From Blastocystis hominis (taxonomy: Eukaryota > Sar > Bigyra > Opalinata > Blastocystidae): 64,000 nucleotides of DNA. The position numbers were made by a program, and so were the translations under genes. Positions 1-64,000 of the stretch are shown one piece after another. The notes below the pieces were generated by a model. It saw only the letters and a list, made by a program, of their open reading frames with translations. It was not told the origin of the DNA and ran no database searches. The stretch lies in NCBI RefSeq assembly GCF_000151665.1, contig NW_013171829.1, positions 209,636-273,635 on the forward strand, given 5' to 3'. Each line of letters starts with the position of its first letter. Positions within the stretch are counted from its first letter, which is position 1.

Positions 1-1387
1 TTTTGACTCTTTTGCTTTGTGTTGTTTTTGGAATCGATTCTGCAGACTGTGAGCAAAAGGGCTTTTCTCCTTCTCTTCTATGTTCTTCTTGTGATAAATT
101 GTCTGCATTCGTCGGAGACTCTACAGGTGCAATTTTGATTATTTGATTCAGTACAGAATTGGTGAATGAGTGCAGAGCGTGCTGCACAGATGATTCAATA
201 GAACAGATCGTAATAACAAGATGGTGTAGAGCTAAGGAGTAGAAAAAAGTGGAGAGTGCGAAGCTGAGTATTCATCCCTTTAGTATTGGTGCTTATCCGG
301 AAATCAGAGAGTTTATTGAGAAATACTCGAAGCGATATACCAATTTGAGCATCAATGTGAGTTCGATTTTGTTGCTTGAATTTAGAAACGCGCAAATGTT
401 CCTTCTCCACGTCTACAAATAGTCTATGAAAATAAAAAGATTGATGTCGTTGAGTAAATGTGTTATTGTGTTGCTGATGTAGTTTGAGTGGTTGGAAACA
501 GCAGCAACTTCTCGATTTCTGTGATTCCATTTTGTCTAGGGTAGAATAGTTTGTAAAGCATTGTTTGATGGAAACGCAAACACGAATTGGTTGGGTCGTG
601 TTGAATCTGTTTGTAGAAAGAAGACCAAAGGGTAATGGTGCTAACATGCTTGTGCTATTATGGTACACAGGACACTATTTACGAATATCATTATACATAT
701 GATCAACTCACTATAACAAACACCATCTCTTGATCAATCCATTAGCATCCACTGTGTTATAGGCGTGCTTTGATATAATGCACACTGCGATGATTACTGG
801 AATTCACTGTTCAACGTGATTCAATAGGATTAGCACACAGTAATAAAATCAGTATAACAGAAATAGGAGTTTGAAGAATGGCTGTATTTGAAAGTGATGT
901 TTCTACAGACAAACAATGCGATTCGGAGTAAGTCATAGTTGCGGAGTGAAAAATAGAGAACTCAATCGATCCACATGTTTTTGTTCATATGATAGCTTGA
1001 AATCAAGTACCTAGGTGATGAAAAGAAATCTTTGGGGTATAGTGCGAAAACAAGTAATACAGATAGGATATTATTTGGTTATAAGATAATTGTAAAATGG
1101 AGCCAACTAATTAGTGAAACAAACAAAATAAACGATTGACAATCGAAATAATCTACAGAACAATCTCTTATTTTATGTAAGAAAAAATATATAAATATAG
1201 TATTCTAAGGTCAAAGGCAAGAAAGAAAACAAAATACTCAAAACACGTCTGGATAACATCAAAAAGAGTCATCATTATGGGATTTATACACAAATAACAA
1301 AAGGTTATAACGCAATAACAACAATAAGCAGCAGCTACAATAAAAAGTTGGTAAAAACAGTGAATTATTCATTTTTTCTCTATTTCG
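1..1387. other. AT-rich region without a supported gene
   Basis: No protein family, RNA gene or repeat was recognised here. A 157-codon minus-strand frame at 195-668 has no recognisable domain and a low-complexity composition, so it is not called. The last ~200 bases before 1388 are A-rich and could hold the promoter of the next gene. Confidence 0.5.
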
Positions 1388-2416
1388 ATGCAAAAGTTTG
1401 CTGATTTTGTCAATTTAGCTACCAGGAACTATTATATCGATAGTTCCATTATTCAAAATGTGCAGGGATGCTTGAATGAGGAAATGAAACCAAATGGCTG
1501 GATTTCACTCATTTTGAGTAATAAAGAATGCGTAGTATTGCAATTCGATAATGGAATATTCATGAATCAAGGATTTGTCCTCAATGAGCAGAAAGTGTTG
1601 AAAGTGTTTGGAAATAATCGAATTGGTGCTATTTCATATAATGAAGAACAAGCCATAGAAGCAGTGGAAGGAATCGTGGATTTGGATCATGGAAGTCGAT
1701 TTGAAGGCTTGATATTGACAGAAAACAAGTTTGGAATTCCATTTGGATATGGTGAAATGTATGATGATGATGGATTCTTGGTGTACAAGGGCGTAGTGAT
1801 CAATTGGAAACGATTTGGATATGGAACGAGCTATCATAATAATGGTTTGATAGAATATGAAGGATATTGGTGTGATGATAATCGATTTGGAATTGGAAAA
1901 GTGTATGATCGATCAGGCAAATTAATGAAAGAATGTGAATGGTATAACGGAATTGAATGTGATACTGAGTATGAAGGAAATGGTTCAGAACCATTGAATA
2001 TCGGAATGACACAATTGAATCTGAGTGACAATTGTGTATTGGTTGATTGGGATGTTTCATTGTTGTATAATTTGGAATCAATCGAAATCGGCGATGAATG
2101 TTTTGAATCAGTGAAAACATTCAAAATCGATGGATTGAATCGATTGAAAACTATCAAAATCGGGAGCAATTCATTTACTCAGAAAAAGAATTGGCATGGA
2201 AATGATAAATCGAAATCATTCCACATATTGAATTGTGAATCATTGGAATCGATTCAAATTGGTGAATACAGTTTCAGTGATTTTGGAGGCGACTTTGAAT
2301 TGAAGAATCTACCACAATTACAATCCATTCAAATTGGGACAATTGGAAGTCAATCATACAATTTCTATTATAGTTCATTTGTGATTCGAGGTATTGATAT
2401 GATATTGTATATTTGA
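1388..2416 (+). CDS. MORN-repeat plus BspA-like leucine-rich-repeat protein, probably truncated
   Basis: The 342-residue product has an N-terminal part of unknown fold (about 1-110). Three MORN-like repeats follow (about 110-200; FGYGEMYDDDG, FGYGTSYHNNG, FGIGKVYDRSG). After that come BspA/TpLRR-type leucine-rich repeats (about 215-340; LESIEIGDECF, LKTIKIGSNSF, LESIQIGEYSF). MORN repeats usually bind membranes or partner proteins, and BspA-like LRR proteins are often surface or adhesion proteins in anaerobic protists. The role here is not known. Related LRR sequence, broken by stops, continues directly downstream, so this ORF is probably the 5' part of a longer decaying gene. No signal peptide or membrane span is evident. 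Confidence 0.6.
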   Translation: MQKFADFVNLATRNYYIDSSIIQNVQGCLNEEMKPNGWISLILSNKECVVLQFDNGIFMNQGFVLNEQKVLKVFGNNRIGAISYNEEQAIEAVEGIVDLDHGSRFEGLILTENKFGIPFGYGEMYDDDGFLVYKGVVINWKRFGYGTSYHNNGLIEYEGYWCDDNRFGIGKVYDRSGKLMKECEWYNGIECDTEYEGNGSEPLNIGMTQLNLSDNCVLVDWDVSLLYNLESIEIGDECFESVKTFKIDGLNRLKTIKIGSNSFTQKKNWHGNDKSKSFHILNCESLESIQIGEYSFSDFGGDFELKNLPQLQSIQIGTIGSQSYNFYYSSFVIRGIDMILYI

Positions 2417-3790
2417 ATGATGCATAGATCTTCCAAGTCTACAATCTTTTACATTTGGAGACTTTTCGTTTTGTAATTCTTTATCAACAATAATTGAGAG
2501 TATTGAACGAATTCGAATGAAATGATTGATGTAGATCTTCCATCATTACAACTTATTAAAATGGGTGAGTGGACATTTCGAGGGAATGGCGATGATGATT
2601 CATGTTCTTTGACAATGCGAAGTATAATTGATTTGATTCTCTATTACAAAATGTAGATCTTCCAATTCTATCATCCATCTCATCCATTGGAGGTAGTTTC
2701 AAATATCCTCGGGTTGCAGCATTAGAAAGTATTGTCTGGTCTTGAATATTGATAGTATTCAGATATTCCAAATCTTCATAATGTCAACCTACCGGATTCA
2801 TTTAATCATTTACTATATCCATATATAATAGGTTTTTAATGTATTCAAATATCACACATTAGATGTTGATAATCGATTTGGTCCAACAATATATACCAAC
2901 TATTATATTCAATCAATAGACTCCTGTGTTGAGTCTGTTGTTATTCCCAATTGGACTTGTAATGATAAAGATTACACAATTCTTGATTTCTCTCGATTTA
3001 CATTTGCGAAATCTATCGAAATTGGCGATGACTGTTTTGTATCCGTGAAGACTTTCAAAGTCGATGGATTAAATCGATTGAAATCTTTAAAAATCGGAAA
3101 GAATTCATTCACCAAAGTGAAACAAGTAACCTGGAAAAGAAACTGGGATAAGGCATACATTAATGCAAATGATAAATCGAAATCATTCCACATATTGAAC
3201 TGTGAATCATTGGAATCGATTCAAATTGATCAATACAGTTTCAGTGATTTTGGAGGCGACTTTGAACTGAAGAATCTGCCACAATTACAATCCATTCAAA
3301 TTGGGACAATCGGGGTTTATTCATACAACTTCTGTTATAGTTCATTTGTGATTCGAGGTATTGATATGATATTGCATATATGGGTAATGCATAGATCTTC
3401 CAAATTTGAAATCCATTTCTTTAGGGGATGCAGTTTTTCATGATTCCTTATCAACAGTGATTGAAAGTATGGAATGAATTTGAAAGAGATGATTGATGTA
3501 GATCTTCCATCATTACAATGTATTCGACTCGGTTATTACTCCATTTGGGGTAAATGGACTTCTCAAACATGTTTGTTGGTAATGCGAAGTAACAAATAAT
3601 GAATTAAAGGACTGATTGTAGAATTACCTAATTTGGAATTCATCAATTCTGAAGGACGAAGCTTCGAGTATATTCGTATTGTGAAATTGAAAGGTAGATT
3701 TCAATATTGAATCCTGATAGTATTTAGATATTCCAAATGTTCAAAATGTCAAACTACCCTATTCTTTTGAGAATATTCAATCGAAAGCAA
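2417..3790 (+). pseudogene. Decayed leucine-rich-repeat continuation of the upstream gene
   Basis: Beyond the TGA at 2414-2416, LRR-coding sequence continues in pieces separated by stops and frameshifts. Around 2540-2630 there is DLPSLQLIKMGEWTF. From 2930 to 3443 a block nearly repeats 2040-2420 (SIEIGDDCFVSVKTFKVDGL, then SFSDFGGDFELKNLPQLQ). Both blocks lose the frame soon after the same IRGIDMIL peptide. This indicates a tandem duplication of roughly 0.9 kb within an LRR gene followed by decay. The longest open piece is 3045-3443 (132 codons). Confidence 0.65.
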
Positions 3791-5274
3791 TTTCGAGTAA
3801 ATATATATTTCACTGTTTAGAATAATATTATGTGTAGATGTTTCTAGTTCATTAAAAAGAGTTTTTAGAATTAGGAATATTCGCAATTAATAAAGTTTCT
3901 TTCACTTTTTCTATAATTACTGTTTATTTTTACCAATGGCTATTAATAGAAGTATTAATTACTATTTAAGGCTGTGCTTTACGTTGGTACTATTCAGTTA
4001 TGTAGTAAGTATAAGCATATTTTGTTTTTCAAGAGTATAACAGAATTTTATACACATTAAGTTATGATTAAAAAATAGTTTGATGACAAATACAATAACA
4101 CTATTAGGTCAATGCATGCTAATTAATATGGTAATATATTCATATTAACCTTCACTATTGTGGCTGATAAATATTATGGGATAACAGGCACAGCTGGTTT
4201 GTTAGTCAATTATGGTTTGAATAATCACCAAAATATGTGTGTAACAGATTGTATCTTTGAGATTTCGGATCCTTTAGTAAAAAACGACAGCAGCATTCAA
4301 ATATTCCTTTTATTCACCAATGTGCTACACAATTTGTAAAACATTTCTTTGCTAAACGATGCAAGACATTCGTCCCTCCATGAGAATCATGTCCATTATT
4401 TATTACTAATTATTTCGTTTAGATACCTAATATAGGTATCATCGCATTTAATGATAATCATGTCTATATATAAATAATTGGTTTAGGGCATGTAATTGTT
4501 GGCAATTAATCAACTCTACGAGCATGAGTGCATCGCTTATAACACAAATAGTGTTTTACTAGACACTCTATTATTATTTCGTTTATATTTTTATGTCCTT
4601 GCCTGTGTTCTATTATTTCAAACTATTATGTTCTATAAAATACTGATTATTACTCTTTATTTTAATATCCATTGCTATCTTATTCGCTTAAATGCAAGTC
4701 AATATTTTTTCTTCTATTATGCATATTACTACAAAAGGGTTGATTTACTCTTTGTAATTCTTTTTTGTCAATTGATTTGTAACACACATCTTTTTGAAAG
4801 AAATAGCTAAGTTAATTGCCACTTGAATATATTAAAAACTGTTGCAGGTTAGAAGTAGTTGTTGTTTCGGCAACTGTTAAAAAAAAGAAACTCATTTTGA
4901 ATATCTCCTTCTGAAATTAGAAAAAGACCACTGTTAATTGACTGTAAATTGCAGTTCAATAGGACTGAGTATGGAAAAATTACGATAGACTTATACAATA
5001 TAAACGGTTTCTATAGGTACCTATCATTTATGAATAATTGTATTCTTCATCATATGGATAATTGTCAATACATAGTGCCTTTGCACAAATTGAATATTTG
5101 TTTCAGCCATTATTAATTTCTTTCTGTGTGCTGTGATGCTGAATAATCTGGATAGATCGACTGATGTTTTTCCTGCTTCCAGTACCGAAAACACTACACT
5201 TGGCTGTTAATACTATTTATTTTTCATAATAATCAGAAACATATTATAAATGAATTTGAAAAAGAAGTATTGTA
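3791..5274. other. AT-rich intergenic region
   Basis: Nothing recognisable is encoded. A 104-codon plus-strand frame at 4496-4810 is mostly F, I, L and Y, as expected from translating AT-rich DNA, and is not called. The region ends where the left terminal inverted repeat of the Polinton begins. Confidence 0.5.
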
Positions 5275-5610
5275 AGTAGTAGGGAAATGGCGTAAAACAC
5301 GCGGAAATCCATTTCCTACCAAATAACCGTGGAAATCAATTTTCGACCATTTTCCGACCATTTTCTACCATTTCCTGCCATTTCCTGCCTGTCACCTCGA
5401 TGGCCATGACTCGAAACACGCGAAAATCCATTTCCTACCAAATAACCGCGGTGAACTTTTTTTCGACCATTTTTCGACCATTTCCTGCCATTTCCTGCCA
5501 TTGTCTACCTGCTCACCTCGATGTCCATAACAAGAAACGCGCGGAAACCCATGACTGCCAATTTCGGCCAATGTTAACCTGACTTCCATTGTAGGCCATG
5601 GTATCCATGG
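5275..5610. repeat. Left terminal inverted repeat of the Polinton (~336 bp)
   Basis: It is the reverse complement of 28055-28279, from AGTAGTAGGG at the outer end to CCATGGTATCCATGG at the inner end. It contains a tandem duplication with a period near 117 bp (units starting near 5297, 5414 and 5533), each holding a run of CGACCATTTT/CTGCCATTTC boxes. This copy is therefore about 110 bp longer than the right repeat. Confidence 0.88.
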
Positions 5611-5636
5611 ATGTCCAAAGTGAAAGATTGCTTCCT

Positions 5637-8600
5637 TTACTTCAGTTTATAATGCCCGAATGCAAGTGTGTGTATGTTGTCGTCCAAGATCCAACGTTTG
5701 TTATCCGTGCAAGTCATGAGTGTCTTGGTTTGTTCTTTCGTGCTGATGTTGAAGGCCTGGTTGTTGATACGCTTGAAGCTGCCTTCGATCACTGCATCTT
5801 CCTTCTTCTCTGCCTCGAGGACGCGCTTGTACAGCTCGATGTTCTTCACGCTCATCCTCTCTCCATCAATCACCACATTGCGAGGAACTCCCTTCGCTGC
5901 ATTGTGTACGACGTGCTTCTCATCAACAAGACAGTACATCTTCGGTCTTAAACCAACGAACTCCGTGATGCGATGTCCGTTGTGTTCATCCTTGAAGATG
6001 GGACCAGGCAACTTCTTGTTGAAATTGAGGAACGAGTCCAATGAAGGGAACTTGCTCTTGTCCACTTCGTGATCGTAATACTTCACGAGTTCTCCATAGA
6101 AGTAGCTAGTGTTATCCAATTCCGAGAAGTCGAATGATTTGTACATGTCACACATCTTGTGAACGATGTTAGCGCGATCGTGCAGTTGCACGATGAGCGA
6201 ATCCGTGTCCTGTCCCAACAACTCCACGGTGTCGAATGTGTTCTTGAGCACGTTGTAGTAGAAATCGTAGATGATGTGTTTGGACATGTCGAGAATGGCG
6301 AACCCGATGAAGAATGGCTTCTCCACTCTGCGCACCGGTGTGTTCAACTTGATGCCGATCAGATTCTCGGAATACATGGTAGTCCCAGCGATCATGTCGT
6401 ACCCATGCTTCTGAATGATGGCTTCACGTTCATTCCACGTGTTAGCGAACTTCACTTTCATCCGTTTCAACCCAGTCTCAACGAATTTGCCATAGGTGGA
6501 GTTTGCCAACAGCTTATACAGGTTCTTCTCCACGGTGGTCTTGGACTTGGCTCGTTTCTCACTCAGCATGTTCACGTACTCGAAGATAAATGGTGCCTGC
6601 TTGAATCGAATGAGGTGGTGAATGTGTGTGACACGATATCCCTGTTGAATGCCCAGTTGCAACAGTGAGTAATGCACGAGATATTTGCGTCGAGGTACAA
6701 GATCACAAATGAGCTTCGGTGTATTCACCTCTTTCACCTTGTCCACAATGTCGTTCTTCTCAGCGTACTTCTTGATTCCATCAGAGTACATACCCGCCTT
6801 CTGTACGGGGAAGAATGGCAAGTCATTGAATTTATCATGGAGTTCCACTGGTGCCTCGATGTCACATTCGATGAAGAATCCGTACTTGCCGAACGTCTTC
6901 AGTGATTGCACCCACCCATTCGGATCACGATTGATCTTCTCCATTACTTCTTGTCGCTCAGGTACACCCACCAACTCATAAGGCATCATTCGATGCATGG
7001 CTCCTCCATACAGGTTGTTGGCGTCGAGGTAGTAGATGGATGATTGCTCTCCGTTGTTGTCAATGTTGTCAATGTTATCAATGTTGACCTTGGCATGCCG
7101 TTTCACGATCTGTGTGATGCCTCCTCGAAGGTTTTTGAGTAGACGCATGAAGTCATCGATATCATTTGTCTCCATCAATCGAATGCCCTTGCTTTCATAG
7201 AACTCACCCATGCGATTCAAGAACACTTTCACCAGTTGTTTCTCGGCGAGTCCCTCGTTGGCGTTGATGCGCATGATGTACTGAGCCCATTTCCTTGCGA
7301 GGGTCATGAGGCTACTCTCACCATGATCGCCCTCCATTGTGACCTTTAAGAAGAGCGAATAGGCCATTTGTGGTGCTGTGATATAATGCATTGGATCAAC
7401 ACCGAATGCCTTCAGTGTGGTAACGCGGAAATGCTCGAATGCATCAGCCATGAGAGTCACATCGAGTACATTGTACAACTCGTAGTACTCACCCCATGTC
7501 TTGATATCGAAAGTCTTCCACAACTTCACCATGTGATCATACTCGTCTTGTGGCATCATTTCACCTTTCATGTCATCGATGCATTGTTCACGAGAAGGAA
7601 TGGTGGTGTTATTCAATGTGTCGTACGATTTGATGAGACTGTAAAACATGGGTTCTTTCCGTGTCAACAGATCGATGTACTCGTCACTCCATTGCTTGCC
7701 TCGTGATTCACAGTACTTGCGTAGTTGTTGTTTGGTGTGCACGTACAAATCGAGGTTACCACCGAGTGTCTGAGCCACGATGGATCTGAGAGGACTGCTG
7801 ATGAGCTTCAACGAGTCCTTGAATTGAATGCCATTGTACTCGATCTGCATCTCCTTGTCTTCAGTGGTTGGAATGACTTCTAAGGAGTCACTAGAGGTTG
7901 AATGAGCTGCGATGAGTTTCATGATGAACGTGAAGTCGTAGTGCGATCCATTGTGGAAGTATACGGGTAGACGATAGTTCTTCTTGTTGAACGAGAGTTG
8001 GAGATTACACTTGGTGCAGCAGGTGCAGATATACTGCCCGGCTTCAAAGTTGCATATCCCTCCCTTCCCTGTGGTATATTCACCTGTCACATGTGCATGA
8101 TGTCTCACTTTGTCGTTCTCCAGTTTCTTGTGGCAGAAGGGACACACGGTTGTTGCACGAAAGTCCCTCTCGATGCTCGGAGAGTTCTCCAATGGCAATT
8201 CATCGAAGAGATACCTTTTCACACTCTCGTGCAATTGTGTGAGATACTCCATGAAAGGACGAAGATCCTCTTCGCTTTCGTGTGGTGCATGGAAGATTCT
8301 TAGCTGGCTGTCAATGGCTGGAATGCGTGACACGGCAAGACAGGACAACATGATCGGCTTGTGTCTGTTCTTGTCGTCAATGGCCGACTCGAAGTCAGCG
8401 TACACGACGACCGGTGCTGGCATTTCGTATCGCTGGTTGGTGAATCGTAACCGAGTCTCATTGGTTGACAAGTCGTACTGCTCGCTTTCATCAACGAGTT
8501 CTCGGTGCACCTGTACTTCATGAGCATGAACGTCTTTGCGAGACCCGAAGAAGTCGTCGCAGAACCTGCACTTTGCGTTTCTCGATGTATGACAATTCTT

Positions 8601-10073
8601 CGCATCACTTCGTCGCATCATACGATGCTTAAAGTCGTTCAAGTCCTTGATGTACAAGAAGTGCTTTGGAGTGCCCTCAGGTAGATTCAGATCGTTCAAG
8701 ATGCAGAGGGAAAGAGGGGAACGTGATTTCTCCTTACCTTTGTACACGACATCGCATGTGAATAAATCGAATTGTTCCTTCGTCTTATCGGTGTATCCAG
8801 GCAAGAGTGTGACCTCGAATACGTTGAGTGATACGTTCAACAATGCTTCCAATGCGGCGAATTTCTCTTCACTTGCATCGAAGGGTGCATTGTCACGAAT
8901 GCCCATCGCCTCCTCCACTTCGTGAATGGTCACTCCGAACACCTTGTTCTTGTCGGGTTGCTTCCACCACTTGTTGTACACGGTTGCATCGCCAATCTTG
9001 CAATTCGCGACGATCTTGTGCCCGCCTTCACTGGCCAGAATGAGGCACCGTTGTAGGCATCGGTTGTCATCGAAATCCGGATTGAGCGCTGTGCGTCCGA
9101 TGACGAACGGTGTGTGCTGCTTGTACCCCACGAATGAGCGTAGTGGGAACATCTCGACATGGAAGCCGATCCACCCATGGTACGCGAACCCACTTCCCTC
9201 TGTCTTCTGTTCCTCTACGGCATTTTTGTACCATTTCAGGTACTCCTCGATCCACTCATCGATGCGATCTCGACGAACGATGCGAAGGTGTCCCAATCGA
9301 TCATCGGTGAGATTGAGGATCTTGGAGTCTCCGTCATGTGTCCACATGAGGTTGTATGCCATGATGGTGATGAAGCACTGATTGTATTCACGCATACCAT
9401 TGAGGATGAACTTCTTCAGGACCTCATTGAATTCATTTGTCTCATCGAATATGAGATTGATCGGTTCCACTTCCTCATCGCTCTTCTCACCCGGTAGTCG
9501 AACCCACAACCTGTTGTCAAAATCGTTGTTGAGACGGAAGTCCTTCTTGGTTCGTTTCTCTTTCACCCATTCCTTGTACATATCTCCTTGCACGGTGTGA
9601 TAGTACGTGAGTGCATACCCGAGAGTTGAATCGATCACATCACTCAATCGTCCTTGTGAGACCTTGCGATCGAATCGTTCGTATGCCTTATTACGTCTCA
9701 TTTCACGTCTCTTCTCCACGGTGTTCAGGTAACCGGGTAAGTGACGTTGTCGCTTCTCACCGAACTTGTGCCCATCCCACTCGTACTGGTTGTAGAGGTC
9801 ATTCCATGCCTCGCTTCCTACGTACACGTGCTTTCCCTCGATGGCAGGGTTTGCTACTCGCTTACGACGTGTTGCCTGTGCTTTCGGTGTTGCTAGTTTC
9901 TTCCCGAATATCTTGTTCGACACATAGGCTCTCGTGTCAGGCATGGTCTGATCGGTGAACGTATCGCCGATCATGTAGTACTTGGCAGCCAATCGCTTCC
10001 AGGTCGACTTACCAATCTTGATTTGTTTTCCAGTCTCAGGGTTGATAGTATATCCTTCGCGTTGTGAACTCAT
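5637..10073 (-). CDS. pPolB: Protein-primed family B DNA polymerase of the Polinton
   Basis: The 1478-residue replicative polymerase is expected to start DNA synthesis from a terminal protein. Visible motifs in order: an N-terminal NPETGKQI motif (about 9-16); a C2H2-like finger (about 505, CRFCDDFF...H); Exo I YADFES (about 558); a Cys/His cluster CPFCHKKL...RHHAHVTGEY (about 640-665); Exo II NGSHYDF (about 708); Exo III YNVLDV (about 867); Pol A DANNLYG (about 1016); Pol B KLLANSTYG (about 1188); Pol C QDTDS (about 1290). All exonuclease and polymerase motifs look intact, so it may be active. The start is ATG in a TATATAAATG context. The stop TAA lies inside AAGTAAA. The many plus-strand frames over this gene are shadows. 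Confidence 0.96.
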   Translation of the reverse strand: MSSQREGYTINPETGKQIKIGKSTWKRLAAKYYMIGDTFTDQTMPDTRAYVSNKIFGKKLATPKAQATRRKRVANPAIEGKHVYVGSEAWNDLYNQYEWDGHKFGEKRQRHLPGYLNTVEKRREMRRNKAYERFDRKVSQGRLSDVIDSTLGYALTYYHTVQGDMYKEWVKEKRTKKDFRLNNDFDNRLWVRLPGEKSDEEVEPINLIFDETNEFNEVLKKFILNGMREYNQCFITIMAYNLMWTHDGDSKILNLTDDRLGHLRIVRRDRIDEWIEEYLKWYKNAVEEQKTEGSGFAYHGWIGFHVEMFPLRSFVGYKQHTPFVIGRTALNPDFDDNRCLQRCLILASEGGHKIVANCKIGDATVYNKWWKQPDKNKVFGVTIHEVEEAMGIRDNAPFDASEEKFAALEALLNVSLNVFEVTLLPGYTDKTKEQFDLFTCDVVYKGKEKSRSPLSLCILNDLNLPEGTPKHFLYIKDLNDFKHRMMRRSDAKNCHTSRNAKCRFCDDFFGSRKDVHAHEVQVHRELVDESEQYDLSTNETRLRFTNQRYEMPAPVVVYADFESAIDDKNRHKPIMLSCLAVSRIPAIDSQLRIFHAPHESEEDLRPFMEYLTQLHESVKRYLFDELPLENSPSIERDFRATTVCPFCHKKLENDKVRHHAHVTGEYTTGKGGICNFEAGQYICTCCTKCNLQLSFNKKNYRLPVYFHNGSHYDFTFIMKLIAAHSTSSDSLEVIPTTEDKEMQIEYNGIQFKDSLKLISSPLRSIVAQTLGGNLDLYVHTKQQLRKYCESRGKQWSDEYIDLLTRKEPMFYSLIKSYDTLNNTTIPSREQCIDDMKGEMMPQDEYDHMVKLWKTFDIKTWGEYYELYNVLDVTLMADAFEHFRVTTLKAFGVDPMHYITAPQMAYSLFLKVTMEGDHGESSLMTLARKWAQYIMRINANEGLAEKQLVKVFLNRMGEFYESKGIRLMETNDIDDFMRLLKNLRGGITQIVKRHAKVNIDNIDNIDNNGEQSSIYYLDANNLYGGAMHRMMPYELVGVPERQEVMEKINRDPNGWVQSLKTFGKYGFFIECDIEAPVELHDKFNDLPFFPVQKAGMYSDGIKKYAEKNDIVDKVKEVNTPKLICDLVPRRKYLVHYSLLQLGIQQGYRVTHIHHLIRFKQAPFIFEYVNMLSEKRAKSKTTVEKNLYKLLANSTYGKFVETGLKRMKVKFANTWNEREAIIQKHGYDMIAGTTMYSENLIGIKLNTPVRRVEKPFFIGFAILDMSKHIIYDFYYNVLKNTFDTVELLGQDTDSLIVQLHDRANIVHKMCDMYKSFDFSELDNTSYFYGELVKYYDHEVDKSKFPSLDSFLNFNKKLPGPIFKDEHNGHRITEFVGLRPKMYCLVDEKHVVHNAAKGVPRNVVIDGERMSVKNIELYKRVLEAEKKEDAVIEGSFKRINNQAFNISTKEQTKTLMTCTDNKRWILDDNIHTLAFGHYKLK

Positions 10074-10171
10074 TTATATAAGGGTCACATAATCTTTAAG
10101 TGGTGATACACGTGTGACCAAAGTGAAATAGTTAGGAGTTTGGCTTCCTCTTTGAGCTACCGAAGGCATCC

Positions 10172-10600
10172 CTAGAATGGGAAAATGGCATGACCATCCG
10201 CATCGTACTCGAATTCATCGATGTCGTAGAACTCGGATTCCGATGAATCAGAATCACTAGAATTGGGGTCAGCGAATGCAATGCTAATGTCTGGATCATT
10301 ATCGTATGCCTCAGCTTCTTCTTTGGTCATTTTCACCCATTGTCCTTTCACGCGTCTGTAGTTGTCATGGAGTAACTCGTAGTATGCTGTGCCACCAATA
10401 ATCATGGAGCGATTGCTGGGAGAAAGTATTCTCGACTTGGGAACGTACTTCGTCGTACCTTCAGGCAATGTTGTATCGTACAAGCGATTCAATTTCTCGT
10501 CGTACTTGTATCCACGCTTGAGAAGGTTCCAGAAGCGAACTCCGTTGATTTGAATTTCTCGTCCTGTGTTGGGGTTCAAAGTGTGAGTAGGTCTATTCAT
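10172..10600 (-). CDS. Small acidic protein with an NPxTGR motif
   Basis: The 142-residue product starts with a LNPNTGREIQINGVRF motif like the one at the N-terminus of the neighbouring polymerase. NPxTGR-type motifs recur in large DNA viruses of eukaryotes, with unclear function. The C-terminal third is acidic (about 105-142, rich in D, E and S). It lies 98 bp upstream of the polymerase gene on the same strand and starts at TATATAAATG. It could be a DNA-binding or terminal-protein-associated factor, but that is inference. Confidence 0.65.
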   Translation of the reverse strand: MNRPTHTLNPNTGREIQINGVRFWNLLKRGYKYDEKLNRLYDTTLPEGTTKYVPKSRILSPSNRSMIIGGTAYYELLHDNYRRVKGQWVKMTKEEAEAYDNDPDISIAFADPNSSDSDSSESEFYDIDEFEYDADGHAIFPF

Positions 10601-10660
10601 TTATATATTTATATATTTATATATTTATATTTTCTCTTTTAACCCTAGATGCTTCCCTAA
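10601..10660. promoter_or_regulatory. Divergent AT-rich promoter region with repeated TATATATTTA
   Basis: The 60 bp between two divergent start codons contain four direct copies of a ~10-bp TTTATATATT unit, then a T-rich tract. It is the only spacer between the minus-strand gene at 10600 and the plus-strand gene at 10661, so it probably holds both promoters. The minus-strand start codon is itself part of TATATAAATG. Confidence 0.5.
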
Positions 10661-11206
10661 ATGAAGTACAAGAAAACAGAAAACAACACATGGTCTTCCC
10701 TGGTACGCACTTGTGAGGACGAGAATATCGAACTCGCCGACATCATCATTCACACCAAGTATCCGATCAATTCCGAGCGTCTATTCGGCTTCAGTGTTTG
10801 CTCCCCGCAAGCAAATGTGAACTGTGGTTTGATCTTGCACGACTATGATTGCATCGAGATGACATTGGATGAAACTCGTCCACCTTTGTTTACCGAGGAT
10901 GAATGGGAGTATCTATTGCCTCAATTGAAATCCAACGGTTTGCTCGGTGTGCCTCTGAACGTGTTTTGGAGGGGCAACTCACTGCCTCCTCACATCATCG
11001 GTGTAATGACTGAGAATCGTGCTGTTTACTTCTTCTCCAACTACTATGTTCGCGTGGTCTTCAAGGTGGTGGATGATGAAGTGCCTCCCGAGTTGTCCGA
11101 TCTGTTCATCGATGATGGTGCGTGTCTGAAGGGTGTGTACGTTCGTGCATATCAACGAATGGGAGGAAGCGATGCTTCCTCCCGGCGAAACAAAGTTTCG
11201 CCATGA
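10661..11206 (+). CDS. Hypothetical Polinton protein
   Basis: The 181-residue product has no family I recognise. It begins at CTAAATG and is transcribed divergently from the NPxTGR gene. The last ~18 residues (GGSDASSRRNKVSP) are encoded by two GC-rich hairpins (11161-11202), so the native C-terminus was probably rewritten when those hairpins arrived. AGTAAA follows the stop by about 10 nt. A decayed fragment of the same gene (GACLKGVYVKPYER) is present in the second Polinton relic near 36225-36275, which supports it as a real Polinton gene. Confidence 0.6.
   Translation: MKYKKTENNTWSSLVRTCEDENIELADIIIHTKYPINSERLFGFSVCSPQANVNCGLILHDYDCIEMTLDETRPPLFTEDEWEYLLPQLKSNGLLGVPLNVFWRGNSLPPHIIGVMTENRAVYFFSNYYVRVVFKVVDDEVPPELSDLFIDDGACLKGVYVRAYQRMGGSDASSRRNKVSP
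11161..11202. repeat. Two GC-rich triloop hairpins
   Basis: 11161-11183 has a 10-bp stem with loop GAT; 11184-11202 has an 8-bp stem with loop AAA. They lie at the 3' end of the preceding coding region and encode its last residues. Confidence 0.85.
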
Positions 11207-11228
11207 AATCATCCAAAGTAAAAAGTAA

Positions 11229-11861
11229 ATGTCGTACATTTTCAGCAGCAATGGAAACAACTACACGTTCAAGAAGCTCGACAACATGCTCATCAACATG
11301 CCAGAGAAGGACGGTCATCATGTGCTAATTCGAGAGACAGTGGATGGTGTTCCTCAATACTCGTGGGGGAGTGCGGCTTGTATCGTGAAAGCGAACGAAG
11401 CATTTGTCTTCGAATACACACCAGAAACTACCGAATCATTCAATAGCGAATGGGGTGGTGATGGTATGCCGCCTATGCCGTCCGGATCATACCTGATAAC
11501 CACGACTGTCATAACGTACCTTCCTGACGACATGTTCAACGATTGCACGTCAATCGAATCCGTGGTTGAAAAGGGTTATCGAGTGCTAGTCACGTTTGAC
11601 AACACGCCTATCCTAGACAGACCGTACATCGATACATTGAATAGTCTTGTGTCTCATACTGGTTATGCTGTTGTGAATATTGGGGGAAACGAGGGGGCAC
11701 GTAGTGCCCCCGGGGGAAGCGTTGCTTCCCCCTACAACTCTCCTGTCCTTCGTACGTATTCGAATCTTCCTCTCATGCTTCTAGGTGGTGTGAAGAGCAT
11801 CACGATCGTTTTCGAACATTTAGGCGACGTTGTTGCTTCTTCTTCTTCTGGCTCCTCGTAA
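11229..11861 (+). CDS. Hypothetical Polinton protein, conserved in the relic copy
   Basis: The 210-residue product has no recognised domain. It starts at AGTAAATG. Residues ~150-168 (NEGARSAPGGSVASP) are encoded by two hairpins at 11693-11732 that interrupt an otherwise continuous frame. The C-terminus is serine-rich. Its last 62 bp overlap, tail to tail, the 3' end of the integrase gene. The same order and a similar overlap occur in the relic Polinton (35615-36202, minus strand). The gene position suggests a conserved accessory or virion component, but no function can be assigned. Confidence 0.62.
   Translation: MSYIFSSNGNNYTFKKLDNMLINMPEKDGHHVLIRETVDGVPQYSWGSAACIVKANEAFVFEYTPETTESFNSEWGGDGMPPMPSGSYLITTTVITYLPDDMFNDCTSIESVVEKGYRVLVTFDNTPILDRPYIDTLNSLVSHTGYAVVNIGGNEGARSAPGGSVASPYNSPVLRTYSNLPLMLLGGVKSITIVFEHLGDVVASSSSGSS
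11693..11732. repeat. Two GC-rich triloop hairpins inside a coding region
   Basis: 11693-11711 has an 8-bp stem with loop GTA; 11712-11732 has a 9-bp stem with loop GTT. Both are read through in frame by the 11229-11861 gene. Confidence 0.85.
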
Positions 11862-12796
11862 TGGGTCGATGTGACCTTGCTGCATCTCTCAATGCATTGG
11901 GTTCCTTTCGACTCTTGGATCGCGTGACTGGTGGTGCTGGCTGTGGTTTGCATTTGCTTGCCAGGAGTTCCCAATGATAGCACTTCTGCTTGCTACCGCT
12001 TTCCATATTCTTCACTTCGTACATCAATGGCATGAATCGATCGTCAATGTCAACAACTTGATACAAGTCCTGAGACCATTTGCTCGTCAATGATCGCTTT
12101 TCCAGAACACGAGGTCTTCGTGTCACTCGAACATAATCACCCACATCGAATTGAGGCGTCGTGTCCTTCGCTGTCATGTTGGATGGTTCTGTCTTCTCCG
12201 TGTACAAGATATCGTTGTTCCAAATGTCAGTGGGTGTATATCCGGTGTCTCTGTTCTTCCTTGCATTGTGTCTACGAACCGCACCATCGATCAAATCGAA
12301 CCATACACCTTTCGATTGATTGAATGGAACCATGATGTCTTCCTTGATATCTCGAATTGCTCGTTCGGCTAGTACTGCCTTATTCGCTGAATCCATGTGA
12401 TACATGGTGATGTCATACTTGTCCAAGATGTTGGTACGAAAGATGGCATTGGTGAACTCGGTGCCTCGCATCAGAGCAAATATGCTTTGGTGGTCCGTAT
12501 GTCTGAATGATGTCCTTTATCGCATGCGTGACTTCTGTGGCACTCTTGCTTTTCAGTCGCCGAGCCATCAGGTATTTCGAATATCCATCAATGCATACAA
12601 GGACATACTTGTATCCACGATTCTTGTGGAATCCTGTACTCTTCTGTCTGCCCAACACTTCCTGAATCCATTTGTCTTGTTTGGAAGAGAAATCGATGAG
12701 ATCGATGAAGTATATGTTTCTCTTGAATGAACTGATGATCACTCGAGTGGCGCCTCTTCGTTTTGCTGGCTTGCGTAGTTCCTTGATCTCGTTCAT
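11800..12796 (-). pseudogene. int: Polinton DDE integrase, frameshifted
   Basis: This retrovirus-type integrase should cut and join the element into host DNA. The catalytic residues are all present but split between two frames: D in VLVCIDGYSKY, D in ICSD followed by GTEF, and E in AERAIRDIK. A C-terminal SH3/chromo-like region follows (FDVGDYVRVTRRP...SKWSQDLYQVVDID). The N-terminal piece is 12413-12796 (127 codons) and the C-terminal piece is 11800-12471. Compared with the relic copy at 34669, one extra base near 12470, just after the second catalytic D, breaks the frame. The start codon lies 2 nt from that of the divergent gene at 12799. Confidence 0.9.
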
Positions 12797-12798
12797 AA

Positions 12799-12990
12799 AT
12801 GAACCGCTTTATTCAATGGTTGAAAGGGATATGGAAATGGATGAATAAGAGAAAAAACCACAAACTGGTTATTGACTCGAAATGCAAGGACAGATGTCAC
12901 TGCCTGTGCGTGTATAACGAGAAGAATGAATCAAGTGACGACAGTGGAAGCGATATTTCCATTAGTCCAACAGAGATTAAAGTGAAATGA
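12799..12990 (+). CDS. Small basic hypothetical protein
   Basis: This 63-codon ORF has an N-terminal amphipathic Trp/Lys-rich part (about 1-20), a CKDRCHCLC cysteine cluster (about 29-37) and a Ser/Asp-rich tail. It starts at CATAAATG, where the integrase start codon lies on the opposite strand just 2 nt away. Its stop lies within AAAGTGAAATGA. The first codons (MNRFIQ) persist at the same place beside the integrase of the relic Polinton (near 34640), which suggests a conserved gene. The function is unknown. Confidence 0.5.
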   Translation: MNRFIQWLKGIWKWMNKRKNHKLVIDSKCKDRCHCLCVYNEKNESSDDSGSDISISPTEIKVK

Positions 12991-13038
12991 GGGATGCCTA
13001 AATAGATTTAAATAATGTAAACATAAATAGAAATACAA

Positions 13039-13404
13039 ATGAACTGTTGGATGAATGATGAACGTCTTGATATCACACGTAAATATGTGCATGATATGAT
13101 TAATTCATTTGTTGATGATCCCAAAGGTACAAATTATCATAATGAGTATAATCCTCCTTATATGATGATAAATTCACCTGATCTTCAACATCTTCTTGTG
13201 AAATCATGTAATGATGATAAATACATAGTGAAGTGGGGTGAAGTAGGAGGACTTGCTGAACTCCGTGCTTTCAATGAGAATATCTATGATATCGAAGGTC
13301 ATCGTGTGATGACATTAGGTGGTGGTATAATTCTCATTGATATCGATGGTGTTGCATTTGATCAACTCGAATGTGTATCGGGTAAACGATTACCGCCAAA
13401 GTAA
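13039..13404 (+). CDS. Hypothetical Polinton protein
   Basis: The 121-residue product has no recognised family. The C-terminal half reads like a compact alpha/beta fold (GGLAELRAFNENIYDIEG, then GGGIILIDIDGVAFDQLE). The stop TAA lies inside CAAAGTAAAA, the AGTRAA-like motif shared by several neighbouring genes. It is followed by the largest cluster of GC hairpins in the element. Confidence 0.5.
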   Translation: MNCWMNDERLDITRKYVHDMINSFVDDPKGTNYHNEYNPPYMMINSPDLQHLLVKSCNDDKYIVKWGEVGGLAELRAFNENIYDIEGHRVMTLGGGIILIDIDGVAFDQLECVSGKRLPPK

Positions 13405-13448
13405 AAGACTGGAAGCTATGGTTTCCAAGTCGCCCTTATTTCACTTTG

Positions 13449-13604
13449 TGGGAAGCCTTCGGCTCCCCTAAAGTAGGGAGGCAACTACGTGGGGGAGCTA
13501 TGCTCCCCGGGACGACTTCGTCGTCCCTCGTTGCCCCGGGGGAGACGTAGTCTCCCCTCACAGTGGGAGGAACTGCGTTCCTCCCGGGGAGCCTTCGGCT
13601 CCCC
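13449..13604. repeat. Cluster of about seven GC-rich hairpins, partly nested
   Basis: Clear members are 13539-13557 (loop GTA), 13565-13585 (loop TGC) and 13586-13604 (loop TTC), with a slightly mismatched one near 13450-13468. Between ~13477 and ~13537, an outer GGCAAC/GTTGCC pair encloses two complete inner hairpins (loops TAT and TTC). The last hairpin ends at the stop codon of the fibre-like gene. Confidence 0.88.
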
Positions 13605-14905
13605 TAAAGTTCTACAATCGTGACTTGGAAGTTCGAGTATAAGTGCGAGATAGTTGTATCACCGCTGCGTGTCACAACGAGCGATAGTGCGCCATCCTTT
13701 GTCGGTGTAACAATCGATGTGCCAGACACATTCATTGTTGGGGTTGGGTTGTCAAGTGTTGTCTTCAGCAACGTTGCTTGAGACGTAGTGATTACCAAGG
13801 TCGGCGTGTCTGTAAAGCCTACGAATGCCTGTTCGTAGTTACCACACTTGAGACTCAAATCGATCGTGACCAGATACTTGCTGTTCGAAGATAACATGAG
13901 CCCTTCCGTCAAGTTCGAATTGTCTGATCCGAGATACTCGGACACGACACTGTGACCGCTGCCTGACCAGGTGTACGTGAACGTCTTGGAGAGCTTGGCA
14001 GGCTGTGGCTCGAAGGATATTCCACTGCTAGATACATTCAAGACGTACGATCCTGCTGTGGACGGTAAGGTCAACTTGCTCACACCCGCTCCATCGTTGA
14101 TCACGATACACCGCTCCGTGCTAGTGCAGCCGAGGATGTCCTGGTAGATGGTAGAGGCGTCAAGGACGCTCGTCGTGGGTACTTCATTATTTGTTTCCTT
14201 CTTGAATACAAAATAACCAGAAGAAACACCCATTGCAGGTACGGTTACACCATATGCAGTATTATCCTTGTAAGCAATGAGACACATGTTTGTCGATTGT
14301 ACACCGAGGGTATCGTGGAATAGAGTTGAGGCGTTCAATGTCTCGAATGTGTACTGAATTCCGAAAGCCCCAGCCTCTACTCCTTTCAGGATGTACGTCC
14401 CGGACTGATCTGGCAGGAACAGATTTGTACGAGTGCTCGTTGTCGAGTTCCAGTTGGCAATCGCGAACTTGTTCGACGTGTTGCCGAGACCGATAGCCGT
14501 GTTGATCGTAGTTGCATCAATTGTCGAGAATGAAGGTACGCCATTCTCGTCCATGTTCAGCACGTACTTGCCGCTACCCGGCAAGTCGAGTTCACCAAAG
14601 GTGCTATTGTTGACAAAGTATGGAATCGTTCCTTTGGCAGCAATGGTGATCGCCTGACTGTTACTGTCTTTGAAGTACGAGTTGTCGAGCGTGGTGAACT
14701 CTTCAGGCTGGTCAGGTACTACGACACCCGCGTCCGTCCATGTGAATACATTGTTGTTGTTGGTGAGCACGTAGTTTCCATTCCCACTCGGTAATGGGAA
14801 TGTGTCGAAAGAACCATCCGAGTAGTACTGGAGACCACTCGTCATCTCCTTGCGTTTGAATACTCCATTTTGGAGATATACAAGTTTCTCTGCTGTGGTT
14901 GCCAT
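13604..14905 (-). CDS. Fibre-like repetitive structural protein
   Basis: The 433-residue product is built from repeated short beta-rich units with the pattern LP...G.Y.L....G...F (for example LPSGNGNYVLTNNNNVFTW, LPGSGKYVLNMDENGVPSF, LPDQSGTYILKG, LPSTAGSYVLNVSSSGISF). It ends in a globular beta domain (about 300-433). This architecture is typical of viral and phage fibre or spike proteins, so it is a candidate receptor-binding appendage of the Polinton virion. No catalytic motif is visible. It starts at ATACATAAATG and is divergent from the candidate major capsid gene. Confidence 0.6.
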   Translation of the reverse strand: MATTAEKLVYLQNGVFKRKEMTSGLQYYSDGSFDTFPLPSGNGNYVLTNNNNVFTWTDAGVVVPDQPEEFTTLDNSYFKDSNSQAITIAAKGTIPYFVNNSTFGELDLPGSGKYVLNMDENGVPSFSTIDATTINTAIGLGNTSNKFAIANWNSTTSTRTNLFLPDQSGTYILKGVEAGAFGIQYTFETLNASTLFHDTLGVQSTNMCLIAYKDNTAYGVTVPAMGVSSGYFVFKKETNNEVPTTSVLDASTIYQDILGCTSTERCIVINDGAGVSKLTLPSTAGSYVLNVSSSGISFEPQPAKLSKTFTYTWSGSGHSVVSEYLGSDNSNLTEGLMLSSNSKYLVTIDLSLKCGNYEQAFVGFTDTPTLVITTSQATLLKTTLDNPTPTMNVSGTSIVTPTKDGALSLVVTRSGDTTISHLYSNFQVTIVEL

Positions 14906-14945
14906 TTATGTATGGGGGACGATTTGTTTTTTCTCCCTGTATTCA

Positions 14946-14988
14946 GGGGAGCCGCAGGCTCCCCGGGCGAGAATTTTAATTCTCGCCC
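14946..14988. repeat. Two GC-rich hairpins between divergent structural genes
   Basis: 14946-14964 has an 8-bp stem with loop GCA; 14965-14988 has a 10-bp stem with loop TTTA. They fill most of the spacer between the fibre-like and candidate capsid genes. Confidence 0.85.
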
Positions 14989-14996
14989 TATAATAA

Positions 14997-16286
14997 ATGG
15001 ATACTACAATTCCTCCTGTGCATAACTACGAATCGCAGATTGTGTTCAGCAATCAGTCCAATAACATCAAGTCGACCGATGTGATCAATTGGACGATCGC
15101 TCCATCCGGTGATGACGTGTACTTCAATCTCTACAAGTCACGAATGACGTTCAAGCTCAAGATCACCGGGTTGGCAAATAATGCGAGCAGTTCGTCGAAG
15201 GATATCTATGTTCCGGTGAAGAAGAACATGTCGGGCATTGTGAACAACACGAAGGTCACGTACACCTATTGGAATGGTGAGAACTTGGCGTCCTTGCCTC
15301 TGAGTGCAGACAATGAGAACATCGGTCAGATCCGGTCACTCTTGAATGCGCTCACGGACAACAAGCACAACAATGTGGTGAACGAGGGACTGAAGGAACT
15401 GTCCTACATCTACTACGATGACCGTGACTACGATACAACCGATAAAACCGCGAGAACTGCGGCCATCCTGGGTCGACCTTATGGCGGGAAGTTATTCTAC
15501 AACATGCTCAAGTTCGTACAGCCACCTGGATCGACCACGGCGTACACGACGATCAATGTGAACTTTGCAGATATCTTTGAAGGTTGTTCTCAGGAACGAT
15601 TCATCAATCTCACGCAGATGGATGCTCAGATCTATCCCACGAACGACGATGCATACTTCTACATCGATGCTGGCAAAATCAATACCGCTACAAGTCCGGA
15701 CGCTGTTCCATCAGCCACGGCTTTCACCGGTGTGTACTTCGATACGTGTACGCTTTGGTATCACAGTTACAAGACGAGCGATGATTCGACCTTCGATCCT
15801 GAGGACACTCAGTTGGTGAAGAATCAGATCATGACCAAGACGTTCCGTATTCCTTCTGGCCAGAACTTCATCGATGATCGTGTGCTGGTCAACTTCCCCG
15901 TCAAGATGATGTTCATGATGTTCACGGACGACAATGGCGATTTCTCGACTCTCAAGGACATTCGTTTCAAGCGTATCTCATTGAACATCGCTGGTGAACA
16001 GAAGCGTATCATCAATGTGGACAACACGAACACACCTGATGGAATTGATCACACGTTCTTCGAATGGATGGACTATCTTTGCAATAGTCGTTCCGACGAG
16101 TACGACACGTTGTTGACGTACAAGACGTGGTTGAATCAGTTCCGAATCTTCGCCTTCCCGTTAGCCGAGTGGTTCCCGATGCGAGCATCGAATCAGATCC
16201 AATTCGAAATCGAGTTGGAAGAGGATGTTGCAGCGACGATCCAGATGCACCTCATCATGATCCGTGCCAACACGGTGGGAGCGTAA
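14997..16286 (+). CDS. MCP: Candidate major capsid protein (double jelly-roll type)
   Basis: The 429-residue protein is beta-rich with no membrane span. It sits in a Polinton between the fibre-like gene and the ATPase gene. Its N-terminus (VHNYESQIVFSNQSNNIKSTD) and C-terminal SNQIQFEIELEEDVAATIQM fit my impression of Polinton double jelly-roll capsids, which form the icosahedral shell. Length is at the short end of that family. No signature motif proves it, so the call rests on size, composition, context and lack of a better candidate. It starts at AATAAATG, and its stop codon lies in the first of the hairpins that follow. Confidence 0.5.
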   Translation: MDTTIPPVHNYESQIVFSNQSNNIKSTDVINWTIAPSGDDVYFNLYKSRMTFKLKITGLANNASSSSKDIYVPVKKNMSGIVNNTKVTYTYWNGENLASLPLSADNENIGQIRSLLNALTDNKHNNVVNEGLKELSYIYYDDRDYDTTDKTARTAAILGRPYGGKLFYNMLKFVQPPGSTTAYTTINVNFADIFEGCSQERFINLTQMDAQIYPTNDDAYFYIDAGKINTATSPDAVPSATAFTGVYFDTCTLWYHSYKTSDDSTFDPEDTQLVKNQIMTKTFRIPSGQNFIDDRVLVNFPVKMMFMMFTDDNGDFSTLKDIRFKRISLNIAGEQKRIINVDNTNTPDGIDHTFFEWMDYLCNSRSDEYDTLLTYKTWLNQFRIFAFPLAEWFPMRASNQIQFEIELEEDVAATIQMHLIMIRANTVGA

Positions 16287-16380
16287 AACGCTCCCGGGGC
16301 AGCATCGCTGCCCCACAGGTGGGAGCGTAAGGGGAGCCGCAGGTTTGTATGGTAACTTGGGAGGCATCTGCGATGCCTCC
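16277..16380. repeat. GC-rich hairpin cluster after the capsid gene
   Basis: Clear hairpins are 16277-16295 (loop AAA; contains the capsid stop codon), 16296-16314 (loop ATC) and 16360-16380 (loop TGC). Degraded half-hairpins lie between them. Confidence 0.82.
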
Positions 16381-16426
16381 ATAACTAATATCACTTAAAG
16401 ATTTCAATAAATAAATATAAATAGAT

Positions 16427-16972
16427 ATGAGCAACAAGATTCAGGTTTTCGATCTTTCCAATGCTTCCAATGTGTCTCTCACTTCGAATGGATTCAAGAA
16501 AGAAGGCGAATCGGCTAAGTATGTCTGCAAGATCACCGATGCTACCATTGTTTTCGTGGGTGACAACTCGAAGTTCGAAACAGACAAGAAGAAACTGTTC
16601 AACACTATCTCCATCACACTGCCCAAGGAGCAATCGGAAGTGTTCAAAAGAATCCTCGATGAGACGAAGAGAGAGAATCAGCCGTGGAGCGAATACGATG
16701 GCGAGATCCAGTTCAAAGTGAAATTGAGTCCGAACACGAAGATCGTGAATAACGACAAGAAGCCTATCAAGATCGATCTGCGAAATGTGCCCTGTGCCGA
16801 TCTTCGCGAATACAAGGATGCAACGATCGATCTTGTGGTAACCGGGGAGAGCAAGGAGTTCATGAAGGAAGATAAGGACGGCAAAAACACCGAGTTCTCG
16901 TACACAACTCTCACAGCAACGCAAATCACAATCAAGGATAAGAATAGTGTCTTCGATTGCGATTTCCTGTAA
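16427..16972 (+). CDS. Hypothetical protein, possibly single-stranded-DNA-binding-like
   Basis: The 181-residue product is rich in Lys and Asp with many predicted beta strands (KYVCKITDATIVFVGDN, ATIDLVVTGES, SYTTLTATQITIKD) and a short acidic tail ending DCDFL. An acidic tail with a terminal hydrophobic residue is seen in several viral ssDNA-binding proteins, but I see no diagnostic OB-fold motif, so this is only a suggestion. The stop TAA is also the TAA of the TAAATG that starts the next small gene, so the two are probably co-expressed. Confidence 0.5.
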   Translation: MSNKIQVFDLSNASNVSLTSNGFKKEGESAKYVCKITDATIVFVGDNSKFETDKKKLFNTISITLPKEQSEVFKRILDETKRENQPWSEYDGEIQFKVKLSPNTKIVNNDKKPIKIDLRNVPCADLREYKDATIDLVVTGESKEFMKEDKDGKNTEFSYTTLTATQITIKDKNSVFDCDFL

Positions 16973-17176
16973 ATGGCTACCGTGGTTGCTGTGACTACCT
17001 TTTTCACTTTGGCTATCATGGTCACCGTGGCTGTCGTGGTTGCCGTGGTTGCCTCCATGAATAAATGGAAGAATCCCCATACATTCGGGGGCGACAAAGT
17101 CGCCCCGGGGTTGTCGAAGACAACCCCATTATCCCCAACATTGATACAACATTGCTCGCTATCAAGAACCGAATAA
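16973..17176 (+). CDS. Small single-span membrane protein
   Basis: This 67-codon ORF starts immediately after the previous stop (TAAATG). Its first ~28 residues are almost entirely V, A, T, F, L and I (VVAVTTFFTLAIMVTVAVVV), a clear transmembrane or signal-anchor segment, followed by NKWK. The rest reads through two hairpins and overlaps the ATPase gene in another frame, so only the first ~35 residues are likely to be functional. Small membrane proteins are common in virus-like elements. Its role is unknown. Confidence 0.45.
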   Translation: MATVVAVTTFFTLAIMVTVAVVVAVVASMNKWKNPHTFGGDKVAPGLSKTTPLSPTLIQHCSLSRTE

Positions 17177-18462
17177 GACGATTTAACCATCGATGTCCGT
17201 ATAACAACAAACGATTGACGAGAAGAACAGAAAATACGCTCAATCAAGCCGAAGTAATGCAGGATACCATCAAACAACGGATGGAGAATGAAACCGATGA
17301 AGAGAAGAGCAAGCAATATGCCAAAATACTGCGAGAACTAGCCGACTACATCCAACCAGAGCAGACCATTGACGAGCAATTGCAGGATCTTCGACAGAAC
17401 AAGGAAAGCATGGGTATTATGAAGTTCGACTGGGAACTTGATTGCCAGGACACATTCCTCAATCAATTCACACTCATCATTGCTCCTTCCAAGTCGGGTA
17501 AGTCGTTCCTCATCAATCAGTTGTGCTACGAGATACCTCATTCGTTCGACAAGATCTGCTTCTTCATGGGAAAGGTCAGCTATGAAAACAAGTGTCCACA
17601 AGTGCTCAAACATGTCGCCAACAAAGCAGGCATCAAGACACAATGGATCAACACTGACAACGAAGTACGTCCTGACTTTACCGATAGTGAGGACGTCGCG
17701 TACAAACAATTGAATGACGATGGATCAAGTGTGGCGATCTACAATGACACCACATACCCCTCGATCTACATCTTCGACGACTTGTACACGAAGCCGAACG
17801 ATCACTGGGTGGTGAACTTCATGGACACCATGGCTTGCATGAGTCGACATCGAAAGACCAGTTGCTTCATTGCATTCCAAGGATTCTCTCGATTGAGCAA
17901 CAAGATCCTGGACAACGCCACTCGAATCTTCTTGTACTACGATATCCTTGGACGAGAGGATCTGTGGCGCAAAATGAAGATACCACCACCGAGTAATTTG
18001 AGTGAGGTACTTCGTGATATCCAGATGGGCATGCACACACGATGGTACTACCTGGACGACGATTCGTTGGTCGAGTACGTCCCATACGAACTGAGTAGCA
18101 AACAACAAGCAATCAACAAGATGCGATCGAAGTTACCGAAGGCATTGAGTGATGAACGAAAACGCAAAGAAGTGGAAGAGAAACAACGACAAGTGCAGCA
18201 ACTCGAAGAGGAACTTGGCAAGGGTATAGCGAGAAGTGAGGACAAGAGAAACAAGAGAGACAAGAGTCGCACGTACAATCTCTTGGACATCAAAGAAGCC
18301 GTTGAAATCAAACCACAGGACTACAGCAAAGCCATCAACACCAAGGAATTCCAGTTCGTACAGAAACCGAGAGACGGCATGGCAAACGTGGATCAACCTA
18401 AAGATAGCAATGTACGACAAAGTAAAAAGAAAGGACTACGATCGAGGTATGGACTGGCATAG
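17065..18462 (+). CDS. FtsK/HerA-type genome packaging ATPase (A32-like)
   Basis: The 465-residue ATPase is expected to pump the element's DNA into capsids. Walker A is IIAPSKSGKSFL (about 138-149), Walker B is SIYIFDDL (about 232-239), and the following MSRHRKTSCFIAFQGFSRLS matches the conserved sensor region of the A32-like family. The C-terminal 120 residues are Lys/Glu/Gln-rich and probably coiled coil. The start is ATAAATG at 17065, overlapping the small membrane-protein ORF. Residues ~8-22 are encoded by two hairpins at 17088-17127. A stop TAG is followed by CAAAGTAAAA. Confidence 0.9.
   Translation: MEESPYIRGRQSRPGVVEDNPIIPNIDTTLLAIKNRIRRFNHRCPYNNKRLTRRTENTLNQAEVMQDTIKQRMENETDEEKSKQYAKILRELADYIQPEQTIDEQLQDLRQNKESMGIMKFDWELDCQDTFLNQFTLIIAPSKSGKSFLINQLCYEIPHSFDKICFFMGKVSYENKCPQVLKHVANKAGIKTQWINTDNEVRPDFTDSEDVAYKQLNDDGSSVAIYNDTTYPSIYIFDDLYTKPNDHWVVNFMDTMACMSRHRKTSCFIAFQGFSRLSNKILDNATRIFLYYDILGREDLWRKMKIPPPSNLSEVLRDIQMGMHTRWYYLDDDSLVEYVPYELSSKQQAINKMRSKLPKALSDERKRKEVEEKQRQVQQLEEELGKGIARSEDKRNKRDKSRTYNLLDIKEAVEIKPQDYSKAINTKEFQFVQKPRDGMANVDQPKDSNVRQSKKKGLRSRYGLA
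17088..17127. repeat. Two GC-rich hairpins at the 5' end of the ATPase gene
   Basis: 17088-17106 has an 8-bp stem with loop AAA; 17107-17127 has a 9-bp stem with loop GAA. Both are translated in the ATPase frame. Confidence 0.85.
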
Positions 18463-18499
18463 CCAAAGTAAAAAAAAGGACAACCATGTTTACTTTGGG

Positions 18500-19483
18500 C
18501 TAACCATCCAAGTCACTTCGCCAACCAAGGCCAACACGAGTCTGCTTTGCTTCTTTCTCTATTTCTGGAATAATGTCAAATCTCTCTTTTTCCCATACAT
18601 CCATTGGAATCGTATAATGAGTCTTACGTACCTTTTTCCCACCATACTTCTTACACAAGTCTAAAAGGATTTTATCGATCTCGTCTTTGAACGTGAAACC
18701 ATTTGGTATGTCTTTCACTCTATACACACATACACGTCCCTCTCTATCCATTTTGGAACATGTACTCTTCCATTTATCTGATTTAACATGTTGTGAATAG
18801 ATGTGCACATTATCATCATTTTCAACGATAATGTACGTTATGAAAAAGTACCATTGTTGACCTACTTTATTTGGCACACGGCGATCCTTCAATTCCTTGT
18901 TTTCCTGCTTCAGCTCTTCGTTCACCTTTCGAAGGTAGTCATTGTCCTCCTCTCGAAGACGAGTGAGGAATCTATACACATCGCAGGCAAATGCAGGATC
19001 TGCCCACATGAGGCATGCGTGAAGCAACTCTTCGCAGATGATGTAACCCTGATTAGCACCACCAAAATCAGAGAATGAAATATACTGAATCACGTCGCAA
19101 ATATCAAACTTGCCATTTTGACCCTCGTTTGACAGGTGGCCCGAATTCGGGCCACCTGTAGATTGCCCCTCTTGACCCTCGTTTGACAGTAGGCCCGAAT
19201 TCGGGCCTACCGTAGATTGCCCCTCTTGACCCTCGTTTGACAGGGGGTGGGAATTCCCACGAGCTGTAGATTGACCGTTTTTGGCACTATTTTCACCTGC
19301 TTTTGCCATGTGTTCGATCAGTTCTTGGGTTTGCTTATTCTCAAGATATTTCTTGAATCGCTTGTTTGTTCCGTGCTTCTCGTTGTATTGTCTCAACAAA
19401 TCAGAGACAAGGTACATTCGAATACCATTATCAAGGCACATACGAATCTTGTAGTCGTAGAAGTCAATCTCTTCGAATTTCAT
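18500..19483 (-). CDS. KilA-N domain protein with a palindromic repeat insertion
   Basis: The 327-residue product resembles virus KilA-N proteins, which bind nucleic acid. An N-terminal IRMYLVSDLLRQYNEKHG part and ACLMWADPAFACDVYRFLTRL (about 155-175) fit the KilA-N fold. A short coiled coil follows (about 178-195), then a conserved-looking C-terminal region with GFTFKDEIDKILLDLCKKYGGKKVRKTHY. Between the two halves of the KilA-N domain, residues ~75-125 are an 18-residue tandem repeat (NEGQEGQSTVGPNSGLLS) whose DNA contains perfect palindromes. It is convergent with the ATPase gene; CAAAGTAAAC follows the stop. Confidence 0.72.
   Translation of the reverse strand: MKFEEIDFYDYKIRMCLDNGIRMYLVSDLLRQYNEKHGTNKRFKKYLENKQTQELIEHMAKAGENSAKNGQSTARGNSHPLSNEGQEGQSTVGPNSGLLSNEGQEGQSTGGPNSGHLSNEGQNGKFDICDVIQYISFSDFGGANQGYIICEELLHACLMWADPAFACDVYRFLTRLREEDNDYLRKVNEELKQENKELKDRRVPNKVGQQWYFFITYIIVENDDNVHIYSQHVKSDKWKSTCSKMDREGRVCVYRVKDIPNGFTFKDEIDKILLDLCKKYGGKKVRKTHYTIPMDVWEKERFDIIPEIEKEAKQTRVGLGWRSDLDG
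19121..19275. repeat. 54-bp tandem repeat with a palindrome in each unit
   Basis: Units begin near 19121, 19175 and 19229 with ACCCTCGTTTGACAG. Each contains a palindrome centred on GAATTC: 28 bp at 19132-19159, 22 bp at 19189-19210 and 14 bp at 19247-19260. The palindrome arms differ between units, but each stays self-complementary. Confidence 0.85.
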
Positions 19484-19533
19484 TTCTATTTGTATTTATG
19501 TATTGAACTCTTTTAAGTACAATAGTTACAATA

Positions 19534-19613
19534 GGGGACACAACGTGCCCCCGGGGAAGCTTGGGAGGCAAAGCCTCCCGGCGGAACTTCGTTCCGCCTA
19601 GCTTCGCCTTCCC
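19534..19613. repeat. GC-rich hairpin cluster with nested hairpins
   Basis: An imperfect hairpin lies at 19534-19552. An outer GGGGAAGC...GCTTCGCCTTCCCC pair (19553-19613) encloses two complete hairpins (loops AAA and TTC). The cluster lies between the KilA-N start and the protease stop. Confidence 0.85.
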
Positions 19614-19614
19614 C

Positions 19615-20091
19615 TTACACCCTCTGGATAGCCGGGTCAACAGCGTCGTGCGTGTACAAGTGAAGGAGTGCCAGGTAGCCACAGTTGTTGGCAAAGATCG
19701 ACTGGTATTTCACTTTGTTCACACGGAACACACGGTTCGTACCTGCCAGCGGGAAGTCATTCATCTCGCCAAAGCTGTCCTGGTAGTTCAGTGTGCCATC
19801 GTCTTCACGGAAGCAAGACACGAAGTGGCCGAGGCTTCCTCCGTCTTCAAAGGGTATCCAGATGATGCAATTCGCTGGTTCTTTGTACTTCTTGGCCAGT
19901 CTCTTGTACTTGTCCAATTCCATGACATCGAAGTCGGGTATCTCGAGTTGCTTGGCCAAGGAACGGACTTCATCGAAAGTCATTGGTTCAGCATCCACAT
20001 TCATGTAGCCGTGCATATACAATTTCTTCAATACGGAGGAAGCAGAGCTTTGGGGCGACTTTGTCGCCCCGGCGGAACTTCGTTCCGCCAT
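19615..20091 (-). CDS. Adenovirus-type (Ulp1-like) cysteine protease
   Basis: The 158-residue maturation protease is expected to cleave capsid precursors. The order H-D-Q-C fits the adenain/Ulp1 clan: H89 in SLGHFVSCF, D105 in YQDSFG, Q130 in VKYQSIFANN and C137 in NNCGYLALLHL. The size is close to the compact viral enzymes. The first ~20 residues (MAERSSAGATKSPQSS) are encoded by GC hairpins that contain the apparent start codon, so the native start may have been M26 or may have been replaced. It is next to the GG-A-rich precursor gene, a plausible substrate. Confidence 0.88.
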   Translation of the reverse strand: MAERSSAGATKSPQSSASSVLKKLYMHGYMNVDAEPMTFDEVRSLAKQLEIPDFDVMELDKYKRLAKKYKEPANCIIWIPFEDGGSLGHFVSCFREDDGTLNYQDSFGEMNDFPLAGTNRVFRVNKVKYQSIFANNCGYLALLHLYTHDAVDPAIQRV

Positions 20092-20120
20092 GCTTCCTCC
20101 CGGGGCAGCGTTGCTGCCCC
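20036..20120. repeat. Nested GC-rich hairpins over the protease start
   Basis: An outer GGAGGAAGC (from 20036) pairs with GCTTCCTCC (ending 20100) and encloses hairpins 20052-20070 (loop TTT) and 20071-20089 (loop TTC). A further hairpin, 20102-20120 (loop GTT), follows. The start codon of the protease ORF lies at the end of the 20071-20089 hairpin. Confidence 0.87.
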
Positions 20121-21170
20121 TCAGTACACTCTCCTTCGAATCACTGACTTCTTTATCTTGTTCTCGTTCTGTGGAAGGGCTGTGAGGATGCGATTCTTTT
20201 TTTTCGTCGGGACTTCAATTGCTTGTGTCTCGTTGTCCAGGTCAGAAATATCGTAACCAGTGCCGGCTTTGCTTTCCTTTCCCTGAATCTGGTTTGCGAC
20301 GTCTGCGATGCCATCCTTTGCCATGTCACCTATCACATTCGCGAGCTGCTTCACGGTGTCCGATCCTGTCTTGTTGCTCACATAGTTCACACCCTTGTTG
20401 ATCGCGTTGTTCGCAGCATTCGTGCCAGCATTGACCAGAATATCGGTGATGGGTTTTAACTTGTCGGCATTGTTGTCGTACCAACCTTTGATCTTGTTCC
20501 AAGCATTCTTGAAGAACGTGCCAACACGACTTGAACCGGCGTACATTGCTCCACCTCGGACTTCGATGTTTTTACTTTGTCGTTCGATGGCTTTCATGGT
20601 CTTCAACACGTCGTCGTAATCGCTAGGGTTGATTCCATTGAGGAACACAGCAGAAGCACCGCCGAATTTCAGCGCGCCACCCTCCTTACCCTTCACTAGC
20701 TCTTTGAGGCTTGAGATGATCTGTGGAGCCATCTGAATGAGTGCTGGGATGATCGTGGCAGCAAGAGTACCAAGTGCTCCGCCTTTCTTGAGTCCGGTTA
20801 GCTCGTTCATCAATTGTGCTTCATTGAAGGCTAGTGCGCCACCTGTGTCCGAAGAGAAGCCAATGGCACCACCAGAAGCATTAGATTTACAACCTCCTCC
20901 TGAGCTAACGTCCTTGGTCGCCCCATTGAAAGCAATAGCTCCAGCACTTTTCGCCGAAGTTCGCTTCGTTGGAAGCCTTCGGCTTCCCGGGAGAGCTTCG
21001 CTCTCCCTCGTCGCTCCTCGTTTCTTCCCTCTCTTTGATTGCACTGGTGTTTCGAGTTCCTTGTGTAGATTCAATGTCTTGCGTCGATCCACAATCGTTC
21101 CACTATCCTGTTCTCGGAAATCGGGTTCGCCATAAAAGGCAGATATATCAACAGTGAATGGAATTGCCAT
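20121..21170 (-). CDS. GG-A-rich structural precursor (adenovirus pVI/pX-like candidate)
   Basis: The 349-residue product contains repeated Gly-Gly-Ala sites followed by hydrophobic residues (SGGAIGF, TGGALAF, KGGALGT, EGGALKF, RGGAMYAG). These look like processing sites for the neighbouring adenovirus-type protease, which in adenoviruses cuts after Gly-Gly or Gly-X-Gly. Between sites there are amphipathic helices (TLAATIIPALIQMAPQIISS; TFFKNAWNKIKGWYDNN) and a basic C-terminus (KKKNRILTALPQNENKIKKS). By analogy it may be a minor core or cement protein. Residues ~58-67 are encoded by two hairpins (20971-21007). It starts at ATACATAAATG. Confidence 0.6.
   Translation of the reverse strand: MAIPFTVDISAFYGEPDFREQDSGTIVDRRKTLNLHKELETPVQSKRGKKRGATRESEALPGSRRLPTKRTSAKSAGAIAFNGATKDVSSGGGCKSNASGGAIGFSSDTGGALAFNEAQLMNELTGLKKGGALGTLAATIIPALIQMAPQIISSLKELVKGKEGGALKFGGASAVFLNGINPSDYDDVLKTMKAIERQSKNIEVRGGAMYAGSSRVGTFFKNAWNKIKGWYDNNADKLKPITDILVNAGTNAANNAINKGVNYVSNKTGSDTVKQLANVIGDMAKDGIADVANQIQGKESKAGTGYDISDLDNETQAIEVPTKKKNRILTALPQNENKIKKSVIRRRVY
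20971..21007. repeat. Two GC-rich hairpins inside the precursor gene
   Basis: 20971-20987 (7-bp stem, loop TTC) and 20989-21007 (8-bp stem, loop TTC) are translated in frame within the 20121-21170 gene. Confidence 0.83.
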
Positions 21171-21178
21171 TTATGTAT

Positions 21179-21218
21179 GGGGAAATCGTAGATTTCCCCG
21201 GGGAAGCGTAGCTTCCCC
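21179..21218. repeat. Two GC-rich hairpins upstream of the precursor gene
   Basis: 21179-21199 has a 9-bp stem with loop GTA and 21200-21218 has an 8-bp stem with loop GTA. They lie between the start of the precursor gene and the end of the next gene. Confidence 0.87.
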
Positions 21219-21256
21219 ATTCGTACAAAGTGAAAAGAAGATCAAAGATATATTCA

Positions 21257-23701
21257 TTAGCCATTGAAACCCTGTGTAACGAACATATCCTTGATCGTGT
21301 TGTACGTATTTTGCAGATATTGCTCGAATTGTTGATCTACATTGACAGCAAACCGTTTGATCTTGTTTTTCATGTAGTCCAAATAATCAGGAGTTAGATC
21401 CTTACTATTAGCTACTCGTATGAAGAAACTCATCAGTTCGGGGTCTTCATTTCGATCACGATAAGCCCTGAAGAGACGTGAGAATCCAAGGTCATTTGCG
21501 AATTGAGCGAAAACAGGATTGTTGAAATTGCGAGCAAGCAAACTTGAGAAAGCAATGAAATCTTCGCGAGTATCATCGCTTTCCCAACTTTCCTTGGTGT
21601 CATTAGAATCTTTACTTTCATACGCGTCAATCAAGGCTGCAGCTCGATTCACTTGATCGATTGCTTGAGGTGTGAAACTAGCATTTACACTTTCAGATTG
21701 ACGACCGTCCAGTACAATCACAGGTTGAATTTGTGGCTGATTCCGGAAATATTCATATGATTGCCAAATGGCATCCATTAAGTTCTGGATTCCTCTCATA
21801 TTCTGCTGATACAATTGTTGATATAATTGTTCCCGGGACAGCTGAGTATCAGCAAATTGATTACTCATTGTAGTAATCAGCTGACCAGTTTGAGCATGTC
21901 CATCAACAACTGCATTACCAACATTTGTCAACAGGTTGTTAGTTTGAGTCTGATTGTCAGTGAGTTGGCTACTCATGGAATTGAATCCATTTGTCAACAT
22001 GTTAGCCGTCTGAGTCTGATTGTCAGTGAGTTGTTTACCAACTGCATTAATACCTTCTGTCAACAGGTCAGTAGTTTTAGTCTGATTATCAGCAAGTTGG
22101 CTACTCATGGAATTGAATCCATTTGTTATCAGGTCAGTAGTTTTACCCATAGCATTCATACCATCCAATAGTTGTTTCCTAGTTGCCTTTCCCTCTTCTG
22201 CAACAACTTTACCAAGAGTTACCAGTTTCATATTCATAAGCGCTATTCTATTAGAAATATTTCTAAACATAGGTGCGAAACGATTGAATGATTCAACCAA
22301 CCGTTTGTTGATTTCGTCATATGCTTTTGCCAACTCACCAGATACGAATTGCTGAATGAAGCTATTTCGCTCTAGCCATTGTTTCAAGAAATCATTGTAC
22401 TGCTCCTTCATGAACTCTGTCAATCCATCAATTCGCATTTCACTTTGTGTTGGAATCAATGCTTGGATATCAGCAATTGCAGGAGGATCGGGTTTGTTTT
22501 CAATACCTTGCAGACGAGCTTCGACTTGTTGCAAATACTGATTACTATTTTCAATCACAGCCTTCTGTTGATTTACCAAGTCACCAATTTTCTGGATCAA
22601 ATTGTCATCTCCTGTCGCAATGCTTCTTGCCAGTTTAGCATACTTATCACTCAACGACTTGATTCCATCGTTCGTATTTGTCAATTTTGTTTGTACACCT
22701 TCCAACAATTCTAACATCTTAGGATAACCCTTGTCCTTATCTTCCAGGAAATTGATTCGTTGTGCTACATAAGCTATTGCATTATAAATATTGCCAAGGT
22801 TCACCTCGATATCAAAGCTGTTCATCACAGCAATCACATCATCCAACTTGTTGATAAGGGGTTCCACATCCATCTGTTGTACGATCTGATTCGTCACATT
22901 CAGAGGTTGTACTTCGGGTTTGACCATCCATCGACCACGTTCAACATAGCCTGCAGATACCAAATCATCGTATGCATCTTTACCTCGTTTCACTTTCTTT
23001 GTCACACCTCTTTTATATACCGTAGTATTATCATCATTCCACAACAGGAATGTTCGCTCTGGATCACCTTGTGCTGTCACATTATCTCGCAAGCCAGAAA
23101 AATCATTGATAATCGCTGCACTCTGTTGAGTAACTGTGTTGATACTATCTCCCATTTGCTGAGCTGCAACCGTTATGGCATCAGCAGCATTCTTCATTTC
23201 GTTGATGCTGGCTCCAAGATCACCAGGCAAATTCACGATTTGTGCATCGCCAACCTGTGTTCTCTTGTACTTGAGACGATAGGGTGATACAGGTTCATAT
23301 CCAAATGGATTATCAAACACAGCTCGTTTCTCCATATCAGACAACTCGTGATTCACAGACTGAACAATGATCTTGTTGAATCGTTTCTCAATTTTAGCAT
23401 TGTAGACCGCGTTGTCCTCGAATGAGTACAACAGTACGTTCTCATCGTCAATTCGCTGCATTTGATATCCACGCATGTCAGAGACGGATACACGGCGACG
23501 TTCAGCGGGTGAGAGATTCATATACGAATCAAACAAGGTTCGCTTCTGTCGCCATTGTTCGCTCCTCATTCGCTGTTGATTGAATTCACTTTCAACGACT
23601 TTATCGAAATAACGATTCAACATCTTGTCCATCATGTTTCTCGATTTCACTTTGTGTGGCTTGTATCGAATGATTGGAATTGTAGCAACGTATTCATCCA
23701 T
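21257..23701 (-). CDS. Large coiled-coil structural protein with ~21-residue repeats
   Basis: This 814-residue product is mostly alpha-helical. Predicted coiled coils span about 165-520. A tandem repeat of ~21 residues with core LLTxGxNxMxSQLTDNQTQT occurs four to five times (about 525-630). The N-terminal ~120 residues are basic and Arg-rich. A C-terminal helical domain follows (about 690-814). I recognise no family. Long helical repeat proteins in virions serve as tape-measure, spike-base or core proteins, so an internal or length-determining structural role is possible. Start at AGTAAATG. Base composition is more AT-rich than the neighbouring capsid genes. Confidence 0.6.
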   Translation of the reverse strand: MDEYVATIPIIRYKPHKVKSRNMMDKMLNRYFDKVVESEFNQQRMRSEQWRQKRTLFDSYMNLSPAERRRVSVSDMRGYQMQRIDDENVLLYSFEDNAVYNAKIEKRFNKIIVQSVNHELSDMEKRAVFDNPFGYEPVSPYRLKYKRTQVGDAQIVNLPGDLGASINEMKNAADAITVAAQQMGDSINTVTQQSAAIINDFSGLRDNVTAQGDPERTFLLWNDDNTTVYKRGVTKKVKRGKDAYDDLVSAGYVERGRWMVKPEVQPLNVTNQIVQQMDVEPLINKLDDVIAVMNSFDIEVNLGNIYNAIAYVAQRINFLEDKDKGYPKMLELLEGVQTKLTNTNDGIKSLSDKYAKLARSIATGDDNLIQKIGDLVNQQKAVIENSNQYLQQVEARLQGIENKPDPPAIADIQALIPTQSEMRIDGLTEFMKEQYNDFLKQWLERNSFIQQFVSGELAKAYDEINKRLVESFNRFAPMFRNISNRIALMNMKLVTLGKVVAEEGKATRKQLLDGMNAMGKTTDLITNGFNSMSSQLADNQTKTTDLLTEGINAVGKQLTDNQTQTANMLTNGFNSMSSQLTDNQTQTNNLLTNVGNAVVDGHAQTGQLITTMSNQFADTQLSREQLYQQLYQQNMRGIQNLMDAIWQSYEYFRNQPQIQPVIVLDGRQSESVNASFTPQAIDQVNRAAALIDAYESKDSNDTKESWESDDTREDFIAFSSLLARNFNNPVFAQFANDLGFSRLFRAYRDRNEDPELMSFFIRVANSKDLTPDYLDYMKNKIKRFAVNVDQQFEQYLQNTYNTIKDMFVTQGFNG

Positions 23702-23705
23702 TTAC

Positions 23706-23744
23706 TATGGGAGGAACAATGTGGGGCGACTTTGCCGTCTCCCC
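23706..23744. repeat. Degenerate GC-rich hairpins
   Basis: An imperfect hairpin around GGGGCGAC-TTT-GCCGTCTCCCC and a half-palindrome GGGAGGAAC lie in the 47-bp gap between two structural genes. Mismatches suggest an older insertion. Confidence 0.6.
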
Positions 23745-23748
23745 TTCT

Positions 23749-24447
23749 TTACTTTGTATCTTTCGAATAACACGAAATCGTGAATGAGATATACACATTG
23801 GAGTTCAAGGAAATCGGACGGTCATTCGCATCTGTCAGCACCCAATCAATGTAGTCCAGGTTCGATTGTTCGATCACATCGATCGATAGGTTGTCCCAGG
23901 TGATCATGTTGTTCAGTCCCATCGATACATGAATCAGGTTATCGATCAACGGACTCTTCAGACCGAATGTTTGAGCATTGATACTACTGTACACTCGGAT
24001 CACACTCATGCCGTTCGTGATGTCGTAGGGTTCAGTCGCTACCATACCTGCCTCAACAACACCTTCCAACTTGAGGATACTCGTGTAATCAGGTGCGCCA
24101 CTAAGGTCAACAGCGGTCGCCACATCACTGTTCAGGTATGCTCGGTTAACATCGTCTACCTGGATGGAATCGGCTATCGCACGGCACAACTCGGTAATCG
24201 AGTAGTAGCCAGGACCGACGTTGTAGACCATTTCAAACCCTGACAACATTTGAACCTTCACGACATTTATTGCACGAATGTTCCAGAGAGAAGTGGTATC
24301 GATCTTGCACGTAATCGAAGTGATCTTGTACACAAGGTCACGGGGCATTATCACTGTGTTGAACGTTTCATGGTATCGTTCGTTGTTCTTCGGAATTACT
24401 GTATTGTGGTTAATCACACTCACCGGTAGTGCACGATTATGACTCAT
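23749..24447 (-). CDS. Candidate minor capsid (penton-like) protein
   Basis: The 232-residue beta-rich product shares a domain pattern with the 1014-residue protein at 24867-27911. Shared elements are the GPGYYSITELCRAIADSI motif, an APDYTSILKLEG block, a DITNGMSVIRVYSSI strand and the ending LTDANDRPISLNSNVYISF. The pattern PxGYYxxxExxxxLN...ILGF fits a viral jelly-roll protein such as a Polinton penton, but I cannot confirm this without a profile search. It starts at ATACATAAATG. Its start overlaps the stop of the upstream gene (ATGA). The stop TAA lies inside CAAAGTAAAG. Confidence 0.5.
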   Translation of the reverse strand: MSHNRALPVSVINHNTVIPKNNERYHETFNTVIMPRDLVYKITSITCKIDTTSLWNIRAINVVKVQMLSGFEMVYNVGPGYYSITELCRAIADSIQVDDVNRAYLNSDVATAVDLSGAPDYTSILKLEGVVEAGMVATEPYDITNGMSVIRVYSSINAQTFGLKSPLIDNLIHVSMGLNNMITWDNLSIDVIEQSNLDYIDWVLTDANDRPISLNSNVYISFTISCYSKDTK

Positions 24448-24818
24448 TTATGTATGGGAGACGTAGTCTCCCCCGGGGGCAACGCAGTTGCCCCTACAGT
24501 GTGTAGAAGTGAATGCACACTAGTAATCGGCATTGGCAGGGCAATCGTTGCACCGGTCTTATCGGTCAACGAGAATGACCATTTGCGACTTTTGGGTACC
24601 ACGACGTTCATGTGCGCATTCTCCGTAAACTCCTCGTTCAATACAACCAACGGAGACTGTCGTCGTTCTTGCATGTTGTTCACTCGATCAAGGACAAGGC
24701 AGGTGCCAGGCGATTCTCCCTTCATAGTCACTCTGTCGATTACCATGTCGCTTTTGATGAGATTGTTACTTGTAAATTCATGTTCGTACGTTCGAGCAAT
24801 GTTGAACACTAGATTCAT
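24444..24818 (-). CDS. Small beta-rich protein, paralogue-like fragment of the penton family
   Basis: The 124-residue product has no clear family. Its ending before the hairpins (SRKWSFSLTDKTGATIALPMPI) resembles the closing strands of the neighbouring penton-like proteins (YELKDENGDPLSFIGN). The last ~18 residues (VGATALPPGETTSPIHK) are encoded by hairpins at 24456-24494, and the TGA stop overlaps the next start codon. The original C-terminus was therefore probably changed by hairpin insertion. It starts at ACATAAATG. Confidence 0.5.
   Translation of the reverse strand: MNLVFNIARTYEHEFTSNNLIKSDMVIDRVTMKGESPGTCLVLDRVNNMQERRQSPLVVLNEEFTENAHMNVVVPKSRKWSFSLTDKTGATIALPMPITSVHSLLHTVGATALPPGETTSPIHK
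24456..24494. repeat. Two GC-rich hairpins at a stop/start overlap
   Basis: 24456-24473 (loop GTA) and 24476-24494 (loop GCA) encode the C-terminus of the 24444-24818 ORF and lie immediately upstream of the 23749-24447 gene. Confidence 0.85.
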
Positions 24819-24826
24819 TTATGTTA

Positions 24827-24867
24827 GCGGGAACGAAGTTCCCGCCGGAGGCAACGTAGTTGCCTCC
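24827..24867. repeat. Two GC-rich hairpins
   Basis: 24827-24845 (8-bp stem, loop GAA) and 24847-24867 (9-bp stem, loop GTA) fill the gap between the 124-residue gene and the stop of the 1014-residue gene. Confidence 0.87.
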
Positions 24868-27800
24868 TATTTGACTACGGTGAATCCGATTAGCAGGTAC
24901 ACGTTCCCAATGAACGATAGCGGGTCACCATTTTCGTCCTTCAATTCGTACACGATGCGATCAAGCAATTCAGAACATGGTACCAACATGCGATTCTTGT
25001 AGAAGTAATTCTTGTACAAGCTATCCATCGGGACATTCGCAAGCAGTGGTATCGTCTTGCTTTTCACGATATTGCAATACAGCTGTATGTTCGATAGACC
25101 GTTCGTGATATCGACAGGATATTCGGCAACCAATGGACCATAGTTGGCATAGTACACACCATCGTCGAAAGGGATACGCCATGTATGCGATTGCGATCCT
25201 GAAGCGGGAACGATGGTTCCCAGGTTGCCACTCAACGAGAACACGTGGTCAGCGTGAATGTAGTACCCATCTGACTCAGCTTTCCATCGTATGTTCAGTG
25301 CAGCCGAGTCAAAACACTGGTTCAAGCGCCATATCATGTCAGCCTGTGTCAATCGTGATGGTATGGTCCACTTGTGGTTCACCGTGTCATCCGTGTACGT
25401 AATGACTGTCTCAGCAGCACTATCGTCCAGTGTCATCATTCCGTACGGGAAGCGAATCGTCGTGTTAGCCGTGTACGACTCAGATTGATCCCAGTCAACG
25501 AAGGTAGCCAATGATGGAACAACAACTTCATCATTCCTCACATACGTAACACGTGTCGGTTGTATGAATTCGATCGACACAGCACGATCGGAATACGTAC
25601 TACCTTTGATCATATTCGTCACATTCAGTCCATCGATGTTTGCCATCGCAAACTCGTAAGGTGATGTCAACTCGGGCATCCTGATGTAGTAATTGCGATA
25701 AAACTCGAAATAACAAGACAAATACACACCACCTGGTTCAGCGTATGGTCCGGGTATAATCTTGAAACATGGATTATCACAAAACAATATGAATCGTGGT
25801 TCTGTACCATTTCGACATCCCATTCGTACTCGACCACCATTATCTGCAATGACATATACCAAGTACCCTCCGAGAGATGCATCTACATATATCTTATTGA
25901 TCACATTAGCGATCATATTCACGATATCAATAGCGCTATAATGACCTCGTTGGATTGTGAGAGGTCTTTCGCCATATCCACGTATTCCAAGTATAAAATT
26001 CGTCGTATCGATAAACACTCTCGTGTGATATACACTATCCTTGGAATACCAAGGTCCGATCGAAGAACCATTCGATGACACCAAGTCACCTGTATTTTCC
26101 GATGTGATATGCAATTCCAATTCTGGTGCATAGTCCTTCGCAGTCCATGACATGCTTTCTCTATTGTCATTCACCGTCCACGCAATCGCATTCTGGTGAG
26201 ATGGAGGTAGTTCCATAGCACTCGCATATCGAGCATTGAGCTCATTAAAACATGTGGTTGTAAGAGTATTCATCTTGATCGGGGTAGACGTATCGTCCGT
26301 TATGTAGAATTCACCACTATCGAGTACTGAACCATCAGCTAAACGCATCGTGTATGTCGCGAGAGGCTTTAGCAGGAACCGAATATCAGTCGTACGCATT
26401 TTCCAGTCATACGCAATGAAGGTGTTTGATCCTATGTACGCATGACCACCAATACCTTGATCATTCGTCATATCAGGTGGGGAATCGCTTTCAGGGTTGA
26501 ACGAAGCTTCCACTGGTCGTTCGATGCACAGATTGCGTACCGTTGATGTCAATTTGAACCATGGAGTCCAACCAAAACCATTGATCGTCGTGTCAACGCT
26601 GGATCGATCGAAATACCATCCGTCTGCTTGGACATTGAAGCGAACATGATCATCCTCGATCGTCATGGATGTGAGTGGAAGCACTTTCACCATTTCAGCA
26701 CCGACAGCCTCGATGAACTCGCTGAACGTGTAGTAACCGACAGGCAATGTCAACATGTGCGATTCCCTGTCATCAGTAACAACCACTTGATTACACGAGG
26801 AAGACAGGTAGTAGCGCTTCGGGTTATCCACTCCTTTCACCAAGATATCCGATTCGAATCCAAGGATCGACCTGATCTCTGGTGCATTCGTGAAATCAAT
26901 CATGTAGAAGTGATCTACCGTGATGTGGAACGCATTCTCACCGCTATACACCAATTCGGACAGGGCATCACTCGCATTCAGCTTTGCAATGATCGTTTCG
27001 ATGTCATATGCACCGCGTGGTATCGCGATCTCTTGAATCGTAGCGCCAGCATTGATTAGCACCACTTGATCAGTCGGCACGTTGTGCAACACGAAGTCCG
27101 TATACAACGACACAGACGAGATGTAGCACTGATCGAATGAGAGAGGATTGTCCAGCTTCACTTCCTTCTTCGTGGTATTGCCGAACACTTCAATCATGGA
27201 GAACTGGTTTGCAGAGGCAATTGAGGAAGGTACTTCCTCCATCACGTCTTCTATCGTCAATTGGAGTTCGAATTCGCCGTTCAGTCGCATCATCTTGCCA
27301 TCCATATCGCGGAAGACGAACATCAATTGATCAAACCGAGTGATCATTGGAATGCACACGTCTTCCACAGTACGCACGTACTCAACCTTTGGATCGTCAA
27401 TGATCATCGTGGTGAGCAGGTTGTTGTTCTGGTTGGCAATCTTCAGATCCGATGATCGCACGATCGTCGAGTAGACCTGGATCACTTGGCGATTTCGCGT
27501 GATATCAATCACGTTCGATCCACTGAACGAAGCAGGTAGAATGATCGTTCGTCCATCAAAGCCGAGGATCTCACGAATGTCAGGTGCATCCGTGAAATCA
27601 ATGGTGTGTGGGGACTGAATCCAGATACAGCCGAACGACGAGGCATTCGTCGATATCGAGAATGTAGTATCGGTCATGGTATTGAGCAAGGCAATGATCT
27701 CACTGATCGTGTAATAACCAGCAGGGATCGTCACTTTCTCATCATTGCTGTTAGTAATCACATTGGTCGTGTCTACGTTATTAAACATCGAACCATTAGG

Positions 27801-27911
27801 ATGAAACAGGACAGTCATGGAAGTGATATAGGGATTCTTGTACTTGTACGGATTAACCCATGTAAATGAGCCATTGGTAGGTGAGCCTTGAATAAGCATG
27901 GAGTAGTGCAT
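24867..27911 (-). CDS. Multidomain penton/minor-capsid-like protein with tandem beta domains
   Basis: The 1014-residue product contains about five degenerate copies of one domain. Each has an entry motif (IPAGYYTISEIIALLN, IPRGAYDIETIIAKLN, LPVGYYTFSEFIEAVG, IQRGHYSAIDIVNMIA, IPSRLTQADMIWRLNQ). The first two are followed by a DFT(D/N)APxIRxILGF block. The last copy ends like the separate 232-residue protein (LKDENGDPLSFIGN). No enzyme motif is visible. The repeated beta-domain architecture and position suggest a vertex or fibre-base virion protein. Related N-terminal sequence (MHYSILIQ...) survives in the relic Polinton at 34168. The gene is next to the right terminal repeat, and its start has no TAAATG. 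Confidence 0.55.
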   Translation of the reverse strand: MHYSMLIQGSPTNGSFTWVNPYKYKNPYITSMTVLFHPNGSMFNNVDTTNVITNSNDEKVTIPAGYYTISEIIALLNTMTDTTFSISTNASSFGCIWIQSPHTIDFTDAPDIREILGFDGRTIILPASFSGSNVIDITRNRQVIQVYSTIVRSSDLKIANQNNNLLTTMIIDDPKVEYVRTVEDVCIPMITRFDQLMFVFRDMDGKMMRLNGEFELQLTIEDVMEEVPSSIASANQFSMIEVFGNTTKKEVKLDNPLSFDQCYISSVSLYTDFVLHNVPTDQVVLINAGATIQEIAIPRGAYDIETIIAKLNASDALSELVYSGENAFHITVDHFYMIDFTNAPEIRSILGFESDILVKGVDNPKRYYLSSSCNQVVVTDDRESHMLTLPVGYYTFSEFIEAVGAEMVKVLPLTSMTIEDDHVRFNVQADGWYFDRSSVDTTINGFGWTPWFKLTSTVRNLCIERPVEASFNPESDSPPDMTNDQGIGGHAYIGSNTFIAYDWKMRTTDIRFLLKPLATYTMRLADGSVLDSGEFYITDDTSTPIKMNTLTTTCFNELNARYASAMELPPSHQNAIAWTVNDNRESMSWTAKDYAPELELHITSENTGDLVSSNGSSIGPWYSKDSVYHTRVFIDTTNFILGIRGYGERPLTIQRGHYSAIDIVNMIANVINKIYVDASLGGYLVYVIADNGGRVRMGCRNGTEPRFILFCDNPCFKIIPGPYAEPGGVYLSCYFEFYRNYYIRMPELTSPYEFAMANIDGLNVTNMIKGSTYSDRAVSIEFIQPTRVTYVRNDEVVVPSLATFVDWDQSESYTANTTIRFPYGMMTLDDSAAETVITYTDDTVNHKWTIPSRLTQADMIWRLNQCFDSAALNIRWKAESDGYYIHADHVFSLSGNLGTIVPASGSQSHTWRIPFDDGVYYANYGPLVAEYPVDITNGLSNIQLYCNIVKSKTIPLLANVPMDSLYKNYFYKNRMLVPCSELLDRIVYELKDENGDPLSFIGNVYLLIGFTVVK

Positions 27912-27948
27912 GGTCTTTCTCTCTTTACCTTAGTCAACAAGACAATGG

Positions 27949-28048
27949 GGAGGAATCGAAGCAGGGAGAGGCGTAGCCTCTCCCGGGGCAACGTACGTGG
28001 GGGAGCATAGCTCCCCCGGGACGACGAAGTCGTCCCTCGTTGTCCCCA
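27949..28048. repeat. GC-rich hairpin cluster with nested members at the right end
   Basis: 27964-27984 has a 9-bp stem with loop GTA. An outer GGGGCAAC (27985) pairs with GTTGTCCCC (ending 28047) and encloses 27999-28017 (loop ATA) and 28018-28036 (loop GAA). The composite matches the nested block near 13477-13537 but with the inner loops reverse-complemented. Confidence 0.87.
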
Positions 28049-28054
28049 TCACAA

Positions 28055-28279
28055 CCATGGATACCATGGCCTACAATGGAAGTCAGGTTAACATTGCAGG
28101 AATTGGCCGAAATTGGCAGCCATGGGTTTCCGCGCGTTTCTTGTTATGGGTATCGAGGTGAGCAGGTAGACAATGGCAGAAAATGGCCGAAAATGGTCGA
28201 AAAATGGTCGAAAAAAGTTCACCGCGGTTATTTGGTAGAAAATGGATTTTCGCGCATCTATCGCCTTTTCCCTACTACT
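28055..28279. repeat. Right terminal inverted repeat of the Polinton (~225 bp)
   Basis: Reverse complement of the left repeat, from CCATGGATACCATGG to the outer CCTACTACT. It lacks the extra ~117-bp unit of the left copy. It is open in the frame of the downstream MORN gene. Confidence 0.9.
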
Positions 28280-31200
28280 ATGGATGGCTACTGGAAAGAA
28301 TATGAAGAAAATGGCTATATGAAGAGTATTTGCAAGAAAGATAAAGATGGTCGATATGAGGGTATATGCTACTTTTATGAAAACGGAGCAGTGACCAAAA
28401 TCAGCGAATGGAAGGAAGGAAGAGAGTATCCATTTCTCGGATATTTCAAGTTCTATGATGCGAATCATAGTCAATGGATGGATGGATTCTATAGTGATGG
28501 AAGAATACTCCATTTTTCTCCAATGGCTGAAATGACTGGATTTTGGAAAGAATATGACGATAACGGTAATCTGATTCATATTTGTGAAATAGATGGTAAA
28601 GGTAACTATAACGGGATGTGTTATAATTTCGAAAACGGAGTATTACAAGATATATGTCGTTGGGAAGAAGGAGGCAGAAAGGTTCCTTACAATGGATATT
28701 ACAAGGTATATAATGTAGCTCAAAATCAATGGATGGAAGGCAACTATGAAAATGACAAGAAATGTGATTCTCCACAGGTGGTAATAAAGGATGAATACTG
28801 TAGAGAATATGATGAAAACGGTAATATAAAGAGTATTTGCAAGAAAGACAGATATGGTCGATATGAAGGTATGTGCTACTTTTATGAAAACGGAGCAGTG
28901 ACCAAAATCAGCGAATGGAAGGAAGGCATCGAAATTTCGCTGAGTGGAAAATGCAATTTCTTTGATGAACCTCATAAAGTGTGGTACGAAGGTGGATTTA
29001 AAAATGGACTTCGTGAAGGCAAATGTAGAGAATACGACATTAATAAAAACATCATATTTGAAGGGTTTTATAAGCATGGAAACAAACTTATTCCACTGAA
29101 CAACATGAAGGGATATTGGGAAGAGCGAGATAATCAGAATAGGATCGTTCGGATTTGTCAGATCGATGCCAATGGGAGATATGACGGACTTTGCTATCAA
29201 TACCGAGAGAATCAGATCATTCGAGTGAGCCGATGGAGAGAAGACAGAGAAATTGAGATATTGAAAGAGTTTAATAACGGAATTATGACCGAATACAAAA
29301 ATAACAAAAAGATCTATTCTGGAGGATACATACCCAATCTAAAGTCGAACTATCAGCGACAAGGAGAAGGCGAAGAATATGAACTGGATGGAGAAACACT
29401 ATTATACAAGGGCAGTTTTATAAATGGAAAAAGAGATGGTCATGGAAGATTATTTATGCACGCAAGAGTGAATTATAATGGAGAATGGAAGAAAGGAATG
29501 AAAAAGCAAAATTACATATTATACTTGGTGTTAAGCTTGGTATTTATGTTCTTGACTTCTGCTGTTAGTTATATGCTATTTAATGTTTATATTGGTGGTA
29601 TTATTTCTGGAATATGCATAACTGCAATTTGTTTTTATATTAATAAATATGCTGGATTAATTGCTTCTGGTCTATTTGTAGTCATGTGCTGTTTCTTTGC
29701 TTCAACATATGCTGGGATTAGTGCTTCGATCCTATTTGTTATTATTGTTTCGTTTTGTTTAAACGTTTATGCTGGATTTGTACCAACTGGATTGGTGATC
29801 GCTGCTATTTGTATGTATATGAATACGTATCTTGGGATATATGCCTTTGGGTTATTCCTAATGTATGTATTATTCTTGATAGTCCATTGCTGTGGATGGA
29901 AAAAGAGCATTGTTTATTCAAGCACATTTTACATTTTATCTCTGTGTACAATAATAACTCTGGTATTAGTATATGACAAAAATGATTTGGTGAAATATGT
30001 CGTAGTTTATTCTATTGGGTTTTTGCTTATTCTAATACTATGGTTGATTATTGGATGTAAAAAGGAAAAAGTGAATCCTCTTATATCAAGTGCAATGATA
30101 ATATTGGTTTCCTGTACGATAATAAGCTTGCTCATACAAACCGTTCAACCGTCCTATACAAAATACATAGTAATATCTCTTGTGGGATTTTTACTAATAT
30201 GTATAGTTAATCTAATTGTTTTTGAATGTGGTTGGAACACAACAATTGTACTGAAAAGTGCAGTGGTGATAGTAGTTAGCTGTATTGTTTTTTGTACAGT
30301 AATTGGAAGTTCGAGTGTACCTGCCCTGCAATATGCTACAGTATTTGCTTCTGGCTTGCTTCTGATTATCATTGTATCGTTTTTTACAGGGTATCAAAGA
30401 GAAAACATTCATATATTATTGTCAAGCTCAGGGTTGATAATGAGTTGTTGTGTCCTAATTTGTTTCCTTTTGTCCTCAATGAAATTATCATTCCTAAAAT
30501 ACTATTTGGTTGTTTTGATTGGGCTAATATTATTCTTCTTGATCTATTTACTAGTGTCTCTATTTAGAGAAAACATGATTATAGCACTTGTATCTCTAGG
30601 TATCATATTAATTCTGTGTGTATTTACCGATATGATAATGGCCGCAATAGACTTCTATATCTTCCGACACATTTTAGTATACTTTATTGGTATATTGCTA
30701 ATCATTTTTATATCGTTGATTACTCCATGCAATAAGGAAAATATTCACTTATTGATATCAAGTTCTGGTTTGATAGTGTGTATTTGCATTTTGACAAGTT
30801 TTCTATTGTCTTCATTAACACTGGCATCCGTGAAATATTATTTCGTATTTTTGATTGGCATGATACTATTCTTTTTGATTTATTTAATCGTTTCTATATG
30901 CAAAGAAGATATGGGTATTGTTATTGCATCTTTAATAGTCATTTCTATTATTTGTGGAGTAATTGATATGATAATGGCTGCCATAGAAATCGCTGTGATC
31001 CGGCAAACTTCGGTAATTGTTATAGGAGTTCTATTGGCATTATTGGTATCATATTTAACTGGATGTAAAGTTGAAAACATACATATATTGATATCAAGTT
31101 ATGGTTTGATTATTTTTGCTGGTATCTTGACAAGTTTACTTTTTTCTGATATTAACCTTTTATCTGTGATATACTATTCTGTATTTCTAATAGGTGTAGT

Positions 31201-31936
31201 CCTATTCTTTTTGGTATACTTTTTTGTATCCATATTTAGAGGAAATATGGTTGTTGTATTCAAAATCTTTTGCACAGATATGGCTGTATGTGGTATAATA
31301 GATTTGTTAATGGCATCATTTGAAAAATATATCGTGGCATATGTTACGGTTATTTTTGTTGGATTGATCCTTTTTTTCCTGCTATTAGTATTTACTGAAT
31401 GTGGCAATAAAAATAAACATGCTCTCTTTTCAGGAACAGGACTGCTTTTTAGTCTTGTGTATTTAATATGTTGGTTGTTAGGATATCGTGGCATAATATT
31501 CATTGATTACTTCTTGGTATTTGCCGTCTGGATGTTGCTGTTTTTTTCAGTCTATTTTTATTTTTCTGTTATTGAAGGAGATATGGCAATAGTGCTAGCA
31601 TGGTTCTTTCTTTCCGGCATGCTCGGTATTGCAGGAGAATTAATAGTTGCATCAATTGATTTTTTGTGGATTAGAGTCTTTACGATATATTTATTTGGAG
31701 GCCTTATAACGTGGTTATTAATAAGTGACCCAGATAAAAAATACAATTTATGCATCAAAATTCTTGGAGCTTTTATGGGAATATTTATCTCTAGCGTGGT
31801 ATGTATGCTGCTTGGTGCATCTGAAAATCCTGTAGTACAATTATTATTACTTATATCAGGTATTACATCTGTCCCTATTTTGATTGTTTATCTTTTTATG
31901 TTGCTGTGTGTAATGGTGGGCAGTTTATTCTTATAG
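28280..31936 (+). CDS. MORN-repeat multi-span membrane protein
   Basis: The open frame runs from 28040 through the Polinton terminal repeat, but the natural start is probably ATG at 28280 (MDGYWKEYEENG), one base past the repeat. That gives about 1218 residues. The first ~410 residues are MORN-like repeats (GYWKEYEENGYMKSICKKD, GRYEGMCYFYENGAVTKI, REGKCREYDINKNIIFEG, GHGRLFMH). The rest (from about 415) is roughly two dozen hydrophobic segments. Within them a ~115-residue unit recurs (ENIHILLSSSGLI, ENIHLLISSSGLI, ENIHILISSYGLI), so the membrane part arose by internal duplication. The function is unknown. Composition is AT-rich, unlike the Polinton, so this is probably a host gene. Confidence 0.7.
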   Translation: MDGYWKEYEENGYMKSICKKDKDGRYEGICYFYENGAVTKISEWKEGREYPFLGYFKFYDANHSQWMDGFYSDGRILHFSPMAEMTGFWKEYDDNGNLIHICEIDGKGNYNGMCYNFENGVLQDICRWEEGGRKVPYNGYYKVYNVAQNQWMEGNYENDKKCDSPQVVIKDEYCREYDENGNIKSICKKDRYGRYEGMCYFYENGAVTKISEWKEGIEISLSGKCNFFDEPHKVWYEGGFKNGLREGKCREYDINKNIIFEGFYKHGNKLIPLNNMKGYWEERDNQNRIVRICQIDANGRYDGLCYQYRENQIIRVSRWREDREIEILKEFNNGIMTEYKNNKKIYSGGYIPNLKSNYQRQGEGEEYELDGETLLYKGSFINGKRDGHGRLFMHARVNYNGEWKKGMKKQNYILYLVLSLVFMFLTSAVSYMLFNVYIGGIISGICITAICFYINKYAGLIASGLFVVMCCFFASTYAGISASILFVIIVSFCLNVYAGFVPTGLVIAAICMYMNTYLGIYAFGLFLMYVLFLIVHCCGWKKSIVYSSTFYILSLCTIITLVLVYDKNDLVKYVVVYSIGFLLILILWLIIGCKKEKVNPLISSAMIILVSCTIISLLIQTVQPSYTKYIVISLVGFLLICIVNLIVFECGWNTTIVLKSAVVIVVSCIVFCTVIGSSSVPALQYATVFASGLLLIIIVSFFTGYQRENIHILLSSSGLIMSCCVLICFLLSSMKLSFLKYYLVVLIGLILFFLIYLLVSLFRENMIIALVSLGIILILCVFTDMIMAAIDFYIFRHILVYFIGILLIIFISLITPCNKENIHLLISSSGLIVCICILTSFLLSSLTLASVKYYFVFLIGMILFFLIYLIVSICKEDMGIVIASLIVISIICGVIDMIMAAIEIAVIRQTSVIVIGVLLALLVSYLTGCKVENIHILISSYGLIIFAGILTSLLFSDINLLSVIYYSVFLIGVVLFFLVYFFVSIFRGNMVVVFKIFCTDMAVCGIIDLLMASFEKYIVAYVTVIFVGLILFFLLLVFTECGNKNKHALFSGTGLLFSLVYLICWLLGYRGIIFIDYFLVFAVWMLLFFSVYFYFSVIEGDMAIVLAWFFLSGMLGIAGELIVASIDFLWIRVFTIYLFGGLITWLLISDPDKKYNLCIKILGAFMGIFISSVVCMLLGASENPVVQLLLLISGITSVPILIVYLFMLLCVMVGSLFL

Positions 31937-32011
31937 TAATATAATATAGCATAAACTATCTGGATTTGTTCAATACAGTAGATAATTGAGAAAACAATGT
32001 AATTGGGTTTA

Positions 32012-33925
32012 CAAACAAACAAATTATTGACCTGCAGGATATCTTGAGCGGGTGGTTCACCGCCTAGTACGTCTGTGCCTTCTAGCCTTGGACTTCTTCC
32101 CACTAGCTGACCTCCGGGGTTTGCTTGCTATCCGTTTATGCCACATACCATAAAGAGTGAGCCGTTCATAGTAAGTCCTTTGCAAAAATCCTGCTACTTC
32201 CTCACAAACGACCAACTCACCTTCCTCACCAAAAGACTCTCCATTACCAATACAAGGTGCGTGGATATTATCACAATGCTTCCTTCCTTCCTTCCTTCTA
32301 GAGGATGCTTCCATGTCAGTGTGTGTGGTATCATATCTCTTCCAAAAGTGGACATTTCCAACGAATTCCAGTACTACCATCGCATCCTGCAACTCTCTCA
32401 CCCATGTCCTCTCTCTTCCATAAGATAAGACAAAACACATAAATCGGTGTTCAATTTCCCAGATGGGAAGGCAAATATACTGTCGGATCGAATTGGGCTC
32501 AATTTACTACAAATCCATCCCTCATCCACCAAATCAAGTGGTGTATCCAAATTCGCATTCTTATCCGACATTTCAGAATGAACCTTCTTATACGGCGGGA
32601 CATTCTTCTGTTGGACCGTATTCGTCCTCTCTAATGAATTGCACTCTCGCTTCCTCTCGTTATCACTACACAAAACCTTCAAGTCTTCTTTGTCATCACT
32701 GACTATCTTTTCCATACTATCTTCACTCATATATTCACTATCCATCGTCTTCTTCCCACTCATACTTAAGCTGGCTTCATTCTTATTCGCACACGATTCT
32801 TCTTTCACAGCCGCTTCAGAACTCAATATTCCTGTCGAATTTGAGTTTCCCAATGTCTTCTTTGCATTCTCTTTCTTATTTCCTCTCCACCACAGAAAGT
32901 TGAAAAAATCGAAAATCGTTTACCATAGGGAGAATCAACCTTTTGCTCCCAACAACTTACCATCAATATACTGCTCTCTCTCCTTCTTCTTCTTCTTCAC
33001 TTCTTCACATGGCAGCTCACAATCTTTCTTCTCTTCCAGCAAACTCGACTCTACCTTTGTTGAAGGCGAAACCTCTTTTGGTTCAATCGGCTTGACCTCC
33101 TCTTCCAAACGCACTCTTTTACTCTCCATGTGTCGCAACACCACTTCTTCATTTTCACTTCCAGGTCTCTTCACACGGTTCTCACTATTCTTCTCTTGCG
33201 TTTTTATCGGAGTTTTGCCGTGGTTGGGAGATTTCGTAACAGTCCTTCTTGATTTCGATTTCTTATCATTAGAATGCTTCTTCTTCATTTCTGCCTTCAT
33301 TGGGATTATCTCAGGCTGTTTTCTCTCACTGTCCTCTCTCAACTTATTACAGGAGCCCTTCCATTCTTCTTCTTTATCTACCTATCTGCACAACTTCTTC
33401 TTTTAACTGATTATCTTCAGTACTTTCAACCGGTTCCTTCACACACACCTCCACCGAACTCTTCGTTGACGTCCTTCGGCTCTTCACTAACCTCTCATTC
33501 TTCCTAAACTGCAGAAAACTAGTCTTCCTTGTGGATACTCTTCATCAAGAATCGTATACTTCTTCTCCAAGTACAATCAATATTAAACTCATCTTGTCAC
33601 GTGCTCTTGGAGGTGTTTCAACACCATCAATACGAGTTTTTCGGGTGCTATCATTTCACCCAACAATAACGAACTCCCAAACCTGATTAACTAATCCAAT
33701 CAATTCAATTCATGATATTTGTTGTGTGAAATACTAGTACTTTGTGTGAAGTAAAAGTGATGAGGTCCCAGACATATTAGGAGGCCATGAATACTCGATA
33801 TCTCCATGGATTGTTGTTTTTGTGGATCAGTTCGTAGTCCTCTATCCAGATTCTTGGCACTCTCCATATACCCTTCCTTTGCTCCTTCTCTTGGTGTGCT
33901 GTGACCCAACACTTCTCTTAGGCAC
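32012..33925 (-). mobile_element. Internally deleted LINE copy (3' tail plus ORF1 N-terminal part)
   Basis: On the minus strand this runs from ORF1 N-terminal sequence (33912 downward; similar to 52000-53500) to a LINE 3' end with a (TTTG)n tail at 32012-32023. Endonuclease and reverse transcriptase are absent. ORF1 pieces at 32935-33342 and 32398-32853 are Lys/Glu/Ser-rich and frameshifted relative to the full copy. The 3' piece at 32057-32440 matches the 3'-terminal ORF of the full LINE. A short (TTCC)n tract (32280-32298) lies at the same place as in other copies. Confidence 0.82.
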
Positions 33926-34068
33926 TCCAGTAGTTAGGGATTGAGGGTGTTGCTCAAACCTGGTGGCTGATATTCTGACGACTAATGCGTCAGTATCATT
34001 TGGATAAAAGCAGCTGGCACGCTATATTGAATAGCTTTTATTTATCTCGTATTTACATGTTTGTTTGC

Positions 34069-34156
34069 TTATTTGTAATGACCGAAACCCAATGTGTGTA
34101 CATTATCATCACAAATCCATCTATTGTTGTCCATGCAAGTCATCACTGTCTTTGGT
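34069..34156 (-). pseudogene. pPolB C-terminal remnant
   Basis: The minus strand reads KTVMTCMDNNRW, then HTLGFGHYK and a stop. This matches the last residues of the intact polymerase (KTLMTCTDNKRW...HTLAFGHYKLK). It is a separate copy from the fragment at 36259-37233. Confidence 0.8.
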
Positions 34157-34167
34157 TAAGAGAGAAC

Positions 34168-34640
34168 ATGCATTATTCCATTCTCATACAAGATTTACCT
34201 ATTAATGGTTCATTCGATTGGATCGATCCTTACAAGTTCAGAAATCCATTTATCACTTCCATGACTGTTCTATTCAAACCCAATCAAGTCATGCTCAATA
34301 CTGTGGACTCAACCAATGTGGTGACAAACACCAATGGTGAAGAGGTAACGATCTCGCCTGGTTATTATACACTGAGTGAAATCATTGCCATTCTGAACAC
34401 CATGATTAATAATACTACATTCTCAATTTCCACAATGGATACAAGTTATGAGTATTTTTGGATTCACTCTCCATACTCTATCGATTTCACGAGGTACATA
34501 TGATATCGAAACCATAATCGCAATGTTGAATGCGAGTGATGTTCTATTTGAAATAGTGTATAGTGGAGAAAATGCATTTCGAATCTATAACCAGTTTGTG
34601 ATTCTTCCTCTGACACAACTTATTCATTCCTTGAATAAAG
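34168..34640 (+). pseudogene. Penton-like gene remnant with an internal deletion
   Basis: The first ~110 codons (MHYSILIQDLPINGSF..., SPGYYTLSEIIAILNTM) match the N-terminus of the 1014-residue protein. At about 34487 the sequence jumps out of frame to the second domain (RGTYDIETIIAMLNASD...YSGENAF). About 0.5 kb of the equivalent gene is deleted there, and the remainder is lost after 34620. Confidence 0.82.
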
Positions 34641-34668
34641 CGATTCATTTATCGAGGTGTGTGGGAGT

Positions 34669-35673
34669 ATGAATGAGATCAAGGAACTACGGAAACCAGC
34701 AAAGCGAAAAGGCGCAACTCGAGTGATCATCAGTGGATTCAAACGAAACATATACTTCATCGATCTCATCGATTTCTCTTCCAAACAACACAAATGGATA
34801 CAAGAAGTGTTAGGAACACATAAGAGTACCGGATTCTCCAAGAATCGTGGATACAAATATGTCCTTGTATGTATTGATGGATATTCGAAATACCTGATGA
34901 CTCGGAAACTGAAAAGCAAGAGTGCCACAGAAGTCACGCATGCGATAAAGGACATCATTCAAACATATGGTGAATCACCAAAGCATATTTGCTCGGATCG
35001 AGGTACCGAATTCACCAATGCCATCTTTCGTACCAACATCTTGAACAAGTATGATATCACCATGTATCACATGGATTCAGCGAATAAGGCAGTACTAGCC
35101 GAACGAGCAATTCGAGATATCAAGGAAGACATCATAGTTCCATTCAATCAATGGAAAGGTGTATGGATTGATTTGATCGATGGTGCAGTTCGTAGACATA
35201 ATGGAAGGAAGAACAGAGACACCGGATATACACCCAATGACATTTGGCTTAACAACAACAACGATATCTTGTACATGGAGAAAACAGAACCATCCAACAT
35301 GACAGCAAAGGACACAACACCTCAATTCGATGTTGGTGATTATGTTGGAGTGACATGAAGACCTCGCATTCTGGAAAAGCGATCATTGACAAGCAAATGG
35401 TCTCAGGACTTGATTGAAGTTGTTGACATTGATGATCACATCATGCCATTGATATACGAAGTGAAGAATGTGGAAAGCGATAGCACACAGAAGTGTTATG
35501 ATTGGGAACTGCTGGCAAGCAAATGCAAACCACAACCAGCACTACCCATCACTCGATCTAAGAGTGGTAAAGAACCCAATGCATTGAGAGAGGCAGCAAG
35601 ATCACATCGACCCATTACGAGCACCCAGAAGAAGAAGAAGCAACCTGGCTCAAGTGTTCGAAAACGATCGTGA
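34669..35673 (+). pseudogene. int: Second DDE integrase, one nonsense codon
   Basis: About 335 codons closely match the frameshifted integrase at 11800-12796. Here the catalytic region is in one frame: D in VLVCIDGYSKY, D in ICSDRGTEF and E in AERAIRDIK. A single TGA at 35356-35358 stands where the other copy has an Arg codon (RVTRRPR), just before the SH3-like C-terminal part, which then continues in frame to 35673. The copy is therefore broken late, outside the catalytic core. Confidence 0.88.
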
Positions 35674-36202
35674 TGCTCTTCACACCTCCCAGACATACAA
35701 GAAAAGGGATATTCGTGAATGCAGAGATCGTATGACTCTCACTTGTCCATTCTATTCCATTTATCAGTTTGGTATTGGAAAGGGTCACATAATTGTTGAG
35801 TGTATCGATGAATGGTACATCGAGCAATCACACACCATCCATTGAAACACTCACCTTGTATCCCTTATCCACAACTGATTCGATGGAATCACAATGTTTG
35901 AATAGGGCATCATTCTCATTGTAACACGGAATCGATGTGATTATGAGATATGAAGCCGAAGATAATTGGAATTGACATTGATTATTGAATGGTTGAGTGG
36001 ATGTGGGTGTATGTTCAAAGAGTGTGGCATTATTGACTTTCACAAAACACCCAGAAGGTATTGTTTATAAATATTGATGAACGCCATCCACTGTATCACG
36101 AATGAGGACAAGTTTGCGGTCGTTCTCGGGCATATTGATGAGCATGTTATCGAGCTTCTTGAACGTGTAATTGTTTCCATTGCTTCTGAATATGTACGGC
36201 AT
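35615..36202 (-). pseudogene. Remnant of the 11229-type hypothetical gene
   Basis: The minus strand from 36202 reads MPYIFRSNGNNYTFKKL and ends in a serine-rich tail, matching the 11229-11861 product, with frameshifts in between. Its 3' end overlaps the integrase 3' end, as in the intact element. It lacks the internal GC hairpins present in the intact copy. Confidence 0.78.
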
Positions 36203-36258
36203 TGATTGATTCAATTAACTTTGGTTGATTTCGTTCATAGGGTTTGACATACACACCT

Positions 36259-37233
36259 TTCAAACAGGCTCCATTCACATTCGAATATGTGAACATGTTG
36301 AGTAAGAAACGATCTAAATTCATCACTACCGTGGAGAAGAACCTATACAAGCTGTTGGCAAATTCGACCTATGGCAAATTCGTGGAGACTGGATTGAAGC
36401 GGATGAAGGTAAAATTCGCTAGCACGTGGAATGAACGTGAAGCAATCATTCAGAAGCATTGGTACGATATGATCGCCGGGACTACCATGTATTCCGAGAA
36501 TCTGATTGGCATCAAGCTGAACACACCGGTGCGCAGGGTGGAGAAGCCATTCTTCATCGGGTTTGCCATTCTCGATATGTCCAAGCATGTCATCTACGAT
36601 TTCTACTACAATGTGCTCAAGAACACATTCGACACCGTGGAACTGTTGGGACAGGACACGGACTCGCTCATCGTGCAACTGCACGATCGTGGTAACATCG
36701 TACACAAGATATGTGAGATGTACAAATCATTCGACTTCTTGGAGTTGGATAACACGAGCTACTTCTATGGAGAACTCGTGAACTATTACAAGCATGAAGT
36801 GGACAAGAGCAAGTTCCCTTCATTGGAATCGACTCTCAATTTCAACAAGAAGTTGCCTGGCTTGGTCTTTAAGGATGAGCACAGCGGACATCGTATCACG
36901 GAGTTCGTGGGACTGAAACCGAAGATGTACTGTTTGGTCGATGAGAAGCATGTGATACACAACGCAGCAAAGGGAGTTCCTCGCAATGTCGTGATCGATG
37001 GTGAGAGGATGAGTGTGAAGAACATCGATTTGTACAAGCGTGTTCTTGAGGCAGAGAAGAAGGAAGATGCAGTGATCGAAGGCAGCTTCAAGCGTATCAA
37101 CAACCAGGCCTTCGATATCACCACGAAGGAGCAGACCAAGACCTTCATAACATGCACAGACAACAAACGATATATCATGGACGACAACATACATACACTG
37201 GCATTCGGACATTACCGATTGTGGGACATGTAA
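36259..37233 (+). pseudogene. pPolB: pPolB C-terminal third, truncated
   Basis: About 325 codons match the intact polymerase from FKQAPF onward, including Pol B (KLLANSTYGKFVETG) and Pol C (QDTDSLIVQLH). Upstream the frame is fused to an antisense piece of the 10661-type gene, sharing the joint AAACAGGCTCC. No start codon or exonuclease part remains. Divergence from the intact copy is low. Confidence 0.9.
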
Positions 37234-37235
37234 TT

Positions 37236-37252
37236 GCGGAACGAAGTTCCGC
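37236..37252. repeat. GC-rich triloop hairpin in the relic Polinton
   Basis: GCGGAAC-GAA-GTTCCGC follows directly after the stop of the pPolB remnant. The equivalent position in the intact element has no hairpin, so insertion is variable between copies. Confidence 0.8.
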
Positions 37253-37679
37253 TGGGAGTAAACGAAGATTCCTCCAATGTAAAGGAAATGTTGTTTTTAC
37301 TTCAGACAGTCAGAGTCAGCCATGGTCAGTCTGGGTAAGCTGGGCTCAAACGTAGCTGACGCAAAAAGCGCGTTATGTTAGCCATAGTCAATATCGGTCA
37401 AAATAGCATCCAGGAAGAAAATGGTAGAAAAATATAACGCACGTTCTGCGTCGTCGATTTTCAGCTAAGGTTGATTATCCGACCCTTATTTAAAGATGAA
37501 TCTTCGATTCTTTTGGGGCAACGTAGTGGCCACTATTTCTTATGAAAGCAAAAAAATTCGGGTTGTCAAAGTCACCCCTCATTCCCCGACTTTAGGGCTT
37601 TTTGTCATGGATTCGAAGTGAAAATGGCCTGAAAATAGCCGGAAATGGATTCGCGTTTTGCGTCATTTTCCTACTACTT
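37253..37679. repeat. Degenerate terminal repeat of the relic Polinton
   Basis: The stretch holds diverged pieces of the Polinton terminal repeat (GGAAATGGATTCGCGTTTTG, CATTTTCCTACTACT) and damaged hairpin sequence near 37516-37590. No gene is seen. Confidence 0.6.
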
Positions 37680-37839
37680 ATACATTCAAAGTACATTGAT
37701 AAAATTGTTTATAAAGTTGTTCAATTATGACTATGTTTATTATTACCGTTTTATTTTATGATTTCTGCAGTATCAATGTAAAAAAGGTTGGTATCATCAG
37801 ATTTAACTATTTTCTTCATTACGCCAGTATTTCTCCATT

Positions 37840-38423
37840 TTTGCATGAATATTGTGTTGAAGCAATATATTTTATTATAAAATAAGGGCTTAGGAGCTTA
37901 CATATCCATATATCAACATTCACTTTATCATTGTAAATTGAATGTATGAAAAGATGATTTATTTGAATTGGATGTTCGATTATATATCGAAAGTATGTAC
38001 ATATATGTATATATCAAACAAAAATAATAATGTGGTTTTAGATATGGATGTTGGCCATTTTGATCTGGAAAAATGATAGTTAACGAATAGAATATCATCT
38101 ATGATAATAAGACTGATTGTAATAGATTGAAATAGAAAGAAATAGAAATGAATAGTTGGTGAATGAACGAAAATGGCTTTGTTCTAATTTCTAAGCAAAT
38201 TAAAGTGAATTACGAAACGATATTGTATCTCTAAAGGTAATAATAAAGGGTTAATACAACGATGTTATTGAAATGAAGTTGTTGGTCTATTTTGATTTTG
38301 CTATATATGGAAAATATTACTATTGATTGTATATTTACATCAGTTTAATGGAGAGCTTTGATTTTAAATCATTTTCCTGAAGCTTGGTTGCTAGGCTCCC
38401 TGAATATCTACAAATTCGTTCCT
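37840..38423. repeat. Direct repeat, left copy (~584 bp)
   Basis: It begins TTTGCATGAATATTGTG and ends CAAATTCGTTCCTA. It is nearly identical to 39137-39708, with a few substitutions and two short indels. It is AT-rich, with no coding potential seen. The two copies flank 713 bp containing a hairpin and a rep relic. Confidence 0.92.
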
Positions 38424-38567
38424 ATTTGTATAATCATGTCTAATTTAGATTATAGGTAAATAACTCAATATTATTATTTGACACACAACAATATTCTTCT
38501 GGCAGTTTCATTTTGAATCTATAGCCATATTTTTTCAATTCTTGGTAGTTTATCTTAATATTCAATG

Positions 38568-38616
38568 AATCGGCAGTGTACTAGCATAGAGATCCTGTGC
38601 TAGTACACTGCCGATT
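38568..38616. repeat. Perfect 19-bp-stem hairpin (relic terminus)
   Basis: AATCGGCAGTGTACTAGCA (38568-38586) pairs with 38598-38616, leaving an 11-nt loop. It lies about 75 bp beyond the decayed rep fragment and is probably a terminal hairpin of an older relative of the 39757-45701 element. Confidence 0.85.
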
Positions 38617-38689
38617 TATTTGAAAGTAACTAAGACATTTTGGTTATTATCAAGTTTGATGTAAGTATTCTATACTTTTTGTACCTAGG

Positions 38690-38872
38690 GTTGTTTTGCT
38701 TTATTTTTCTGTAATCGTCTTGGTCATTACCGCATCTTCTCCTGAATGTATATTTACTATGTCGTTTAGTCCATTTCTTGGTTTGCTGCATAGCTGATCT
38801 AGGGAGTAATGAGAAATAACGACTATCCATTTTGCCTATATTGGTAATTGCTATTCTTTGACTTCTATTATT
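38690..38872 (-). pseudogene. Decayed Rep helicase fragment
   Basis: On the minus strand one frame reads AKWIVVISHYSLDQLCSKP, matching ARWVIVISNYSLDQLCSVP of the intact Rep at 39952 (helicase motif C). After a frameshift, FRRRCGNDQDDYR matches FKRRCGNQKDGYR. Just upstream, EVK...QLPI with two stops matches EVKGSQVPLQ. The fragment therefore covers about 60 residues of the helicase end with at least one frameshift and two stops. Confidence 0.82.
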
Positions 38873-39136
38873 TGTGTTTGCCCTATATTTTTCTTTTTTA
38901 ACATGGATGGCGATCTTCTTGGTTTTTACTTTTTTGCTATTGACGGTTGGCTTATTTCTGAATCTACCTTATTAGTACCCAACAAGTTATTATCATTCCT
39001 TGTATTCTAGCTTTTCAATGAATACTATTACCCTCCTTTATGACTACGAATGAAGTATATTTATAACGAAGCATGATTTGATAATTATTATTATAGTCTT
39101 CATAATCTGCTATAGCTTCCGAGTACAATTATAGTG

Positions 39137-39708
39137 TTTGCATGAATATTGTGTTGAAGTAATATATTTTATTATAAAATAAGGGCTTAGGAGCTTACAT
39201 ATCCATATATCAACATTCACTTTATCATTGTAAATTGAATGTATGAAAAGATGATTTATTTGAATTGGATGTTCGATTATATATCGAAAGTATGTACATA
39301 TATGTATATATCAAACAAAAATAATAATGTGGTTTTAGATATGGATGTTGGCCATTTTGATCTGGAAAAATGATAGTTAACGAATAGAATATCATCTATG
39401 ATAATAAAACTGATTGTAATAGAAAGAAATAGAAATGAATAGTTGGTGAATGAACGAAAATGGCTTTGTTCTAATTTCTAAGCAAATTAAAGTGAATTAC
39501 GAAACGATATTGTATCTCTAAAGGTAATAATAAAGGGTTAATACAACGATGTTATTGAAATGAAGTTGGTCTATTTTGATTTTGCTATATATGGAAAATA
39601 TTACTATTGATTGTATATTTACATCAGTTTAATGGAGAGCTTTGATTTTAAATCATTTTCCTGAAGCTTGGTTGCTAGGCTCCCTGAATATCTACAAATT
39701 CGTTCCTA
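39137..39708. repeat. Direct repeat, right copy (~572 bp)
   Basis: Near-identical to 37840-38423. It lacks one ~12-bp piece of an AATAGAAAG-type repeat and a 3-bp GTT. The hairpin element starts 49 bp beyond its right end. Confidence 0.92.
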
Positions 39709-39756
39709 AATATTGACCTGGTGTGTCAAATATGTGATGTTGAATGTAAAAATTGG

Positions 39757-39863
39757 TTATGATTCATCCATTTGCTAACTCAGTTAAAGTACTAGTACCC
39801 CCCCGGCTAGCCGGGGGGGCGTCTTAGACGCTTTAACTGAGTTAGCAAATGGATGAATCATAA
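39757..39863. repeat. Left terminal branched hairpin
   Basis: A perfect 33-bp stem (39757-39789 with 39831-39863) encloses a 41-nt loop. The loop is made entirely of three further palindromes: TACTAGTA (39790-39797), a 22-nt palindrome of seven C, GGCTAGCC and seven G (39798-39819), and CGTCTTAGACG (39820-39830). It can fold as a branched structure. Confidence 0.93.
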
Positions 39864-39909
39864 GATTTGCATTTTAAAATAACCGCGGTAAACGCGGAAA
39901 TGCAAATCT
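39863..39909. repeat. Second stem-loop next to the left hairpin
   Basis: AGATTTGCATTT (39863-39874) pairs with AAATGCAAATCT (39898-39909). Inside, CCGCG-GTAAA-CGCGG (39883-39897) forms another hairpin. It lies between the terminal hairpin and rep, so it is a candidate replication origin or Rep-binding structure. No classical CRESS nonanucleotide such as TAGTATTAC is present. Confidence 0.75.
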
Positions 39910-39914
39910 GAAAC

Positions 39915-39928
39915 CATAAAATTTTTAT
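39915..39928 (+). promoter_or_regulatory. Candidate promoter box CATAAAATTTTTAT before rep
   Basis: The same 14 bases occur at 42802-42815, just before the other plus-strand transcription unit. It lies 24 bp before the rep ATG. Confidence 0.5.
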
Positions 39929-39951
39929 TTTTGAGAATTCCTAGTGAAAGA

Positions 39952-41559
39952 ATGAGCGATACTACGAATAACAACCAGGAGACGGAGAAGATGAGTCTGG
40001 AGACTCCTACCACAAGTCAGAGTACTCCAAGCTATCCGAGTACACCGGACTCGCCTCGTAGAAGAGACGCTGAAAGGGAGTTGGACTCGGACTTGAACAT
40101 GGACCTACCGGAGTTAACAGAAGATTTATCCATAATTCCTCTGTACCCTGACTCAGAAGAGGATGCACTCCTATTGGAGACACCAAACTCGGACTTGGAC
40201 TCGGACTCGTCACTACCTCTAAGAATCTCGGACTCGGACTCGGACATGGAAGAAGGAATGGACTCGGACTTCGAGCCAGTGTGGTGTCCGAAGGAGATAG
40301 TGGGACCTAACAACCATCTAGTATGTCCGGCATCACCAACGAAGGTGACACATCTTCCTGAATATGTTTCGATACCAGATAAACCGGAGGAGGAGACTGA
40401 TCCCGTGATGCTAGAGGAGGACAAGCAGTGGGAACGAGGAGAGGTACCGGACTTCGAGAAGCCAGAGGAGTATGACACCAAGCACCGTTGGTGGAAGATA
40501 ACAGTGTTCCCGACAAGCAAGGGTACGCTACACTCGCAACGTGCAGTATGCAGATGGGTAAACGAGGTGAAAGTCATGATACAGAAGATACTACACCTTG
40601 CCAATATAATCTGCTGCATAGTGGGTATAGAAAGATGTCCAAACACGGACGAGCTTCATGCCCATATGCTACTGGGCTTCTCTGATTCGGTACGTTACCG
40701 CACTATCAAGAATATCCTGAGAGGTGCTCAAATACGCTACCTGGAAGGTGACCTAGCTATACTTTCATGGTATCGATACGTCGTCAAGGCATTCTCCAAA
40801 ATTGATCACCCGGATAGAGTTATTCAGTGGGGAGCTAACGAAGTTATGAAGAAGAAGGTTAAAATGAATAACTCCGGAAAGAGAAGTCGTAGCGATCTGT
40901 TCTACGACAACAAAGAGGCCATAGAACAAGGAAGGTTCGATGAGATTGATCCACTCTTCCGCTTCGACAACATGAGCAAGATTAACCGATGGTATTTGGA
41001 CCAACACAGACCTGCAGACCCCGTAAGTCATGACCGCCTCGTATTCATCTACGGTAAGCCGGGTGTGGGTAAGACCAGTCTATTTTCGAGAAATATGTTG
41101 GCATCTACAATCTACTGGAAGAACCCTGGAAACCGATGGTGGTGTGGTTACCGATATCAACCAATTGTGATCATCGATGAAATCACGCCAAAACAATTTC
41201 AATCGGGCAATATCAATTGGAATATTATCGGAGACAGGAACGAGGTATATGTAGAGGTGAAAGGAAGCCAGGTACCTCTACAAGCCAGGTGGGTAATTGT
41301 AATATCTAATTACTCATTGGATCAACTATGCAGCGTTCCAAATCGTGGACTTGATGATCTAATGAAGAGAACATTCAAGCGACGATGCGGAAACCAGAAG
41401 GACGGTTACCGAATTTACTACTTTCCTGAAAATCCTCCGGCTGATAACGGCAACCTGTTTGAAGTGAGCAGAAGAGTAAAAGAAATCTGGAAAGTGTGGT
41501 ACTATGAGGTTTATCCCTATTTCGCCAATCTTCCTGAAGTTAATGAAAATGACGAGTAA
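39952..41559 (+). CDS. rep: Rep: HUH endonuclease and superfamily 3 helicase
   Basis: The first ATG of the frame is 39952 (535 residues); the frame is open from 39931. Numbering from 39931, residues ~20-180 are acidic and disordered with Ser-Asp runs. Endonuclease motifs follow: motif I KITVFPT (189-195), motif II HAH (243-245) and motif III YVVK (283-286, catalytic Tyr283). The helicase has Walker A GKPGVGKT (375-382), Walker B VIIDE (413-417), motif C VIVISNY (455-461) and Arg residues in FKRRCG. It should nick the hairpin origin and unwind DNA for rolling-circle or rolling-hairpin replication. The helicase looks CRESS-like rather than parvovirus-like; the ~160-residue acidic N-terminus is unusual. 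All key residues are present. Confidence 0.92.
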   Translation: MSDTTNNNQETEKMSLETPTTSQSTPSYPSTPDSPRRRDAERELDSDLNMDLPELTEDLSIIPLYPDSEEDALLLETPNSDLDSDSSLPLRISDSDSDMEEGMDSDFEPVWCPKEIVGPNNHLVCPASPTKVTHLPEYVSIPDKPEEETDPVMLEEDKQWERGEVPDFEKPEEYDTKHRWWKITVFPTSKGTLHSQRAVCRWVNEVKVMIQKILHLANIICCIVGIERCPNTDELHAHMLLGFSDSVRYRTIKNILRGAQIRYLEGDLAILSWYRYVVKAFSKIDHPDRVIQWGANEVMKKKVKMNNSGKRSRSDLFYDNKEAIEQGRFDEIDPLFRFDNMSKINRWYLDQHRPADPVSHDRLVFIYGKPGVGKTSLFSRNMLASTIYWKNPGNRWWCGYRYQPIVIIDEITPKQFQSGNINWNIIGDRNEVYVEVKGSQVPLQARWVIVISNYSLDQLCSVPNRGLDDLMKRTFKRRCGNQKDGYRIYYFPENPPADNGNLFEVSRRVKEIWKVWYYEVYPYFANLPEVNENDE

Positions 41560-41572
41560 TGAAGCATGTTTG

Positions 41573-42724
41573 TTAACAAAAAATAAAAAATAGAACATTA
41601 TAAATACCGGCAACAGTGCGGAAACCGCCTCCAAGTGTATCTCCAAGTGTATTCACTACAGTACTCACCTTTTTAGAACCGAGGAATGAAGTCACACGCT
41701 TCCATACAGAACCAAAATCATTAACAGACGCAGGATAGATGGAATTCATTCCGGAATTAATCTGAGACGCGAGTATAATGGCACTCATATCAAGATAAGA
41801 TTTATGAGTTTCCAGAACGGAATAACCACTCTGGTAAGTGTAATGGCATTGATAACCAGCATACACGCGGAAGAGCAAAGATTGCGCGGCATTCATGGAA
41901 TCAACGGCCAAGCAGACCCAATTAAGATTGCAAGACCAATTGATAGCCAAGTTACTGGGATTCGCATTAAAGCGATCTAGGAAGGAGTAGACATCATTTT
42001 GAGTTATCTTAACCTGTCCATAACCACTAATATCCTCCAAAGAGACTCCATCATAGGTAACATACTCCGAACGCGTACCGGTATACTTTTGTACCAAATA
42101 GCATCCTACGGGTAGAGCATAGGTAACAGTACTTTGCGAAGCATTCGAAATATTATCAGGGCCAACAGGTAGAGCAGAAGTTTTCCACAGACGCGTAATA
42201 GAACTATCAGTACCTGAGGAATCATTGGCCACATCTTCAGAGGGGATTACAACAGACGCCGCAACGAGAGAGCCTTCATTATTGTACTGATTTCCAGTGT
42301 AATGACCGGTGCAACCTTTGTACATACAGCGCAATTCCGAGATTCCAACTTCACCAGCAGATATAAAAGCCATGATGTTAGCATCCGGAACCAGAACAGC
42401 ACGCATCTTCCTAATAGCAGTCGTACTGGACATAAAATAGAACCAGGAAACAACCATAACAGGATACTCAAAAAACGGTGTCAAATAAACAGAAAAATCG
42501 AGATTGTCAGGTACATCACCAGCATAATCAGGCGACACGAAAAAATCCCTATCAATTGTAAAATTAAAGTTAGCCTGCAGACAGATAGAAGGTGTATTAT
42601 CCTCATCAGGAATACACTCACAACTACCATGTGCAGGATCAATATAAGAAGCCAGCCAGCGAGCACCATCATAGGAACCACACTGCTGAACAATACCACT
42701 ATTTAGCCAATTAGAAAGCGACAT
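41573..42724 (-). CDS. Candidate capsid protein of the hairpin element
   Basis: The 383-residue product is beta-rich and Cys/Trp/Tyr-containing, convergent with rep (13 bp apart). The N-terminal WLASYIDPAHGSCECIPDED recalls a DP...IPD pattern that I associate with capsid proteins of several small RNA viruses; this is a pattern impression, not a search result. The C-terminus is Gly-rich and hydrophobic (GDTLGGGFRTVAGIYNVLFFIF), possibly membrane-interacting. There is no Arg-rich N-terminus, as is usual in CRESS capsids; the neighbouring gene has one instead. It could be a capsid or another virion surface protein. Confidence 0.5.
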   Translation of the reverse strand: MSLSNWLNSGIVQQCGSYDGARWLASYIDPAHGSCECIPDEDNTPSICLQANFNFTIDRDFFVSPDYAGDVPDNLDFSVYLTPFFEYPVMVVSWFYFMSSTTAIRKMRAVLVPDANIMAFISAGEVGISELRCMYKGCTGHYTGNQYNNEGSLVAASVVIPSEDVANDSSGTDSSITRLWKTSALPVGPDNISNASQSTVTYALPVGCYLVQKYTGTRSEYVTYDGVSLEDISGYGQVKITQNDVYSFLDRFNANPSNLAINWSCNLNWVCLAVDSMNAAQSLLFRVYAGYQCHYTYQSGYSVLETHKSYLDMSAIILASQINSGMNSIYPASVNDFGSVWKRVTSFLGSKKVSTVVNTLGDTLGGGFRTVAGIYNVLFFIFC

Positions 42725-42818
42725 AAAAAAAATTATGACATTCAGCGAAACACAATTACAGACACGAGTCCGACAAGTCCGACAAGTCTACATAGGAAAT
42801 TCATAAAATTTTTATACA
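42725..42818. promoter_or_regulatory. Divergent promoter region with GAGTCC/AAGTCC repeats
   Basis: The 94 bp between divergent genes contain CGAGTCCGACAAGTCCGACAAGTC-type direct repeats (42765-42789, unit CGACAAGTC) and the CATAAAATTTTTAT box (42802-42815) shared with the rep promoter. The repeats resemble those near the right hairpin (45520-45590) and may be Rep-binding sites. Confidence 0.5.
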
Positions 42819-43181
42819 ATGTTAACTAGAGGATGGTTCGAAGATTCCGAAGACGAATTTTCCCAAAACGAAGACTATATGGATCTTACTCTAGATACCG
42901 AAAACGAGCGGGATCCACCAAACGACGATATCATAAGACGTATCGGAATAGACTCTTTCTTGGAGCAGGTAAGAAGTATGCCAACAGATCTCGCTTCGCG
43001 AATCGAGTGTCAAAAGTACTTAGACGACGTTATCGACGTCGCAAGATTTTTAAGACGGGTGATCTGGCGAAATACAAAGGTGTACAGGCTTGGGCCTCTG
43101 CGCAAACTGAGCTTAGTAAAGGAAAACCAAACTCCGGAACAGACAAAGACACCTGGTACAACACAGTCCTCACAAACATAA
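42819..43181 (+). CDS. Acidic ORF overprinting the Arg-rich gene
   Basis: This 120-codon ORF (MLTRGWFEDSEDEFSQNEDYMDL) starts 14 nt before the basic ORF and overlaps it in another frame. Its first 50 residues are strongly acidic where the other frame is strongly basic. It has the first ATG after the shared promoter box. It could be a real overlapping gene or a by-product of Arg-rich codon use in the other frame. Confidence 0.4.
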   Translation: MLTRGWFEDSEDEFSQNEDYMDLTLDTENERDPPNDDIIRRIGIDSFLEQVRSMPTDLASRIECQKYLDDVIDVARFLRRVIWRNTKVYRLGPLRKLSLVKENQTPEQTKTPGTTQSSQT

Positions 43182-43594
43182 AAATCATGGAAGGACTCTT
43201 ATGGAAGGAAGCAAAATTCGTATATATATACAGACAACACAAGCGGATTCTACCGAAGTTATATCATATTGCCAGCGCTAGCAGGGACACCTTGAATAAG
43301 GAAATGACGCTGGATGAAACAACAATACCAAACGAGAACTGGAAGGAGCTAAAGATGATCGTGAGACTAACAAGACATTTCAATCCGCAAAACACTCAGT
43401 GGAAGGAAGTTATGAGCAAACAGAAGAACAGCATACAACTGGCGACAATATTCACAGTAGGTAGAATCGGCATCCAAAGAATGGACAACTTCTTAAGATC
43501 AATGTATGCAGCAAACTACATGGAGGTAGCAGGAAACATTCTCAAGAAGGGCCTGTTAACGCGCTTCAAACTAAAACACAAGGGTCGCCGTAGG
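42833..43594 (+). CDS. Arg-rich DNA-binding or capsid-like protein, cut by an assembly gap
   Basis: At least 254 codons. The first ~75 residues are extremely basic (MVRRFRRRIFPKRRLYGSY, VLRRRYRRRKIF), like the DNA-packaging N-termini of CRESS-virus capsids. The rest is mixed and more helical (NWKELKMIVRLTRHFNPQN). The frame runs into the N gap at 43595. The next ORF (43899 on) is open back to the gap in another frame as assembled. If the true gap length differs, the two may be one ~850-900-residue protein. It is a candidate nucleoprotein or capsid subunit. Confidence 0.55.
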
Positions 43595-43845
43595 NNNNNN
43601 NNNNNNNNNNNNNNNNNNNNNNNNNNNNNNNNNNNNNNNNNNNNNNNNNNNNNNNNNNNNNNNNNNNNNNNNNNNNNNNNNNNNNNNNNNNNNNNNNNNN
43701 NNNNNNNNNNNNNNNNNNNNNNNNNNNNNNNNNNNNNNNNNNNNNNNNNNNNNNNNNNNNNNNNNNNNNNNNNNNNNNNNNNNNNNNNNNNNNNNNNNNN
43801 NNNNNNNNNNNNNNNNNNNNNNNNNNNNNNNNNNNNNNNNNNNNN
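43595..43845. other. Assembly gap (251 N)
   Basis: A run of 251 N interrupts the coding region of the hairpin element. The length may be an estimate, so the reading frame across it is unknown. Confidence 0.99.
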
Positions 43846-43898
43846 AACTTTCCAAGTTCACCAGAGGCAACTCCGGGGTCCTGGATGGAACAGACTAC

Positions 43899-45500
43899 AT
43901 GACCGTGGAGGAATTAATACTACAAAACTTCAGAGAAGCAGAACAAAGAAAGAAGACACGCACACAAGGCGATATCTCCAGCACAATACCGGATGCGCCA
44001 ATAGAAAGACCATCTATGGATATTCCAGAACCAGGAGAAGAGGTATATTACTCAAGTAGCGAAACAGAGAATTCTTCATCAACAATGTCAGAAGCAGAAG
44101 ATCAAGAGAGAGAGTTTACGATAGATGAAATATGGAATCAAACACCAGAAACCTCTATTGCACCTCAACATGAATTTCAGAGAATACCAGTACCAAGAGG
44201 AACATCTGCCGTAACGAAGAAGAAATTAATAGATCAACAGGAAGAAATAATGAAACTAAGAAAAGAGCTACAAAATATGCAAGACGATCTAGAAAGCTTA
44301 TGGGATAAACAAATAACAACACAACAAGAATTAGAAATGGCACAATCAGAAAAGGAGGGCATGAAAGACGAATGGAAGGAGCAGCAACAAAATTTAATGC
44401 GTCTAATGAGCCAATACGAGGAAGAGCTACAAAAAACATCAAACAGAGCGATATACTACGAAAATGAACTACATCGCAGAGAATCAGACTTCCAAGAGAA
44501 TAAAAAATTCTGGGAGGAAACCAAACAAAAACAGACACAGCATATAAGACAGCTACAAAAAGAAATGGAGGACATGAACAGAGATTTCATTACTACAATG
44601 CAAACAGCTGATCACAGATTAAAAAACATGGAACTAAACTTACGTGACAAAGAACAACTAATGAGAGAAAGAGAGCAAAGACATCAAAGACAAATGAATG
44701 AAATTTACACCTCCTTTAGCGTAGCACTAGATCAGCAAAGACAAAACGCAGAGAGAAGATTACTCACAGAAAGAAGTCAAGCAGAGGCACATATACTATC
44801 TCAAGAAGAGAGACTACAAAACCAAGAACAACTAATAAATCAACAAGTGAATGAACTAAATCGACAGGACACAATAATACAAGAACAACAAGCGGAAATA
44901 CTACACAATGAAAATACAATCGCTGATATGCATGAACAAATGTACCAAATGAATGAAAGACAAAACGAAATTATAACAACGGCATACGCAGAACCTGGTT
45001 CATCACTAATGACAGCAAACCATCTCGCAATAGCAGGGTACAGAAAAGCAATTGGTGATGGAAGAGAAATAATATGGGACGCTGCAACACTAACTAATGG
45101 AGGAAATCACTATGTTATTCCTAATCTCGAAAAATCTTACTTCGTAAACTGGGTAAAGAGCAACACACTAGACAAACTAGCATTAAAACATGGATTACTA
45201 AAGAAACGCGGAACAGGATATATTAATTACCATTTATGGGGCGATAATTATATCAGTGGAAGAACAGCATACAATACTATATTACAATTTACTGACGCGA
45301 CGAACAAAGTTTTAAACGCAGCTGAAAAAGCAAAACAAGGACTACAAATCAACACAGATGAACAATTAGCAATAGGTGTAGCAAGTAGAATCTACCAAGA
45401 TCCAGAAGCAACAGGTATGCAAGATCAACCACGATTACTAAGAAACCTACTATTAGCCTACGAATCATGGTTAGGAAATAGAAGACAAGTCTTAATGTAA
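43899..45500 (+). CDS. Long coiled-coil protein of the hairpin element
   Basis: 533 codons from the first ATG after the gap, though the frame is open back to the gap (LSKFTRGNSGVLDGTDY), so the real start may be missing. Residues ~110-360 form an almost continuous coiled coil rich in Q, E, K and R (KLRKELQNMQDDLESLWDKQ). The C-terminal ~170 residues are globular (SLMTANHLAIAGYRKAIGDG, KRGTGYINYHLWGDNYIS). I recognise no family. By context it is probably a structural protein. It is unusual for a small ssDNA virus genome to encode a coiled coil this long. Confidence 0.6.
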   Translation: MTVEELILQNFREAEQRKKTRTQGDISSTIPDAPIERPSMDIPEPGEEVYYSSSETENSSSTMSEAEDQEREFTIDEIWNQTPETSIAPQHEFQRIPVPRGTSAVTKKKLIDQQEEIMKLRKELQNMQDDLESLWDKQITTQQELEMAQSEKEGMKDEWKEQQQNLMRLMSQYEEELQKTSNRAIYYENELHRRESDFQENKKFWEETKQKQTQHIRQLQKEMEDMNRDFITTMQTADHRLKNMELNLRDKEQLMREREQRHQRQMNEIYTSFSVALDQQRQNAERRLLTERSQAEAHILSQEERLQNQEQLINQQVNELNRQDTIIQEQQAEILHNENTIADMHEQMYQMNERQNEIITTAYAEPGSSLMTANHLAIAGYRKAIGDGREIIWDAATLTNGGNHYVIPNLEKSYFVNWVKSNTLDKLALKHGLLKKRGTGYINYHLWGDNYISGRTAYNTILQFTDATNKVLNAAEKAKQGLQINTDEQLAIGVASRIYQDPEATGMQDQPRLLRNLLLAYESWLGNRRQVLM

Positions 45501-45514
45501 TTTGTTTGTAAAAA

Positions 45515-45590
45515 ACACAAGTCCAAGTCTAAGAATAAATCCTACAAGTACGAGTCCGAGTCTAAGTCAAGTCTAGTGGTAGACTTGATT
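45515..45590. repeat. AAGTCC/GAGTC repeats and small hairpin near the right end
   Basis: Short repeats of the type CAAGTCCAAGTC and GAGTCCGAGTC precede CAAGTCTA-GTGG-TAGACTTG (45569-45588), an 8-bp hairpin. The arrangement mirrors the second stem-loop beside the left terminus and could be Rep-binding DNA. Confidence 0.55.
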
Positions 45591-45606
45591 CTAAAAGAGT
45601 ATATAT

Positions 45607-45701
45607 TATGATTCATTTATATACTATTATCAAGTCGAGTCACACTACGTGTGACGGTGCGAAGCACCAGACTTGATAATAGTATATAAATGAATCATAA
45701 C
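45607..45701. repeat. Right terminal branched (T-shaped) hairpin
   Basis: A perfect 31-bp stem (45607-45637 with 45671-45701) encloses two side arms: GTCACAC-TAC-GTGTGAC and GGTGC-GAA-GCACC. One stem with two short internal arms is the layout of adeno-associated virus terminal repeats. The outermost 11 bp match the left hairpin; the rest is different. Confidence 0.93.
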
Positions 45702-45728
45702 AAATAAAAATTAACAAACAAACAGTTC

Positions 45729-46062
45729 ATTGACCTGCAGGAGATCTTGAGCGGGTTGTTCACCGCCTGTTACGTCCGTACCTTCCACCCTTTTACTTCT
45801 TCCCAGTAGCCCACCTCTGGGATCTGCTTGCTATCCCTTTATGCCACATACTATATAGAGTGAGCCATTGGTAGAAAGTGCTTTGCAAGAATCTTGCTAC
45901 TTCCTCACAAACGACCAACTCACTCTCCTCACCAAAAGATATTCCATTACCACTACACGGATCCTGGATTGTATCACAATCCTTCCTTCATTCCGTCCTG
46001 TGTTTAGAATCGTATCATCCTTCCTTCCTTCCTTCCTTCCCAAGGCTCTCTGAACCAAAATA
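45729..46062 (-). pseudogene. LINE 3'-terminal ORF remnant, copy 1
   Basis: Sequence matches the 3' ORF of copy 2 (58995-59774), from the GRK-like (TTCC)n tract at 46018-46038 to the conserved AGGTCAAT 3' border, with frame damage. No intact ORF. Confidence 0.7.
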
Positions 46063-46665
46063 TTACCTAGACGAGGTACACACAGAGAACCAATTCCATG
46101 TCCTCTCCTGTACCAGTCGTAGACGCTTTCGGTTCGACGGGTCCAAAACAGTCCTCTTACTGTCAGTCCATCTTGATCTTGTCCTCGTTCCAGTCTTGTC
46201 CAAAGTCTTGTCCGCAGATAAATCCTTGTCCTTGTCTGAGCACTTGGCCGCGATCTTGAAAAACTCGTCGATTCCAGACTGTCTACTCTTCTTCCTACCC
46301 GGTACCTGTGGCAAAGAGGTCACCTTAACCGGCGCCGAAAAGCTAGTTGGTGGGTGTGATAGCGACACAACTAACTGTTCCCTCTTAGGTACGCCCCCAG
46401 GCGTCGAAACTCTCCCGCTCTCTACTTGATCTCCCCTTGCAGGTCCAACACTAAGATCCGACTTTGTCCCTCCGCGTCTCGGACTTGTGTCCTTCTCTAA
46501 CACTCGTGTCAACCTACTAGCTGCCTCTGAGTCGTTCGGACTATCGGGCAGAGGTAGGGCATCCCTCTTCACAGACTTCCTTTTCACTCCCTGTATTTCT
46601 GCTTTGCGGGTCGACACATCATCCAATCCGAGAACCATCCGGATCAGAGAAAGGATCCACGTCAC
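46063..46665 (-). pseudogene. LINE C-terminal extension, out of frame (copy 1)
   Basis: It continues the RT ORF after a 4-nt insertion near 46640 (copy 2 lacks it). It is Lys/Ser/Pro-rich and contains QSGIDEFF (46258-46281), a canonical PCNA-interacting (PIP) box of the form Q-x-x-I-x-x-F-F. The end differs from copy 2. Confidence 0.75.
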
Positions 46666-49501
46666 ACTCCTCGCCCAACATGAGCCTCTCTCTGATCCTC
46701 CGGACCAAAGCCAATCTTTCTTTCATATATCTCCGGCATTTAAAGAGGAAGTGCTCTAGGGTCTCCTTCTCGCACTCTCCACAGCAAGGACACTTGCACC
46801 CTTCTGGCCCCTCTAGCTTAGGGTAGCGCGTCTCCACACAACACCAGCTCCCACAGCGCATTTCCAGGATTACCTGACACCCTCTCGCCAACTCCGGATG
46901 CCTGAACCACAAGTCCAGGTAGCGCCGGTTGATGGCTCGTCCTCTTGTCAAGTACATCCTCAGAAACTGCGCATCGCTCTCCTGCAGCTGGCGTATCCAA
47001 AGGCGTGGAATCATCCTCCGTACCAGATCTCTGGCCGAAAAAGGACTTCCGTTTCGTGGCTCTCCACCCCACATCTCGAATGCCATCTGGACATGGCACT
47101 TCCGCCTCTCATCTAGCCACCGCGCCGGAACCTCCTTACCGCATGCCAGGTGATCATCGATGATCCCTCTACCTACCGTCTGCAGCACTTCCTGTGCTAT
47201 CCTCTCCGTCGTCTTCAGGTAGGTGTTCTTCGTTGACCACCATTCCAGCCTACTCTCTATGAGATCGCCCAACGTGCGACTCAACCACCTCCCCTTCCAC
47301 ATGCATCGCAATCGCTTTGATACCAGAATAGGATACACCGGAGGCATATCCAACTCCAGTTCCAACGATGGAATGCATGCAGAAAACTTCCCCGTGGCTT
47401 GTAGGATGTAATTGAGACCTCTGTTTAGCACCGATTGTACACTCCTTGCCTCATCCTTGTTTCCGCCCCATACTTCTGCTCCATAGAGCCCGGATGTCAG
47501 CACTACACTCTGAAGTACTTTGACTCTTAACTGTGCCGGAATTCTGTAGTTGCATAGGAATCGCTTTTGGCTACCTAGGAGCATCTCCATCCTCCCAATT
47601 CTCGCCTTCATCATCCCTTTACTGTCCAGTTTGGGGGTGATCTTCACTCCTAAGTAGGTATATTCCTTAACTACCGCTATCGGTTCTCCTTGGAGAATCC
47701 ATTCTCTTCCTTCATAGTTTGCGTTCTTCTCGGCAGTACCAAATAGCATCACACCACATTTGGCATGCCCCACAGACATCTCCCATGTATTCGCCCACTC
47801 CGAGACATGATCCAGCAACTTCTGCAATCTGTCTGCCGTCCTCGCAAATACCACAATGTCATCCGCAAACATCAGACCCTCAACCTTGGGTTCCCAAGAG
47901 AATAGTCTCTTCTTCGGTTTAGGGAGGATATCGTTAATGAAGATCGAGAACAATATCGGAGATAGTGGACAGCCTTGACGTAGACCTCTCTCTAAGGGTA
48001 CTTTCGGGGATCGCAATTGACCCACTCGTACGCTTATGTAAGATCGGTCATACAGGGTTCGGATAAAATTGTACGTTTTACCCGATATCCCGTAAGCTCG
48101 TAACTTATACAACAGTGCTTCATGGGGGACCGTATCATACGCCTTCTTAAAATCGATAAAGCATGCAAATGCCTGCAACTCGTCTTCCGGCAGCCTTATC
48201 CGATTTTTCACCGCTCGCGCTTCGATAGTCCATCGTTGTATAATCTCGATCAAAGCTCCGACCTGCCCTACACACTCCTGTTCTGGACGGAAACCCGCCT
48301 GGGCATCCGACAGGAAGTGCTCCTTCTCAAAGACGGAGCTGATACGACAAGCTATCACTGCCGCCACGATCTTCACGCACACAGGCATCAAACTGATACC
48401 TCTGTAATTGTTCATGTCCGTCAAATCTCCCTTTTTCGGTACCGAAACTACCGTAGAAGTCATCAAGTCCTCTGGTATGTTCCCATGGAAGATGGCATTC
48501 AGTACTCTCAGCAATATGTACGCTAATCCCCGATCCCCTCGAGGCCACTTATTTCGCGTTATTGCCTTGTACACTTCTCCTGGAATACCATCTATACCCG
48601 AGGCCTTCCCATTTGCCATCGTCTTCACTACTTCTCGAACCTCCTTCCAGGATATGTCTTTATTCCAGTACTCTTCGCTCCCGCACATACCCTGGTTTTG
48701 AGGCTTGTTCACCTCAAACTTCTCCCAGTATCCGAGATCCTTGCTATGGCCATTTCCCTTTGACCCTAGCTTCCTGTAGTGTTCAGCCCACAAGTCAGCC
48801 ACTTCGTGCTCATCGGTACACAGCCTACCACTTGCATGATCCTTTATCACCATCGCCTTCCTGCTCTTCTCCTCGTTCAGCTGTTTCCCTATCCATTGCC
48901 ACAGTCTGCGGCTATCATTCCGGAGTTGGGATTCTATACCGCTATGAATCGCACGTATCTTCTCTTCTTCCTTGTACTGCTTTATGGCTCTCTGGCACTT
49001 CTTCATCAGGGCTCTCTCTTCCTGCGATAGTTCCTCTCCTCTGTGTCTCTTCTTCAGTAAATTCCGTCTCTTCTCCGCCAATCTCTTTATCTTCCTCGGA
49101 AACGGCTTCTTTACTCTTCTACCAGGTTTGGGCGCTCGGACCATTCCTTTCTGCTCCAGCGAGTCCTTCAATTCCACTAGGAATCGAGACACAGCCTCGC
49201 TACTCTCGCCCTCTATCAACCCCTGGTACCGGCTGATGTCAAACTTGGAGTCATCCAAATCATCCTCCAAGCGTCGGAGTACTGCAAATCGGTTCACACT
49301 TTTGTACACCGGACCTGAAGTCTTCTGCACAAAACTCAGAGTTGCAGATAATCCATTATGATCTGAGATTTTCGAATCCACTACCGAGACTTGGCTACAC
49401 TTTGCTCTTCCTCCAATCGAATGTAAAATATAGTCGATAACGCTTACACTCCTTCCTCTCTTGAAGGTTACTTCTCCTCTCCCCATTGGAGCTACCTCCA
49501 C
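46619..49501 (-). pseudogene. LINE endonuclease C-terminal part and reverse transcriptase (copy 1)
   Basis: 960 codons. The first ~45 residues complete the AP-endonuclease (SVIDYILHSIGG...ISDHNGLSA). RT motifs follow: NYRGISLMPVCVKI, ACFIDFKKAYDTVPHEALL, LRQGCPLSPILFSIFINDI and the catalytic FADDIVVFA (about 540), then GHAKCGVMLFG and the thumb region. A Cys/His cluster (CPCCGECEKETLEHFLFKC, about 910-930) resembles LINE zinc knuckles. The protein makes cDNA by target-primed reverse transcription. The frame is lost on both sides by small indels, so this copy is inactive unless repaired by recombination. Confidence 0.92.
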
Positions 49502-49546
49502 GGGAATCTGCGTGGCCTCGAATCCAGTTCTTCACCTCCGAGGGAG

Positions 49547-52500
49547 TCATGTTGAAGTCTCCCATGTACCACCAAATTCACATATCTTCCTATCTCCCGC
49601 GTAACCCATTATCTTCTTCTTCAGATCTTCTATCACCACTTCCTTCTTCCCCCCAGCATTCGCTGTAGGGATGTACACGTTGCAGATCACAAGCTTCTTC
49701 TCGCCTCGGCCACACCGAATCCAGATCATATTCTCTGTGATCTCGAGCACCTCGGGAAACATGTCTCTCTGAACGATCGTCGCTATTCCCAGGTTTCCTT
49801 TCACCAGCTTCTTCGGCCGGTGTTCGAAAACCACACAGCCCGGAACTTTCCAAACTTCATCACGTTCCGTCCGTTTCGTCTCCTGTAGCGCCAATACGTT
49901 CGCACCCACCTCATTCATGTAGTTCAGGATTTCGATCTTCTTCTTCTTCACTGTCCCTACATTATGGGTTGCCACGCCGTACACCAGTCTCCTGTCAAAT
50001 TGGTATTTCTTCCCCTTTGGTCGCCGGGGATTCTGGAGAAACACTCTCACTCGGAATCCCATATGGTTTCCAAGCACTGAGAAAGGGGTCACAAACTTAT
50101 CGTTCGTGATTCCCTTCCCAGTCACTTTGAAGAAGCGCTCTTGGCCAATTTTGCGGAGAATTGTCACTCGGACGTCCTGCACTATCGATTCCAGTTCGCA
50201 CACTTCCACCAACCGGTATATCAACTTGTACACCAGTTTCACGTTGCCCTCTAGCAATCCATAGATTCTCAGGTGTTCGCCCTTCCTCGGTTCACACACT
50301 ACTTCCTGCGTCGTATCCGAGTCTTTACGGCCTTCCTCGTTTCCTTTCTCTTCTTTCTTCGGTTTTCCTCTTCTACCTCGTCTCGACTTCTTCTTATTTT
50401 TCTTCTCCTCTTCTATCTCCGCTACCGTCTCCTTTGCCTTCTTAATGGCTGCCTCTAGATAGCGGTCGTCTTCCAGCGAGGTATTCTCTACCGATATCTC
50501 CTTCGCATCTTGCTCTTCCTTCACAGATATCTGCTTCTCTGATTCTTTGTCAGGCTCTGCCAAAAGTTCCTCTTTGCTCGGACCTTCGTTTCTTACCTCC
50601 CTCTCCCCTTCCACACATTCCTTCTGGGGAGGAACTACCAAACCATCTGTATCGATGTTTATCCGGTAAGACTCCACAAGTCCGCGGTCTTCCATAGACC
50701 AAACCTCAGGACCTTCCGAACCTTCTCGCCATCTCTCAACCTCCTCCTTCTCCACATCACTCTTAGGTTCGCTTTCCTCTGCCTGCGGTAAGCACTTCCT
50801 CTCGGGCACTCGGACCATCATATCCTCGTCCCAACTTTGGCTTCGCCTGTGCCACTTCACTTCAGGTCTGTGTACTTCGTCTCCTCTGTTGTGCAATACT
50901 TTACTCTCTCCCTCTCTACCGAGGGTCTTCATCGTCATCTCTTCTTGCAAGGGTTTCCTCTTCTCCTCCTCCTCACTCTCTTCTTGATCCACCTGGACAT
51001 TCACTTTCACAGGTGTGACCACTCTGCAGTGTGAATTGGGGATAGTATCTCGTCTCGGTGAATGTTCTCGCGTTGAGGCGTTACTATAGTGAGATCTCTC
51101 ACTCTCGGGGCTCGAGGGTCTCCAGCCACCCAGAGGGCTGCTCTTCCTTTCCTCTACCTCAAGCCATCCATCAACACTATCCGTCACCGAGTTCTCCATC
51201 GTGGAGTCACTCCAATATCCATTCTCGTTTTCATCCATCAAGACTTCCAGGTACTCTTCTTTCGACCAATCCATGGGTGTCGTAGAAGGAGAGGACACTT
51301 CACTGCTACTCTCCTCCTCCTCCCTGTCCCAATTCTGCCTTCCTTCCTCTGAGTACCTCCTTGTCTCTTCCTCTTTAGGATATTCTTCGACCTCCCTTGC
51401 TTCGATACTCTCCTCACTCCATATCCTTCCGGGATTCTCTTGCTCCTTTGTTTCCATGGGGTGTTCCTTGGGTCCCGCTAGACACGTCTTCTCTACCGGG
51501 ATATGCCCCACTTCCGTTTCTTCTTCCTTGGACATAGGTTTGTCACTCTTCGCATCACAGCTTTCTTCTATCGGGTCTGACGGTCTCACTGGCACCTCCA
51601 TTCTCTCAAGCACCTGGGGCGACTCTGTCTTCTGGGGTCCATTGGTTCCTTTGGTTCCATTGGGCACCTTGGTTCCCTTCGGCTCCTGTAGCCGTACTCT
51701 TTGAACCCTCTCTACTGTCGTCCTTCGTGCTTCCTCTCGGTTCTTCTCTTCCTTCACGGTGCTATCGTCTCCCTTTCTCTCTGCCTGTGATTTCTTCTCC
51801 GATGCCTTCGCTTCTAGCTCAACCTCCTTCCTTCTCGCCTCTCCCTTCTTTCCTCTTCCTTCTTCTTTCTTGGCTTCCAGAATTGGTTTCAGCTTCTTGT
51901 ACTCTTCTCTACCCACTCTTATTCTATATGGTACTGTACCTCGCCTCCTTCTCTCTGTCTTGGCTGGTACCATATCTCCTCCAAAAGTGGACATTTCCAA
52001 CGAATTCGAGTACTCCCATCGCATCCTGCAACTCTTTGAACCCTGTCCTCTCTCTTCCCAAAGATAAGAGAAAGCAGAAAAATCAGTGTTTAATTTCCCA
52101 GATGGGAAGGCAAATATACTGTCGGAATGAATTGGGCTCAATTTACTACAAATCGACCCCTCATCCACCAAATCAAGTGGTGTATCCAAATTCGCATTCT
52201 TATCCGACATTTCAGAATGAACCTTCTTATACGGCGGGACATTCTTCTGTTGGACCGTATTCGTCCTCTCTGATAAATCGCACTCTCGCTTCCTCTCCCT
52301 GTCAGTGCGGGACACCTTCAGGTCTTCTTTGTCACCGCTGGATTGCGTATTCATCGTCTTCTTCCCACTCATACTTAAGCTGGCTTCATTCTTATTCGCA
52401 CACGATTCTTCTTTCACAGCCGCTTCAGAACTCAATATTCCTGTCGAATTTGAGTTTCCCAATGTCTTCTTTGCATTCTCTTTCTTATTTCCTCTCCACC

Positions 52501-53728
52501 ACAGAAAGTTGAAAAAATCGAAAAATCGTTTACCATAGGGAGAATCGACATTTTGCTCCGAACTACTTGTGATTACTATACTGCTCTTGCTCTCTTTCTC
52601 CTTCTTCTTCTTCACTTCTTCACAGGGCAGCTCACAATCCTTCTTCTCTTCCAGCAAACTCGACTCTACCTTTGTTGAAGGCGAAACCTCTTTTGGTTCA
52701 ATCGGCTTGACCTCCTCTTCCAAATGCACTCTTTTACTCTCCGTGTGTCGCAATACCACTTCTTCCTTTTCACCTCCGGGTCTCTTCACACGGTTCTCAC
52801 TATTCTTCTCTTGCGTTTTTATCGGAGTTTTGCCGTGGTTGGGAGATTTCGTACCAGTCCTTCTTGATTTTGATTTCTTTTCACTAGAATGCTTCTTCAC
52901 GATCGTCTTCTTCTTCTTCATTTCTTTGTTCATTGGGATTACCTCAGGCTGTTTTCTCTCACTGTCCTCTTTTAACTTCTTACAAGAGCCCTTGCCTTCT
53001 TCTTCTTCTTTCTGTATCTGCACAACTTGTTCTTTTAACTGATTTTCTTCAGTACTTTCAACCGGTTTTTTCACAGACACCTCCACCGAACTCTTCGTTG
53101 ACGTCCTTCGGCTCTTCACTAACCTCTCATTCTTCCTAAGCTGCGGAAAACCAGTCTTCCGGAGACACTTCATCAAGAATCGTATACTTCTTCTCCAAGT
53201 ACAAGCTATATCAAACTCGTCTTGCACGTGCTCTTGGAGGCGTTTCAACGCCATCAAGACGAGTTTTTCGGGTGCTATCATTTCACCCAAAAATAACTCC
53301 CACACCTGATTAGCTAATCCAATCAGTTCATCGTATTTATTGGGTGAACCACTTTTTGTCCAGTCAAAGTGGTGAGGTCCCAGGCATGATTGAAGGCCAT
53401 CAATACTCGATACCCTCCTGGATTCCTGCCTTTGTGGATCCGCTCGTACTCCCCTATCTAGATTCTTGGCACTCTCCGTGTAGCCTTCCTTCGCTTCCCC
53501 TCGTGCGCTCAGACCCAACACTTCTCTTAAACACGCAGAGAGTATATGAAAGAAAAACTGCTCGATCCTCACCCCTGTTCTCTTCATGAGATCTGCATCA
53601 ACCCCCTCCACAGAAGAGAGAGCGGTCTGCTGCAAAAGACCCCATCCTCCACTCTCGATCCCCCTATCCTCAGTGACCTCCAGTAAGATCTCCAAGCGTG
53701 TCGATTTCAGCGAAATCGGTCTCGTCAT
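49547..53728 (-). CDS. LINE N-terminal charged region plus AP-endonuclease N-terminal part (copy 1)
   Basis: 1393 codons from ATG at 53728. Residues 1-220 are helical (WELFLGEMIAPEKLVLMALK). About 220-1130 is low-complexity, Lys/Glu/Ser-rich, likely disordered and RNA-binding. A possible globular domain follows (about 1140-1250, RIYGLLEGNVKLVYKLIYRL). The AP-endonuclease starts at about 1255 (VATHNVGTV, ANVLALQETKR with catalytic Glu, IWIRCG, ICNVYIPTAN). The frame ends in the endonuclease because of small indels; copy 2 continues smoothly into GDFNMTP. No separate ORF1 is evident: N-terminal region and enzyme domains are fused. Confidence 0.85.
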   Translation of the reverse strand: MTRPISLKSTRLEILLEVTEDRGIESGGWGLLQQTALSSVEGVDADLMKRTGVRIEQFFFHILSACLREVLGLSARGEAKEGYTESAKNLDRGVRADPQRQESRRVSSIDGLQSCLGPHHFDWTKSGSPNKYDELIGLANQVWELFLGEMIAPEKLVLMALKRLQEHVQDEFDIACTWRRSIRFLMKCLRKTGFPQLRKNERLVKSRRTSTKSSVEVSVKKPVESTEENQLKEQVVQIQKEEEEGKGSCKKLKEDSERKQPEVIPMNKEMKKKKTIVKKHSSEKKSKSRRTGTKSPNHGKTPIKTQEKNSENRVKRPGGEKEEVVLRHTESKRVHLEEEVKPIEPKEVSPSTKVESSLLEEKKDCELPCEEVKKKKEKESKSSIVITSSSEQNVDSPYGKRFFDFFNFLWWRGNKKENAKKTLGNSNSTGILSSEAAVKEESCANKNEASLSMSGKKTMNTQSSGDKEDLKVSRTDRERKRECDLSERTNTVQQKNVPPYKKVHSEMSDKNANLDTPLDLVDEGSICSKLSPIHSDSIFAFPSGKLNTDFSAFSYLWEERGQGSKSCRMRWEYSNSLEMSTFGGDMVPAKTERRRRGTVPYRIRVGREEYKKLKPILEAKKEEGRGKKGEARRKEVELEAKASEKKSQAERKGDDSTVKEEKNREEARRTTVERVQRVRLQEPKGTKVPNGTKGTNGPQKTESPQVLERMEVPVRPSDPIEESCDAKSDKPMSKEEETEVGHIPVEKTCLAGPKEHPMETKEQENPGRIWSEESIEAREVEEYPKEEETRRYSEEGRQNWDREEEESSSEVSSPSTTPMDWSKEEYLEVLMDENENGYWSDSTMENSVTDSVDGWLEVEERKSSPLGGWRPSSPESERSHYSNASTREHSPRRDTIPNSHCRVVTPVKVNVQVDQEESEEEEKRKPLQEEMTMKTLGREGESKVLHNRGDEVHRPEVKWHRRSQSWDEDMMVRVPERKCLPQAEESEPKSDVEKEEVERWREGSEGPEVWSMEDRGLVESYRINIDTDGLVVPPQKECVEGEREVRNEGPSKEELLAEPDKESEKQISVKEEQDAKEISVENTSLEDDRYLEAAIKKAKETVAEIEEEKKNKKKSRRGRRGKPKKEEKGNEEGRKDSDTTQEVVCEPRKGEHLRIYGLLEGNVKLVYKLIYRLVEVCELESIVQDVRVTILRKIGQERFFKVTGKGITNDKFVTPFSVLGNHMGFRVRVFLQNPRRPKGKKYQFDRRLVYGVATHNVGTVKKKKIEILNYMNEVGANVLALQETKRTERDEVWKVPGCVVFEHRPKKLVKGNLGIATIVQRDMFPEVLEITENMIWIRCGRGEKKLVICNVYIPTANAGGKKEVVIEDLKKKIMGYAGDRKICEFGGTWETST

Positions 53729-53829
53729 TAGAGTGGTCCTGGGTGGATAAAAAAATAGGGAACTTGAGCTGGGTTTAGACCTTCGTGAGATAGGTTAGTT
53801 TGAAGATCCATAATGGGGAAATGGAGGTA
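53729..53829. other. LINE copy 1 upstream leader
   Basis: The ~100 bp beyond the LINE ATG hold no recognisable element and are probably part of the LINE 5' leader. The duplicated spacer begins immediately after. Confidence 0.4.
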
Positions 53830-54434
53830 TTAGAAAAATGCATTTTGTGAATTTTTGAAATATCAAATAATAGTACGGTTCTAAAGATATGTATTTGAGT
53901 ATATAGAAGTTGAAATGAGGCCGCTGGCGAGATATGGAAGAAAGTACGTGATGAAGAAGATTTCCTAAAAAAATGTTGGATTGCTAGTTAAGTGGATAAA
54001 AGTTGGATTGAGTAATGTTTGAGTGATAAGGATGGGATGGTTGATGAAATAGTGTGAAAGTGTATTAGTTGTAGTCAATATGAATGAAGGAGTGAAGAAA
54101 GATGGTTTGTAGACGACCACGAAGTTGGTTGAGGTTGTAATATTTGGAGTTAGGGTTAGTTGAACTAGGAATCTAGACTTAAGGTGGTGAATAGTATAGA
54201 TGATAGTGCATATTTGAATAGATTTTAGTTTTGTTTCTTTTATAAATATATGATTTGAATATCGAGATTTCTAATTGATATTGGATAGGATATGATTTAG
54301 GGTAATAAACAAACAAACAAACAAGGAACGAAAGAGAGAAAGAATTCACTGACCTGTAGGTGATCTTGAGCGGGTCGTTGACCGCCTATTAGCCTTGGAC
54401 TTGTTCCCAGTAGCTGACTTGCGGGGTCGGCTTG
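53830..54434. repeat. ~605-bp segmental repeat, copy A
   Basis: Nearly identical to 57867-58472. It contains a non-coding spacer (with GTTAGGGTTAG near 54155-54165), a (CAAA)n LINE tail (54307-54324) and about 90 bp of LINE 3' end. Because it includes both flank and LINE sequence, it reflects segmental duplication, not a second LINE insertion. Confidence 0.88.
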
Positions 54435-54588
54435 GCATCCCTTTATGCCACATACCATATGGAGTAAGCCATTCATAGTAAGTCCTTTGCAAGAATCTTG
54501 TTACTTCCTCACAACCGACCAGCTCATCTTTCTTACCAAAAGACTTCCCACAACCAATACGCGGTGTCTGGATTTTATCACAATCCTT

Positions 54589-54655
54589 TCTTCCTTCCTT
54601 CCTTCCTTCCTTCCTTCCTTCCTTCCTTCCTTCCTTCCTTCCTTCCTTCCTTCCT
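54589..54655. repeat. (TTCC)n microsatellite
   Basis: About 16 tandem TTCC units. On the minus strand it codes for a GRKE repeat in the LINE 3' ORF. Shorter tracts occur at the same site in other copies (32280-32298, 46018-46038). Confidence 0.95.
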
Positions 54656-55439
54656 GTGCTCAGAATCCAATCATTGTTCCGTTCTGAACTATCCATTATT
54701 AACCCAAGGCTCTCCCAACCATGATTTTCCCTAGACGAGGTACATAGAGAACCATACCATTTCTCATCGAATCCTTCACAATGTCGCCACAGTTCTCAGA
54801 ATTGATCCTTTCAATGACCTTCTGTCCCAAGGATCCTCTCGGAATATCACCACAGTCACCAAAGCCACATAACGAGACTCTCAAATCCACCGGGTCCTGA
54901 CACTTCAAAATCGAGAGAAATTGGCTATCCAGAGCGATGTGAGTATAAACTTGACACACATAACCACAATCCGCAGTCGAAAACGTCGAATTAGTAGTCA
55001 TCGAAGCAGTTGTAGAAACAATGCGAGTACCTTTGTCTCCCTTTCTCTCTATCTGCAATTTCTTCTCCGATGCCTTCGCTTCTAGCTCAACCTCCTTCAT
55101 TCTCGCCTCTCCCTTCTTTCTTCTTTCTTGGCTTCCAGAATTGGTTTCAGCTTCTTGTACTCTTCTCTACCCACTCTCAATCATTCTATATGGTACTCTA
55201 CCCCGCATCCTTCTCTCTGTCTTTGATGGCGTAAACAACAGCGCCAGATCCTCTATAGACTCCTTCCTTGCTTCCTTCTAGAGGGTTCTTCCATGCCAGA
55301 GTGTGTGGTATCATGTCTCTTCCAAAAGTGGACATTTCCAACGAATTCCAGTACTCCCATCGCATCCTACAACTCTCTGAACCACGTCCTCTCTCTACCC
55401 CAAAAATCGTGAAAACTTCAAAATAACGACTAAGCTTTT

Positions 55440-56570
55440 CCCCATGTGGAAGGGCAAATTTTCACTCCGATCAATTTGTGCTCAATGCATCGCAAATCGA
55501 ATCCTCATTCATCTCCTTAAGCGCTGTATCCAAATTGGCATACTTAGTTGACATTTTAGAATGGTCCTTCTTATAAGGCTGAGAAATTTTGTATTGCATG
55601 CTCGTCCTATCCTCTAATGAATTTTACTTTTACTTTTGCTCTTTGTTGTTACACGAAAACTTCTACTCCATTTTTGTCATCACTGGTTATCTTTTTAATA
55701 CCATTTTCACTTATATATTATGTATATAAAATACTCTTCCTATTTATACATAGCCCATCTTCATTCTTGTTTCGAACAGTAATCTCTTTCACTACTGCTT
55801 CCAAAATTGTATTCCTCTCATATTTGAGTTAATTTATGCCTCCCTGTACTCTACATAAAATTTCTTCTTCATTTGAGAAAAATGAAAAATTCGAAAAAGC
55901 GCTTTTGCCCATAGGGAAAAGACTAAGCATAGAAATTTTCACTCCGATCAATTTGTGCTCAATGCATTGCAAATCGAATCCTCATTTATTATATTAAGCG
56001 CTGTATCCAAATTCGCATTCTTGTTTGACATTTCAGAATGGTCCTTCTTATAAGGCTGAGAAATTTTGTATTGCATGCTCGTCCTATCCTCTAATGAATT
56101 TTACTTTTACTTTTGCTCTTTGTTGATACACGAAATCTTCTACTCCATTTTTGTCGCCATTTACTATCTTTTCAATACTGTTTTCACTTATATTTTCTAC
56201 ATTTAAAATACTCTTCCTATTCATACATAGCCCATCTTCATTCTTGTTTCGAACAGTAATCTCTTTCACTACTGCTTCCAAAATTGTATTCCTCTCATAT
56301 TTGAGTTAATTTATGCCTCCCTGTACTCTACATAAAATTTCTTCTTCATTTGAGAAAAATGAAAAATTCGAAAAAGCGCTTTGCCCATAGGGGAAAAGAC
56401 TAAGCATAGAAATTTTCACTCCGATCAATTTGTGCTCAATGCATTGCAAATCGAATCCTCATTTATTATATTAAGCGCTGTATCCAAATTCGCATTCTTG
56501 TTTGACATTTCAGAATGGTCCTTCTTATAAGGCTGAGAAATTTTGTATTGCATGCTCGTTGTGCCCTCTA
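55440..56570. repeat. Tandem triplication of a ~478-bp LINE ORF1 segment
   Basis: The marker TTTTCACTCCGATCAATT appears near 55459, 55936 and 56414. The first two units are very similar to each other; the third runs into less diverged LINE sequence. The marker has diverged from the canonical ORF1 equivalent near 52090-52150. Confidence 0.82.
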
Positions 56571-57866
56571 ATGAATTGTACTTTTACTTTTGCTCTATGT
56601 TAGTACGGGACACCTTCAGGTCTTCTTTGTCACCACTGGTTATATTTTCCATACTATCTTCACTCATATATACTGTATCCATATTCTTTTTTCCTTTTAT
56701 CCATAGGGTGTCTTCATTCCTATTTGTATACGATTCTTCTTTCACAGCCGCTTCAATACTATACATTCCTGTCGAATTTGAGTTTCCCAATGTCTTCTTT
56801 GCATTCTCTTTCTTATTTCCTCTACACCACACAAAATTGAAAAATCGAAAAATCGTTTACCACACATAGGGAGAATCAACATTTTGCTCCAAACAACTTG
56901 TGATTACTATACTGCTCTTGCTCTCTCTCTCGCTCTCTTTCTTCTTCTTCTTCTTCTTCTTCACTTCTTCACAGGGCAGCTCACAATCCTTCTTCTCTTC
57001 CAGCAAACTCCACTCTACCTTTGTTGAAGGCGAAACCTCTTTTGGTTCAATCGGCTTGACCTCCTCTTCCAAACGCACTCTTTTACTCTCCATGTGTCGC
57101 AACACCACTTCTTCCTTTTCACCTCCGGGTCTCTTCACACGGTTCTCACTATTCTTCTCTTGCGTTTTTATCGGAGTTTTGCCGTGGTTGGGAGATTTCG
57201 TAACAGTCCTTCTTGATATTGATTTCTTATCACTAGAATGCTTCTTCTTCATTCCTGTGTTCATTGGGATTATCTCAGGCTGTTTTCTATCACTGTCCTC
57301 TCTCAACTTCTTACAAGAGCCCTTCCATTCTTCTTCTTTATCTACCTATCTGCACAACTTCTTCTTTTAACCGATTATCTTTAGTACTTTCAACCGGTTC
57401 CTTCACAGACACCTCCACCGAACTCTTCCTTGACGTCCTTCGGCTCTTCACTAACCTCTCATTCTTCCTAAACTGCAGAAAACTAGTCTTCCTTGTGGAT
57501 ACACTTCATCAAGAATCGTATACTTCTTCTCCAAGTACAAGCTATATCAAACTCGTCTTGCACGTGCTCTTGGAGGCGTTTCAACGCCATCAATACGAGT
57601 TTTTCGGGTGCTATCATTTCACCTAACAATAACGAACTCCCACACCTGATTAACTAATCCAATCAGTTCAGTTCAATTCAATTCATGATATTTTTTGTGT
57701 GAAATACTAGTACTTTGTGTGAAGTGAAAGTAATGAGGTCCCAGGCATGTTAGGAGACCATGAATACTCGATATCTCCATGGATTGTTGTCTTTGTAAAT
57801 TGGTTCGTAGTCCTCTATCCAGATTCTTGGTACTCTTGAACGATCGGTAATGGCATAATATTGTGA

Positions 57867-58472
57867 TATTAGAAAATGCATTTTGTGAATTTTTGAAAAA
57901 TCAAAAAATAGTACGGTTCTAAAGATATGTATTTGAGTATATAGAAGTTGAAATGAGGCCGCTGGCGAGATATGGAAGAAAGTACGTGATGAAGAAGATT
58001 TCCTAAAAGAATGTTGGATTGCTAGTTAAGTGGATAAAAGTTGAATTGAGTAATGTTTGAGTGATAAGGATGAGATGGTTGATGAAATAGTGTGAAAGTA
58101 TATTAGTTGTAGTCAATATGAATGAAGGAGTGAAGAAAGATGGTTTGTAGACGACCACGAAGTTGGTTGAGGTTGTAAGATTTGGAGTTAGGGTTAGTTG
58201 AACTAGGAATCTAGACTTAAGGTGGTGAATAGTATTGACGATAATGCATATTTGAATAGATTTTAGTTTTGTTTCTTTTATAAATATATGATTTGAATAT
58301 CGAGATTTCTAATTGATATTGGATAGGATATGATTTAGGGTAATAAACAAACAAACAAACAAGGAACGAAAGAGAGAAAGAATTCACTGACCTGTAGGTG
58401 ATCTTGAGCGGGTCGTTGACCGCCTATTAGCCTTGGACTTGTTCCCAGTAGCTGACTTGCGGGGTCGGCTTG
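57867..58472. repeat. ~605-bp segmental repeat, copy B
   Basis: Second copy of 53830-54434. The LINE 3' end within it stops at 58472, where unrelated sequence begins. Confidence 0.88.
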
Positions 58473-58972
58473 TTTGCTTGCTTACTTCTAAGGGATATAG
58501 TTGTTTATAAACAAACAAACAAAGGATTGTTTGACGTGGAGGAGTTCTTAATTAGGTCATTGACCGACCAGTACGTCCCTTCCTTCCATTCGGTTTTAAA
58601 CATGCTAGAGTTCGAGTTTGGGTTTAAGTTCTGGTTCATATTAAGTGGAATACTACTCTGATTTGTAAGGCAAGCATGCGAATATAAGGGTCGGCACAAC
58701 TCTAGAATGTAATTGTAGGTTGGTAGCTCAATTGGTAGCTCGTTTACGAATTGATAGGTTGGTATGTAGCTAAGTTTGTGTAAATTGAATATTAGGGTTA
58801 GGTTTAGCATATTTATAATTTGTAAGAGTGGGTTGCGAGGGCTAAAATACATATCCATTAATCATAGCATGCCTTTCATGCTTGCATTGTTACTTAATAG
58901 CTGGTTAATTGCTTGTTTGATGTTAATAGTTAGGGTAGTGGTTCATATAACTGACATTTGTATGATTGGGTT
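58473..58972. other. Subtelomeric spacer with a diverged LINE 3' end
   Basis: A (CAAA)n tail at 58509-58523 is followed by ~80 bp that align poorly but recognisably to the LINE 3' end (GGTCATTGACCGACC, CAGTACGTCCCTTCC). The rest is AT-rich with telomere-like scraps (ATTAGGGTTAGG near 58790). No gene is seen. Confidence 0.55.
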
Positions 58973-58994
58973 AACAAACAAACAAACAAACAAA

Positions 58995-59774
58995 TTATTG
59001 ACCTGCAGGAGATCTTGAGCGGGCCGTTGACCGCCTGTTACGTCCGTACCTTCCGGCCTTGGACTTCTTCCCAGTAGCCGACCTCTTGGGTCTGCTTGCT
59101 ATCCCTCTGCTCCAGATACCAAAAAGAGTAAGCCGATCATAGTGAGTGCTTTGCAAAAATTTTGCTAGTTCCTCACATACAACCAACTCACTCCTCTCCC
59201 CAAAGAACTTCTCACAACCAATACCTGGTGTCTGAATTTCCTCACAGTCCTTCCTTCCTGTGTTCGGGACCCAATTATCCCTCCCATGGCTATCCGAACT
59301 ATGATTCTCCCCAGACGAGGTACACACAGAGCCAAAACCATTTCTCATCGAACCCTTGACAATATCTCTCCAGTCTGAACAATAAATTCTTTGAATGACC
59401 CTCCGTCCCAAGGATCCTCTCGGAATAACACTGCAATCACCAAAGCCACGTAGCGAGCCTCTCACATCCACCGGGTCCTTACACAATAGACATGGGCGAA
59501 ATCGGCTGTCCACAGCGATATGAGTAGAAACTTGACACGCGTCACCAGAATCCGCAGTCGAAAACGTCGAATTAGCAGTCGTCGAAGCAGTCGTAGAAAC
59601 AGCGCGAGAACCTTCGTCGTTCTTGTCCGGAGTAATTCCAGTTATCGGTAAGCTCTTCCCAGTCGTCCGTAGGGTCTGACATTCCGTATCCTTCCTATCG
59701 ATTAAAGGTATAATCTCGGGGGTCTGAGAATCCTCGTCATCCGTGGGTGACTGTCGGTGTGTCACCCCTTTCAA
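58995..59774 (-). CDS. LINE 3'-terminal ORF
   Basis: A ~259-codon open frame without an obvious ATG. Its first codon (TTG) overlaps the TGA of the preceding ORF (TTGA), so it would need reinitiation or frameshifting. It contains STTASTTANSTFSTADSGDA, CKDPVDVRGSLRGFGDC, IPRGSLG and ELVVCEELAKFLQSTHYDRL. The same peptides are recognisable in diverged copies at 32057-32440, 54346-54696 and 54699-55100, which suggests it was under protein-level constraint. No family recognised. Confidence 0.6.
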   Translation of the reverse strand: MKGVTHRQSPTDDEDSQTPEIIPLIDRKDTECQTLRTTGKSLPITGITPDKNDEGSRAVSTTASTTANSTFSTADSGDACQVSTHIAVDSRFRPCLLCKDPVDVRGSLRGFGDCSVIPRGSLGRRVIQRIYCSDWRDIVKGSMRNGFGSVCTSSGENHSSDSHGRDNWVPNTGRKDCEEIQTPGIGCEKFFGERSELVVCEELAKFLQSTHYDRLTLFGIWSRGIASRPKRSATGKKSKAGRYGRNRRSTARSRSPAGQ

Positions 59775-61294
59775 TCCTTGTGCAACCGATCGTTGCGTAA
59801 CTTGAAAGCCAGCAGAGACTCTATTGGCTCATTGTCTGAAGTAGATCTGTCGTTTGTCGACAATCCGTGGGTGTCTCTCCATGTCCTCTCCTGTACCAGT
59901 CGAAGACGTTTTCGGTTCGACGGGTCCAAGACAGTCCTCCTACTGTCAGTCCATCTTGATCTTGTCCTTGTTCCAGTCTTGTCCAAAGTCTTGTCCTTGT
60001 CCGAAGTCTTGTCTGAAGTCTTGTCCGCAGATAAATCCTTGTCCTTGTCTGAGCACTTGGTCGCGATCTTGAAAAACTCGTCGATTCCAGACTGTCTATT
60101 CTTCTTCCTACCCGGTACCTGTGGCAAAGAGGTCACCTTAACCGGCGCCGAAAAGCTAGTTGGTGGGTGTGATAGCGACACAACTAACTGTTCCCTCTTA
60201 GGCACGCCCCCAGGCGTCGAAACTCTCCCGCTCTCTACTTGATCTCCCCTTGCAGGTCCAACACTAAGATCCGACTTTGTCCCTCCGCGTCTCGGACTTG
60301 TGTCCTTCTCTAACACTCGTGTCAACCTACTAGCTGCCTCTGAGTCGTTCGGACTATCGGGCAGAGGTAGGGCATCCCTCTTCACAGACTTCCTTTTCAC
60401 TCCCTGTACTTCTGCTTTGTGGGTCGACACATCATCCAATCCGAGAACCATCCGGATCAGGGGCTCCACGTCACGCTCCTCGCCCAACGTGAGCCTCTCC
60501 CTGATCCTCCGGACCAAAGCCAATCTTTCTTTCATATATCTCCGGCATTTGAAGAGGAAGTGCTCTAGGGTCTCCCTCTCGCACTCTCCGCAGCAAGGAC
60601 ACTTACACCCTTCTGGCCCCTCTAGCTTAGGGTAGCGCGTCTCCACACAACACCAGCTCCCACAGCGCATTTCCAGGATTACCTGACACCCTCTCGCCAA
60701 CTCCGGATGCCTGAACCACAAGTCCAGGTAGCGCCGGTTGATGGCTCGTCCTCTTGTCAAGTACGTCCTCAGAAACTGCGCAGTGCTCTCCTGCAGCTGG
60801 CGTATCCAAAGGCGTGGAATCATCCTCCGTACCAGATCTCTGGCCGAAAAAGGATTTCCGTTTCGTGGCTCTCCACCCCACATCTCGAATGCCATCTGGA
60901 CATGGCACTTCCGCCTCTCATCTAGCCACCGCGCCGGAACCTCCTTACCGCATGCCAGGTGATCATCGATGATCCCTCTACCTACCGTCTGCAGCACTTC
61001 CTGTGCTATCCTCTCCGTCGTCTTCAGGTAGGTGTTCTTCGTTGACCACCATTCCAGCCTACTATCTATGAGATCGCCCAACGTGCGACTCAACCACCTC
61101 CCCTTCCACATACATCGCAATCGCTTTGACACCAGAATAGGATACACCGGAGGCATATCCAACTCCAGTTCCAACGATGGAATGCATGTGGAAAACTTCC
61201 CGGTGGCTTGTAGGATGTAATTGAGACCTCTGTTTAGCACTGATTGTACACTCCTTGCATCATCCTTGTTTCCGCCCCATACTTCTGCTGCCAT
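59771..61294 (-). pseudogene. LINE RT C-terminal part, knuckle and C-terminal extension (copy 2)
   Basis: About 507 codons continue the RT ORF after a one-base insertion near 61290. It contains the CPCCGECERETLEHFLFKC knuckle, then in the same frame a Lys/Ser/Pro-rich extension with the PIP-box QSGIDEFF (60071-60094), ending FKLRNDRLHKD. In copy 1 the extension is thrown out of frame. Confidence 0.88.
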
Positions 61295-63684
61295 AGAGCC
61301 CGGATGTCAGCACTACACTCTGAAGTACTTTGACTCTTAACTGTGCCGGAATTCTGTAGTTGCATAGGAATCGCTTTTGGCTACCTAGGAGCATCTCCAT
61401 CCTCCCAATTCTCGCCTTCATCATCCCTTTACTGTCCAGTTTGGGGGTGATCTTCACTCCTAAGTAGGTATATTCCTCAACTACCGCTATCGGTTCTCCT
61501 TGGAGAATCCATTCTCTTCCTTCATAGTTTGCGTTCTTCTCGGCAGTACCAAATAGCATCACACCACATTTGGCATGCCCCACAGACATCTCCCATGTAT
61601 TCGCCCACTCCGAGACATGATCCAGCAACTTCTGCAATCTGTCTGCCGTCCTCGCAAATACCACGATGTCATCCGCAAACATCAAACCCTCAACCTTGGG
61701 TTCCCAAGAGAATAGTCTCTTCTTTGGCTTAGGGAGGATATCGTTAATGAAGATCGAGAACAATATCGGAGATAGTGGACAGCCTTGACGTAGACCTCTC
61801 TCTAAGGGTACTTTCGGGGATCGCAATTGACCCACTCGTACGCTTATGTAAGATCGGTCATACAGGGTTCGGATAAAATTGTACGTTTTACCCGATATCC
61901 CGTAAGCTCGTAACTTATACAACAGTGCTTCATGGGGGACCGTATCGTACGCCTTCTTAAAATCGATAAAGCATGCAAATGCCTGCAACTCGTCTTCCGG
62001 CAGCCTTATCCGATTTTTCACCGCTCGCGCTTCGATAGTCCATCGTTGTATAATCTCGATCAAAGCTCCGACCTGCCCTACACACTCCTGTTCTGGGCGG
62101 AAACCCGCCTGGGCATCCGACAGGAAGTGCTCCTTCTCAAAGACGGAGCTGATACGACAAGCTATCACTGCCGCCACGATCTTCACGCACACAGGCATCA
62201 AGCTGATACCTCTGTAATTGTTCATGTCCGTCAAATCTCCCTTTTTCGGTACCGAAACTACCGTAGAAGTCATCAAGTCCTCTGGTATGTTCCCATGGAA
62301 GATGGCATTCAGTACTCTCAGCAATATGTACGCTAATCCCCGATCCCCTCGAGGCCACTTATTTCGCGTTATTGCCTTGTACACTTCTCCTGGAATACCA
62401 TCTATACCCGAGGCCTTCCCGTTTGCCATCGTCTTCACTACTTCTCGAACCTCCTTCCAAGATATGTCCTTGTTCCAGTACTCTTCGCTCCCGCACATAC
62501 CCTGGTTTTGAGGCTTGTTCACCTCAAAGTTCTCCCAGTATCCGAGATCCTTGCTATGGCCATTTCCCTTTGACCCTAGCTTCCTGTAGTGTTCAGCCCA
62601 CAAGTCAGCCACTTCGTGCTCATCGGTACACAGCCTACCACTTGCAGGATCCTTTATCACCATCGCCTTCCTGCTCTTCTCCTCGTTCAGCTGTTTCCCT
62701 ATCCATTGCCACAGTCTGCGGCTATCATTCCGGAGTTGGGATTCTATACCGCTATGAATCGCACGTATCTTCTCTTCTTCCTTGTACTGCTTTATGGCTC
62801 TCTGGCACTTCTTCATCAGGGCTCTCTCTTCCTGCGATAGTTCCTCTCCTCTATGTCTCTTCTTCAGTAAATTCCGTCTCTTCTCCGCCAATCTCTTTAT
62901 CTTCCTCGGAAACGGCTTCTTTACTCTTTTACCAGGTTTGGGCGTTCGGACCATTCCTTTCTGCTCCAGCGAGTCTTTCAATTCCACTAGGAATCGAGAC
63001 ACAGCCTCGCTACTCTCGCCCTCTATCAACCCCTGGTACCGGCTGATGTCAAACTTGGAGTCATCCAAATCATCCTCCAAGCGTCGGAGTACTGCAAATC
63101 GGTTCACACTTTTGTACACCGGACCTGAAGTCTTCTGCACAAAACTCAGAGTTGCAGATAATCCATTATGATCTGAGATTTTCGAATCCACTACCGAGAC
63201 TTGGCTACACTTTGCTTTCCCTCCAATCGAATGTAGAATGTAGTCGATAACGCTTGTACTCCTTCCTCTCTTGAAGGTTACTTCTCCTCTCCCCATTGGA
63301 GCTACCTCCACGGGGATCTGCTGGCCTCGAATCCAGTTCTTCACCTCCGAGGGAGTCATGTTGAAGTCTCCCATTACCACCAAATTCACATTCTTCCTAT
63401 CTCCCGCGTAACCCATTATCTTCTTCTTCAGATCTTCTATCACCACTTCCTTCTTCCCCTCAGCATTCGCTGTAGGGATGTACACGTTGCAGATCACAAG
63501 CTTCTTCTCGCCTCGGCCACACCGAATCCAGATCATATTCTCTGTGATCTCGAGCACCTCGGGAAACATGTCTCTCTGAACGATCGTCGCTATTCCCAGG
63601 TTTCCTTTCGCCAGCTTCTTCGGCCGGTGTTCGAAAACCACACAGCCCGGAACTTTCCAAACTTCATCACGTTCCGTCGGTTTG
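61260..63684 (-). pseudogene. LINE AP-endonuclease and reverse transcriptase (copy 2), 5'-truncated
   Basis: The open frame enters from the telomere junction (TERDEVWKVPGC...). The endonuclease is continuous here: IWIRCG, ICNVYIPTAN, VVMGDFNMTP, ISDHNGLSA. RT motifs follow: FIDFKKAYDTVPHEALL, LRQGCPLSPILFSIF and FADDIVVFA. The frame ends at 61260 because of a single extra base near 61290. The N-terminal charged region and the first ~35 endonuclease residues are missing, replaced by the telomere. Confidence 0.92.
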
Positions 63685-64000
63685 GTTTGGGTTAGGGTTA
63701 GGGTTAGGGTTAGGGTTAGGGTTAGGGTTAGGGTTAGGGTTAGGGTTAGGGTTAGGGTTAGGGTTAGGGTTAGGGTTAGGGTTAGGTTAGGGTTAGGGTT
63801 AGGGTTAGGGTTAGGGTTAGGGTTAGGGTTAGGGTTAGGGTTAGGGTTAGGGTTAGGGTTAGGGTTAGGGTTAGGGTTAGGGTTAGGGTTAGGGTTAGGG
63901 TTAGGGTTAGGGTTAGGGTTAGGGTTAGGGTTAGGGTTAGGGTTAGGGTTAGGGTTAGGGTTAGGGTTAGGGTTAGGGTTAGGGTTAGGGTTAGGGTTAG
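63685..64000. repeat. Telomere, (TTAGGG)n
   Basis: More than 50 units of TTAGGG, G-rich strand running to the window edge, with one 5-bp unit (TTAGG) near 63783. The junction reads GTCGGTTTGGTTTGGGTTAGGG, with two TTTGG-like imperfect units first. This marks the chromosome end, or a very recent interstitial copy if the sequence continues. Confidence 0.97.

Follow-up and report, generated by a model that had tools for sequence, protein, structure and literature searches.

The segment between 39757 and 45700 of the window analysed here (a 64,000-nt stretch of Blastocystis DNA; locus C15) is, with a probability of roughly 70%, the integrated and apparently intact genome (~5.9 kb) of a linear ssDNA Blastocystis virus that replicates by rolling hairpin, of which a free linear form presumably exists (Table 1). 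Supporting this reading are T-shaped self-complementary ends, a conserved motif at the arm bases, a CRESS-type Rep, a noda/tetravirus-type capsid gene and a pair of right ends that are nearly identical except for a crown in opposite orientation. The gene order recurs in two relatives (C10 and C4), each close to a contig end. The original prediction had proposed either an undescribed lineage or a transposon derived from one; presence of a capsid gene makes a virus more likely than a bare transposon, while ‘undescribed’ has to be narrowed, as Rep-like sequences from Blastocystis have already been published.

Table 1 Features of the C15 element and its flanks (positions in the window).
Feature	Position	Strand	Remarks
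Hairpin in left flank beside Rep remnant, possibly a relic end	38555-38629	.	
Left-flank remains of a decayed Rep from an older relative	38708-38868	-	
Left terminal T-shaped hairpin	39757-39863	.	33/33 arm pairs; arms begin TTATGATTCAT; crown of small palindromes
Small inner stem-loop adjoining left hairpin	39864-39908	.	z -7.1; also present in C10 copy
Rep, HUH nuclease and SF3 helicase	39931-41559	+	Open; first ATG 39952
Capsid protein, tetravirus/nodavirus-type jelly roll	41573-42724	-	383 aa; by fold comparison
Acidic overlapping ORF	42819-43181	+	120 aa
Arg-rich protein gene, visible part	42833-43594	+	End in or beyond N stretch
Coiled-coil protein	43899-45500	+	533 aa; true start may fall in preceding N stretch
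Right terminal T-shaped hairpin	45606-45700	.	31/31 arm pairs; crown 45637-45669
Non-LTR retrotransposon 3′ tail	45713-46060	-	Abuts right hairpin

Terminal hairpins and crown orientation

The two hairpins, predicted to lie ~5.9 kb apart with their outer 11 bp in common, were recovered with perfect arms of 33 and 31 bp, the right boundary being moved from 45701 to 45700; beyond the shared outer word, left and right sequences differ. None of 200 dinucleotide shuffles folded as well as either hairpin (z -15.8 left, -16.6 right), and when the whole window was scanned for inverted repeats (minimum 22 nt, within 150 bases) they ranked first and second among six pairs, followed by the left-flank hairpin at 38555-38629 (35 nt, 83%). 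TTATGATTCA is found four times in the window against 0.44 expected (0/100 shuffles reached four), and these positions are precisely the four arm bases; the C4 hairpins combine another arm sequence with the same shape and motif. Since hairpin sequences differ between loci, the assembly artefact that the original prediction had considered is unlikely, and the surviving ends of the other copies show the same kind of boundary rather than boundaries lying elsewhere. Of 22 genome-wide matches to TTATGATTCAT, seven belong to the three elements; no partner lies within 1 kb of any of the remaining 15, which are probably due to chance. The short stem-loop adjoining the left hairpin on its inner side is a candidate Rep-binding element.

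Ends of Parvoviridae (adeno-associated virus type) are T-shaped hairpins with two inner palindromes, found in flip and flop orientations. In C15 and C10 the arms of the right hairpin match, with the outer arm 2 bases shorter in C10, and the right crown of C15 (33 nt) is absent from the C10 stretch in forward orientation, being present there solely as the exact reverse complement. These flip/flop crowns provide evidence on mechanism additional to what had been predicted. However, palindromes recombine, and the crown could also have been inverted by an exchange between palindrome arms within the chromosome; the left flanks of C15 and C10 are 98.5% alike, indicating descent from one locus. That the inverted crown and shared hairpin arose entirely in this way, rather than by viral replication, seems rather unlikely, as it would leave unexplained both the T-shaped hairpins of several sequences at the ends of copies and conservation of the base motif, and the interiors (57% aa identity between the C15 and C10 Reps) are too different for simple duplication of a locus.

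Integration of an ordinary circular CRESS virus, whose circle opened in the process and whose origin or intergenic region included the hairpins, is quite improbable. A single opened origin should give the same hairpin, or half of it, at each end, whereas here the ends differ beyond 11 bp, and flip/flop crowns would not be expected. The core of the CRESS nonanucleotide (ANTATTAC) has 13 matches in the window but none among the readable (non-N) bases of 39757-45700.

For the linear virus, we propose that the folded 3′ end would prime copying, with the helicase unwinding the DNA and the ends being resolved through nicks made by Rep at or near TTATGATTCA, so that the crown would be inverted in each round. 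The linear strand would then be packed in the capsid, perhaps helped by the Arg-rich protein, and integration would take place near chromosome ends, probably via broken or Rep-joined ends.

Coding content

A complete HUH/SF3 Rep and three or four further genes lie between the hairpins, as had been predicted. Rep carries HUH motifs (H243-A-H245; Y283-V-V-K286) and SF3 motifs (GKPGVGKT, 375-382; DE, 416-417; N460). The helicase of all 20 members of the Rep family matches PF00910, while Parvo_NS1 (PF01057) matches 0/20 at E ≤ 1; a search of the genome with PF01057 also gave no match, although its control equally gave none. In hhalign comparisons Rep aligned to P0044 over nuclease and helicase and to P0043, named Cressdnaviricota sp., over the helicase only. 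The nuclease had no match among the Pfam nuclease families of CRESS and parvovirus Reps, and its fold is assigned from the motifs and hhalign. Taken with the helicase profile, these comparisons point to a CRESS-type HUH-SF3 Rep and support the predicted pairing, in a protist, of a CRESS-like helicase with parvovirus-like ends.

Fold comparison of the capsid protein gave tetra/nodavirus capsids as best matches; parvovirus capsids are not on that list, but the protein may still be related to them. Sequence alone gave no significant match to solved structures, and two weak leads (‘Capsid protein alpha’, E 0.11, and Peptidase_A21) were in agreement with the fold comparison. dN/dS values for two pairs (0.17 and 0.10) indicate that the capsid is under constraint. 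The acidic ORF has 41% identity to that of the C10 copy and does not match the C4 ORF significantly, and the Arg-rich protein is a candidate DNA-packaging or minor virion protein. The junction between the Arg-rich and coiled-coil ORFs is not visible, as 43595-43845 (251 bases) reads N. No match to a DNA polymerase was identified in the four element proteins scanned (the Arg-rich one up to 43576).

Related copies and genomic setting

Rep and capsid genes are both open in only three copies. The C10 copy has no left hairpin and C4 lacks the outer 11 bp of its right hairpin. In C4, two Reps lie head-to-head across a shared hairpin and are 92% identical in protein, with changes nearly all synonymous and synonymous sites saturated, which rules out a simple replicative dimer. 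In the C4 relic, GGGTTAGGG is found where flank meets hairpin; as alignment with C15 shows that a few substitutions alone separate it from the usual base of the hairpin, it was dropped as evidence for a telomere repeat at the left junction. AAAAATT (7 bases), present near both outer ends of C15, was not counted as a target-site duplication, because extra bases intervene and the DNA is AT-rich, and no clean duplication was found. The search for other copies that had been suggested yielded relatives but no precise empty site, all seven matches to the left flank in the genome lying in the three element-bearing regions. Further clusters, 19 of Rep and 20 of capsid, are present in public assemblies; their samples are not named, so neither a metagenomic nor a free-virus origin can be assumed. 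The longest contigs behind P0005, P0007, P0012, P0019, P0024 and P0027 measure 4993-6065 bases; protein-based scans of a viral contig collection revealed no relatives. The lost ends in C10 and C4 and the lack of a target-site duplication, an empty site and viral-contig relatives count against the linear-virus reading, as do the saturated synonymous sites of the two C4 Reps and the lack of a Pfam match to the Rep nuclease.

Clustering of copies near contig ends and the Rep relic adjoining a newer copy would fit a virus-derived transposon, now moving only within the genome, whose Rep uses the hairpins as terminal inverted repeats, and PMC3198968, in its available text, describes transposons of geminivirus-like and of parvovirus-like type. 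This origin is nonetheless unlikely given the small number of copies with both genes open, constraint on the capsid, the diversity of relatives in other public assemblies and the absence of a consistent target duplication.

The type of non-LTR retrotransposon tail that abuts the right hairpin is often located beside telomere repeats (30 tail loci examined).

Relation to described ssDNA viruses

Bidnaviridae have linear ssDNA with terminal repeats, and the element resembles them in the latter. In the sections of PMC6668415 available, they are described as having exchanged the HUH domain for a DNA polymerase, whereas the element retains HUH motifs, with no polymerase match between its hairpins. 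The same source describes Parvoviridae as having linear genomes replicated by rolling hairpin. The element shares with these T-shaped ends, flip/flop crowns (here in integrated copies), an HUH and SF3 Rep and a size of about 5-6 kb, but differs in its helicase (PF00910, not Parvo_NS1), in a capsid resembling those of tetra/nodaviruses and encoded on the opposite strand, and in its protist host. Cressdnaviricota, with the same Rep motif order and helicase, are circular by definition (PMC6668415, same sections), while the element has terminal hairpins and lacks the nonanucleotide core.

Like Bacilladnaviridae, the element has a noda-like single jelly-roll capsid (relation of the family to noda-type capsids: PMC9426455 and PMC11903649, as far as their available text goes); bacilladnaviruses have circular genomes and diatom hosts, and diatoms are stramenopiles like Blastocystis, the host here. 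Buck 2024 (PMC11071296, available portion) reports a nodavirus-like capsid in cressvirus sequences from seawater and associated with red snapper; the seawater sequence, unlike the element, is described as apparently circular and has a papillomavirus-like Rep, and that portion mentions hairpin ends or a protist host for neither.

We lean towards a lineage of family level or above, in which viruses with a CRESS-type Rep acquired linear genomes and rolling-hairpin replication, either separately from parvoviruses or as a side branch that survives from the parvovirus transition, obtained their capsid from RNA viruses of tetra/nodavirus-like kind, infect Blastocystis and integrate near chromosome ends. 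Linear parvoviruses have been proposed to derive from circular CRESS viruses (PMC6668415, same sections); if our reading is correct, a CRESS-type Rep on parvovirus-like ends would make this transition directly testable in a living relative, or imply two such events. A further noda/tetravirus-type capsid in an ssDNA virus would then join those of bacilladnaviruses and some unclassified cressviruses, and Blastocystis, a very common human gut protist, would gain a virus whose history of integration can be read.

The combination of a circular-virus-type Rep, an insect-RNA-virus-like capsid and parvovirus-like T-shaped ends was not found described in the literature searched, nor, in the portions of it available, was any report of hairpins, a capsid or a linear genome in Blastocystis. 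Seven Rep-like sequences in Blastocystis subtype 7 (Liu 2011; PMC3198968) and Blastocystis hominis sequences marked in a CRESS Rep tree (Rosario 2018; PMC6186406), both from partial texts, are probably these Rep genes. A Blastocystis-linked CRESSV1 was reported by Kinsella 2022, as relayed in the available part of PMC11281440.

Terminal hairpins and crown orientation

As the original prediction had proposed, two large hairpins bracket the element, with 33/33 (left) and 31/31 (right) arm bases paired; none of 200 shuffles gave a fold as good as either. Each crown contains two small palindromes, generating a T-shaped fold, and TTATGATTCA is present in the window only at the four hairpin arm bases. 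The same plan was identified in the right hairpin of a related copy on contig C10 (two outer-arm bases missing), the right hairpin on contig C4 (outer 11 bp lost, arm sequence different), a hairpin shared by two Rep genes on C4 (arm bases 32/32) and a decayed hairpin in the stretch L021 (fold z -3.8). Hairpin shape and base motif are retained while sequence changes, which argues for function rather than chance. L021 holds two adjacent hairpins of different ages: one of a newer type and, beside it, the remains of a left end of the window type.

The right ends of C15 (the contig carrying the element) and C10 are 93% similar over 45471-47225, flank included. The 33-nt right crown of C15 was not found in the same direction in the C10 stretch, which carries its exact reverse complement flanked by matching arms. 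In parvoviruses, a reverse-complemented crown is the product of hairpin transfer; it is also possible that a chromosomal inversion between the hairpin arms gave the opposite crowns.

Coordinates of features in the window and in related stretches
Feature	Location	Position
Polinton/Maverick-like gene set, ~22 kb (putative)	window	5637-27911
Second Polinton/Maverick-like copy, truncated (putative)	window	34657-37233
Direct repeat, ~580 bp	window	37840-38424; 39137-39708
Left hairpin	window	39757-39863
Capsid cassette	window	41690-42730
Right hairpin	window	45606-45700
Non-LTR retrotransposon copies	window	45713-53728; 58995-63641
ORF with reverse transcriptase (matches RVT_1)	window	46622-49501
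Rep region	C10	354454
Rep region	C4	21417-26257
Two adjacent hairpins	L021	3298-3549

Rep protein and placement

The Rep is a complete HUH/SF3 protein, as predicted, with nuclease (HAH, YVVK) and helicase (GKPGVGKT, IIDE, ISNY) motifs. All 20 members share H245, Y283, K286, the Walker residues, D416, E417 and N460; H243 is kept in at least 90% of them. A CRESS-like helicase had also been proposed and is borne out by profile searches of these members, in which PF00910 matches 20/20 and Parvo_NS1 0/20 at E<=1. None of the Pfam nuclease families of CRESS or parvovirus Reps matched the 20 members; REP_ORF2-G2P gave a weak match in two (best E 0.042). Among solved structures, the Rep profile matched 10 sequences at E<=1, four significantly (E 2e-12 to 8e-6) and titled 'Replication-associated protein' or 'ATP-dependent helicase Rep', which we take to be circular-virus Reps; the next, non-significant matches are 2C proteins, presumably picornavirus helicases. 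With hhalign, the profile aligned with the database relative P0044 across nuclease and helicase, where the motifs stay in register; for P0043, named Cressdnaviricota sp., the alignment covers the helicase. An acidic stretch makes up the first 180 residues, to our knowledge an unusual N-terminus.

Protein database searches (E<=0.001) identified 21 Rep and 20 capsid clusters. Two of the Rep clusters are the window's own protein (P0001) and a Blastocystis record (P0020). For the remaining 19, as for all 20 capsids, the source is marked simply lgn or ena and the sample is unnamed; they may be free genomes, metagenomes or Blastocystis chromosomes. P0022 shares 94% identity with the capsid of the window and might itself be nearly the same gene as the capsid gene on C10. 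A search of IMG/VR found no relatives.

The element combines a PF00910-type Rep with T-shaped terminal hairpins, the pairing originally proposed: as a working system, its ends behave like those of a parvovirus and its enzyme like that of a CRESS virus. PMC11071296 (Buck 2024) reports a possibly circular parvovirus group and a second one carrying an additional CRESS Rep, a mirror image of the Blastocystis element, as well as cressviruses with nodavirus-like capsids. Among the open-access matches listed, no title or abstract start dealt with linear viruses that have hairpin ends and a CRESS Rep, or with such a virus in Blastocystis, an absence that carries little weight. Because features tested for Parvoviridae and for Bidnaviridae were not found, the element should not be placed in either family, nor should it be considered a proper cressdnavirus while there is doubt about circularity, which defines that phylum. 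An undescribed lineage with CRESS virus affinities is the best description.

Related copies and their mosaic history

Searching the B. hominis genome with Rep produced 10 matches, short remnants included, which fall into three regions (C15, C10 and C4); PF00910 gave four, all above cut-off and within Rep genes of these regions. Capsid searches gave three matches, one per region, none with internal stops. Gene order is common to all three: Rep beside the left end, opposite-strand capsid, Arg-rich gene and a large last gene, that of C4 having no match to those of C15 and C10 at E<=0.001.

The left hairpin is absent from C10, with the break at a short TGAAT repeat. The left flanks of C15 and C10 are 98.5% alike, reflecting a common locus history; the interiors are strongly divergent (Rep 57%, coil 38% aa identity). 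The exception is the capsid gene (95% aa; DNA 96-100% in 7/8 bins of 150 bases). The left end inside the hairpin matches at 84% and the right end, with the crown read reversed, at 94%. Such a mosaic suggests that related genomes exchanged segments, rather than a simple duplication. The capsid cassette is near-identical to that of the C10 copy (stretch L019), other genes of the copies differing by at least a third, and its sharp borders suggest recombination.

On C4, one open and one broken Rep point away from the single shared hairpin, an arrangement resembling a parvovirus dimer bridge. A simple replicative dimer is, however, contradicted by saturated synonymous sites (pS 0.79, pN 0.05 over 441 codons; protein 92% alike). 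The two Reps belong to lineages that parted long ago and whose function selection has preserved; they were likely joined at the base of the hairpin, either through Rep or through recombination.

Genomic setting

The window is the final 64 kb of C15 (273635 bases; genome 18.7 Mb, 40 contigs); the host, Blastocystis, is a stramenopile. The distance from the element to the C15 end is 18 kb. The C10 copy sits ~54 kb from a contig end made up of telomere repeat, and the C4 copies <=27 kb from the contig start, positions consistent with a subtelomeric location. A retrotransposon tail adjoins the right hairpin in 3/3 regions, C15 and C10 being counted as one event. The tail query gave at least 47 matches, with 40/73 candidates scored, and 30 of these matches became loci. 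The telomere-type repeat GGGTTA lies directly ahead of the 3' (AAAC)n tail in 14/30 loci, presumably the orientation of telomere-extending retrotransposons. Telomere repeats seem to be the sites at which the retrotransposon is added, so the hairpin may, with low confidence, once have been a chromosome end.

The direct repeat in the left flank is also found twice in C10. In the larger Polinton/Maverick-like set, ORFs judged by eye include a 1478-aa type B polymerase, an integrase, and packaging-ATPase-like and capsid-like ORFs.
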